A DNA stretch of 64,000 nt from Apostichopus japonicus (Eukaryota; Echinodermata; Holothuroidea; Aspidochirotida; Stichopodidae). The notes beneath the pieces are model-generated. The model made no database searches and had not been told where the DNA came from. It saw only the letters and a program-made list of their open reading frames with translations. A program made the translations under genes and the position numbers. Shown piece by piece: positions 1 through 64,000 of this stretch (position 1 is the stretch's first letter; each line of letters begins with the position of its first letter). Location of the stretch: the NCBI RefSeq assembly GCF_037975245.1, contig NC_092580.1, positions 10,879,501 through 10,943,500 on the forward strand. Direction: 5' to 3'.

Positions 1-65
1 TGGAATATCTAAATGTCAGAGTCAACCTGACAAGAGAGATGATTTTATTTCTGTTTCATTCTCAG

Positions 66-967
66 ACCAAGAAACCTACACACGAGACCAAACTTGTTTT
101 AATCGATACAATTGGAAAAGGAGCGGTATTCGTAAGTAACCTTCATTAATTATAAAACTAATTCATCCTAATAAATGTGAGCCGGAAGCAATGCTACCAA
201 TAAGCTTGTTTGAAGTGAAACTTAAGTTACGATAAGAACGTGAATTATTTTACAATAAACTGAAGGAAAAAAACAATTAAAGGTTCACTTCATGACAATA
301 CGACAATGGTATTAATCTGTGAGTCTGAAAGAGTTTGAAATAAGTCAGTTAACTTTATTAAAAAAAAATTATAGTTTACTGTGGATAATATTGGTACATT
401 TAACCCCTGAAAAAAAAACATGTTTTGTTTTAATGCAGGGAGTATTGGATATCGCGTTTGGTCCTCAACCGAGTCTGACCCTCGTAAGTAACGGAGCTGA
501 GTGTATCATGATATCCAAGAAATTATATTTAAAGCACATCACAGAAGGGAACATCAAGGCAATTAATGATGAGGTGAGTATAACGTAGAATAATACACAC
601 AACCCCACTCGTATAGACTCTTCTTCCATCCGCTCGTGTCACACAACGCCCCTCCCCCCCCCCACCCCACCCACCCGAGCCCTTCCCGTTCACAAACCCC
701 TCACGTTATTTTGAGGAATATGACGACAACACTACTCCTTCGTAAACCTGATTAAAAATAGTTTGTGTTTTATTTCTATTTTCTCTTTTCGTTTAGATGC
801 GACCGTATCCCAACGACGAAACGTTACAGAAGGATTTGAGCGAAAAGCTAACTTGGGGTGACCATAAATCAAGTACTCTTTCCGAAACTGCTAGAAGGTT
901 CAAGAAATACAGGACAATGGCGGATGATCCCAGATTACCGAGAGCATCTCTCTTACCGAAAATGTGA
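66..967 (+). CDS. CNBD2-like cyclic nucleotide-binding domain protein, C-terminal part (5' end outside window)
   Basis: Three coding exons are visible: 66-131, 439-573 and 797-967 (stop TGA 965-967), each bordered by AG/GT and all in phase 0. They encode the last 123 residues; the rest lies before the window. Exon 439-573 ([16 protein letters not shown]) is the C-terminal half of a cyclic nucleotide-binding fold. It has the same length (135 bp) as exon 16 of the minus-strand paralogue at 4569-4703 and is clearly homologous to it ([16 protein letters not shown]). The last exon shares YPNDETLQ...KLTWGD with the paralogue's FPGQDDLQ...KLEWDD, then has a longer basic tail. The cassette stretch after GAVFG lacks the Arg that binds the cyclic phosphate, so this domain is probably structural. 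In mammals CNBD2 is a cAMP-binding protein needed for sperm formation; the same role here is only inference. AATAAA signals lie at 1390 and 1500. Confidence 0.8.
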
Positions 968-2415
968 CGTATTGTCGTCCTGCTAAGGGTGCTATATATA
1001 CTTCACCTCGCTCACCGTTGCCTCGAAACCAACTGTTTCATTTCTAACCTACAGCGACGAGGGGAGGGGTGGGGGGGGGCTGTCTGAAAAACTTAGACAC
1101 GGGTGGGGGTGCAATGAGGGCCTACAACAAAAACCATACTTCTGATGGAGTTCTACAAAGCAGAGTGGACAATTTTTCACACATGTCACATTTCCTACCG
1201 TAAGACAATCAGTCTCTTTTCAAATTAATATAACATATTCCCTCATATTTCCGTTTTCATTTAATTTTCTTTCAAGTTCGACTCAGTGAAGTACTTATAA
1301 TCACGTTTTGTAATCACGTTTGGAAGTTAGGAAACATGATTGAACATTAATTGGTTCATTTATGTTCATGTAGTATCACGTCAATGGTTAATAAAGAACC
1401 CCCCCTTCTTTTTTAATTCATTTCGCCTCCCCTCAACCCCCCCCCCACCCCCATCAATTTTTGGATAAATATTGTATATTTTTAAAGGAAGATAAGTGCA
1501 ATAAAGTATTATTTATTATTTAAGAAAAGAGTCAATTCTTTTAATTATCTGTATTGTAAAGAATATAAATTCGAAAAAAGGTGCATTGGGTGGCTTATCC
1601 ATTTTGAAGTGGCAGCCCAGCCCAGCAAGGGGAATGGGGTGAGACAATTATACACTGCAGGCCTCGTCATTCTCTGGACACTCAACGTAAAGAGCAGGCT
1701 TGATAAGTAGAAGCCAGTATATATTAATCCACGATAATCACATGCGTAAGGCATCAAATGAGTTCTGATGGATTCCTAACCCGTAAAAATGTACGAAAAC
1801 CAAAATAAAAACCAGAATCCCTTTCGTTTGGTCAAAACCCCGTTGTTCAAACTAGGCCCCACTGACGTAACATATTTTATGATAATGTTCTCTGTAATCT
1901 TCGAATGTCACTTATTCAATATTTTTCAGTTTTGAATATTCAAATCCTATTAATTCAGTATTCAATTAGTTTTGTAAGGCTATTATTAATATTTGTCTCT
2001 AAAAATCATATAAAAGTTAAAAGTATTAAAAAAAACACGAAAAGTATATGAACGAGAAGAAGATAAACACAAGTAATATTAGAAGATTTTTTTTAAATTC
2101 ATGTTAAGATTCTTGGTTAGTCAAATCGTCTATGGTTCACACTACAAAAATTGTTTATTGTCCCTTAATTTTCTATCACTGCAACACGTACACATTTATT
2201 ATGTACAATAATTTACATCATTAAAACATACTTTTGTTTTACTATATATAAAATACAATACATATAATATATTATAAGACAGAACAAGTCAAAACGAATC
2301 TTTGAGTTGAAAACTCTGGACTTCAATGTTCAAATATTAAATCCTTTATTATATCGTTTCGTCACGGTGACGCAGAACTCGTTTTATACTCAATCTAAAA
2401 TTCTAAACTTATATG
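968..2415. other. Intergenic region between two convergent CNBD2-like genes
   Basis: This holds the 3' ends of both genes. AATAAA hexamers at 1390-1395 and 1500-1505 suit the plus-strand gene. Poly(G) near 1069 and poly(C) near 1438 are simple tracts. The AT-rich part at 1850-2400 shows no coding pattern on either strand. Confidence 0.6.
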
Positions 2416-5400
2416 TTAGTAACGAGAGAGGGCTTCGGCTTGCTTAGCTTTGGCTTTCTCGCCCAGTAGTTGGTTCATATGGGTCACTTTAAAGTCGTCC
2501 CATTCTAATTTCGTTTCCAGTCCAACCTGGAGATCATCTTGGCCAGGAAATCTCTGTGCCTGCAAAGAACAGGAACATGGTAATTAACATATAAAGGCTT
2601 ACCGGTACATCGTTGTAGGTGTGTTATACTGCCTCTCCGCACCCCCCCCCCCACCCCGAGCAACAACCTCCCTATTCACCTCACGCACACACATGACTAC
2701 AACAAACAGATCCCCATTGGAAGCAAGACTAACTGCAAAAATGCACGTATTCAGCAGGGCTCAATTTTGCACTGTGGAAGGGTATAGAGGGGGTTAATAT
2801 GTGATATCGTCCAGGGGATGGGTCTAAGGGAACGGGTGGGCCCTCTTCTTTGAGAAGTCATTTGGGGAAATGATGGGTGCTTAGCTGCAAAATTTTACTA
2901 CATTTTACCACTTTGAAACAATGTTGAAGCATTTTTGGCTGTTTAGGCTGTACAGTGCATAACGGCATATTATTTATTTATGTTCTATTAACACTAGCAA
3001 TGTTTTTCCAGGGGCGTATCCAGGGGGGCGCAACAGGCGCGCGCCCCCCCTATTGGCCGTCACCAAAAAAAAAAAAGTTTAGCAAAAAAAAAAAAAAAAA
3101 ATTGATGACGACCTTTATGTGAGATGTCGGTGATCGCTCAACCCCCCCCCCCCCCCCCTCCCGTATGCTTTATTTTTTGTTTGCCAAAAAAAGGTTCTGG
3201 CGAAGTTCGGCGGCATAATAGTTTTAGAAACATAGATGGTAATTGTGTTTTTATTATCACTATAAACACTAAGTGACATGCCAGCCATACTAAATTGTGC
3301 ATTTTGTGTCCATATTTACTGGAAATGTTGCTTATTATTAAGGTCGAAAAATGGATCACATATGGCAATGGGCGGCGATCCTGGGTGGAGGGGGGATATA
3401 TCCCCCCATGAAAATGGGTGGAGGGGATGTAATGCACCATATCCCCCCCCCCCCCACCAAATGCCAGGGATAAGAATATTTTCATGCCTACATTTATGCA
3501 TCTTCGTTAATGTACGGCTCTTTTTTAGCTTCATTTCTCGCCTACCATAAACGCAGTGCGATCTTTTCAAATAAAGCGTCTTTATAAAGCAAAAATAGTT
3601 GACTGTAGGCTTCATTGGCCCTATAACAACAAAATGTATTATTGCGCCCACGGTATTGATATAGTACATATATGCACCCTCATAGTATTCATATAGGCCC
3701 TATAGTAGTCCTACACACGTACATGTTCCCTCGAACAGCTGAGAATCTCATGTAACCAGGGTAATGCTTAATACACGTTTCACCTGGATGCCCTAGCAAT
3801 CGGTACCTAGGAATGTAACTATGTGTAATTGTGTATTGCATGTGTATAGGCCTATAATAGCCTGCATGAGGCCATTTTCTTCATCGAATAATATAACAGA
3901 GCTCTCGAACATTCTAACGTTGCGCCTGAAACAAGATTGACAGGGGCAATTTTCCCAAAATAACACCCGAAATTAAAAAAAAAAGTATTTTGGATCCTGA
4001 TTATGAGATATTTCGGACAAGACATCCCTATTTTAAAGTTAGGTATATGCCGCTTGGAAACCTCGGGAAGTGCCGTTTCCGGCCATCTAGAGGGTTTGTT
4101 AATCCCAAAATCTTCTTGTACGCTTCGCGCCAACTCATGGTGGCGCTACGCTTAGATAGTCAACAAGGTCATATCCCCCCCCCCCCACTCGGAAGTACGG
4201 ATCGCCGCCCATGCATATGACACCATTTTGCATTTCAGCCCTTCTTTGAAAGCAAAAATTGTACACCCCTCCCCTTAGACCCATCCCCCAGGACGGCGAT
4301 CATTCATGCCTGGCGCCCCCCCCCCCTATTGGAAAATCCTGGATACGCCCCTGGTTTTTCCGCCCCTGGTATTTAACATTTTAGTCCTTCGACCCCACCC
4401 ACTCCATCCAAGATATGAATCCTATAATGTTACATGTTATATGTTACGTAAGGTCAACAATATTCGGGGGGAACAATGACACTGTTTTGAGATGTACACC
4501 TGCTCATGCGAGGTAATATGAAAACAGGACAGTTCTTTCTTTTCATATACCGTGTAGGTTTTACTTACGTCTCTTCTCAATCGATTCATGACCTGCGCAT
4601 TGGCATGTTCCAAGTAAAACTTCTTAGAGAGAAGAATACACTCGGCCCCGTTACTAACTACAGTAAAGCTAGGTTGTGAATCAAATACTAGTTCCGCGAG
4701 ACCCTGTCAAAGAACAAAAGATATTAAAAGAAACTGTTAAAATTGTAAACGTGTTGCAGTTTTCATGTAAACTTGACAAACTACCATGGATAATTTCTTT
4801 GTCAAAGAAATAACAGAAAATAATTGTTGTCATCTGAATATATATATCATATTAATCGACAGCTTTACAACCATAATGTTTTCAATAATAATTAGACATG
4901 TTTCTACTTTCCAATTCCATCTGTTACCGACTTATTCGTCGGTAAAGAGAACCACTCGGTTCCCTCTTCACCCCCTCCCCACCCCCACTTTCTTCCCGTG
5001 TCTCTTCCCTTCCCTACCTTCATCTCGACCAACTTAGGTAGAAGAAGTCAGTTAACTTAGTTCACTACCTCAATGCACCGGTACGACGATATTTGATTAC
5101 AAATACAGCGCATATACCGTAAGCAAGTGCATGTTTGATCAAGTATATCAATATGTAGCAATTATTTATGAAAACTCCGCACTATGCACAAGACTATACA
5201 GACTTTACAGTACACTATGCACAAATAAGAACCTAGCGGTACATACAACACATATCCGCCAATAACATTTGACCAATGTATAGTGTTACAAAGCAGAGGC
5301 TGATTGGCTAAAACTCTCTGATTACAACATATAAAATCCCTACTTGCACGTAAAGAAAGCGGGTTCAAATTATCGAGAACGGATAAGTGAACAGTTTTCT

Positions 5401-8400
5401 TTTCATGCTATTGAGGGACAAATGGGAAGAGGGGTGGAGGAGGCTCTAGAGGCAAATTAGACAGAGATAAAGGATGCGTCACTATGTTCCTTTTTATTGT
5501 TATTTTTTTTAAGATTCATTAGTCAACATTTTGATCCCGAATTGGAAGATGACCCTTGCACTCTACCTTACAAATGACTGTGGACTCATAATACTAATTC
5601 TTCTATTATTTGTGACTTACAAAAACAGATCCTCTCGTCAAAGTTCTGATACTGACCCAGATAGGCTCCTTTAAATCCTATGAGATTAAATAAAAAACAA
5701 ATTATGTAAATTGGTTACAGTAAGTCATGAACCAAACAAAACAATGACAGTGATATTATAAAGGAATATTAATTCCAAGAGATACATATAAGAAAGTGAA
5801 ACCATTCAACGTTGAATGAGATTTACAATGGGATAATATAGACATTTTGTTTGAAACTATATAGTGAATACAGCTAGGCCTCATTGACTAATAACACGCA
5901 ATATGAAGTATATTAGGCAGGGCTGCAAGCTTGACCATTGTTATACTGTGAGGGAGGGGGCTAATATGTTTGATCGTCCAGGTGAGACGTGTTAGGGAGG
6001 GGTGTAGTCCCCGTCCATCTGAGATGTTTCGGTTAAATGGAGGGTGGTTACCTGCAAAATGGTGGTATATTTTGAAGCAATGTCGAAGAATTTTCGACAG
6101 TTTAGGTTGTACAGCATATACATGTTATACTGTACATTACGATTGCCTGTTTCTAGGCATCTCTCCCCCCCCCCCCCCCTTCCCCTCTCCCTTCACTCTT
6201 GATCTTATCTTACTAGATTTCCTGGTTAATGTCATATATTTCTGTCGGATTTGTGTACGTGCAGATGCATGGATGTTATATACATTTGTACAAATGCCTG
6301 GATGAAATCTTCCAATTTTCGTCACAATATCTGCAGTCGAGGTATGAATAAAAGTGTTAGTTTAATTGCATTAGTTTCAATACGTAGTTGCCTATGCTTC
6401 AATATATAAGGGAAAAGGAAAGGAAATGAAACAAATCTAAAATTCCTGTCCGATATTCTTGCTACTCAGATCAATTACCTCTTCTTGGTATGCATCGATC
6501 ACAATATCATCCATTATGGTTTTCTTCTTTCCAGTTGGGGCGTTGGGATTACCTTTAGCGGCAGACGCCCTCTCTAGCTCCCAGAATGCATTGCCAGCTG
6601 ATGTAGAAAGATTAAAATGTCTTCAAATAAACATGCAGTGTCAATGATAATGCGTTTAAGAGGAAATGACTTTCGGGTGAAATTATCACCCCGTCCCCGT
6701 TCCCGTCTTTTTAAATATTGTTATAAGATTAATGATCAGAAATCCATACAAAAACAAGACCAGAACTGGAACCGTTAAATATTACAAACAACGATGTGAT
6801 TTTCACTATGATAAAAGTTTACAGTTTTTTAAATTTTAAATTAAATTATCGAAAATTGTACTCGAAAATACTTAAACAACAAAGTTGACACTGACTCGGT
6901 TTATCTTAAACATAATAAATTAGTTAACAGACATTGAGGAACATGAACAAGATGTTAAACTCACCGATGGGATTAACGCTAACTTCACCATCCTCGTCAT
7001 CTTCATCTTCATTCTCGTCTTTGAACGTGAAAAATTCTGGCGTGGGCAGAGACGAGCTTTCCGAAGATTTCCTTTTTCTCACCAAATCTGTCTGTGATGT
7101 GAGGTGAAAGAGTCACAGACAAAAGCGATTACGTCAGATATTCTAATGATACAATGACGCAAGACCATGGACGTAACCATGGTAATACAACGTACACATA
7201 TAATAGGCCTACACATGTTTAACTATCGTGCAAGTTAATCAATGTATAAGACAAAGCATGCGAAGAAAAGAGATGCAACGGAAGTTAACCGGGCACCAAC
7301 AACATTCCCTATATATGCACGTCCACTATGCGCCCACTTAAATGTAGTGGTTGCACTAACCCCACGCACGTGTTATTTGTATGCCTATGCAAACCCCGTA
7401 ATTCCCTATATTTCTATATATATAGCTAAATAACTCTGGGAAATAAATTATATTCACCTAAAACAAACGCGTTCTCCAGATAGCTATCGCGTCTATTGTG
7501 TTCATTCTACGTGTGAAGGAATTTTCGGTTTCTCGTATCCCTGCCTCGCCCCCCCCCCCCTTTCCATCCCCAACCCCAATATCGCACTGTAGAAAAAGTT
7601 CATGTTCACTTATACGCTATTTACACACACACACACACACAATTTGCTTAACATACAAAAGTCGATAGAAAAAGTAAATAGACGCAGAAAAGTTGAATAC
7701 CTTTTCATCACTCGAGTTTGACGTTCGTCGTCTCCCATTCACATCTGCCTTCCCAGAATCCTCTTGGCGTAGATAGCTTCCGTTATTTTCTCCATCGTCG
7801 TCGTTTTCTTCAACGATACCATGTAACTTGTCTATGTTTGCTTCTTTATCTTGAAGGCTTAATTCGTTCATAAATTTTTCAAATTCTTCTCGTTTCTTCC
7901 TTTGCTCAAAATTCTCTATCAATGTTACCGAGTTTCTCTTTTGTGAATTTCTTCTTTTCTTCCGTTTCGACGCAACTTGAACTGGAGAAGCAAAGATTAT
8001 TTCATGATATAAACGTATGTCGCCAGCTATTAACGTTCTTTTACCTTTAACAACTTCAACCTCTTGTTAATATTTATATACTTTTTCATTTTTAAATAGC
8101 GCCGTGTTTTATGTTTTTAATTGATTTATTTGCAGCTGTACTTGTTATTAATTATTTTGTATTTTATTACCAGAATATTTTGAGTGCAAGAGGAAGGATT
8201 ATAAAGTCAACAGGCAAACAATTTGATTCAACATAATTATAAAAGTTAGAATGTTTATAAAATCGTAGAAAAAATGGTGATAGAAATCACACGAGAAGGG
8301 GTTATTTCATCATGAAAGAATACATGCATTTATGTGCAAGGGGGAGCCAAAAGGCATATCTAATATTGCGTTTTAATTGATAACAAATACACAATATTCT

Positions 8401-10834
8401 ATAAAAACATAAGTATACGAGTCGAGTATACTCGACAAGGCGCGATCGTATGTCAAAAAACCTATTGATCGCGGCACATATGACCACAAATGTTGTTTTC
8501 ACGTGAGTTCAAACATTTGGAATACGATCAGCAATAAAGACTCACCACCCCCTCCCCACCCCACCCCACATACAATACGTATTTTTCCCAACGTCAATTG
8601 CCGAAGCACATATACGTCCGCACATTTCACAAGTTTGGCAAGATGATTTTTGTTTTTTACAATGTCAAAAGAAACAGAGATAACTATTCACAAAAACAAA
8701 GGCTTTCCTGAGTTGTTTCGAAAGCGTTTGATTTGTTTATTCCATATTGACAATGAAGTCGAAGCTTATTGTTTACTGGTAAGTTATCAATCGAGGGTTA
8801 AATTCATAAACTACGACAAAATTGATAAATTATAAATTCTTACTAATGTCGCTCTGATCATCATTTTCTTCTTTAACCCGGTGTAGGACTTTCATGACGA
8901 AACAACTACCCTAAGATAAAGAAGAACAAAAAAATCTAATATTAACATTGCCTGGAAGTCATAATTAATTAAAGGTTAAGACTACAAAGAATCGAGGCAA
9001 TTAATATAAGAATAAACTTTTCTATCTAAAATATAAAATAATTTCATATTGTTCCTTACTGTGTATTTTGTATAATTCTTCAAGAAACTGCGATAGTTAA
9101 CGTTTTGAAGTTTCTCGGTTTTGGTTTTAATAGAAAACTGAACTTCGTTTCCAAATGTATACATGTGAACCGTCTATCTAAAGATGGGCCCGACGACAGC
9201 GGGGTGGTAGGAGGGGTTGTGGAGGATGGATATGGAGGGGTTTAAATGGGTGTGGAGGGAGCTGAACTTTGAGAAAGATAAAAGTATTGCTATTTTACCG
9301 ATTTAATGATCACTATCCAATCAGATGCGTTGCTATCTCGAATCAGTACGTCTCCTTTCCTGAAAAAAAATCATAATTGTTCAATTTTGCATTCGTTTAT
9401 AAAAAACAAAATGGTGCATATTCACTCACTAAAGGCTTTTCTGATTGGTTGAAGTCATATGCGATTAAGCAATATTATGGCATCGTTTGCTTTGTATGAT
9501 GTTCCAAAAAATGGACATTTAAAATAATCAATTGAACAATTCAACTGGCAAGTCTCAAAAGTTGGAGATAAGCTCTCGAAATATCAAGTAAGAGGTAAGA
9601 TTTTCGAAATAACAAACTAATTTAAATTATTACCACTGTCCTGTCTGGGTCACCGTAGCTTATAAATGATTCAAATGCGTTTTCCCCCTCTAACGTTCTA
9701 ATCATAAACAGTAAATTTTAAATCATATCCCAGACTCCGCTATACGTGATGAAACTTCTATTTGGATCATCACCACAACTATAGGTGATGCTTGCAAAAT
9801 TGATCAACCTTTCTTTTGGATAGGCTGTATCATTTATATAGATGGTAATGATAGGCAAGATATCGTAATAACTTGTCCGTAATAACTTGCGACGTAATTT
9901 AACCAGCCATTTGCCGGATGGACAGATATAAAAGAACACCCAAATGCCTTATGTCAGTCACTTATGTAGACACTATAAAATATGCTGTGAGGATATATGC
10001 TGGTCTCCGCCGATGCAGATATTTGTGTGGTTAAATTACTTATGACGTCATTCAATTACCCATTTCGAAATGAATTCATAAAAGGAGGAACCCTACCCTT
10101 ATTTTATTTTTTTATTTTTATTATAACACTTATATGGTGCTCATTATTGCACGTAAACATACATTCAATGGCACCTTACAAAAACGCCTTAGAAAATAGA
10201 TGAGTTTTCAATTTACGCTTAAAACAGGTGAAGTCCTCCCAATCCTGTATTGCAATTGGTAATTTATTCCAACTCTTACCGCACCTTCCCCTTCCCTCCC
10301 CCTCCCATTCTAGCGTTGTCCCCGCCCCATTCGTACAACTGCTGAGTCGGGTTGTTGAAGTATTGTTGTTAAACTGCAACGTTTTATTGAGTAGAGGTGC
10401 CTTGGTGCATATATAATCATTAATCTTATATATTAATCTTAACCCCTGTTCAGTCCTATTGAAAAAATCGAGGTTTTGTTTAACCCTTGCCGTTGAAGGG
10501 AAACCTGTATAAATCCCAAGGACAATATGTTCTACAATTGAATGCAAAACCGTGGTACCGTACCAGGCAGGTAGTATTTTAAGAATAGAGCCATTATAAA
10601 CTTGTGTAACACCAATTGAATCCACAATGAACCAGACTCGATGAGTCACTTCAAAACGGGGAATAAATGGAAACTCTAAATTATATTTCCATTGTCTGAA
10701 GATGATTGTGATAGATCCGGCTGACTAAATTTCTTAAAACTACAAAATCGATTACTTATTTCATTATGTAAACGTGTATACATAGGTTTTTTACTATAGG
10801 CTTTATTATAATTAATAGATTCTGTTCAAGGTGT

Positions 10835-10894
<60 letters not shown>

Positions 10895-10903
10895 GTATAT
10901 ATG

Positions 10904-10951
<48 letters not shown>

Positions 10952-13572
10952 ATATCACGGTAGTCATGTAGGCCTAGGTATAAATTCATTAGTGAAGGAA
11001 TATATAGTATACCATATAAAGCCAATGTTTCGACAGGGGCTAATAAAAATTGCATTGAGAGTTTACTCTGATGTAATAACCCAAAGACCAATAGTGGTAA
11101 ATGCTATATTACGCTATCCTTTGAATAATTTATAAGAGATACTCATAAGTAATCCTTGAAACCCTCTAGCTAGTTCTTCAAATATATTAAGTATTTACTC
11201 TGTTGATCAATATATTTTGTAACAAATTACAAAGAAAGCCTAAGCGCTATCTTAATTTTACAGTATTTACATCAGTAAAGGTCGAGTGGCACTTTCCCTA
11301 TAATAGGTTATAATACTATACAGTTGTAATAATGAAGACTCGTGGCATGAACACTCGTGCGTGGCTGAAAATCGAGCTTGTCAGCAATACTAGGCTTACT
11401 CTCGTTAGCATATAATACACGTTACCTTCTGGTCAGGGATATATAGCACCCTGTGACGTCACTACCCGAAGGCAAAAGGGCTCATAATTTACTTGCATTA
11501 AAAACATGACTAAGTAAGATTATGTTCTCGTATACGGCATAACAGTTTGTGGCATAGCTCGAAATTTATGCTGGAAGTTTAAAGGGTTTGGTTATGTGTC
11601 GCTAGGCTTTTAAAAGTTACATATCCTTGTAACAATAAGGAAGAAAACAAATATTCGTATTTTTAAGCTGTTTAGATGTATATTTAAAGCGGAGTGGTTA
11701 CTATACCATTTAAGAATATATGTACTTTCATTTAATTAAACGGAACTCATGCTGTGTGTATATGGTAGCTGCTAACGGCGGTAATCTAGTTATATAACTA
11801 CTGATGACGTCATGTGTTTGTATATGAAAACAAATCTTCACTGACTAACACTGATTCAGACAATAAAGAGATAACTTACTTGAAATAAGAGAAAATGCAC
11901 TTCTTGTGACTTTGTTGTAAAAGATGCATGGGCCATCCTTCCAAGAAAGAAAGACTTCTAAAATTTGAAGGAAAAATAATGTTAACAGATTACAAAAGTC
12001 ATAAATTATATAACAAAATATCCAACTACAAATAGCCTAAATATCACATGTTTTTTTTTTACAATCAACTTTTGTTGTTTTGTGATAGCGTACCCAATAT
12101 TATGTAATTATTTATGTCATTATACACTAAATAATGAAACAACGTAAAGTATGGCAAAATATTATTACATTATATTCAGGTTTTAATATTATGGTTTTTA
12201 TATGAAATTCATCAAGATTTGGATACAATAACAGTTTGCACTCTATTAGCTTTAACTACTATGATAATAAAAAAAATTATTCTAAAAGGAAAACGCTAAT
12301 AATGCCGCGGCATTACAAGCACTGAAACCTAGTATCTGATGGGGTGGGGGATGGGGCGGGTAGTTGGCTCGAGCCCTAACTGGCTTAACTAGGGTGATCA
12401 TTTTCATGTAGGAGAAATTAATGATTTCCTATGTCTGCCGCAAAATTAACAATATTAAAATGAGCCCTTGTTTTAAATTCGATACTCTCCCCGACGTGAA
12501 GGTTAAAAGTATATGGTTGCGGCTTAGTACGTGTCGTGAAGTAACAGCCTTCCATGGCACGCCGAATATATCGTACGTGAATTCCATTCATTAGCCATAT
12601 GACCTCAAAGTGACGTTATAACTGTTCGATTGTTTTTCTTGTTGCCAGAGTAACGTCAATACAACCAATTACTCCAACATTGTTCCTATACATATTTTTC
12701 AGGTACGGGGGGGGGGGGGGGGGGGTACGAGGCTAACCCACACAATTCATCGCGTATATGCTTCACTAACCTCACAAAATCGCTTTGGTTCGGATTCATC
12801 AGAGTCTGTAATCCTCCAGCCATAAAAATACGCGTGTAATCCTATATAGAGAAAACAAAGAAGAAGAATTTTACTGGATCGTGAAAATCCCATTACACGT
12901 TGGAATAACGTTATAGGGTCATCCACTGTAACCACAATATACGCCAACTTCATCTGTATATATTGCACCTCAGAATGCTAACAAGCTGTTTAAGTTTTTC
13001 GAAATTGCAAATTTTCTGATGATTCACTCTATAAACGCTCACAATTTTGTTTTCATCCCTTGGAGTTGTCAATTAATCGACAGAGGATTACTCCATTCAT
13101 ATTTTTGTAATATCAATTAGGATTGGGGGAGGGAAGGATCTATAGTAACAAGAGCTATTTATTTATTTATTTTTGTATTTAATTTTCTGTAGACTCTCCT
13201 CAGAGCCGTTTACACTTAACGAGGAACACATGAAAAATAAACGGCGAGGTCATTTCTGGGTTATAGGTGTAAACTTACCCCTAGAGAAGGAATATACAAT
13301 AAATGCTAAATAGACGTTTTCGATAAACGCAGGAAACCCGTTTCTAAAGCCAGGTTGTGTTTGTAAAGAAAACTTACAATTTTGTATAGTCAGCTTTATG
13401 GCCATACATGCTATGTGCAAATAACTGAAATAAAGTCATAAAAGAACATTTGAAAACAAGTTTAAAGGGTGTGTTGTAAGTAAATCAAGCGCATGCATTC
13501 ATGGCATTTAAGGGTAATTTAGTAGCAAATCAGCTGTGGGACGTGCTAGTCCCTTTAAACCATCCCGCATCG

Positions 13573-13649
<77 letters not shown>

Positions 13650-14201
13650 CATATGCGTCATAAGAAGTAAACTTCTTTAACCTTTTAATCTTACGCTTCA
13701 TGATTTTATGATTAAAATTATAATTGGCAGTTCGTAATGACAATGCAGTCCGTATTGCAACAGACAAATCACGCAGGTAATAAACTTGAACCAAAAAAAG
13801 AGGGGAAAATCCAAAGGAACAGTTATAAAAATGAACTTAATATGTAACGAAATTGCAAACTTAGGTCAAAGGTCATATTGTGAATCCTCGTCTACAGAGT
13901 TTTTGTATTAATAGCGTTAATAGCATTGTATTAATAGCCGCAGTAAATATATCAATCCGCTGACATTTTCTTCATGCTTCGAAACAAAGTGCCGGACATG
14001 CCTCAACAGAAGAAACACATTTTATGATATGTAATTAATCATAGTTTAGCACAAAACAAATGTATACGTAGGAAAATTGGGCAAATGGAGGCAAATTTAG
14101 TCCATTATTGGCTTCTTATGAGCAACGGAGGAAATTGGTTTACTGGTGTCTGAGTAAAAGAGGCTTGTTAACGAGTTACGGAAACTTTGGGTTATCATTG
14201 C

Positions 14202-14281
<80 letters not shown>

Positions 14282-17200
14282 CTGTATACATGGCCATGGT
14301 ACGGAGTCTACTATATGCGGAGTCTACTTTGAACATGAAAATTACGTTATTCTTTACCTCACTTTTTTTGGGGTGGGGGTTCTCAATATTTCCCGTTAAC
14401 CCCTGGGCTGTCACCTCATCTGACTTAAATTTAAAGGCAGGTCATGTCCCTATGGTTGCGTTTTAATGATATGCTTAATGTTTTTTTTTCAGAGTTATTT
14501 GATTATAGTGTCAAATATGTAGCTGTAGAAAATTGGTAATATTACGTCAGAATTTAAGATGGACATCTTTTAATAGCTTGTCTACACTTGCACGCCTTAC
14601 CATCTATGGCTACCTCATCACCCCCCCCCCCCCTCCGCTTCACTTCCTCTCACTACATATATCTCCCATAGTCCACTACTTTGCACCCACTCCCTCCCCC
14701 CCCCCCCTTTCTCCAACTATTCGTCACCCCTATAGTACACTACTTATCATAAGGCGTTCAGCGTGTCTGTATACCAACCTTGTCACTGATACAAAGTAAC
14801 TCGAGTTTTTCTCTAGCGATGACGGTCGACTGGCGGCGCTGTCTACTCAAGAGCCCCAATTCCTAAACAGGTTTGGGAAGAATGTAGAAAACATGTTAAA
14901 CTAAACAGATATTTGGTCTAATGTACCCTAAAAAAGGGCAATAAACAAATCAACACTTATGAACTAGGCCTATTGGAGCGATTTATATACCGATGCCTAC
15001 TTTGCATATACAAATCGGGACAGTATAGTTTATTATCGTCACCTTTTGGTTGGTTCCAAAGTTGGTGCTCCTCTTAGATTAATGTACACTGCCAATTAGT
15101 AAACTAAAGGCAGATGAACGGGAGGAGAGAACCGCAACTTTGCTTGTTGAAATCGCAGCCATCCCATTCCATATTGTAAACTCTATTAGCGACATTATAA
15201 ATGAGTAGAATGCGTAAATAACGAGATCATCCAAATAGTCAGGGGACGGTACATAATGATTCGTCATGGGGAGTGAGGGCGGGTGAGGGGGGTCCTTACA
15301 CAAGTTCATAGGATATATTTCCTACCCCATGACTGAAACTGTTCAAAAAGAGGAGAGTAAGTTTTTGTTGGAATACCAACCAAGGGTAAGTGTGCGTTTT
15401 ATAATGATTATAATATAAGCTCCGACAACAAATCTTAAGTTGTAATTAGCGAAACAGAAATCCACAATGATGAACAAAACTTTCTTAAAAGAAAAAAAGA
15501 GTGGGTGGTGTTAAAATGATCTAACCCCGAATGATTCTCCTCTTGTGAGGTAAACAACGGTCCTCGAAACACCAGTCGCCTCGTCAAGGACATTGATGAC
15601 GACTGCAGCAAAAACGAAATACAAAATACCATTTATCGCATTGGCACATCATCATCATCCAAGAAAAATTCACAAATCCTAGAGAGAAAAGAAACTTAAC
15701 CCAAACACGCACCTTTGAATTTTTACGAAAACAATGCAAACTATACCCATCGGTTCAACCCCCTCCCCCTCACCCCCGATCCCCTTCCTCATACTGTAGC
15801 CGGGTAATCAAGCAATGTTCGAGTAGCCAGAAGTCTCAGAAAGTCGTATGGTTCACAATGCGACGTAACGCCATCAAAAAAATTTTAGTTATGAATAAAC
15901 ATGAGAGAGATTTTGAAATATCAGCTCATTGGCCAAGTAGTAAGAGTTCCTTGAATGAAACATAAGACAATTACCAGAACCAGACAATATGAAGTAGAAG
16001 TTTAACGGCCAATGTCCCTGTCGTAGTATGACTCTCTTGGATCCGAAGACTGCGTACCATCCCACACCTACAATCTCTTGCTGCATAGCTAACGGGTACT
16101 CGGTAAAGCTCGGGTAATTCCGCAGAGCGATTAAAACCTGCGTTCATTGCAAAAAAACAACACAAAATGAAAATAGCATTCGTAGTAAGTCATTTCGTCG
16201 TTCGCATGTTCGTGTCAAAGGTCAGGTCAAGCATACACGAAGAAAAATCATTTATCACATCGTTACACATTGCATCTAAACTATACCGTATTTCACATGT
16301 TATTTTTATACGATATATGCATAGCTATTTTCAGTACGTTTCTTTCCCATATCATCAGTAGTTTAGTAAAAGTGTCACCTGGTTTGTACCGTGTATAACT
16401 TGCATGTTCGCTTTTTAAACTATTTTGAGCCTTTTTATACAGTCTTATGTTAAGGTAGTAGAATAATTTTACTTTCTGGAAATATATGTTTGCACGTTTA
16501 AACTCCTTAACGTCTTTTCTCGGACTTTAAGGCTTACGTAATTAATTACACATACAGTATACGGTACCGTCATATATCATATACGACTTTGTGAACAAAT
16601 TAATGCATGTAATTGGAGTTTTATATGACGTATCAAATTTTAGGCATCATCCCTTGATTTCGCTTATCGAAGAGACCCATAATGATTAATCCTAACGATA
16701 ACATATTTCAATTGTAAGTTACCGACTTTTCTGTTGTACTTTGAGAGAAGGGCAGACGGTATGTTATATGATGGAATGAACCAATCGCAGGCTTGTACGT
16801 ACATGGTATTTATCTTTGTCTGTGCGTAGTGCGGGTGGCATGGAGAGAATTCGCTGGCACTCAGAGGAGACCAAAGACTAGATCAGAAAAAAAAAGAAAC
16901 GGAAGAAAATGTTAAAAGTTATTCTTCGTCTTCGTTACGGTGACACATCCGCAAAAAGGGACAATATCTCACCACACACACGTCAAGAGAGTAATTAATT
17001 ACACATATTAAACAGTATTGTCATACAGTAATATTATCGTACAGTTTATATATTTCTGTTGTATTAATATTTTATCTTTGCAGAAACTGAGAAACGTTAA
17101 TCATGGATTTATACTATAAGAATTGTTTATTATTTTACGTTATTTCTGACACGTTTTTGTAGTTTGTACAACAACAAATGAAATGATTTTTGAGTGATTT

Positions 17201-20200
17201 ACATATACATGAGATATCCGAGAGTAAAAAAAAAAACTCTGAAAAAAAAGAAGACTTTTTGAACTATATTGAAATTCATCAGGACAAGATTTTGAAAAAG
17301 GGGCGTTTAACTGCTTAGCACTTGTAACATTAATTTTATAATAATTCAGCATTCATTTTGAACATAAAAAAACGATATTTTCCTTTCCAAAAAATACGTA
17401 AAATTGGGTAGCTTTAGGTAAGGTGGGTGCGTTGATGGGTAGGTGGGTGGAGTGGGCGGGTGGGTGGGTGGGTTGGTGGGGTGGGTTGGTTTAATACATG
17501 TCATATGCAGTGAACAGGAAATACTCAATATCTATTTCAAACCTTTACATGAATGGGATCAATCTTACCTGTCTATTTCCCACCCGGAAGTACGTGACGT
17601 CGAAAAGTAAGTCTTTGCTGACGTCATCGAGGTCTACTTGCTCACCCCAAAGTAAGCTTCCGTTACCTTCAAGACTTAAATAAAAATATTTTATTTTTTC
17701 TCCCTTCATTTTTCATAATTAAAAAGTGTGTGGAGTAAACTTAACGAACCAGCAAATTTAATTAATATGCATTCAATTCTCCCGATTATGACTTACATAA
17801 TACCGAAGGCCAGTAGCCAGATTTTTTTCTTGGGGTGGGGGGGGGGAGTGGGGCAGATATGTTGACTAATGTCTCGTTACGGGAGTGGTGTATAGGCGGG
17901 CTTAGATGCAAAATGGAGCTATCTTTTATAACAAATTTAAAAAATGTGTTATAAAATTGTAACCCATTTGGAAGAAAGTATGAACTTGTTTTGAAGCGGG
18001 CACGTGTCTTCAGGTGCCCCCTTCCCCTCCCCTTGGCTAAGATCCTGAATCCTTGTGATAAATCGATCACATCCATGTTTGTATATTGATATGATTTGGA
18101 TACAACGTATGAAGTAATCCATTTATAGAAAGACATAATATGTTTCCTTATAAAATCCACTTGAACAACTTCGCAATACGGAAAGTTTTCAGTACAAATA
18201 CACATAACGAGTACTTGCAAGCAATTACACTAGATCACACAAGATTGAAGAGAAAATGGTGGTTCCGATGCCCGTTCTCAAACCCTCACCCCACCCACCC
18301 CACCCATTCACACACACACACACACACATTATCCCCCACTTAGTACTATTTCAATTAACACATTTAACCAACTGTGCACAAGATTCACCCCATTTTTTTA
18401 TGGGACAATTTGTAAGTCGCGTTCATGAAAGCATTTGTATATTTTTTACCCTTGTTCTTTTGGTACGTTGAAACCCTTATGATTTCTCTCCCCACGCCCC
18501 CTCCCCTCACCCTTTTGCTATTTTTATGATATCGCCCACCCCCCCCCCTCTCCCACCCACGCACGCTAACACCATTCCGAGATGCATTTAACACTACATT
18601 ATCTTATGATTGTTATTATCAAAAGTATTTGCCCAAAAATTCATAGGTTTTGTAGTAAACAAGCCTATTTTTTACTGCGTTTCGTTGAGATAAAAAAAAA
18701 ACAATTCACGAAGATTGTGAAGAGTATATTTTGTAATCTTTTGTGAGTGAAAGAGGTACAATTGTATAGATTTCCCATAAAAAAAATTGGGACAAAGGAC
18801 CCAAAAGAAAGCGAGTTCAACAATAACTTCTATATATAGAAATATATATGTAAACTTATAAAAGATAGAAAACTATAGTGGGAGTATGATAATTGCTAAT
18901 AACTTTAACAAAGTATGGCAATTACCTTTGATAATGCTTGCAGAGTCGGTAAAGAAATATAATGAGCTTGGAATAAACACGCAGTTTGTTGATCAGCACT
19001 TTCTGCAAAGGGAAAAAAATGGATAAATATACTTAAATTTTGTGATAATATAATGACGTCACAGAAGACTTTTCTTCTGATTTCTTAGTCATGTTATTCC
19101 ATGCGGTTTTCAGTGGCGGCGGAACCGGGGGGGGCTTGGGGGGGCTCAGCCCCCCCAATAAAAAAGTTGAGGGGGCAAATGCATGATAAGCCCCCCCAAT
19201 ATTTACCAAGGCTCCGAAACGTGCATCTGCCCATTTTTCAATGCATACTTGTTGATCTGTCCGATGCACACGTATACTCTATAGGTGTAATAATTTTACT
19301 AATTGCTGGGGGACCCTCGGCCCGTCCCCTGGCTATAGACCACATTGTCACCCCAACCGCGTCTTCACGCGGTTGGGAAGCAGTGAAAAGTGGAAGCAGT
19401 AAGTGTGAGTACCGGTAAGCGTGACACAACTTCGTCTTAGGCCAATGACTTGCCTCATTTCAGCCAGTTCTCCAACATCCCCTTACTTAGTGGCGGAGCG
19501 TCCATATATACAGTCAGGGGGCGGATGCCCCTCCCCCCCCCTGACGGACTCAAATGGACTGCTGGCGCCCTTTTCAGCTTTTCACTACTTTTTACTTATT
19601 CGCGATTTTTGACTATTTTATTGCGCTCTCATATACCTATTGACATTTGTCATATTCTGTTGGTTTAATTTTCCGACAAAATGGCGACGACACCTATTTA
19701 TTCTCAGTTTATCTGCAAATTAGCAAGGCCCCGGAAAGGGTCATTTCCTGCAATCTAGGGAGTATCTTTACTCACAAATTTTCTGTACGCTCCGCGCCAA
19801 CCTGTGGTGGCGCTCCGCTTAGATAGTGTCGAAAGCGCCCCTACAGACCATTCTTGCCCTCCGTGACCAATACTCTAGCTCCGCCACTGCCCTTACTACA
19901 CTCAAAAACATCTTTGCGAGTACACTACGAGTAATAGCTACTCTCTTAAAAAACCATCGAATATACAAATTACAATGTTTTTACAGTCTTTTACGTGCAA
20001 TCTGAGAAATTGCAGGCTTGAGACCCATATTTTAGGGCTGGGTATTCGCAGCATAAAACACTCGGAAAGTGCCGTTTCCGGCCATCTGGGGGTTTGAAAA
20101 AACCCAAAATTTTCTTGTACGCTCCGCGCCAACCGATGGTGGCGCTCCGCTTAGATAGTCTCCACACATTAGCCCCCCCCCCCCAATAATTTTTCCGTTC

Positions 20201-21126
20201 CGCCGCGCCTGGCGGTTTTTATAAATGCACTGTGTACATTTACACCTACTTTCAATTCAGTCCAATCAACACGGCACACGCATTGAAACCAACACTGTAA
20301 ACATCTTATTGAAGACCAGAGAAAAGTCTTATGTTTGCTAACTGATGTTCGTGGTGCTTCAATTGAGAGCAGATAAATACTGTGTATGCTAGAATAACAA
20401 AGGGCACAGTGGTAGATGGGCTAGAATACATAGGTAGAATGCCGCCTGTGCCCTAGAAGGCATATATATAAATGCGTTTATGCCGTAGAAAGATAGGTAT
20501 AAACCTGTAGTTTGATAAGCGGCTGATGTTTATTGAAATGTAGCCTGCACTGAGAGTGGGTATCATTGTATTTATTTATATACTACTGACAGTACCATGC
20601 AACTTACCGCTCTCCTCTTCCTTGTCTCAGAGTCTCTCCGGGCGTTCTGTTTCCCATGATCCTTTGCGGATTGCTCTTTTCCAAAAGTATCGATCGATCG
20701 ATTCGATATCGATCTCCTCCTTCTCCTTCCGCTTCTGCTCAGTATCAATGCATGTTCCCCCACCGTCAGGGTACTACCACTTACATCATCCCCTCCAGTA
20801 ATACTTCCTCTTCTTGCGCTAGATACCCTCGGTTTTTCTGATTCTGGCGGGAATTCTAAGAGCGATAACAATCCCGACGATTCGTCCTTGGTCGGTTTTG
20901 GCTTCCTGTTTGCTCGGGCGAAATCGTTTTTATCGGCTGGTATGACAATACTGCCCCTCCTCCTTCCTTTAGAATAATTCACTGAGAGAAACTGTTTTTC
21001 GTCTCCTGGCTTTACCAAATGTTTCGACAATAGACCATTTAGAGCGCCATTTTGTGCTAGATTTTCCAGGACGTCATCGTCGTCTGCCACGGAAACTGAT
21101 ACATTTATGCCAACTTTTCGCGCCAT
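2416..21126 (-). CDS. Complete 17-exon CNBD2-like gene, cyclic nucleotide-binding domain protein (743 aa)
   Basis: Exons in transcript order: 21126-20608, 19002-18926, 17674-17569, 16877-16803, 16137-15975, 15602-15526, 14862-14779, 12841-12771, 11957-11880, 9359-9299, 8910-8844, 7981-7701, 7091-6965, 6597-6479, 5668-5621, 4703-4569, 2559-2416. Phases agree at every joint and the total is 2232 nt with one terminal TAA. Residues 1-173 are polar and basic (RRRRRSIS, a PKA-like site). A helical stretch follows at about 174-198. The first CNB domain (about 265-390) contains [20 protein letters not shown] and the cassette [18 protein letters not shown], which keeps the Glu and an Arg expected to bind cAMP/cGMP. 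A second CNB-like fold starts at about 417 ([20 protein letters not shown]). It is interrupted by an acidic/basic insert (about 460-635) and ends in VFGLAELVF...[10 protein letters not shown] without the Arg. The protein is intracellular, probably a cyclic-nucleotide sensor as in the CNBD2/CRIS family. The weakest joint is the exon 6 donor (gttaga). Confidence 0.88.
2750..2965. repeat. Dispersed repeat, copy 1 of a roughly 200-bp family
   Basis: This lies in the last intron of the minus-strand CNBD2-like gene. It shares an ordered set of phrases with 5920-6130: a CAGGGCT start, GGGGG(T/C)TAATATGT, ATCGTCCAGG, GCAAAA and a tail TGTTTAGG(C/T)TGTACAG. Similarity is patchy, so this is an old dispersed repeat, possibly a MITE. 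No clear target duplication is visible. Confidence 0.5.
3011..4353. mobile_element. hAT-type non-autonomous transposon (1.34 kb)
   Basis: The ends are inverted: CAGGGGCGTATCCAGG at 3010-3025 (the first C shared with the flank) and its exact complement CCTGGATACGCCCCTG at 4338-4353. The flanks carry GTTTTTCC at 3003-3010 and 4354-4361, an 8-bp target duplication if one C of a CCC run was lost at the left joint. Eight-base duplications and CAGnGGCG ends are typical of hAT elements. The interior has poly(C)/(G) runs near both ends and no transposase. A segment at about 4070-4165 recurs at 20060-20160, in the element at 19111-20211. Confidence 0.82.
5920..6130. repeat. Dispersed repeat, copy 2 of a roughly 200-bp family
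   Basis: This is the partner of 2750-2965, in the same orientation, in the intron between exons 14 and 15 of the minus-strand CNBD2-like gene. A poly(C) tract and a C-rich stretch follow at 6164-6195. Confidence 0.5.
7622..7641. repeat. (AC)n microsatellite
   Basis: A short run of perfect AC dinucleotides lies in the intron downstream of exon 12 of the CNBD2-like gene, about 60 bp past its donor. Similar short CA runs occur near 18310 and 24295. Confidence 0.85.
10085..10700 (-). mobile_element. LINE 3' fragment (CR1/L2-like), reverse transcriptase tail
   Basis: The minus strand reads an open frame at 10649-10176 ending in SWNKLPIAI...[10 protein letters not shown], the usual last block of CR1/L2-type LINE ORF2 proteins. 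It is followed by a 3' tail (GGTGCCATTGAATG...CACCATATAAG, then A-rich) of the kind seen at such LINE ends. The upstream part of the frame is not recognisable, so the copy is truncated or rearranged. It lies in intron 9 of the CNBD2-like gene, in the gene's orientation. Confidence 0.65.
10836..10950. repeat. (AT)n microsatellite with ATATGT interruptions
   Basis: About 115 bp of AT dinucleotides, broken by a cluster of TATATG units in the middle. The Ile-Tyr reading frames over it are artefacts. Confidence 0.95.
12707..12725. repeat. Poly(G) tract of about 19 bases
   Basis: An uninterrupted G run flanked on both sides by GTAC. It lies in intron 8, about 45 bp downstream (in transcript sense) of the exon 8 donor of the CNBD2-like gene. 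On the transcript it reads as poly(C). Confidence 0.9.
13574..13645. repeat. (TA)n microsatellite
   Basis: About 35 TA dinucleotides in intron 7 of the CNBD2-like gene. Confidence 0.95.
14203..14275. repeat. (TA)n microsatellite
   Basis: A second run of about 36 TA dinucleotides in intron 7, some 560 bp from the previous one. The rest of this 1.9-kb intron shows no coding pattern. Confidence 0.95.
17454..17490 (+). other. Strong G-quadruplex motif (five GGG runs, 1-nt loops)
   Basis: Positions 17454-17472 read GGGCGGGTGGGTGGGTGGG. Further GGTGGGG and GTGGG runs continue to about 17490, inside a longer G/T-rich stretch from 17410. One-base loops give the most stable parallel quadruplexes known. 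The motif is on the template strand of the minus-strand CNBD2-like gene, about 80-115 bp past the exon 3 donor. Confidence 0.8.
19111..20211. mobile_element. hAT-type non-autonomous transposon with a nested insertion
   Basis: The left end CAGTGGCGGCGGAAC matches the complement of the right end (CAGGCGCGGCGGAAC) at 13 of 15 bases. A perfect 8-bp target duplication GCGGTTTT flanks it (19103-19110 and 20212-20219). Subterminal poly(G)/poly(C) blocks occur at both ends. The 20060-20160 segment (CTCCGCGCCAACC...GGTGGCGCTCCGC) is shared with 4070-4165 and 19785-19830. There is no transposase. It lies in intron 1 of the CNBD2-like gene. Confidence 0.88.
19488..19889. mobile_element. Nested hAT-type MITE (402 bp)
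   Basis: The ends TAGTGGCGGAGC and GCTCCGCCACTG are inverted repeats (11 of 12). They are flanked by a perfect 8-bp duplication CCCTTACT at 19480-19487 and 19890-19897. The element sits wholly inside the element at 19111-20211, so it inserted later. It shares an internal CGCTCCGCGCCAACC segment with its host element, so both belong to one family. Confidence 0.88.
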
Positions 21127-22583
21127 AATGACGTCACTGGATGATTAACGTTTACCTTGAATCGGAAAGTACCATATAACGTTGGTTGTTTTAAAGACAG
21201 ATAGATCCTATCATGGTCATATTCCACATTTCAGTTGATTCGCTCCCAGTTTCTTAGAGAATGTTCACTACGGTAATCTCGGCGTGTTTTTCTTTTCGAT
21301 ATTTCGGTTAACATAAATAATAGCTTAGGCCTATATAACAATAACAGTTTGATGCGTTGATCGTCCGTCTACCAGTAAGGTTCAAGCAACGATAGGTCAG
21401 CTGTATGAAAATGTTGTTGCTATAGGATACGAGTAATGTGGTTTGTTTGTACAAAGCTTCATATATTGAAACATCTCTTTGGACAACTAACCATTGCAAT
21501 ACAGTAAGAAAATACGTCAGTCAACCCGGTTTTACTGATTGTGTAACCCGAATCGTGAGAACTTTCAACTTTAAGGTAACCGGCTGCCTCTAAAAACTTG
21601 TAAAAACAAAGACGGAAATAAGTAACGGGCTTCAGGATGCAACTTGCATTCGTGCAAATATCATTAAGCCATTATATATTAATATAACCGCTTTAATAGT
21701 TTCAGTTCTTATCTCTTTTTTTCTCATACGAATTATTTACAAGAACAAATAATTGATTAGCTAACATACTAATTAAAGATGTGATCAAACCGATCGTCAT
21801 ATAACCCCAAATGAAACTTTTATTTAAATGAAGCCGTAAGTAGTAAAGAAATAAACTTCTTTTACAGTTTGTATGGACTAATTCTGCAAGGCAATGTCAC
21901 AGAGTTACGGTAGTATTATCTCACAATGTTAACAACCTTATATGTATAAACACACACACACCGTGACACACGGATAGACAGACAGACAGAATCCTCTTCA
22001 AAACGCGCTCAGGGTGGGAAAGAAATCCACACGTCCTTTCCACGACAAAATAATTCCGACTCCTCATTCAGTAATAGGCTATGTAGAAACAACATCACTT
22101 CAGGAGAAAATTTAAAAGAAAAAATCTTCTCTTGGTGTTCTTTTCATGTTATTGTGAGCATGAATCACTCAGTCCACATTCGATAAACATTTCACAGTCA
22201 CAATTTTTTTTTTCTGTCTCGCAATCTCTCTTTCTCTTTCGAACTGAGAGATGTCATTAGCGATGATGATGAGTTTACCCAAGCATTGCTCATCGAGTCC
22301 TTGCAAGTATTATTATACCCAGAGAATATATAGACCTTGTTAACTCATTTAGAAAACTGCAGCAACAATTGGTTTACCATTTTGTATTAAGTGTTTGCGT
22401 AGTTAGGACCGTCAAAGTTTACCTGCCTTTTGTGTCAACTTTTAGTAGCCTAAGTGTTAACCCTTGAAATGTTGATATAGGGACCGTCCTTTGTTCCAAT
22501 GTAACCCCCCATTGAATGTCTTCCTGTGTAGATTTAAAAGATCCTCGACTATTTCTCACTACAGGATTGTCCTCGCTATATAG

Positions 22584-23111
22584 AAGGGGTTCCCTAACTG
22601 GGGTGCATGAACCCCTCCCTATAGGGGGTGCGTGAGTCCATCCCAGGGGATTCGTGAGACGTTTCTGAAAGTCAAAACTAGAGTACTTTTTGTTGAACTA
22701 AAATCTAACATATCATATAATTTAGTAATGTACAGAAGTCGTACCTTACGACAAACTCTTTTCGCGTTCCATACGCATATGTTGCCATAGTAGTACCGCA
22801 CCGTGCATGTGATAAATAACCGAATTATGAAACAGACACAGGCGGCATGACTTTGGTGAAGTTGGTGTACGCATGACAGTACGTCGTGAAGATAAAGAGC
22901 TGATCTGATCTTGAAGTTTCCAATAAGTATTTGTTAATCTCTTGTTTTTTTTTATTACAATATTACCCTATGAACTTGATTTTGTACGAATCGCTGTTAT
23001 GTGTATTATAGTATAATAATGACTCAGATCGTGTCTCGAAAAGTTGGGGGTTCGTGGACAACTCTGACATCCACAGGGGGTTCGTGGGGGGATAAAGTTA
23101 GGGAAACCCTG
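22584..23111. mobile_element. hAT-type MITE with CAGGGTTTCCC-like ends (528 bp)
   Basis: The left end AAGGGGTTCCCTAACT and the complement of the right end CAGGGTTTCCCTAACT are inverted repeats. The flanks CTATATAG (22576-22583) and CTACATAG (23112-23119) are an 8-bp duplication with one mismatch. The CAGGGGTTCCC terminus is common in hAT elements of many animals. There is no transposase; the interior has GGGGGTTCGTGG-type repeats near the right end. Confidence 0.8.
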
Positions 23112-23520
23112 CTACATAGCATTTTATTTCATTTCGCGTCGATAGCCTATACATAAATTTAGAAACTTATCCAGAATTTCCGCCTGGGGGCCATACCCCT
23201 GCCTCCCAACTGCCAACCCCCCAACCCCTCCCCACACCCCCACAAACCCCCCCCCCCCCACCACTCGTACGCAAGCCACTGATCAGCATCAAAGACTCCG
23301 ATCTACCAGGGCAGCCGTTCTCAATATTTTTTTTCAGTTTCATTGACAATTTTATATTAAAACTTTTAGAAGAATGAAAAATTTGCTGGAAAGAAAATAA
23401 TGTGATAGCAATATTGTCAGTGTTCTTTCTTGTTTTATGCAGGAAATATTAGGTCCTATATACTTTTGAGATATGTCATTATACGTTACCCTCCACCACC
23501 AACTCCAACACACTCATTTC

Positions 23521-24020
23521 TATTACATTCAATTCCACTTTAAGTCGAATTCAGTTCTACTCAAGTGGAATTGTATTTCACTTAAGTCAAATAGGCCATT
23601 TCACTGAAGTAGAATTCAGTTTTACGTAAGTGGAATTGTATTTCACTTAAGTCAAATAGGCCATTTCACTTAAGTAGAATTCAAGTTTACCTAAGTGGAA
23701 TTCCATTTCACTAAAGTCTAATTCAATTTCACTTCAATTTCAAATTCACTTCAATTTCAATATCACTACAATTTCAATTTCACTTAAGTAAAATAGAACA
23801 TTTGTATGTTACTTAAGTGGCATACATTTTACTTAAGTCGAATTCTATTTCACTTAAGTTGAATTAAATTCGACATAAGTAGAATAGAACATTTTGTATT
23901 CTACTGAAGTGGAATTCTATTTCTACTAATGTGGAATACATTTTACTTAAGTCGAACTCTGTTTTTACTTAAGTTGAATTGAATTCGACTTAAGTAGAAT
24001 GTTTAACACTTAACTAGAAT
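23521..24020. repeat. Degenerate array of palindromic ACTTAAGT units
   Basis: About 500 bp built from units of roughly the form GAATTC/TATTTC-ACTTAAGT-GGAATTC. There are ten exact ACTTAAGT copies (for example 23580-23587, 23645-23652, 23811-23818, 23943-23950) and about nine one-base variants (ACTGAAGT, TCAAGTGG, ACATAAGT). Two blocks repeat a longer phrase (TTCACTTAAGTCAAATAGGC). The unit is self-complementary, so the array can fold back. It lies about 0.8 kb upstream of the TIMP-like start codon. Confidence 0.85.
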
Positions 24021-24559
24021 TGGGAGGTCAATGTTTTAACGGCTTGCCTTACGGTAACGACCACCCCGCCATTCTCCACCACCCATCAAAACAATCCACC
24101 ACTGAACATAACTTTTCTCACGGCGTATACCGGTGCCTTCAACCCTAGTCGATATATACTCATATCTTCGACAGTGATATTCAGATTACTCTGTTTGATA
24201 ATTAGGTTTCGTCTCCAGAAACTTTGATCAAGCCCGTACTGGTGTATTACTAGTACCAATAGAATGGAATGTAGTCATATAATAGGCCAATCTCAACGTA
24301 TAGGAATCACCAACACACACACGCACACGCACACAAAAGAATTACGAGGCGTAACAATAGTAATATCACACATTGCGGGTAATTTCATATTTGCTCTGTA
24401 TTCTTTGCCTTTGTCTGGCACACAATGCTTCATTATAAGTACCCAAAAGCAAAAGAAAAAAGCTGTATTCATTGCTCGAAAATTATAATTATTATATATT
24501 TAATATCGTTTTTGTCGAGAGGGATAGCAGCATAGGCTGCCTGTACTTGACACGCGACT

Positions 24560-24573
24560 GAGATGTACATCTC
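24560..24573. promoter_or_regulatory. 14-bp perfect palindrome upstream of the TIMP-like gene
   Basis: GAGATGTACATCTC reads the same on both strands and lies 264 bp before the ATG at 24837. A dyad in this position could bind a dimeric regulator, but a chance palindrome is also possible. Confidence 0.25.
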
Positions 24574-24836
24574 TATTACAGCTACGTGTATACTGTCTAT
24601 AAGTCGGCTACATAGATGTGGCTTTCCGCACCGAATTGACTATTTTACCTTGGCTATGTATTTTAAGTTTTTTCTAAATATGGGAGTAACTCCGAGCGGA
24701 TAGCGACAGCGGAACCCATCCATATATGGCATAAAGAAAAAAACCGTAATATTATTTGTATCAACAGTTAGAACTTCGACATATCTTTACACTTTCTCTT
24801 TAATGCCAGCTGGTATAGCGATGTTCTCCTAGAAAA

Positions 24837-27272
24837 ATGGCAAACCTTTCTCGGACACTTTTAAATTTGTTGCTATTTTTGCTTTCACTAAGAACAACGT
24901 TTGGATGTCTCTGTCCACCTCACGATAACGTAAAAGACCAATTTTGTCAGAAAGATATAGGTAAGTAGATATACTTCACTTTCCTTTAGCTAAAGTATGA
25001 ATGAACTGTTCCATATAGTCCCCCTCCCGCCCCCTCCCCCCACCCATTTGTATATAACCTTCTCGTAAAGAGCAGTTTTAATGTGCCTTCCCACGTCTCC
25101 ATGCACTGGTAACATTAATTGTGGGCAAGATACCGTATTTGTAGCGGCATTTGTGAGCACATGATTACGGATCACAATCAATCGCCCCCCCCACCAACCC
25201 CCCACCCCACTCCCTTGGGTCATTGCCTTAAACCAGGTCCCTACAATGGTGATAGTTCTCATGTGTGTTAACATTAGTATTGCTCTGTGTTCTCTAACAC
25301 ACAAATACATAGCTCAAACTTCAGCTTACTTCAGAGTACGACTCAATAACCACAAAAGTAGTATTCGCCCCGACAAACCAGATTTCCATACAGTCTCTGA
25401 GCCATTTTAATTTTCCTCATCACAGTCAAGACTGACTTAGACTCACTATTATACAAGATAACCTTAAGGATCACTTTAATAGGGTTCTTCTCGAAACCTA
25501 ACTGATCCTCAAAAACTAAATCGCCATCTTTACGTGCTTGAATCTAAGGAATTTAAGGTTTCCTCGCCGTGTTTCAGTTTCACCTGCAGAAATAGATGTA
25601 TGTTTGTCAATTCTTTTGTTTTCGATTTGGCAATCTCTGGTGATAAATCTTTTACATCTCTTTAGAATTCCTCCATCTTTGTTTATCCCATTTCTTTTCT
25701 TTTGTATTTTTTTCATTTTTCAAAATACTTGTATTCATTTATGTTTCATGCGCCTATTGTTTCTTTTCTTTTTATTTTTCTTTGTTTACAGTGTTCCAAG
25801 GAACTGTAACCAGCGTTGTCGACCTATTCTTGTCTTCAGAGACACCTCATGATGACGTCATAATGTACCATATCAGAGTCGATAAAATGTACCGCGGTTT
25901 CCTCGGGAGAGATGTCTGGTTGAGTACCTCCAGGTACTCAAGCTCATGTGGGGTACACTTACAAGAGGGTGTGCATTATCTTTTAACAAGTGAGTTCGAG
26001 CCTATAGACTGTTATACGCCTGCAGTTGTTTTAAATTGTCTACATACACATCAATTATAACATGGCGAAAATTTTCCTAATCTTTTTGTTGTTGTTAAGA
26101 AGCTACATATACAGTGCCGTGCTGATTTGTATTGTCCCTACAAACCACCATTAAATCTGCTGTTCCGTGGCTATGATTCATAGCCCATAGAATAGCAGAC
26201 ATTATAGGTTGCCGAGTGGTTACACAAAATTTGGATTTTGTTTCACAGGAAGTTAAAGGACGCAAAATACTGCATGTGTTCCTCCTGAAATTATTAGTAC
26301 CCACACCAACTCATAATTCCTGGCTGCGGGACTGTGTTACTGCATCATATGTAGCTGTTTGTTTTCAAAGCTATTACAGGTTGGGAGTTATACCAGAAGC
26401 TGTATACTGGTGTAAAATATGCCATAGTCGAACCAGAAGGACAAACAAATCGTGTGCTACAGCGTTGTTTCTATATAGCTATCCCGGTTACAAGATACCC
26501 ACATTTTTAACATATGCTATATCTATGGGAACCGCCTATAAGGCTAGCGTAATGATGACGCGCAGTCCTAAGTATTAATGTAAATTGTTTTATCAAATTC
26601 TAATTACTGAACAAAAAACAGATTAACTTAATTTCATATAAACAATAGAATATCCTGGATGAGATTTAACAGTATTTATCCTTGATAATTGGCAATGCAT
26701 TGTAAACATTTTATTTGAAAAAAAGGCTCTTTCCTATTGAGTGATGTGTGGCATCTAAGAAACTGACTCTTTTGTATGTGTGTTAGGCTAAGTATTCCAG
26801 CCACTTTCATTGACGAGCCTTAGTTGTTTATAGAGTCATATCTCGACGTTTACGAACTGGACTGACAGCATTGATTTTATCGGTTATCGGTTAACAAAAT
26901 ACCAAAAATAAATTTTGTTCCTAAAACTCAACCGGAATTTTTTGTACATAGAATTAAACCAACTACAACCTCTGATTTAATCTATAAAAACCTTCATTTT
27001 TGGTTTCCCGAGAAGGGAAAACGATGGAGTCATTCTTACTGACACATCCAGAGTCTATGCATGCTAAGTTCTTCAATACCGCCCTCATTTACCTTTCCGG
27101 GGGGGGGGGGGGGCATTTCATATTGTAGTTTTGATTTCTCCTTACTTTTGTTCTTACAGCTTCCTGGGATAAATCTTTGCATTCTTGTGGCTGGAATGTA
27201 CCAATGTCGTCATTGACCGAAGATGAACTATACGCAATACATAGAAATTTGGACTGTTTAGAAAAAAGTTGA
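24837..27272 (+). CDS. Secreted single-domain TIMP-like (NTR fold) protein, 144 aa, three exons
   Basis: Exons 24837-24960, 25792-25989 and 27160-27272 join in phases 1 and 1 and end at TGA 27270-27272. Residues 1-23 form a signal peptide (LLNLLLFLLSL core) ending TTFG. The mature protein then begins Cys-Leu-Cys (C24, C26), as TIMPs do, where the free N-terminal Cys chelates the protease zinc. The six cysteines (24, 26, 37, 94, 117, 140; mature 1, 3, 14, 71, 94, 117) match the TIMP N-domain spacing (1, 3, 13, 70, 99, 124). Other TIMP-like marks are VFQGTV (compare VIRAKAV), YHIRVDKMYRGF, CGVHL and SSLTEDELYAIHRNLDC. There is no C-terminal TIMP domain, as in some invertebrate TIMPs. The likely role is inhibiting extracellular metalloproteinases; another NTR function is possible. 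Introns of 831 and 1170 bp show no further joinable exon. Confidence 0.86.
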
Positions 27273-27792
27273 ACTTTCTAAACAAATCCCCTTGATTCAC
27301 ATAAAATGTGTAACTTTCTTACTTGTTATGGATCAAATGGTATAACATCTTACTTGCCGAGAATGAATACAAGCATAAAAGTATTATATTCAAATCTTCG
27401 AATTATTTCAGTTTATTAGACATCCGTCGACCTGCATATAGTTAGTGACAAATGTGCAGACTCAATAACCCACAAGTCAAAATTTAAAAGAAAATGTCAA
27501 CCACAAAGAACATTTTATATATGAGCAAAGACATTTGTCGCAGAAATGTACCAACGTGTTACGGTCACATAGGAAAAGTTTGAGTGGTCAGTTATAAGAT
27601 AAGTTATTGCTACCAAACAATGTTGGAGGGGTTTGGGAACTTTGAACATCCATGTAATATTTCTCCCACCGTCCATTTTCTTTTAAGTTTATTTATTTAA
27701 TAATATTTTTTATGTGAAGCTGCTAATATTTAAAGATTTATTACCTACATAAAACTGGTCCCATTACTGCAACAGTATTGTAACTGTTCATC

Positions 27793-27842
27793 CAGTTAAA
27801 CCATAGAGCAGAATATAAGAACTCTGCTCTATGAGTTCAACT
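27793..27842. repeat. Inverted repeat, 11-bp perfect stem extended imperfectly
   Basis: CATAGAGCAGA (27802-27812) pairs with TCTGCTCTATG (27823-27833) around a 10-nt loop. Outside it CAGTTAAAC pairs partly with AGTTCAACTG. It could be a MITE remnant or an RNA hairpin. Confidence 0.6.
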
Positions 27843-27939
27843 GTCTAGATATAGATGGCGCTATCGATTTTTTCTTCAAGGTCAGCTCATAGTGGGAACT
27901 GTTCTAGTCCGTTCTTCTACGGCGTGCTATTAGCTTCAA

Positions 27940-27978
27940 AAAGAGGCGGACTGGGGTATAATTTGCTACCGCCTCTTT
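27940..27978. repeat. Inverted repeat, 10-bp perfect stem
   Basis: AAAGAGGCGG (27940-27949) pairs with CCGCCTCTTT (27969-27978) around a 19-nt loop. The stem is GC-rich in an AT-rich setting. Confidence 0.6.
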
Positions 27979-28054
27979 GATCCAATCGGAACCAACAGCT
28001 TATTTGGCGACTCGGACGAAACTAACACTTTTCATGACCAAGGGAGAATCAGCG

Positions 28055-28111
28055 ACTGGTGCCTCAACCTTGCGACGTATTCGGGGCCTTGGAACCCAGC
28101 GGTGCACCAGT
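28055..28111. repeat. Inverted repeat, 8-bp stem
   Basis: ACTGGTGC (28055-28062) pairs with GCACCAGT (28104-28111) across 41 nt. Together with the two preceding stems it makes three hairpins within 320 bp. Confidence 0.45.
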
Positions 28112-28599
28112 TACGAGACTAAAACAGGCATGCCAATCTAATCCCTATATACATGTAAAGTACATGGGCATAGGGATATCGTAATCATTTAGCACATTTC
28201 TCAAGCTACTTTTTGGGAGGGCGGGTGGGGGGGGGGGGCGTGACCAATTCAGTGTTACACCTTTCAATAATTCCATATCGTGTGGTTTATAACAAATACT
28301 GCTACTTTTTGTTTTGTTGTTTGACTATCACTACTGAAAAATTTTGCTAAATAGAGGGTGCTTAGATGCAAGCTTTCCGCTTCCTGTATAATGATGGTGT
28401 ATTAGGGACTATTTCTATCATTGCCACTCAACACTTAACTGGGGTCATAATTTTCATAGTGTTAGATTTTATACTTTTTATTCCACTGCCAAGTGTACTG
28501 ACGAAGGTCCCAGGGGGACCGAAAATACTAATACATTTTCTAAACAAGTACTCCTTATTTGTCAATTATGAGTCATATATATTTTCTCTGCTTTTGTCT

Positions 28600-28621
28600 A
28601 ATATATATATATATATATATA

Positions 28622-28660
<39 letters not shown>
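28600..28660. repeat. (AT)n microsatellite beside the SLC23 copy
   Basis: About 30 AT dinucleotides with one TATC interruption. It begins 47 bp past the donor of the last exon of the truncated SLC23 copy, so it marks or lies close to the duplication breakpoint. Confidence 0.9.
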
Positions 28661-28663
<3 letters not shown>

Positions 28664-28707
28664 TGCATGTACGGCATTGAACGGAATTGATTAGATCGAT
28701 ATCCTAC

Positions 28708-29407
28708 CTGTAATCCCAATGTAATTGTTGTGTACCAAGGAGGAACCTCGTCCACAGAGTACTGTAATTCACCTGTTGCTTCTCTGTTTTTAGTTGATTA
28801 CGAAGTCTCGTCTCTGTCATTTCCATCATTGTCTCCAGAACTCCGTTCCAGCTCTTGAATATGCTCATAGTCTTTATTCTGGGTTGGGGGAGGGGGGAGA
28901 AAAAATCCATGAAAATGTCATCAAAAGGGAAGTCAGACTTTATTATATTATTCCATTCCTTAAAGCTGATATGTATATCACTTCCCTCCCCCCCCCCCCC
29001 GCCCCCACATATTACCATGTTTTCAAAATGTTGTCGTATACCATCGATAGTTTAATTAAGTCAAAACCCTTCGCAGAAGTTTATTAGCATCAGTCGTACA
29101 CATGTATAACAGTCCCATCATTACGGCAGTGGTGAACACTATATTGATCTTGGGCGCCACGGGGACATTTTGTATCCAATCCGTGGGTCGCGACACTTAA
29201 CAATATATCTAATCTCTACACATAAAAAACTCGAAATATCTAAGGAAGGTCTAGATGCGTATTATCATTTTATTAATATATATTTACCTCTATCACGTCT
29301 TGTTGGTCCGACGAAAGATTATTACTGTCCCCATTAAGAGTGCTCGCTAGTTTTGGATCTTCGATCGAAGTATGGATGGGACTGACATCACAACCCGTTG
29401 AGGCCAT
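28708..29407 (-). pseudogene. Truncated tandem copy of the SLC23 transporter gene (exons 1 and 2 only)
   Basis: Exon 1' (29407-29288) starts with ATG, has 40 codons exactly like exon 1 of the full gene, and ends in GAG|gtaaat. Exon 2' (28878-28708) is 57 codons, against 61 in the full gene. Both keep splice sites and phase 0. Exon 2' matches the full gene closely (ELQYSVDEVPPWYTT against [15 protein letters not shown]) but carries an in-frame TAA (28798-28800) where the full gene has a Ser codon. About 80 bp of intron before exon 2' also resembles the full gene's intron 1 end, so this is a genomic duplication, not a retrocopy. Exons 3-13 are missing. No transporter can be made; a short transcript using the copy's promoter is possible. 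Confidence 0.85.
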
Positions 29408-32143
29408 GTTTTTAGAGTTAGTCGTCTTGGCTTGGAAGCTTCAAGTTAAGAGATATGCTGTATACAACCAGAAATCTTTGATCGCTGAAAATGTATCTAT
29501 AGCGTCGATAAGGGTACGCCTCCACACATCGAAATGTATTTTTTTATGGCGGAAGGCGTGATATACTGCATAAACTGACAATTACTCAGTGGTCAGATTG
29601 TAAACATATGTTGGACAGAGCCACTCAACAGTTTTTGAGTGATATCGAAAAGATACAAATTGTAGTACAAAGATTGCTAACAATGCAAGGAAGGATAAAC
29701 GGAAGCCCGTAAATGCCATAAACGTTCTTGGAATATTAAAACAGAGTTCTCACATGCCAAGCCCCCCCCCCCCCCCCCATAATACGACTAACGCGATTTC
29801 CTTTTCTTTCCTTAATTATCAGTTTTTTTTTATTCAGGTCAATTTTCTTTCTTGCTAGAACATTTGTATGTATGTATTTTAGATCCTCCTGCGAGCAGGA
29901 ACTCGCGTAGAAGCCATCATTGGCTTATCAAAGCCACAAGCTGACCGAAGTCAGTCTCTTAGATTCATATTTTACGTCCATGATTATGAATTGTCAACAA
30001 CTCTGTAACTGGACGACATACATTAATCTTGGAGTGACTCGAACCGGGGACCTTATGACTGAAAGGCACCAGTATTTAACCACTGAGCTAACACTCCTAA
30101 ATCCATTTAAAATCCATTTACTATAAGATTCCGACAAAATTTCCATTTTCTCGACTAAATTTCATTTTTCACAGCCTGTGGAAGTCCACAGTTTTGAAGC
30201 GGTATAAAATGCGATTATCACAATTACCGTGTCGTTTAGTACACAGACACCCACACAAGCCACTTTCGGACTGCATACTTGTCTGCCTAAAGCGTGTAAG
30301 ATACCAAACATGATAACCAAGAAAAGCTAAAACAACGATACTTTTATTTTTTTATAAAACTGTATTTCTTAAAAGGAATATGACCTACAAACACAAAGAC
30401 ATTGTACATTAATATGTCAAATTAAGAAGAAAACAACAACAACAAAAAAGTAAAAATATGAAATGACTTCCTTCCCTTTTTAAGATAAGATGTTTAGCGT
30501 GAAATTTACAGATATTGTATGAAAACATTTACATCCAACAATAAGTATAGTAAAGTTATCGGTTAACCAAAGTTTTGAGCTAATATCCATGTTGGCCTTG
30601 AAGGGAGTTTACTTAAAGTGATTCCTAAAACTTATGATACATTCTGTATTTCATAATGATAATGATTAAACATTTTCTTTTTTTACAATATCTATGAAAT
30701 GACAATGGAGGTATATTCTACACTGGCTTATATCAAACCTTGAGCGAATTAGGGCATAAAATGTGCCCCGACCCCCCCCCCCACACCCATCTGACAGTCT
30801 AAAATATGATGAAGGCAGGTGAACATAACCAATTATTCAATATCAATCAAGCAGAACAGAAGCAACAATGCTATTAATGTGTTTCTTTTCCAGTGTTTTC
30901 TTCGACAGGGAACTAAAACCTCACATCAGAATCCGGAAATAACAAATGTATGAATCATTGATGTAAAGAATTTGGCTCCCGCAGGTGTTAGGGGGTGGAG
31001 GGTGGCAAATAGGCATTCAAGGGTCCTTTGATCACAGTTATTTTCGAAACGTTCCCCGCCCCCCCCCTCTTACTTTCCCCGAAGCATGTTCAAAGTTGGT
31101 CGGCTAAATTGATGACATTATAAACGACAGGTGTATCTTCCGGTGGGTCGCACAATTTTTCCACAAGTAAAAACAAAATTATCTACAAATTTCATCTTCC
31201 CGACGGGTTAGTTTAATATGTTTTCGACGTCACGTCCATTGGTTTTCATGCATTTTGAGCATCGGTGGTGGGGGTTGCTGGGGAGGTGGGGTCTGGTGGG
31301 TTGTGGCAAAGCCCGCATGGAAGATACTCCTAGGTCGTAGGACTGAGAGCTTGCTGACAGGCTTTTCTTAGAAGGGCTTTTCAGTATTCTGAAATTCCTG
31401 TTCCTGAGGATTCTGGACCACCAAAAACCATTCACATTGAGGACGGATTGGATTTAGGTTATCGAAAGGTATTCAGGACGAAACTTGCTTCCCAAATTTG
31501 GCAAAACAATATGCTTGTTAAAATCTACATAGAATACACAACATTGAAGTAAGGCACATCAGAAATCGGCAAGCACAGATATAGTATGTTTAGTATTTAA
31601 ATTACTTTAATATTGACATCATAAAGGATAAAGACACTTGCATAAAAACCTGAATCTGTATCTTGCACAAAATTGGCAATTTTCACAATGCATTAAATAT
31701 ATTATTTTTGCACGTGTCGAGATTACGTCAAAATTATATTTCAGTCTCTTTCCACGTTACACCACGATTGAAATGAAGCTTACAGATATATATACAACCT
31801 CTTTCGGACTTACAGGCCTAAAAAGTTCAGAGAAAAGATACGACCTTGAAGCTTAGTATGAAAATGCCGAGTAGAAATGAAAATGTACAAAAAAACCTCT
31901 TAAATCACAAAAACCTGAGAAAAAATGGAACAAAGCTTGACAAAATGTTACATTAGCATCTTCATCATGTTAACATATTGAGGCCAATGAGTGCCATGCT
32001 AAAATTTTAGTCTTTCCAATCCTTATGGGAAAGGTTAAAAATGTCTAATGACTTTTCCGATTCCGATACCGTTATGGAGAAATCATGGTTGGAAGAATAT
32101 GGCTCAGAATTTGTTTAAAAACATTTTGCCAGAGACCGAGCTT
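29408..32143. other. Region between the truncated SLC23 copy and the full gene's stop codon
   Basis: This probably contains the 3' UTR of the full SLC23 gene and the promoter side of the truncated copy. A tRNA-derived SINE (29880-30125), poly(C) tracts near 29763 and 30770 and a hairpin CTGTGGA-AG-TCCACAG near 30176 are visible. No exons were found. Confidence 0.55.
29880..30125 (-). mobile_element. tRNA-derived SINE
   Basis: On the minus strand 30097-30031 reads as a tRNA-like head. Its acceptor-like ends GGAGTGT and CACTCC pair. It has an A box TAGCTCAGTGG (30090-30080) and a B box GGTTCGAGTCA (30044-30034), the internal RNA polymerase III promoter. The anticodon arm has an 8-nt loop, so it is not a working tRNA. 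A non-tRNA body follows down to about 29880. Short direct copies of ATCCATTTA flank the head side near 30101-30120. Confidence 0.7.
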
Positions 32144-35100
32144 TTAGGCCTCGCTGTCATTCGATTTCCTCCAGTGCTTAGGATGAAAACCGTGAAACGT
32201 GGGACTGATGGGTATGATGCTGGTCCACGACCACTTTCTCAACAGACCCATTATCAGCGGGAGGTTGTAGACTGGCGAGTGCGACCCTGTTTCTTCTTCT
32301 TCTGCCTCCTCGCCGGCGACGGTCGTAGCTTCGATCCACTTGACCAGACCTCGCTCCTCTGGGGTTCCTTCGGAGGGAGAGAAAAAAATTTCAAAGATGA
32401 TTGGAATATAAAACAGCTTGTATAGAAATTCCCTCCCCACCCCTCCACCCTCTCAAAGCACATAGAAAAATAAAAGCTTGTATGGAAATTCCCTCCCACC
32501 CCTCCACCCTCTCAAAGCACATAGAAAAAAAAGGTTGTATAGAAATTCCCTCCTCTCAAAGCACATAGAAAAATAAAAGCTTGTATGAAAATTCCCTCCC
32601 CACACCTCAACCCTCTCAAAGCACATAGAAAAATAAAAGCTTGTATGGAAATTCCCTCCCCACACCTCAACCCTCTCAAAGCACATAAAAAAATAAAAGC
32701 TTGTATGGAAATTCCTTTAGAACATGAACATTTCGATATGTGAACAAAACACACAGCAAAGTCTTCCTCCTCCCCCTCCCCTCTCCTCCCTCCTCCTTTT
32801 TCAAAAAAAAAAAAAAACCCAAACACATACCTTTTATGATGTTATCCAAAATCAGCCCAGTTGCCCCACCGACAAACATGCTGGTCTCCAGCAGGACGGT
32901 TAGTATCTGATTGAGTTGATCGCTCCCTGATGAATACAAAAAGGTAAGGATTAGAGATCTTCGACATTATCCACTCTTAACTACAGTAATATAAAAATAA
33001 CAAACTCTCCAATACACACACGCACACACACAAAGTATTAATGAACTTTGAGATTCGGCTGCATATTTCCAATACTTTTCACCCATGGTTTTACAGCCAG
33101 ATCTAGCATGGCATGAAATTATTATTACAATGAATGAATTACCATTAAATGAATGAATCAATTAAGTAATTAATCAATTATTTGATTTTATACTATCATG
33201 ACATTTGCAGGAGGTATATCTGATTTTTTTTTACAGATTTCTAGTAACTTTATCAACCAGAGAGTGCCTGCTGGTATTAATACTGATATTCACCCAACAT
33301 GTCGTACATCTACCTGAGTGAGGCTTCCCTATGCTAGTACATGAGAAGTTGTCTCATTCCGTTATTCCGCCAAAGATAGAAACATTTTGGTTTCCATGGC
33401 AATACATCAAAGCTCAAAAGGGAATGACCGTCTGCTGTATCACATGGATCCATCATCATTTATTTAGAAGCAAGTACCCAGTCATTTTAATAAACCTAAT
33501 AATTCGGATATATCCGTGACTATTGCGAATGAGTGAAAAAACCCCCTACGGGTGCTTCTAATTTAACGGCGAGATTAATAGCACTTTTAAAGTGCCGTAC
33601 ACTTTTCAATTTCAAACTCTTGACGATTATATTCACTATTCCTGATGCAATTTCCGAGTACTGAAACGGACAGACAATGTCTTAAGATACATTATCATTT
33701 TCTTCACTTATCGAGTGAGATACCATCACAGTGTTGCACAAACATGACAAATGCATCTGTTAACCTTTACTAAAACACAGTCACTGATAAGAGCTTATGC
33801 CCTAATTTTTGAATATGCAAAGTAGGATAGGCTAAAGTACATCTATTATGAAAGTGTGGTAGGTAAGCTATGAAGTGATGGTATTTGTTCTGAGATGGGC
33901 TTTCCTAAATATTTCAAGTAATGCTGTAATGGGTATGAATGGATTCAACTCCTTTGGAGTCATCCTCGACTCACTTGTGTCGATGGCATTCTCTGTTGTA
34001 TGGATATAGTGGGGTACTGCTATACCGAGGAAGAGGGACACGCCGAGGATAAAGAGGTTGCGAGAAGAATTCAAGTTGATGAACTGGAGGTTTGAGAAGC
34101 CGACCGCTCCGACCATACCTGTAAATTAGATGTAATTAGACAAATAGTCATAACTAAGACCACCATTGTAAGTTCTTGTATCCATTATACGTTTTCATGT
34201 TGCCATGGTACCAATTTAATAGAAAACCGCTTATTCATATTTTTGGCAGAAATTCTATCCAGTACATCCCCTCCCCCTGCTACTCCACCCACCCCACCCC
34301 CAACAAAACAAAACAAGAGAGAGACGACCCTCCCATGTAAAGAAGAGGTTTCAAGTAGACACCTTGCAGGGCAAAACCAGTCTGTGAAACATTTTAATCT
34401 AGCCCATGAAACAAAAATCTTCCCCACTTTCTTGCACTAGAGACCCTTCGGGCCATTCATGGGTGTGGAGGTATCTATCCCTGCACTTTGCTGTTCAGCC
34501 ATAAGGTCATTTGGTGTCAAGTCCTGTTTTGAATATTTCTTTAAAATAATTATGAATATTAAACAATCTGATATATGAGTGCATACAAATATTTACAACT
34601 CCGGTTTACGACATTTCTTGATTACCGTGGCTTCTTACAACACTATGACTGCTTTTAAAAGGAAGTTAATAAAAATATTAATGACTGATTGTCATGGTTA
34701 CAATGGCTTCTCTTACTACACCATGACTTTCAATGGTTCAATCATAAAATCTACTTTTCATCATGATTTCTACAACACTCTACAATGCACTCTTCTCAAA
34801 GAACAATGAAACGTTACTTACCAAATGTAACAGCAAGGACGCCACCAATAACCGGCACTGGAATCGTCGAAAAGATGGCGTTGAGTTTTCCGCACAGCCC
34901 GACGACAATGAGAAACGCTCCGCAGGCCTGGATCACTGCCCTGCTACCGACCTGAGATGGAAAAGAAACGAAAAAGGGCGAATGATTGACAGCAGGACAT
35001 CTTCAAATATAGCAAAGATTACTACTTTATTTCAAGCAAAAAAGCTAATATCATCCTTGAGCAAACAGCAGGATAAGAATAAGCAGATGCCAGGAGCAGA

Positions 35101-38100
35101 AAATGGTCACATAGATAACATTTACCACACTGTAATAGGGTATAAAGTTTACATAGGTTTCTCAAGGTCATTCAAGTTAACGGAACATTGCTGCTATCCA
35201 GTCCAGTATACATACGCACAAGAAGAAGTGTAGCCAGGGGGGCTTATTTTATCATGCCACCTACCACCACCTAGCACCATCTTCCTCTCCCCCCCAGTCC
35301 CCTTATAACCAGCCACGGATGTATAAAAAATCCAACTTAGTGGACAAAAGCAAAAGTAAGATTCGGTATATTTGCCATCGCCATGTTAAATACCTTTGTG
35401 AGTCCGATGGCGCCAATGTTTTCACTGTACGAGGTGGTACCATTCCCAGTGCCCCAAAGACCAGCCAATAGACATCCCAATCCCTCCATCGCGATGCCTC
35501 TATTGACAGCGTGGGCGGGTGGCGGGGGCGCACCACTGAGTCGGGCACATGCGTAGTAATCCCCGATGGACTCTATCATCGAAGCAATCACGCCAGCCAG
35601 CATGCCTAGAAATCCAGCGAGCGTGACCGTTGGAACGCCCCACTGTCCTGTGTAGCATAGATAAACGAACAACAATTTTCAGCTGCCTTAAGAGACAAAT
35701 GTTCCAGCTTAGAACGAAAAAAAGGAAAATTTATATTGATATCATGTTGCCTAAATTCATATTTCCTTTATTATGCCTTATATGTTTTGCTTTATATGTT
35801 AATAAAAGTCCTACTTTTCAATTTTTTTTAAAAACATTATGGGGGGTTATGTTAAGAACTCTTCTTTTCTTTTTAAGTTTTTAATTCTTTCCTAATTTCA
35901 ATAAATTACTCTTGAACAACATCTGATTCATATAGATAGATTTATTTGTTTCTTAATATTACAAAACGAAGCCATTTGTGATCGATGTGGAGGCTCGGTC
36001 TGATTTGCTTTCTCTGTTATCTAATTTACATTTAATTTACATAACACACAGACAGATACAAAGAGAACCTCGTCATGGTTTTACTGATGCGATTGTGGGC
36101 TAATCTATAAACATTACCGTGAGAGAATGAGGCTGGAAGGATATATACACGTTGATCCATGCACACATCAGACTTGTAATTAGTGCCCTTGGCAAGAATG
36201 GTTTCTCATCATACAATGGCTAATTGATATGGCAGGGATTGTGAAGTCAAAGAGGTTGCATTGTGTAAGAAAAAGTTTTAAAGTAATACTACATCATTGT
36301 TAAGAGCCTAGTTTCTTGCTTGTCAATGTCCACAGCAAAAAAGATGACCGTATCAAAAGTGACAATAAATTCTGACATGCCAAGTAGTATTATTTAGACT
36401 TCTCTCTCGGCAAAAAAAGCAGCGTGTCTGTTTAAATGTACTCTCAAACTTGTGGTCTTTACCTCTTCCCCAGACCTCTCCACACCCCCCTTCCCTTCCC
36501 CCACACCCCCTTCCCTTCCCCACACCCCTCCCTACACCCCTTCCCTTCCCCCACACCCTTTCCCTTCCCCACACCCTTTCCCTTCGCCCACACCCCCTTC
36601 CCTTCCCCCACACCCCCTTCCCTTCCCCCACACCCCCTTCCCTTCCCCCATACCCCATTCCCTCCTCCCCCTGAAATAATGATGAGATGCCACAAATCTC
36701 CTCACCTGGGTAGGGAAATATAAACCAAGGAGAATTTTTCAGCGCATCAGAGTTGATGTCCGTCCTAGCCTGGTAACCGTAAGCGTCGGGATCGTCCGGA
36801 AAGACGCCGAAAGCGGTCAAGACTCCGCAGACCACCCAGGCGATGATGATCGAAATGATGATCTTCAAATCAAGAAAAGAATTAAAGAGATGATTTATAG
36901 ATCAAAAACAAAATGGCGGAGATCTGTATCCGTGGTATTATGCAATTTTCGGTAGGTAGATGCTGTACCCAGGCAAATTTCATACTGTGTAGAGACCATT
37001 TAGTGCGAGGGCAATTCGAAAACGTCTTGCCGCAAAAATATATAAATAGATATAAACACAAATCTATTGGTAATCTCAACCATGACATATAAACCAATTC
37101 ATATACTTTGTGTGACTTGTTTTACGTTCAGCCTTTCCATGATACATATAATTATAAATACAAACCAGTCAAACACCCCACCAGAATGACTTTCCATTCC
37201 TGGCCAGTGCTAATCCATCAATCTGTAAGGAATAGCTGTACATATAGCTATTTAAACTAAGTTCTTAACTAAGTTCACCTGATATGAGAGAAATGCAGGG
37301 CTAGAGTCCTAGACTACCTTGTTGAATGCACAAGCAACGTAGCTTGCGCTTACATACTTATGTGACGGCGAGGGAGGAATGACCTCTGCAGAAAGTAACC
37401 AGCTGTTTGTATTAACAAACTTCTTATCTTCATTCCAGCAAACAATCCCAGGCACGAAAAGTCTATATAAATCCTCTGTAGAGGCAAGGCTAACATGGCA
37501 TCTAGCCAATCAACCATCCAGGACTAGGGGTTACTATAAAGTTACATAAAAGTAACTTGCCAAGTTTGTGTAAATACAGCACCCCATTGTATACATTATT
37601 ATTATTATTTGTAAACTCATAAAGATGAATTATTATATGAAGTCACTATTTTATGTCATCTACAGTAACGATGCACTGAAATGATCTTTCGATATGTTGC
37701 ACAACAATAGCACATTGTAAAACTCCATAGGTAAAGAGTAATCATTAACTCACTATTAAGTCATGTTAATTTCGCAGGGGTCAAATCATTTTCTAAGGTC
37801 GCATAAATATTAATGACTTTGTAGACAGAAACTGTGTAAACTATTGTATGTCTTGCGTGTCGTTTGTTAAAGTTGTTTCACGCTGACCTAAGCCAGGAGT
37901 GTGGTCCATATCGATATGATTTTGAAACCTTCTCACCGGGCTGCAGAAGCAAATGCGAGAGCCGCGCTCTGCCCACCTGGTGGTGGTTTACTTGTCGTGA
38001 ATTGTCACGTCGTAAACTTTTCTGTGTCCCCAAAATAATTTATTCTCAACAAACAATAACATGGTTTCACTCCCAGACAAAGGGTGTTGTATCTATCGGG

Positions 38101-41100
38101 GTTCGCCTTACTTTCTTAAAGACCAGACATAATGATCTCTGTGCTAGACTAAGTTGTCCAGCAACTTTGATCAATGAGCCTCTAAATGAGATTGATGGGT
38201 TCCATTTTGCCAAAATATTAAAGAGAGGGGAAACAAATAGTCTATTAAAAGTGCTAGCAGTATTTTTCTATCAGTCTACATACAGCATATTAGACTTAAT
38301 CTTGTGCAAACATTCATCCAGTTAAACACCATGCATTTACTGTATGTTGAATAGTGTAACAACACCAGGCTTCATACTCATATACTACAAGCTACAGAAG
38401 GACACGCCAACACCATATACACACAACGTTACATCCCAGATCAAAATCATAGGATCATATCTCCAGACGTTCATTTTACGACAAGAAAAAAAATACAAAA
38501 TTATTAGTTTATTATAAAGCAGAGGGCAACGTTAAAAAAAAATTAATGGAAAACCATGTGCAGGTAATTGCCTTCTTTTAACGTTTAAATACATATGAAT
38601 TGTTTCATAATAATAGAGAAAAGCACATACCGGGAATAAGGTGAAAACCGGAAATTTCTTGCCCCCCGGTAACGGCAGTTGTACGTTACCCAGCAGTTGA
38701 GAGAAGACTGTGATCAGTGCAAAAGTGCTGTGGGAGGAGAAATGCACAGAAACAGTAAAATGGAGTGATAAGCAAACGCCCTCGTGCATTGCTCTACTTA
38801 TACCGCCGTTCGTGCCGTTTCCTGCAATGGACGCACGGTAGTCTGTTGGTTGACCCCTAATTGTTTAAAGGTACAGGCTGTGTTTAAACTGTTAGTGCTT
38901 TATTGGTTGAAACAGAACAGAATAACATAACCCCTATTTTGACAAGCAATCGTACACAAATGACCCACAGCAAACACTAGTTCGAGTTTGTGAGCAGTCT
39001 CTATTCAAACAATCAAACTATTACAGACAAAATGCAGAAATTTTAACCAGCTTCCATCAAACAAAACAAAACAATTTTCAATTGAAGAAATCCAAACATC
39101 AATCCACGTTTTTAGAATATTACTCTCTAAGAACTCTTTTATTTACAGAGTAAACCTATTTCTACAGAAAGGAATCTTAGATCCTTTATTACAACTTTTT
39201 GATAAATTTTGTAACAAATTTTATGGTTTATGATTTTCATAATCTCTCAAACATTTATATGTCTCAACCTGTATTCTTGATGTTCTTTATTGTTATAATA
39301 CTTTTTTATTACACTATTTATAAATTTCCCATAAATTTACACTGATATAAAGATGAATAGATGAATGAATGAATGAATCACTCTGCAATTTCAGATCATG
39401 ATGATTTTTACAGTTCTGAAGTGGACGGAGATGATCGAAGAGTGTAAATATCACCGAAGGTGGAAACCTTTGTGAGAGATTTATTGTGTTTGTGCAGTCT
39501 GAGTGTTGGCAAGCACACATAGGTGTGTACATACGTGTGAACACACAGACACGCAACTCGAACGATTGGAATAGGGATTTGATTATTTTCCTTTAGCTTT
39601 CTGCAAAGAATGAAAGTCAAGGCCACTTCAACATAGCCACTTAACAAGGCCACTTTAACGCTTTAACAAGGCCACTTAAGCAAATATTTATGACCAATGT
39701 CATAATGTAAAGAAGTAATCTGAACAAAGTTTAACAGCAATGACTTAAAAGATATGGCTTTTCTATCTAATTTCTTTTTCTTTTTCAGTAGATGATATTT
39801 TTATTCATATAATTTTGTAACTTTTATTTTATAACAATTATGAGTTATCTCTCTGTGATGGATGGCATCGGGTACTTTAGGAATCCCTTGGTTTTGCTGA
39901 TGATCGATAAAGTTACAACCTATGTCGAGTAATAAATGGCCCTTCCTTGAATTCAACAACAATCCAACACTCAAGATTGTAACTACCACATCTCATTCAA
40001 AGACTTGGAAGTTTATCCAAGTTTAACAGTTATATTGGTTTTCAGACTTTTACCACCTCAAACATGTGAAGTACCAGCGGCTCATTAATACTTTATGACT
40101 GGGCATGTTTACAAGCTATGTTCAGACTTTGATCACTGTTCACTGCAAGTGACCTCTGACCTCCACAGAAAAAAAAAACAGGATTCTTATACTCACTAAA
40201 ATCCCATATACTGCACACACAAACAAGTATGTTGAAGAATGTTATAGTGATTTATACAAGGCTTTCAGAGCGGTTTCTAAATACTTCAATGGCCTTTGAC
40301 CTTCACATAAAACAATAAAGTTCTTGTCCCCAATAATGTGGAGCATTATACCACATATCACATTTCACCAAGTTTACAGTAATATTGGTTTTCAGACTTC
40401 ATCACCTCATCTCATCACCTCAAATGACTTTCGAGTGGACCCTTTGTTAACAACAAAACACTAGCCTCGTACAACTGGACACCTTACATATAACTGATAG
40501 GCGTTTGTGTTAGTTTACTCCCTCCTCGCCCACCCCACACTCACACCCCCCCTCACCCCCCATCATAAGGAAAGAAAACAGGACTCACAGAAATCCTATC
40601 CCCCAGTGTGTTGACATCTGGCCTTCAGCGACACTAAAGAGTGTGATACCTATAAGGCCGATGGTCGGTGCAATTGTCAGAGGGCCAATGAAGCGAAGCA
40701 AGATACCTATGGCCCCGGTACATCCTAGTACTATCTGAACCAGAGACGACACGATGATCGCGCCCTGGAGCTGAAAAGGCCCAAAGAAAATGTTATATAT
40801 GATTAAAAAAAAACTTAAAAAGATACGTCACATGTGAAAAAGAAAGAAAAAACAAACCCTCACCTATTCCTTTTTAATAGTCTACCAATTTTCACCGATT
40901 CAAATTTACACTTCAACTTGAAGAAGTTTGCGGGCAAATCAATCACAGAATATTGAAAGGAAATTTAGCATCCATTTTTGTGGAACACAACTTCTTCTAA
41001 GGCTGGATTAAATGTTCAGTGAGTATGTATGTATTCAAGCAGTTTGTGTGGAGACCATTACTGCTAACAAGACCCTCTCCAACACACCCAGTATACACCC

Positions 41101-44100
41101 TCCCCCTCACAGCTATATTCCTTTCATTTATCTGTACCTCTCTACCCCTGTACCTCTCCACCCCACTACCTCTCTACCCCTCTACCTATTTACCCCTCTC
41201 TCCACCCCTCTACCCCACTACCTCTCTACCCCTTCTACCTATCTACCCCTCTCACCACCCCTCTACCTCTCTACCTCTCTACTCCAAGCTCTCATCTTTC
41301 AAAACTCACATCTCGTATCCTTCCGTGCCAGAATTCTTCGGCATCTGCTACTGATGTTGCATTGGCTGTAAAAATAGTGATACTAATATTAATATTTGTT
41401 TTTTGGTGATGGATTAAGCTCAGCTCTTTAGCTTACTTATATTCAGCAAACCATCAAAAAGATTAGTAACAACAAAAGGTATTTAATTAAAAAACTTAAA
41501 ACAATGAAAAAAGCTACACCAAACACTTCAAACAAGACTATGGTGGTAGTTTAGAGAAATGAAACAGTTTGGCTGTTTCACAGATTACCCCTACCCCCTC
41601 TTTTTGGTATTTGTATGTAATTAGCATCTTCAGTGAAATTATGATTCATCTTAAAAGTTGCGTTTGCATAGGACTGTAACCTTGCACCATTCTGCGAAAG
41701 CCACATAATACTTGCATATAATTGAATTGGATACCCTCAAATGACAATATGATATATTAATGAAAATCAATAGTGCAGAGCATTAAGGAAGTTTGTTTTG
41801 TTTTATTGTAATGAAATGTTTGAGAGTGAAAAATTCCTTCACTCTTGTTCCTGAGGTTTCTTGTTATGCAATGAAGTTAGGTCTCGGTATGTGTATCAAG
41901 TGAAATAGATGATTTCTACATCTCAATAGACGATACAGTTCACAGTTTGTTCTTAGTGCCCATTCTGAAAATAATAATTATAAGTCTTTAATCTGTAAAT
42001 TCTCCACTCGTGTAGTCTCTGGTGTCTCGACTCGGGTGGAAAGACCGTTTTGAAATGAGCTGAGATAAAGACTATAGAGTCTGCTCTCAGACGGCCTCTG
42101 GGCTCATCAAAATACAAGAGCCAAAAACTCCACAACCCCCAGCTTAAAATGTTCATAATCAATATCTATATCTAATATGGTTAAAACCATTAAATCCTTT
42201 AGACTTTATAGCAGGTTATCAGCCAAAATAATATAAACCAGACTATTTTGTTCCCTGCAAAATGCCAAGCTGCTTTCTCATTTGCAAAAAGCCTTTTGAC
42301 ATGTTACACTGATCTAAGATGTAATATATTTGCATATTTATGATTTTCAAATATAATCTCAAATCACAAACCGGGATCAAAAGTCATGCACGGTCCTCGC
42401 ACATTCAAGATGGCGAATGTAGGTAGAAGGAAAGTAAATGTACCGCCTTGCACGATCGGTAATCTGAAAAAGCCAAACATAATACAAAATTAAATAAAAC
42501 TTTCCCACAAACGAGAGCAATAGAGAACTTGTACATGTCTGCAAGAGAAACAAGTCTACAACTACAAAGGAAATAAATTTTACAACTGCAAAGGGAAACA
42601 ATTCTTCAACTGCCAGTAAACTATCATTTGGTTCAGAAAGTAGCCAGCAAAAATGATGAAAGATTAGTTCATTGAAACTTATTGTCAAACATTCAGAAAA
42701 CACTTTCCAAGAATACTTTTAATGGAAAGTCATGGTGAATGACTAGTCACTAAACAAGGATCTTCCACAAACTTTAACCCATTCCCAAATCAGCAACTAA
42801 TAGTCTAATACTTTTGTGAATTTTGAATTTTCTGAGAATTGTTTAACATAAATTATGGAACTACTAACAATTAGCATACAAACATTGATACTAATTTGGA
42901 TATGCATGCCATTCTTGACTATTTTTTTTGGCATAGCAGTCGGTGTATTTTCACACAGCAATGTGATCATTTCTGCATAGAAATGTGACCATTGTAGTAG
43001 CATAGCAGTCTGACCATATTTGCATACCAATCTGACCATATTTGCACAGCAACCCGACTTTTTTGCAAAGGAATCTAACCATTTTTGCAAAAGAACCAGC
43101 AATCTGACCATTTTGGCACAGGAGGACTCCAATACTTTTCTGGCATTGCAATTGTTCAGTCAGAAACCATTTTTCCTTTCCTTGCACGTTCCCTTCCAAT
43201 CCTGACCTCCAAATCCACAAAATATTTTCGCTTGCAAGTACAACAAGGTACATTATTTGTTCAATAACAAAGGTGTATACTCAAACTCAATTAGCAATTT
43301 TCACTTCGATTTGGCAGTTGACCTTCTTACTCTCTCACCTCTGGGAAACAACCTACGGTTACCGTTACCTCTGACCAGATTGACTTCTACACTCCAAATC
43401 AAATACATCGTCATATAAAGAGGATTGTTAAAGGTTCTTATTTTATTCCTTTTCAAGAAAGTAAACTGTTTGTTCCTTTTTTTTCACTACCTTTATTAAA
43501 CAGAGAGTCAACAGACTATTGCTGCTTGACCACAAGTGAATTTGGTCGCAGGCCAAAAAACCTTTTCAAAGAAAGAGAAGGATGACCATACCACATTACT
43601 TTTATGTGTTTAAACTAGCCAGGGCAGCAACTAATCACTTGATCAAAGAGCTCTATTTCATTGCTTTAAATTGGTCTCATTTCATTGCCTATTTCATTGC
43701 CATAACTTGGAATGGCTTGTACTATAGGGTACATTTTAAACACAGTTAATCTCAGTGTGTTACAAAACCGTAGCTCACCAACTAACAGCTAAAAGTGATT
43801 CCTAAATTCTGGATAAAACACAGAAGCAATCAAATTGTCCCAATGAAAGTAGCTGAATGATTTTTGTTTTGTTCGGGCCCCATTCTACCAAGGGTGTGCA
43901 GGCCTGTACCACTGATTGCAAGACTGTACAATGGTGCACAAAGTTGTGCATTATGCAAATTTAGGTTTCTTCAGAGAGAACTTGAAGACCCTTATTTAGA
44001 TGCACCTTATGAGTTATGAATATCAACATAAAAAGTGGACCATGATTCAGAGGCTTTTTGTAACAAGGTAACACTATGTTTGTTTTTTTTTGCCAAATTG

Positions 44101-47100
44101 TGTCCAAAGAGGTGACTGGTTTGGTGCTTACTGAATATTGAAAATCAGCTCCAAGCAGATTTCTTCAAGATATCTTAGAGGGTGTTTGGTAAATACATCA
44201 GGGCACTTGCCCTCAATTTCTCACTCCCCTCAAGTTTGTGTCAACAACCCCCCCCCCACGAATTGATTCTATAGCTAGCCGATGAAAAATCGGTAGTATT
44301 CATCCTTTCTAAATCCTACAAGTGGTCAATGAGTATAAGCAGTCCAGCGACACTGTATGATGTCACAAAGAAATCAGTTAATTACTATATGTTCAACCAA
44401 ATACCTCTGGACGATTATAAGTCAGAGTACTATAGTTGTGTGTAGACATTATATAGCCAAGTAATAGATGTATATTAAGCCAGGTAACATTACATCAGCA
44501 ATCTTAGAGCTAAGGATGTTAATACCTGATTCCAAACGTTGCTTGGAGTAAAGTCACCAGTCCCGAGACGAAGAAGATAGTCGCAATGAGGTGTGTTTGG
44601 GCCTCGGGAGAATGAACGCAGAGAGGAACGGATATAATGAGCGGTATAGACAGCACACCGCTAAACATCAAAAGAAAATGCTGCCATGGAAAAGACAATA
44701 TAAATCATTATGGGGCTAAAACTGCAACAATGACAAGGTTGGAAAAAACACAAAATTATCTAATGAGACTGTTCTAGAAACAGCCAATTTATAATAATAT
44801 ATTATATATATTTTGGTGATTTTTTATGGGGTGGGTCGGGGGGGTGGACTTCATGATGTTTGTAGTTAGACGTACGTACACATGCCTGCACCAAAATTTT
44901 AGCACACACATAGCATAGATAAATACAGTGCAGTACACAACATCACATGGTCAACCATCGCGACCAATACACAAACTACACACTGTGCAGTGCCGCACTA
45001 ACAAAGCCAGTGTTTTCTTTATGGAAAGATTAAAGCAATGACATTTCTCCTTACAAAAACCAACAACTTTCTTCCTAAATTGGCAAGCTTTGTAAATACA
45101 GTAATGGTGCAAGTTGCGGTTTATGCATATGTTTGTATTATAATATACGTGTATGATATATATATGTTATTTGGTTTGCTTATTCAGAGGACAAAAGGCA
45201 AGGCCGGTTTGTTGGAGGAACAACATGGCAAACTTCTCAGAATAGTTATCCACCCTACGACATCTGCATTTTTTTTTATCATCTTGCTGAATTTGATCTA
45301 AATGTAATGGTTGGGCTCTCCGCTCTACACTAAACTGAATCTATTGAGTACGTACACAACAATCGAGTACCCAACTACAGGAGGCTATTTGCCGAAGTAT
45401 GAAGTGCTATACCATTTGGGGAGTACATAACTAGTCATTGATGTAAAGTATTAGATTTCGCGGTCTCCATGGAAATGTAAAGTCACCAAAGCATCCCTCA
45501 CTGATATCCAACCTCAACTGATTTGTAAACCAATACACATTGGAGTTTAATACTTAACTTGCGAAACATGCTAAGAGTGAGCAAATATAAAAGCATGGTG
45601 AAAATTTATATGCTGTTGGTGTAATTACTCCTCTTTACAACCAGACAAGAAGACTTCCTGCATGACTAGGGATTGAGAAGCAGACGGACCATGAATCCCG
45701 CTGTACATTATTCATAGAGATCTGCCTACCTGTAATCCTAATGCAATTGTTGTGTACCAAGGAGGAACATCATCCACAGAGTACTGTAATTCACCATTAG
45801 CTTCTTTCTTTGTTGTAGTCGATGATGAGGTCACGTTTCGATTTCGGTTCTCATTGCCATCATTGTCTCCAGATAACCTTTCCTGCTCTTGCATGTGCTC
45901 ATAGCCTTTATTCTGGGAAGAGGGTGGAAAGAGAAGATCAATCAAATTGTCATTAAAGAACAGTCTGGTTTCACTATGTTATTTTTGAAGTTTATTTGCA
46001 CCAGTCTCTTCACCACCTCCAATGCTTCTCCCATCTATGGTTTAAGAGAACCTTGTGCTAAACACTTTACCATCATGAGAGAGACATGTTCTTCCAGAGC
46101 ATCACAGCAGATCAAACCCCCCACACCCCTTTCTCCCCCACACCCCTTCCTCCCCCACACCCCTTCCTCCCCCACACCCCTTCCTCCCCACACCCCTTCC
46201 GCCCCACACCCCTTCCGCCCCCACACCCCTTCCTCTCCCACTCCCCTACCTCTCCCACTCCCCTACCTCCCCTTCCTCCCCACTCCCCTTCCCCCACTCC
46301 CCTTCCTCCCCACTCCCCTTCCTCCCCACTCCCCTTCCTCCCCACACCCCTTCCTCCCCATACCCCTTTCTCCCCACACCCCTTCCTCCCCACTCCCCTT
46401 CCTCCCCTTCCTCCCCACACCCCTTCCTCCCCATACCCCTACCTCCCCACTCCCCTTCCTCCCCACACCCCTTCCTCCCCACTCCCCTTCCTCCCCACTC
46501 CCCTTCCTCCCCACACTCCTTCCTCCCCACACCCCTTCCTCCCCACACCCCTTCCTCCTCATACCCCTACCTCCCCATACCCCTTCCTCCCCACTCCCCT
46601 TCCTCCCCACACTCCTTCCTCCCCATACCCCTTCCTCCCCACTCCCCTTCCTCCCCACTCCCCTTCCTCCCCACTCCCCTTCCTCCCCACACCCCTTCCT
46701 CCTCATACCCCTTCCTCCTCATACCCCTACCTCCCCACTCCCCTTCCTCCCCACACCCCTTCCTCCTCATACCCCTTCCTCCTCATACCCCTACCTCCCC
46801 ACTCCCCTACCTCCCCACTCCCCTTCCTCCCCACACCCCTTCCTCCCATACCCCTTCCTCCCCACACCCCTTCCTCCTCATACCCCTACCTCCCCATACC
46901 CCTTCCTCCCCACTCCCCTTCCTCCCCACTCCCCTTCCTCCCCACTCCCCTTCCTCCCCACTCCCCTCCCCCACTCCCCTTCCTCCCCACTCCCCTTCCT
47001 CCCCATACCCCTTCCTCCCCACACCCCTTCCTCCTCACACCCCTACCTCCCCATACCCCTTCCTCCCCACTCCCCTTCCTCCCCACTCCCCTTCCTCCCC

Positions 47101-50100
47101 ACACCCCTTCCTCCCCACACCCCTTCCTCCTCATACCCCTACCTCCCCACTCCCCTTCCTCCCCACTCCCCTTCCTCCCCACTCCCCTTCCTCCTCATAC
47201 CCCTTCCTCCTCATACCCCTACCTCCCCACTCCCCTTCCTCCCCACACCCCTTCCTCCCCACACCCCTTCCTCCCCACACCCCTTCCTCCCCACTCCCCT
47301 TCCTCCCCACACCCCTTCCTCCCCACACCCCTTCCTCCTCATACCCCTTCCTCCCCACTCCCCTTCCTCCCCACTCCCCTTCCTCCCCACTCCCCTTCCT
47401 CCCCACACCCCTTCCTCCCCACACCCCTTCCTCCCCACACCCCTTCCTCCTCATACCCCTTCCTCCCCACTCCCCTTCCTCCCCACTCCCCTTCCTCCCC
47501 ACTCCCCTTCCTCCCCACACCCCTTCCTCCTCACACCCCTTCCTCCTCATACCCCTACCTCCCCACTCCCCTTCCTCCCCACTCCCCTTCCTCCCCACAC
47601 CCCTTCCTCCCCACACCCCTTCCTCCCCACACCCCTTCCTCCCCACACCCCTTCCTCCTCATACCCCTTCCTCCCCACTCCCCTTCCTCCCCACTCCCCT
47701 TCCTCCCCACTCCCCTTCCTCCCCACACCCCTTCCTCCTCACACCCCTTCCTCCTCACACCCCTACCTCCCCACTCCCCTTCCTCCCCACTCCCCTTCCT
47801 CCCCACTCCCCTTCCTCCTCATACCCCTTCCTCCTCATACCCCTACCTCCCCACTCCCCTTCCTCCCCACTCCCCTTCCTCCCCACTCCCCTTCCTCCCC
47901 ACTCCCCTTCCTCCCCACTCCCCTTCCTCCCCACTCCCCTTCCTCCCCACACCCCTTCCTCCCCACTCCCCTTCCTCCCCACTCCCCTTCCTCCCCACAC
48001 CCCTTCCTCCTCATACCCCTTCCTCCCCACTCCCCTTCCTCCCCACTCCCCTTCCTCCCCACTCCCCTTCCTCCCCACACCCCTTCCTCCTCACACCCCT
48101 TCCTCCTCATACCCCTACCTCCCCACTCCCCTTCCTCCCCACTCCCCTTCCTCCCCACTCCCCTTCCTCCTCATACCCCTTCCTCCTCATACCCCTACCT
48201 CCCCACTCCCCTTCCTCCCCACTCCCCTTCCTCCCCACTCCCCTTCCTCCCCACTCCCCTTCCTCCCCACACCCCTTCCTCCCCACTCCCCTTCCTCCCC
48301 ACACCCCTTCCTCCCCACTCCCCTTCCTCCCCACTCCCCTTCCTCCCCACACCCCTTCCTCCTCACACCCCTTCCTCCTCATACCCCTTCCTCCCCACTC
48401 CCCTTCCTCCCCACTCCCCTTCCTCCCCACTCCCCTTCCTCCCCACACCCCTTCCTCCTCACACCCCTTCCTCCTCATACCCCTACCTCCCCACTCCCCT
48501 TCCTCCCCACTCCCCTTCCTCCCCACTCCCCTTCCTCCTCATACCCCTTCCTCCTCATACCCCTACCTCCCCACTCCCCTTCCTCCCCACTCCCCTTCCT
48601 CCCCACTCCCCTTCCTCCCCACTCCCCTTCCTCCCCACACCCCTTCCTCCCCACTCCCCTTCCTCCCCACACCCCTTCCTCCCCACTCCCCTTCCTCCCC
48701 ACTCCCCTTCCTCCCCACACCCCTTCCTCCTCACACCCCTTCCTCCTCATACCCCTTCCTCCCCACTCCCCTTCCTCCCCACTCCCCTTCCTCCTCATAC
48801 CCCTACCTCCCCACTCCCCTTCCTCCCCACTCCCCTTCCTCCCCACTCCCCTTCCTCCCCACTCCCCTTCCTCCCCACACCCCTTCCTCCCCACTCCCCT
48901 TCCTCCCCACACCCCTTCCTCCCCACTCCCCTTCCTCCCCACTCCCCTTCCTCCCCACACCCCTTCCTCCCCACTCCCCTTCCTCCCCACACCCCTTCCT
49001 CCCCACTCCCCTTCCTCCCCACTCCCCTTCCTCCCCACACCCCTTCCTCCCCACTCCCCTTCCTCCCCACTCCCCTTCCTCCCCACTCCCCTTCCTCCTC
49101 ATACCCCTTCCTCCTCACACCCCTTCCTCCTCATACCCCTACCTCCCCACTCCCCTTCCTCCCCACTCCCCTTCCTCCCCACTCCCCTTCCTCCTCATAC
49201 CCCTTCCTCCTCACACCCCTTCCTCCCCACTCCCCTTCCTCCCCCACACCCCTTCCTCCCCACTCCCCTTCCTCCCCACTCCCCTTCCTCCCCACACCCC
49301 TTCCTCCTCACACCCCTTCCTCCTCATACCCCTACCTCCCCACTCCCCTTCCTCCCCACTCCCCTTCCTCCCCACTCCCCTTCCTCCTCACACCCCTTCC
49401 TCCTCACACCCCTTCCTCCTCATACCCCTACCTCCCCACTCCCCTTCCTCCCCACTCCCCTTCCTCCCCACTCCCCTTCCTCCCCACACCCCTTCCTCCT
49501 CACACCCCTTCCTCCTCATACCCCTACCTCCCCACTCCCCTTCCTCCCCACTCCCCTTCCTCCCCACTCCCCTTCCTCCTCATACCCCTTCCTCCTCATA
49601 CCCCTACCTCCCCACTCCCCTTCCTCCCCACTCCCCTTCCTCCCCACTCCCCTTCCTCCCCACTCCCCTTCCTCCCCACACCCCTTCCTCCCCACACCCC
49701 TTCCTCCCCACTCCCCTTCCTCCCCACACCCCTTCCTCCCCACTCCCCTTCCTCCCCACTCCCCTTCCTCCCCACACCCCTTCCTCCTCACACCCCTTCC
49801 TCCTCATACCCCTACCTCCCCACACCCCTTCCTCCCCACACCCCTTCCTCCCCACTCCCCTTCCTCCCCACTCCCCTTCCTCCCCACACCCCTTCCTCCT
49901 CACACCCCTTCCTCCTCATACCCCTACCTCCCCACTCCCCTTCCTCCCCACTCCCCTTCCTCCCCACTCCCCTTCCTCCCCACTCCCCTTCCTCCCCACT
50001 CCCCTTCCTCCCCACTCCCCTTCCTCCCCACACCCCTTCCTCCCCACACCCCTTCCTCCTCATACCCCTACCTCCCCACTCCCCTTCCTCCCCACTCCCC

Positions 50101-53100
50101 TTCCTCCCCACACCCCTTCCTCCCCACACCCCTTCCTCCTCATACCCCTTCCTCCTCATACCCCTACCTCCCCACTCCCCTTCCTCCCCACTCCCCTTCC
50201 TCCCCACACCCCTTCCTCCTCATACCCCTTCCTCCTCATACCCCTTCCTCCCCACTCCCCTTCCTCCCCACTCCCCTCCCCCACTCCCCTTCCTCCCCAC
50301 TCCCCTTCCTCCCCACTCCCCTTCCTCCCCACTCCCCTTCCTCCCCACTCCCCTTCCTCCCCACTCCCCTCCCCCACTCCCCTTCCTCCCCACTCCCCTT
50401 TCTCCCCACACCCCTTTCTCCCCATACCCCTTCCTCCCCACACCCCTTCCTCCCTGTGCTTTATTACTTCCTGGGTCCTTTCTGGCTGTTGTGTAGTTAA
50501 TAGTCAGAAATGGTCTTTGTCCATGTTCAGATTGAACCCAATGTTTATCCCTGACCAAGATGTCCTTGGTTGAAGCAGTGCAGTTTAGTTTGAGACTTGG
50601 TAGCTGGAAGATATAGGCCTACTAAGGCTTTCTTTCTCCTATCCCTGTACCATCTATATAGGCAGTGTTCATACGGAGTAAAGTAAAGATATTGTATCTC
50701 CCTGAGTGTAGTATTGGCGTTTATATTACATGTGTAAATTATAAGTATTGGAGGACTTTAATATATAGTCTCTATTGGAATTATATTCTTGTATGTTTAT
50801 TTTTCTATTACGCTACCTAAATGACTGTTAGATCATGCTATGACAAAAACTACGCTACAAAGAATTATGAATTAATGAACCAATAAAACAAAAATTTAAA
50901 CAATGGACATAACACTGAGAGCCTACGCCGGCTAACGATATGACCGCCGTTGAAGCAATTAACCAACGGCGTGACGGCTATTGCTGACGGGGGGATCATG
51001 TCGAGAAACACCTTCCAGAGCAAATTAGACACCTGTTGAACCTACCACCCTCTTCAAGCATGTGTAACTAGCCTAGCCTACACTGCGTATACGATGACTG
51101 AAATTGTTCTCGTGCATAGGGGAAGCTAATAAACACAGAATGTACATCTAGATATTTACACGGTGGTCACTTGAAAGAAAAGGCATGAACCGTATGACAT
51201 TGTTCATTGCTCCTCGTAAGGGAACACTGGTTGTAAACTGTGTTTATTCATCTCGATTTTATCACACGCTAAAATTAAGATAATATTGTAAACTGAATGC
51301 TTGGGTATAAGCGCATTGCAATTGCATTGCAACTGGGTAGTACTCCATATGTCATTCGAGTCCCATTTGTATGCAGTTACTTCTTAGCGGTTTGAAAGTT
51401 CGTATGTTATCTATGTCAGGTTTGTTGTTTGCTAATAGCAAACTCAATGAATGCTGAGAAAAACGCCTTTCAACCCGCAATGAAGTACTACCGCATTGTC
51501 ATTTATTACTGCAAATTACATTGAATAGAATAAATATGTGGTCGAATCTGGCATGTATGTGATTGGCGTTCGTAACAAGGTAGACTAAAATAACAAATGG
51601 CTTTAAGGGCAACATTATTTCTCCTGTATACGCTAGAAAAGTCGAATATGGATATTGCCTCGTGTTAACATTGTAACATACCTCGATGTAGGGGGGGAGG
51701 GGGGTAGGTAGAGAACGTCAGAGAAGAACTGTTATGAAAATTTTAACACAGGACTATTTTCTGATGATCTATTAAAAAAAATGTCACACCGGTTATGAAT
51801 GTGTTATATTTCCTATGTCCTAAAGGAAGGCCCAAAGTGTATTGAAGTAGTGACTCAACTTTGAAACGCCAGTGCTGTTCACAAAAACACACCATTTGTA
51901 CATTTATTTTCGTAATTTCTAGCTGAATTACAAAAAGTAGTGCCGCTGTCGCTTTGCCCTGCTTTCACTGTGTTGTAATACTTGCGTGATAGTCTGATGA
52001 AATGGCCATGTGCAACTGTAACCCACTTATTACGATATCACATCACAAGTTGAATAAACTCAAAATAATGACGGGGACATCTATCTTTCGTATGTAGGGC
52101 CTAGTCCGAGAGGAAATTTCCGGAATTATCTCCGTTTTCGAGTCACTTCCAAAGGCAGCCACACATCTTTGTCCCTTCTCTAATGATACTAAAATACTTG
52201 AAAATCATGGGAAACTTAAGAAAATATAATTACAATAATGTTGGGAACTTTATTGGAAATCCAGAGAAAAAAAATTACGGTATAGGGTCCAATTTGCGTA
52301 TGCTACAGTGTGTTAGGATAATAGTTAGAAATTCACGGAAATATATATAATATATAATAATATTGCACACTGAAGCTATATAGGACTACCCGCATTTCGA
52401 AAAAAGAGCACATTAAAAAAATTTACGAGAGATACGACTCAAGAGAGCGTACTCGCCTTTAAATCTGCCAAACTTCATGGTTAATTAGCTAGTATGCATT
52501 AATGACACATGTATCTAACATGGAACAAGATCAATTTTCACGGCAGAAGTTGGGAACATTTTACGTTAGAGCGCTCGCTTCCTTCCTCTTCCGAATTGGG
52601 TTAATTTTGGTAAACTTTGCGATAAACTATAAACAACAGATCTTAAGCTACCTTACTAGTGCGTTTCACTTGCAAATACAGTAGGGCCAAGCTTCATTTC
52701 GAAATCATGGGGGGGGGGGGGGGGGAATATCCAATAATTTAAGTTTGAAAAGGAGAAAAGAAAAGAAACGGGATTTGTATAGGCCTATGTGCTTAACATT
52801 GTCGAAAAGTGAAAAAAAAAAGTGTTTTAACAATCGAATGGAATCACTACGTATACAACTACATCATAATGACAAGTATACTCTCCTTGGTATGGGTGCA
52901 CGGTGCTTAATATTTAATAAGTGGTGTGCTTAATAATATTGCACACTGAAGTGAAGAGCTATATACCAGCATTTCCAAAATAAAGCACATGAAAAAATAT
53001 ACGAGAGATACGACTCCAGACAGCGTTCTCGCCTTTAAGTCTGCCAAACTTCATGGTTAATTATAGTTGTACTTACAGGTCATTAGTATATATTGCCCCG

Positions 53101-56100
53101 AAAATATGCTAGTAAGTAAAATAATGGTCAGTCATGCTCAGACTACAACAAACATTTACTATGACCCTGCAAGGTCTCACTGAGACATTTAATAATCTAA
53201 TTGAACACTCCGAAATCACTGAATATTATATAGTCACATCATTTCAGAAAATAGTTTGGAAAAACTATAGCAAATTTATAAGCAATGTACAATTATACAT
53301 TTATTGGGGGGGGGCAATAACGATGATGCTTGCTAAAGAAAAACTCTTGGAATGATGTCATCGCTTGATCAAATGCAAACTATATTTCAATGCACCAAAT
53401 TATGTTCAGTTTGTTAAAATTGCCGAATATTGGTGACGATCGAACTCAAGTACAGAATATTCGATGGAAAATAGCGCAAGATATATTGACAGAACTCAAT
53501 ACCGTACAATACGGTTGCAACTCTGAAGATGAAACTCTGATGTCAGGGGTGGCCTTGGATGTGGGGTCACGTGGCACACGCTTCTACTTGGGCAGTCAAA
53601 CACGTGACTGATTTGGTTGGAGTAACCAAAGTAACATGAACTCGCTCTGATAAAATGAAATTCCCTGTGCGTTCCCGTACCACAAATTTCCATTCTTCTT
53701 GTTTTAGATAAAATATTTAGTACATGTTTCAACAACAGAGCAATTTTTAATTATCTTCTTTCTTCAATTTCTCAAACAAAAGGCAATTCTCATATCTCAA
53801 AATAGCAAACGACTGACAACGTTCTACCGAAGAGAAAGAGGTTTCTTTTTGTTATAAAGATTTTTCACAAAGGGGACGTGCCCTTGACACTGGAAAATAT
53901 TGACTAATTTTCATTTCTCTTTCCACAGGGTGTGAACTGCCTAAAGAGTAGGCCTAGTTCTAATGTATATGGGTAAAAACGCCGAAAGTCAATGACCACT
54001 GTTAATCAGTAAGATAAAGTGTTTGTGTTTAAAATATCGGCCTAACTTTAGAATCCGTACCATATGAATGGTAAAGCTTAATTCGAATAGGCAGAATAAG
54101 TTTAGGGGTAAGAAAGTAGGGTTAAGGAGTAGGGTAAGTAGGAATTAGGGTTAGGAAGTAGGGAATATGGTTAGGGGTTAAGGTAAGGAAGTAGGGAATA
54201 GGGTTAGGGGTTACGAAGGCTTACCAGTCAAAACGTCCCTTTACCAAACGTCCCCGTACCAAAACGTCCTCGTATCAAAACGTCCCCGCTTTTGGTCAAA
54301 ACGTCCCCGCTTTTGATCAAAACGTCCCCGTTGGTCAAAACGTCCCCGTTGGTCAAAACGTCCCCGTAAGTCAAAACGTCCCCGTCTATCACATTCATTC
54401 ACAGTTATGAATATATTAATTTCAAGTTATAATTTGAATTCAGAAAAAAAAATAAACGTATATGCTGTAGGAAAACATATATCACGTTCATCCAGCCCGT
54501 CTCGCATATTCCAAAAGTAACTTGTTGTACGTAAAAAAAAATCTTTTTTATTCCCTTCCCTCAATATCGTATATATTCATTCAGAAACCAACTCGTGTTT
54601 AAAAAAATCCTATTACCCTATACAGCCCTCTTGCATTCATTTTCTATTTATATTATCTTACCTCAGAAAATTTTACTCAAAAATGTTTCCGCCCTCATAA
54701 CCGGCACTTCCCACTCCCTAAAAACTGTGTTTCAACCAGAAGTATAATTATCCTTACTCTTTGATTTGAACTAAAAACATTCACACTTGCATTCCAACTG
54801 ATTATAAAAAGCGGGGACGTTTTGACTCACTCGCGGGGACGTTTTGACTGCGGGGACGTTTTGGTAAAAAGCGGGGACGTTTTGGTCTTAAAAAAGCGGG
54901 GACGTTTTGGTAAAGGGACGTTTTGACTGGATACCTTACGAAGTAGGGTCGATTGGTACGGATTCTAAATTAGTACCAAAATATCTTCGAATTATTTACT
55001 CTACTTGCTGTGAAAATATCTGCGGATATTTATGGCAAACGTAGCACACATGCATGGTGCAGTCAATTAACAGACAGCCGCACCACGCATGGTATTGCTT
55101 AATATACACTGCTTATAAATATACTAACATACACAAAGAGGTGCGCCTAAGCTATATGCATTTTAAGGGATATTGAGGCGACTGAACTTAATTCCTTTCA
55201 AACTAAACATTATTCTGCATGTTAGGTACGAACACACATCTTCATAACATTTTATAGAGCGATGATTGGGACACATTTGTGTGATAGCTTGTGAATGCAT
55301 CTGCCAACAAAGTTAAAAAGTTACGTGACCGTATCCGGATATAATAAATATAGATAGGTAGGTTAAGGGGCGTCCAATGTACGCGTAAAACTTAGTACAT
55401 AGCTTAGAAATTATAATGGAGATGAATGAAACCCATCCCAAGCTACAGCTTCCGAATTAAAGACAGAAAAAGAAACAAGGTTTTGGTCGACGTATCTCCT
55501 TTTACCAAAGCTACACCGAGTACTTACTTATACCCAGTGGCGTAGGAAGGTACTTTTGAGTGGGGGGGGGGCTGAAGACTGATGGCCGGCCTGGGGAGGG
55601 GTCTAAGGGGGTGTCCCCCTCCCCTTTGGAATTTTTTGCATTTCCAGGTAGCCTCAGATGCAATTTGGTGCAATATAGCACACTTCAACACCCACTCCAT
55701 TTTGTAAACTTAATTTTGTATTTTCAGTTTTTCACCAGGCCTTAGATGCAATTTGGTGCTCCAAATGAGATTTTTTTTTCTCATTTGGAAATGAAAAAGG
55801 GGTTTTCTGACTTGCGAAGCGGGCGGGCGGAATGATACTTCCGCCCCTCCACATTTTTCACTGGGGGGGGCTGGCGCCCCCCAGCCCCCCCCCCCCCCCC
55901 GGTTCCTACGCCCTTGCTTATACCATAAGTGAATATGACTGATCAAATTAAGCAACCCTCGTTTTTTCCCCCATCAAAATGAACGTTTAATTGTTGTCAA
56001 ACGGAATGACTTCGACCTGGCTACGTTGTTATTCCCTGCCTGGATTTCATACTACAGTGTATATATTATGCTATCTGCTAAAGTACCAGTCAAATAAAAT

Positions 56101-56382
56101 AAAAGCAGAAATAACATCAGCAACAAAAAAGTTACTCGAAACGCAAGTTTTGGACGTAGTCGAGCATATGACTTGGCATTCATTGCTTGAATTAAGTATG
56201 GAATAAAGCATATAAGAATAAATACAGACATGATTCAACATGCATCTATATAGATACCGTACCTCTATCCCGTTCTGTTGGCCCGGCTGGAGGTTATTCC
56301 GGGTCTCATTTTGTGCGCTCGATATTTCTACGTCTTGGACCGAAGCAGAGATTGTATTTACACCGTTGCTTCTTGCCGCCAT
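32144..56382 (-). CDS. SLC23-type nucleobase/ascorbate transporter (SVCT-like), 629 aa, 13 exons
   Basis: Exons in transcript order: 56382-56263, 45912-45730, 44680-44526, 42463-42372, 41365-41310, 40770-40589, 38727-38631, 36862-36706, 35647-35394, 34951-34822, 34118-33975, 32926-32831, 32367-32144. All joints keep frame (1890 nt, stop TAA 32144-32146). This is a multi-pass plasma-membrane protein of the NAT/NCS2 family, which in animals mostly moves ascorbate or nucleobases with sodium. Family marks: DVPPWYTT before the first membrane helix, LPIVQGGTF (exon 4), GDYYACARL at 376-384 after E373, and the NAT signature [10 protein letters not shown] at 423-432. E373 and E423 correspond to the substrate-binding glutamates of bacterial UraA (by analogy). 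[17 protein letters not shown] and [11 protein letters not shown] near the C-terminus are typical of SVCTs. The cytosolic N-tail (1-90) is polar. Substrate cannot be told from sequence alone. Exon 4 has a weak donor (gtttgt). Confidence 0.94.
32404..32717. repeat. 60-bp minisatellite (about 5 copies) in SLC23 intron 12
   Basis: Units begin at 32421, 32481, 32538, 32584, 32644 and 32704 and read roughly TATGGAAATTCCCTCCCC...CTCTCAAAGCACATAGAAA...AAGCTTG. Copy 3 has lost 14 bp of the C-rich part. The array starts about 35 bp upstream (in transcript sense) of the exon 13 acceptor. A CT-rich stretch and poly(A) follow up to 32820. Confidence 0.92.
36478..36672. repeat. C-rich minisatellite next to the SLC23 exon 8 donor
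   Basis: About ten degenerate copies of an 18-20-bp unit CCCCTTCCCTTCCCCCACA. On the transcript it reads GGGAAGGG-type, beginning about 33 nt after the exon 8 donor at 36705. The unit resembles the 16-bp unit of the large array in intron 1. Confidence 0.9.
37540..38630. other. SLC23 intron 7, repeat-like sequence without assigned gene
   Basis: The plus strand has a stop-free stretch at 37864-38325 with no recognisable domain and no splice partners. Its phrase CATCCAGTTAAAC near 38311 also occurs at 27790, so part of it is probably dispersed repeat. Nothing else supportable was seen. Confidence 0.35.
40090..40460. repeat. Dispersed repeat with DR1-like motifs, SLC23 intron 6
   Basis: The segment shares the phrase TTTCAGACTT(T)...ACC...TGACCT with 58930-59830. 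It carries TGACCTCTGACCT (40150-40162, complement AGGTCAGAGGTCA) and TGGCCTTTGACCT (40290-40302), both direct repeats of nuclear-receptor half-sites spaced by one base. Confidence 0.6.
41100..41288. repeat. CT/CTAC-rich low-complexity tract next to the SLC23 exon 5 donor
   Basis: Degenerate repeats of CTCTACCCCTCTACCT. On the transcript it is purine-rich (AGGTAGAGGGGTAGAG) and begins about 22 nt past the exon 5 donor at 41309. The repeats contain many GGTAGA/GGTAAG-like cryptic donor sequences. Confidence 0.85.
42945..43125. repeat. Degenerate 20-28-bp tandem repeat in SLC23 intron 3
   Basis: About seven copies around the core TTTGCA(TA)nnCAATCTGACCAT, strongly diverged. The open frames on both strands through it come from its short period. 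Confidence 0.7.
46117..50454. repeat. 4.3-kb minisatellite of a 16-bp pyrimidine unit in SLC23 intron 1
   Basis: About 270 copies of TTCCTCCCCACTCCCC with a few recurring variants (ACACCCC, TCATACCCC, TACCTCCCC). The plus strand is nearly free of G; the minus strand, which is the RNA strand of SLC23, is GGGGAGGAAGGGGAGT without break. Every frame stays open because 16 is not a multiple of 3 and the unit makes no stop, giving false proteins of about 1500 Pro/Leu/Ser residues. In part of the array, blocks repeat at 368 bp (23 units), for example 48061-48428 against 48429-48796. The array ends about 205 bp before the exon 2 acceptor. Confidence 0.97.
52357..52487 (+). repeat. Direct repeat, copy 1 (about 130 bp)
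   Basis: Shares TAATATTGCACACTGAAG, GAGAGATACGACTC and CTGCCAAACTTCATGGTTAA with 52931-53065 in the same order. The copies lie 570 bp apart. Confidence 0.8.
52931..53065 (+). repeat. Direct repeat, copy 2 (about 130 bp)
   Basis: Partner of 52357-52487, with scattered substitutions and a few small indels. Confidence 0.8.
54047..54969. mobile_element. Foldback-type element with tandem-repeat arms (CAAAACGTCCCC)
   Basis: The outer ends TTTAGAATCCGTACCA (54047-54062) and its exact complement (54954-54969) bracket two arrays of one motif in opposite orientations. Nine CAAAACGTCCC(C) copies lie at 54229-54385 and six GGGGACGTTTTG copies at 54812-54926, around a 425-bp AT-rich spacer. Adjacent CCAGTCAAAACGTCCCTTTACCA-type sequence is also inverted. 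Sea urchin TU elements are known foldback transposons with tandem short repeats in their arms; this has the same design but a different motif. There is no coding capacity and no clear target duplication. Confidence 0.75.
54101..54210 (+). repeat. Telomere-like degenerate TTAGGG/GTAGGG tract
   Basis: About 110 bp of GTAGGG, TTAGGG and TTAGGGG words with spacers, inside the left arm of the foldback-like element. It is too degenerate for a recent telomere insertion; the two periodic signals may belong to the element. Confidence 0.5.
55535..55916. mobile_element. hAT-type MITE (382 bp)
   Basis: The left end CAGTGGCGTAGGAA and the complement of the right end CAAGGGCGTAGGAA are inverted repeats (12 of 14). 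A perfect 8-bp duplication CTTATACC flanks it (55527-55534 and 55917-55924). Poly(G) follows the left end and a long poly(C) precedes the right end. It lies in SLC23 intron 1, about 350 bp from exon 1. Confidence 0.9.
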
Positions 56383-57539
56383 TATCTGTGTTGTTGTTTT
56401 GCCTTCTTTCGTTTGTACTGAAAAGTTTTAGCGACACGTTTTTTGACATTGGAAGCTCTTTATGACTCAGATACCAAGATGAAGATGTTGTTTGCTCTAT
56501 AGTCAAAAGTGTTATCGATAACAAAACGCGCTGGCAAAGTTTGTTCTGTAGGCAACTTGTAAACTGAGTTTTGACGCTTGTTGAGCAATCACAATCGAAC
56601 GAGTTTGTCAACAATACAAAGGACATTTTTAAATGCCATTCGGTCTTGGAATATTTAGAGCCATACTTTTTGGTTTCAGAGGAGAGCGCCCTCTAATAGG
56701 TCAACGTTCTCCTATTTAATAAAATTGGCAGAATGCATTACACATTTTGTTCATCTCCTTACACGGAAATGAAGAAAATGTACAGCATTCAGCCGAAATT
56801 CGCAATTAACGGCCGAATGTGAATTATGCAGAAACTTAGCTGAATACATTGTTTTTGTTTGTTTATGTTTACAGCAATTCCTATCATGTTCAGTAACTAT
56901 ACAATGAATCCCATTTCTTTACAAGAATGCTAAAAATGCATGTAACATGAGCAGTTTTCTTCATGAATCTGACGTAATGTATAGTGAGGGTGTACAACTT
57001 ACTTGATCTTAGTAATATGATGAAAAGCAGTGTCATGTGACAAACAATACATTCACAATGATACAGACTGTCTGTCCTGAAAGCACCATTTACCTCAACA
57101 ACAGGCTTCTTGTACTAAATGTGATAGATACAACAACATACTAAATATGACATCTGTCCTTGTTGAAATATTAAATTACGAATACCGATACATCTGTTGC
57201 TGATTGTCAGGATCGGTTAATTCCAGCCGAATATTCTTTAGTGTATCAATTTATGACTTAGGCTTTTATACAAATACTTTTATGTAGTGTTAGATAGCCT
57301 AACGAATATCTTACACCGATGTTGTTTCCGCCGACAGTTGGTAATCGATGGCGCTATCCCACTTCATAATAAAATTTTAACAGCTTTTTGCGTTTTTATC
57401 AGCGTTTTTCATTTCTTAGTATCCAAATATTTTCTTTACAAGTACGTTACTTATATTTAAAAGAAGCAATAGTTCTACCGAAGACAAATGTCAGTATTAG
57501 ATTACATTCACCAGAAAGCCTTATAAGGTTGTATATGGA

Positions 57540-58930
57540 ATCCCCTAATTATTTATATAGCGCATTATACCGACGATCTCAATGCGCTTTACAAGACAAC
57601 AAACTGAGTACAAAAATACAGCTTAGTACAACAAAACTTAAAAGCTACACGAAAGGATCGACTACTTTTTACTAGGTCCAATGAGGGTATAGCACGTGAA
57701 TAAGAGAGTGTTTTAGATGCTTTTAAAAATTGTCTAAGGTAGGGGTATTCCTTATGTGGGTGGGGAGAGTGTTCGAGAGTTTGAGGGCGGCAAATTGAAA
57801 AGAACCCTCACCGTACGACCGAAAGTCTTATGTTTTAATTGTTGGTGGCTTTAGGAGAATAGCACTGTTAGATCTGAATGAGCGAGTTGGAATTTGTAAG
57901 GTGAGTAAGTCATGGAAATATAGTTTGGCGCAAAACCATGAATGGCCTCGTAAGTGAGTGTGAGAAGTTTGTACTTTATGCTTTCAGAAACAGGAAGCCA
58001 ATGAAGTTGGCGGAGAACTAGGTTTAATGCACTTGGGATCTGTTATCTTGGAAGTTGGAGGGTAACTAATCGGGCGGCGGTGTTTTGAATGCGCTGCAGC
58101 TTAGAGATTTGGTAAGCAGCAATTAAGACCAGATAAAAGGCTGTTACAACAGTCAGGTCTGGATGATAAAAATTAAAAAAACATGGATAAGTGTCTCAGG
58201 CGACTTTTGATCAAGATATTTGCGAAATTGGCTAATTTTTCTGATAGCTTGTGAAGCAGAGCGGCAGATATTATTTACATGAATCACCAACGTGAGTTTA
58301 TCATCAAAAATAATTCCCAGATCTTTAACAGAAGAAACGGGAGATATACAAGACTCGTTCATCTTTACGGAAGTTACAGGGGTGACATTACAGAACCGTG
58401 ACGAAACATGCATCAATTCGATTTTGTTGAGAATTAGTTTACACACCAAGTTTTTATTTCGTTTATGCATGATTCAAGTTTTTCAATAGTGTGATACATT
58501 TTTCATCAATATTCATTGACACATAAACTTGTATATCGTCTGCATAAATCATCCCTTGCAGACCGTGAGATGTGATCATGTTTTCAATTGGGGAGGTGTA
58601 ATATGTGAAAATAAGTGATCCGAGCACTGATCCTTGTGGTACTCAATATTAAAGATAGTCGGTGAGGAATGTTTATCGTTAATGGTAACAGTCTGCGAAC
58701 GGTTTGTGAACTAAGATTGTATCCAATTAAGAGTAATGCCTTCAAAACCATACTCGATGTGCAGCCTATCAAACAGAATTTGGTGGTCGAGAGTGTCAAA
58801 GGCTGCACTAAGGTCGAGAAGAGATTCTTTGTGGTTGTCAGTGGTGAGGAGAAGATCGCCATAGATGCGTATAACAGGGCAGTTCCTGTTGACTGATTCT
58901 TTCGGTAGGCAGATTGAAGGGAGATATGAA
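57540..58930 (-). mobile_element. LINE (CR1/L2-like) reverse transcriptase relic and 3' end
   Basis: Minus-strand translation across three frames gives ordered RT blocks: LLDLSAAFDTLDHQILFDRL (about 58840-58760), YADDIQVYVSMN with the catalytic YADD (about 58550), VKDLGIIFDDKL (about 58330), then an LHWLPV-like region and a C-terminal block to about 57680. Stops and frameshifts break the frame many times, so it is dead. The 3' end GCGCTATATAAATAATT (57568-57552) is typical of such LINEs. The 5' part is missing. Confidence 0.82.
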
Positions 58931-59830
58931 GTGAGTTAGCACATGTTTAACATTTCCAGAGTGAAGCCTTGCTGAACCCAAATGACCTGTACCCATATCC
59001 ACCAAACACTATAAGGTTCTTGTACTCATTATAGAAACGCCATATAGCCATATACATACAAGCTACTGCAGTTTTCTATCTGAAAAATATCATATTTACA
59101 TAGTGTTCATGTTTTGACACCTGGTAGCTATACAATACACAAGGCTAACATACCATACATGCATGAGCGCTCCTTCCATGTTCTGGTTCTGGAGAAATAT
59201 ACTACTTTTGATATATTCACAGTTTGCTACACACAAAGTTGAACTTCCTACAACTTCCACTTCTTGACATACTGTGTAGAACAATGTTTTCAGACTTTGA
59301 CCCCTGCTGACTTTTGAGTAATATTACCAACAACAATCTCAGACCAGTTCGAACTAAGGGGAACCTACATACCAAATATGAAAAGTTATAGTACTTTGAT
59401 ATATATATTCACAATGTTTCACCCTCTGCTGACACCAAAATGACCTTCCAATACCAAAACAAACAGCAGGGTTCCCTTCCCATAAACTAATTACCAGGAA
59501 ATCCACATGCCAAATATAAGAACTGCACATGCCAACTTCCTTGAGATATCATGTTTTACAAGAGTTACACACTTTTTCCCCCTCTGTTGACCTCAAATGA
59601 CCTTTGACAGTCATGAAAAACACTACCGATCGTCTACCCACCAACGACAAGCTAAACACACCAAGTTTGAACTTCCTAAAATGTCCACTTCTCTAGATAT
59701 GGTGTAAACAATGTTTACAGACTTGGACCCATGCTGACCTCAAATGACCTTTGACCATTACCAACAGCAATCCCAAACCAGTTTGACCTAAGGGGAACCT
59801 ACATATCAAATATGACTTGTACCCCAGTTA
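58930..59830. repeat. Tandem-like repeat (about 125-150 bp period) with DR1-like motifs
   Basis: Four or more diverged units share CAGACTTxGACCCxTGCTGACCTCAAATGACCTTTGACC. Starts lie near 59289, 59413, 59565 and 59718. Units contain TGACCTTTGACCA (59745-59757) and TGACCTTTGACAG (59598-59610), complements of half-site repeats spaced by one base, each with a further TGACCT five bases before. It is related to 40090-40460. Confidence 0.72.
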
Positions 59831-59908
59831 TCCTTCTGAAGTAAGAGTGTTTACGAGCAAGTGTCACATACTGTACACACACATTACAGTATGTCATACA
59901 CACGCCAT

Positions 59909-60575
59909 CAACGAGGTAAATGAATCTGGAGAAACTATCACACAGTAAATAAGCGGGTACGCGCGTACCATGTATGGAGGGTCATGTGATGTGTTCCAGG
60001 GTGGTACTAATATACTACTCTCCCTATTACGCATGATGATTTCACCCAACTAGTACATAAATGAGTTTGCGCGCTTAGAGCAGCAGACGACACCCGTTAC
60101 CTAGCAATAACCGTGCCTGTAGCCTAACGTGATAGCTATATTCCCGTCGAACAGCATTAGGCTCTGTTCCATGGAGAATTCCGTGGTTGCACTGAACTAA
60201 ACATTTCCCCACATTTCCCATTTCTACACTCACTTATAGCGTGTAGTAATAACGTTAGGCCATATGAGACAAAGCTTGCCCCTAGAGCTGTATTAATAAG
60301 TAAGATTATGTAGAAAGCCTGCCTTCATTCAAGAGAATAAGGTTGGACGTTAGCATATTAGCACTATTTCGTAGGCCTGAAGTACCAGTACCTTCTTATG
60401 CCGTTAGTTCCCATGTCCGAACCGACCAATCTTTCACGAAGTCACTAACACTGTTCTCGAACTGCTACAGAGAAATATCAGTATAGTACCACCATGGAAC
60501 ACATCACATGACCCTCCATACATGGTACGCGCGCACCCAATTGACATGAATCCTCCAGATTCATTTACCTCGTTG
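59909..60575. mobile_element. TIR element with roughly 110-bp inverted arms (667 bp)
   Basis: The ends CAACGAGGTAAATGAATC and GATTCATTTACCTCGTTG are inverted. The arms continue with CGCGCGTACCATGTATGGAG and ATCACATGACCCTCCATACA for about 110 bp, with a short length difference. A perfect 8-bp target duplication CACGCCAT flanks it (59901-59908 and 60576-60583). The 8-bp duplication fits hAT, but the terminal bases differ from the CAGnGGCG group in this window. There is no transposase. Confidence 0.88.
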
Positions 60576-61077
60576 CACGCCATCACCATCCCATACAGAT
60601 TCCTTCCACATTCAGCAAGGTATCAGTAAGTGATAACAGTGGTCATTTCAGCTTCATTTGCAGATGAACCATAAATTAAGAAGAAATCTTCAAACTCCAA
60701 AATGACCAAAATCTCCAGCAATGTCACATTTAGAATTCCTTCTGATATAAAGGAACCAGGAGTGGCGATTAATTTTTTTTTTTTTTTTAATAAACTGTCA
60801 ACCGCATATTTTTTTTTTTAGACCTTATTGTAAGCACAATGTTGCTCTCTTTCTCTATGCATGGAAGAGCAGTATGGTTGTCTCCTTAATTACAAAATTA
60901 AGGATTTAACAAAATCAATGTTTTTTAATTACAAAATTAAGGATAATTGCAAAATTAAAATGTCTCCTTTATTACAAAACAGTGTTAGCAAGGCACTCCA
61001 GATGCCAAAGGTTGTAACAAGAAGCTAGATAAATCTCATTTACTTTACAATTTACTAATTTATCATATTCCATTTAC

Positions 61078-63901
61078 CACAAGATTCGCTCCGGAAAAGT
61101 ATTCAATGTACTTTGTGGTCTGCATATCTTCACTGGAGTCTGGAAGTAATCAACTTGAACTGTGATGTTTTCGTTGGCCTAAACATACACACACTACGTT
61201 AACTATATTACACTTTTTGGCCAATTGATGTATTTTTGTGTAAGATTATTACATCATAATAAGTGACACAATTAGTTGTGCTCAGTTACAATTTCATTTT
61301 GGTGACAGAGACCTGTTTGTTAATGTTGACCTCTCGACCTGGCACAGTCGTTATTTTCACTGTATATATACTTGATTAAACCATGTCATGTTTAAAATAA
61401 AAGCTTTCAAAGTGTTCATTATTTCCTTTTAAATTGATTTCAGGCTTGATTAAAAAAAAAGAAGAAAAAAAAGAAGAATGATTAAATATTTGGGTTTTCC
61501 TTCTCTTGGAAGCACGGCTCTGATGGAAGTACGACTAGACATGACGTCCACAGTACCAGCATGTATCGATAGTATCTATAGTAACCAACTAAACTATGTA
61601 TCCAATTAATTAGCAATATTAAGCCTTGCATTAATTAGTCTCTTTCTATTAGAACTATAGTGTATACAGTACACAGTGTACAGTACAATACCACAAAGAA
61701 GTGCTCTGCCCTGTAACTATGCAATTATTCAAACAGAATTGATATTAACCCCAAAACCCCCAATAATTTAATCATGCATGCAATTGTGCCACGCTTCATC
61801 ATAAATAGTTGTTGTGTATACAAGGTCAAAGGAGTGTAACTAGAGCAGGAGGTGCCATATGGTCCCCCTGTTGGCCTGTTTTCTCTTCACATAGCTCCTG
61901 ATATCTCCAAAATGACCATGAACTGTGACTGGTCCTGGAGACCTTAATTATCACCCCTGACTGTATTAAAAGATAATTATATAAAAAAATTAATTTAAAA
62001 AATTCTCAAAAAAGAAAATATGAAAGGGCAAATAACCTGTAAAAGATTAAATTTAAGCATACTACAGTACCCAAATAGAAAGCAATACAGTAGCATGTAC
62101 ATGAAGCATACTACATAATACTACAGTAGTGCATAGATGATATACAGTGTATTTGCATATGACTTTGGTCTTCAACTCTTGAGTACTATGGCCAGGAATC
62201 ACACACAACCTAGTACTTTTAGAGACTCTTTCACTTTGCCCCAACACACGAAGTAAACAATAATAACGATAATCATGTAGGTTTATATAGCGCCACTCCA
62301 AGAAACGAGTAAATACCAAAAGATGAACAACGACTCAGTCGAGCAAACATTGAATAATAATGTATGCACAGCCTGGCACACACTGACTCTCAAAACGTGT
62401 CATAACTTCAGGACCACTTGGTATGATCTGGAGAGAGGGCAGCAGACTTTCTCTTCACAGCAGCAGAATTGCGAGGGTTATGAAAGCCTCTTCTTCCTCC
62501 TACTTCATTGGAGGTTACATGGAACTGACATTGTGATGGATTAAACCGTGGAGACCCACAAAGCAGTGATACTGACGACAGTGATAACTGTGTTCCTGTG
62601 GGACGTCCTGCCTGTGATCGGATGGCGATCAGATCGTCTTCAGGTCAGATCTGATTATGAGTTTGCACAGGGTGATCGTAATTGACCCCTCAACAGTTTG
62701 TGCACGCTGTAGTAAACACAGTCTACACAGGTAATCCCAATCTGCTCCTCTCACCTTGAAAACTGACCAGGGAATGATCATGATCACAACCCCCACCCCC
62801 TGCCCAGCCCTCCCCCAGTCAGATCATAACCAAACTATCCGTGTGGACACACACGTAATCGCAATCTGCCCTCCAGACCTTCGGTGAGGGGACCAGAGAA
62901 TGGATCATGATCACAAGCACACAGTAGGATTGTATAAACAAAACTCTACATGTGAAGACACACATAATCACAATCTGTTCCGCCCATCTTGACTATGTAC
63001 AGTACAAAGGGAATAATAATGATCAGAGCCCCCCGGCCACCCCCCCTCGCCAGACCTTTGGTTAGGGGACCAGAGAATGAATCATGATCCCAAGCACACA
63101 GTACCGGATCGTATAAACTAAACTCTACATGTGAAGACACATGTAATCACAATCTGTTCCTCCCATCTTGACTATGTACCAGGGGGAATGATAATGACGG
63201 GAACCCCCCCCTAGTCCCATCGTAACTCAAGGCTCTATGGAACACACACGTTATCACAATCTGCTCTGTTATATCTTCATTACAGTCCAGGAAATAATCA
63301 CGGAGACAGGATTGCTGGACATTATATCGGTATCATGGAACTTAAAATCTCCCTAGCTTGGGAACTTATTAGCCCCCCCAAAAAAAACTTATCTGTCTCA
63401 ATGCTACTACAGCACTCTGCCATCTACAATTAGTTACCTAAACTTAAAGTATAGGAATACAGTAAGTCAAATTTTAGCACTGTCTTTGTTGATCACCATC
63501 TAGAACAGAACGTGATACAGATATTTCGAAACTCCCTGCATGTGTTCATTGCACAAGCAACTGTAGTTACAGTGTTGTACCTGTTTGACTCTACTTCTGC
63601 ACTTTCCCATCTAACTACAGAAGTCTATCGATCACAACCTCAAACAGAAGGTTTCTTCCACTTTTGTGATGGATTTTCCTGATCCTTTAGGATTTGTTGT
63701 TGTAGTCAACTGAAGTCTGGAATGCCTAGTGCTACAGTATAGGTATCGGACCACAGTAAAGGTATCGGACCACAATGAGTAGTGCAAGTCCGCCTGAAAG
63801 GGTAACCCTTGCTGGACAATACCTTTAAGTGACCGACTGTATTTTAATTTTTGGGCATTTTCCGATTCATCATCATTCTTTTTGAATTTTGATGGTTGCA
63901 T
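61078..63901 (-). CDS. Weak candidate: two exons of an unrecognised gene
   Basis: Exon a 63901-63823 begins with ATG and ends AAAG|gtattg; exon b 61139-61078 follows a ttccag acceptor and ends GTG|gtaaat. The phases fit (1 to 1) and give 47 residues containing NDDESENAQK and TTKYIEYFSGANLV. The composition looks coding, especially exon b, but I do not recognise a family, found no convincing third exon and both splice signals are modest. It may be chance or part of a gene extending elsewhere. Confidence 0.2.
62700..63260. repeat. Tandem repeat with about 110-180-bp period
   Basis: The phrase ACAC(G/A)TAATC(G/A)CAATCTG recurs near 62731, 62850, 62961, 63139 and 63247. Two units of about 178 bp (62876-63000 against 63052-63180) are close copies, sharing GGGGACCAGAGAATG, ATCATGATC, AGCACACAGTA and CTCTACATGTGAAGACACA. 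Palindromic TGATCATGATCA-like words recur. Confidence 0.85.
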
Positions 63902-64000
63902 GCTGAAGAGGACGCAATAAACTATACTGATGGTCTAAAAATCTTGAGGACTGAAGGTGATTTTAAGGCATTTTAGAAAATCTTGGGTGAAACAAGAAGC

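Follow-up and report, generated by a model that had tools for sequence, protein, structure and literature searches.

A window of 64,000 nucleotides from the holothurian Apostichopus japonicus (NC_092580.1, positions 10,879,501 to 10,943,500 of the forward strand; all positions below are those of this window) contains an SLC23 gene and, beside its first recognised coding exon, a long G-rich minisatellite (Table 1). The gene lies on the minus strand, as the initial annotation had claimed: eight exon blocks match SLC23A1 in order, and the permease identity is backed by Pfam PF00860. At E ≤ 0.01, every matched chain was SLC23A1; thus, this is likely an animal SVCT-like SLC23 gene. Blocks for SVCT1 residues ~105-154 and 224-253 were not located. 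The exon nearest the array is matched weakly by phmmer to the N-terminal part of two solved SLC23A1 sequences (E 0.0088 and 0.063), and when 7176 AGs are ranked by an ad hoc score, its acceptor is among the best 0.07%. The minus strand at 28703-28925 holds a second version of this exon, 78% identical, that includes its splice sites and 45 bp of intron; with an in-frame stop, it is best read as the remnant of a duplicated gene or exon. Second copies of the other located SLC23 exons were not found below E 0.06 within the window.

Table 1. Features of the SLC23 locus and of the neighbouring minisatellite (window positions).
Feature	Position	Strand	Remarks
Eight further SLC23 exon blocks	32180..44722	(-)	Alignment limits, not exact exon ends
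SLC23 exon blocks, part 1	~44522-44722, 40567-40773, 36704-36871, 35313-35666	(-)	
SLC23 exon blocks, part 2	~34805-34957, 33973-34128, 32829-32933, 32180-32380	(-)	
First recognised SLC23 coding exon	45730..45912	(-)	3' part aligns to SVCT1 residues 13-50; donor CAG/GTAGGC
Non-array spacer between array and exon	45913..46116	(-)	204 nt; polypyrimidine tract and CAG at its end
16-bp minisatellite, ~271 units	46117..50454	(-)	RNA-sense unit AGGAAGGGGAGTGGGG; Tandem Repeats Finder and wrap-around alignment
Exon-proximal edge, less homogenised	46117..46984	(-)	Rare-difference units and irregular spacings
Homogenised core	46985..50249	(-)	Regular 16-bp units, variable only at positions 3, 6, 7 and 13
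Far edge	50250..50454	(-)	2 of 10 rare-difference units (50388, 50404); three irregular spacings

In the direction of the gene, the array lies 205 bp upstream of this exon. Because the gene is on the minus strand, the coding strand of the array is its G-rich strand; the plus strand is C-rich and of the i-motif type. The array had been described as intronic and just before exon 2. Its place beside the exon holds, whereas the words "exon 2" and "intronic" both depend on a first exon that was not found: a Pfam search of all six frames of 50462-64000 returned only a sub-threshold reverse-transcriptase match. That match (PF00078, 28.2 bits against a cut-off of 29.6) lies on the minus strand at 58442-58660, upstream of the array, and is possibly a retroelement fragment. 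Two phase-0 ATG-to-donor candidates with donor scores of at least 8 occur upstream beyond the array, ending at 62754 and 60568. Within the gap between array and exon, a donor at 46070 (ATG/GTAAAG) is moderate, with a score of 5.91 that 4.3% of GTs outside the array equal or exceed. The array most likely sits in the first intron of the SLC23 gene; with no exon 1 found, it could instead be promoter-proximal. Relative to an intronic splicing VNTR, which lies in the intron beside the exon it affects, the locus thus offers the strong acceptor 205 bp away but not the preceding exon.

The roughly 270 copies of a 16-bp unit reported by the initial annotation are real and correctly placed. Tandem Repeats Finder delimited 46119-50454 (period 16, 272.2 copies, 91% matches), and wrap-around alignment of the full 4338 bp to the plus-strand unit CCCCACTCCCCTTCCT gave 271.3 units with 308 edits (92.9% identity). 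Allowing up to 3 mismatches, a search of the window finds the unit 292 times, whereas chance predicts 1.27 and the highest count in 100 shuffles was 5. With head-to-tail units in the range of ~10-60 bp and a kilobase-scale length, the array is a minisatellite of a known, G-rich type, and an unusually long one; it is probably a length-variable VNTR, of which the block copy and uniform core described below are indirect signs. Because the unit contains no stop codons, the plus strand is open in three frames for 1473-1539 aa from stop to stop; a coding array was rejected. A transposon origin was likewise set aside: the flanking 700 bp and 1500 bp have in common only isolated words of 10-11 bp, at one place in direct and three in inverted orientation. 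Rfam and tRNA scans gave no matches, and a 32-mer of the unit had no exact match in genome_contigs and viral_contigs, which carries little weight for these prokaryotic and viral collections. The literature was similarly silent as far as its matches go. The papers listed for SLC23, intron and tandem repeat did not evidently deal with tandem repeats in the introns of this gene; the best 10 of 13 matches containing GGGGAGTGGGG look unrelated by title and start of abstract, apart from some concerning other G4s; and among the matches listed for invertebrate or sea-urchin minisatellites, none by title described such an array.

Other repeats are present in the window. Smaller tandem arrays, C-rich on the plus strand and all G-rich in the RNA sense, lie between SLC23 exon blocks at 32410-32715, 36480-36663 and 41135-41282. 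A common origin of these three with the main array was not upheld, as the longest common words were 13, 9 and 12 bp and 30 shuffles each reached 18, 16 and 10 bp; only the array at 32410 exceeded chance, by 2 bp. At 54224-54930, two small CAAAACGTCCCCGT-like arrays stand in inverted orientation ~0.4 kb apart and resemble the ends of hairpin-type mobile elements, and a degenerate AT-rich array with 65-bp and shorter (17-23-bp) periods occupies 23527-24000. Tracts of C- or G-runs (G4Hunter ≥ 1.5) occur about once per kilobase; on the plus strand, C-rich tracts outnumber G-rich ones by 41 to 24 (p=0.046). A strand bias specific to the gene was not borne out (10:2 in the gene versus 31:22 elsewhere, Fisher p=0.18).

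The units carry a readable history. Among 265 units fitting the search pattern, which excludes units containing G, the minor allele was counted 56 times at position 3, 49 at position 6, 131 at position 7 and 28 at position 13. Other, rare differences, some of which reflect small indels, affect only 10 units: eight at 46119-46844, two at 50388-50404 and none between. The exon-proximal edge also includes the units at 46186 and 46202, both of which have a G at position 16. The 15 irregular spacings follow the same distribution, 11 of them falling within 46136-46969 and three within 50250-50420; in the core (46985-50249), one 17-bp unit at 49225 is all that breaks the register. In 258 units, T at position 7 (131 units) never occurs together with T at position 3 or 6, which marks out two unit lineages.

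The order of the units is non-random and includes local block copying. A run of 26 units from 48009, in the core, recurs 23 units (368 bp) later; the longest repeated run in 100 randomised orders each was 13 units for shuffled, 17 for first-order Markov and 21 for third-order Markov sequences. Across the whole array, the 23-unit distance was reached by 49 of 300 shuffles, so this copy represents one local event. Of 13 distances tested, similarity between units exceeded all 300 shuffles at 1, 5, 6 and 40; at 2, 3 and 8 it was no higher than in any shuffle, and at 10, 13, 20, 23, 80 and 120 it was not extreme. Of the 55 gaps between successive units with a broken G-run, 24 had a length of 1 and 18 a length of 4 to 6. 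Taken together, the uniform core, the variant edges and the block copying make the core look recently amplified, and block-wise copying in such a core would leave a pattern of this kind.

Potential for G-quadruplexes (G4s) on the RNA-sense strand was a central claim of the initial annotation, and the GGGG runs with 3- and 5-base loops are indeed there. The minus strand of the array (2876 C, 1029 T, 431 A and 2 G on the plus strand) has 481 runs of at least four G, separated by 480 spacings of 3 nt (209), 5 nt (206), 12 nt (58) and other lengths (7, three of them 11 or 13 nt). The G4 prediction for the minus strand that had been suggested returned dense motifs, with four G-runs and loops of up to 7 nt: 96 disjoint G4s with runs of at least four G, against a mean of 23.7 and a maximum of 37 in 200 mononucleotide shuffles, and 99 with runs of at least three (shuffles: mean 68.2, maximum 82). 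The density of motifs thus exceeds what base composition gives, and the array is a putative G4 tract. To say that motifs run "throughout" was slightly too strong, as coverage is 80-82% and chains are interrupted by 61 spacings longer than 7 nt, 58 of them 12 nt, the longest unbroken chain comprising 37 G-runs. Most breaks fall where GGGG has become GAGG, that is, at the C-to-T change at position 3, which breaks one G-run in a fifth of units (56/265).

Predicted energies temper this picture. ViennaRNA gave RNA quadruplex energies of -73 to -143 kcal/mol for 11 array windows of 160 nt, against 0.0 for the same windows without quadruplexes; the antisense strand also gave 0.0, in a run that leaves out i-motifs. 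The remaining minus strand averaged -30.5 over 119 windows (lowest -79.5). Dinucleotide shuffles of the array windows (20 per window) had means of -72 to -106, however. The array windows fell below these means by no more than 0.1 to 2.2 standard deviations, so composition accounts for a large part of their predicted quadruplex energy. The array may fold into four-stranded structures. Selection on its G-runs is not claimed, since the variants are few and related by descent.

The claim of R-loop-prone composition likewise stood. A QmRLFS-like scan found the G-clustered, G-rich non-template strand of such regions in a merged stretch at 44985-50454 on the minus strand, a result that concerns composition only. 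In the window, it marked seven such stretches on the minus strand, three of them touching the SLC23 gene, and none on the plus strand. The opposite strand had been called almost pure pyrimidine and capable of triplex DNA. Its pyrimidine content is indeed 90.0%, but the longest pure run is 24 nt and the median 13, and the triplex proposal failed a simple test: none of 55 exact mirror repeats (arms of at least 10, loops of up to 8) is free of purines, as a homopurine-homopyrimidine H-DNA tract would be.

The explanation that we consider probable is that the array is a G-rich VNTR, likely in the SLC23 first intron, which grew by slippage and block copying and has no dedicated role, its quadruplex structure being, as part of the same account, a by-product of the unit. 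Multiplication of a 16-bp unit carrying two GGGG runs to ~271 copies is plain from the sequence; it would have proceeded by replication slippage, together with the copying of multi-unit blocks through unequal exchange or a break-induced process. Quadruplex folding on the G-rich strand may have aided this growth, such that the unit promotes its own instability; CEB1 and CEB25 in yeast are reported precedents for G4-linked minisatellite instability. The lack of a dedicated role is argued from the absence of evidence for function.

The closest known types are the human insulin-linked ILPR, the PKD1 intron 21 tract, TERT VNTR6-1 and the ABCA7 VNTR, as described in PMC11696556, PMC12852952, PMC11830802 and PMC5954066. 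VNTR6-1, in TERT intron 6, has a 38-bp unit, spans 2241 bp in the reference and precedes exon 7 by ~3.5 kb; when it was deleted in two cell lines, exons 7 and 8 were included more often. Like the array, it places sense-oriented predicted G4s upstream of an exon, in similar number (35-113 G4 copies per allele versus 96 disjoint motifs here), but the splicing effect tested there is a possibility for the array. The ABCA7 intron 18 VNTR is likewise a kilobase-scale tract adjoining an exon; its alleles reach greater lengths (to 10,678 bp, ~427 units), and skipping of exon 19 rises with VNTR length. It differs in its 25-bp unit, which starts with the splice donor itself, and the ABCA7 paper has 0 mentions of G-quadruplex. 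The PKD1 intron 21 polypurine-polypyrimidine tract is also of kilobase scale, with 38 predicted G4s, and PKD1 sequences are reported to form R-loops in vitro. H-DNA-forming and mirror-repeat sequences are reported there, whereas the array has no purine-free exact mirror repeat and, judged by exact mirrors, does not class as an H-DNA tract of this type.

These precedents bear on the first alternative, that the array is a length-dependent regulator whose RNA G4s and R-loops, 0.2-4.5 kb upstream, alter exon inclusion or elongation rate. Sense-strand G4s near an exon, the R-loop-type composition and the human cases of TERT (G4) and ABCA7 (a length effect, with no stated G4) are in keeping with it, but we regard it as unlikely. 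Both acceptor and donor of the exon are strong by simple scores, leaving less room for splicing regulation. Furthermore, in a comparison of eleven eukaryotes, enrichment of G4s at splice sites was reported as restricted to mammals and birds; it was limited in lizard and, at most, minimal in fly, nematode and Arabidopsis, with relative depletion in frog and zebrafish (PMC9065059); at 205 bp from the acceptor, the array also falls outside the 100-nt windows of that comparison. Cryptic splice donors offer no help: the 28 donor-like sites in the array (GAG/GTAGGG), although nine times as dense as in the remaining minus strand, show no excess over 200 shuffles (mean 26.2, maximum 39).

A second alternative, which we judge about as unlikely, holds that a real first exon lies in the 204-bp gap, making the array promoter-proximal like ILPR and either a homotypic cluster of factor sites or a G4/i-motif switch. 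ILPR resembles the array in its short G-rich unit, two GGGG runs and short loops, and i-motifs are expected on the C-strand. The 11-mer GGGGTGTGGGG, part of the ILPR unit ACAGGGGTGTGGGG, occurs 66 times in the array, alongside 234 copies of GAGGAAG. ETS and KLF/Sp factors would bind these cores. The moderate donor at 46070 is preceded by an in-phase ATGATG, and no exon 1 was found. This donor scores below the best donor candidate beside seven of eight located exon blocks, however, and above that of only one, while the two stronger ATG-to-donor candidates lie beyond the array. Membership of the ILPR type also fails on structure: ILPR is built of 14-bp units and precedes the INS transcription start by 363 bp, whereas the array has a 16-bp unit with one 5-nt loop, is probably intronic and has only the 11-bp core in common. 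A 2026 ILPR paper states in its title that i-motif rather than G4 stability regulates insulin expression, so the C-strand i-motif of the array should not be left out. Finally, an assembly artefact with a true copy number much smaller or larger is very unlikely, for although internal repeats identical over 400 bp or more, but never over 500 bp, would be beyond the resolution of short reads, the ordered variants, irregular edges and uniform core look like genuine array history.

If the array is a G-rich VNTR without a dedicated role, as we favour, any effect on SLC23 would, we infer, at most be to lengthen and slow transcription of the intron via G4s and R-loops. It is a highly doubtful proposition that the recently amplified array acts as a length-tunable brake on an SLC23 (ascorbate) family transporter through sense-strand G4s and R-loops, its intact G4 units grouped, typically in threes to fives, between single or paired broken-G units, in a lineage without known G4 splicing control. 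As a natural example the array is clean: sense-strand G4 motifs close to an exon, repeated almost uniformly over a great length, with an amplification history that can be read from its units. Should its length vary, it would be a good natural test, beyond mammals and birds, of whether G4 arrays influence transcription or splicing; should it have no function, it would show how freely such arrays can grow in a transcribed gene.
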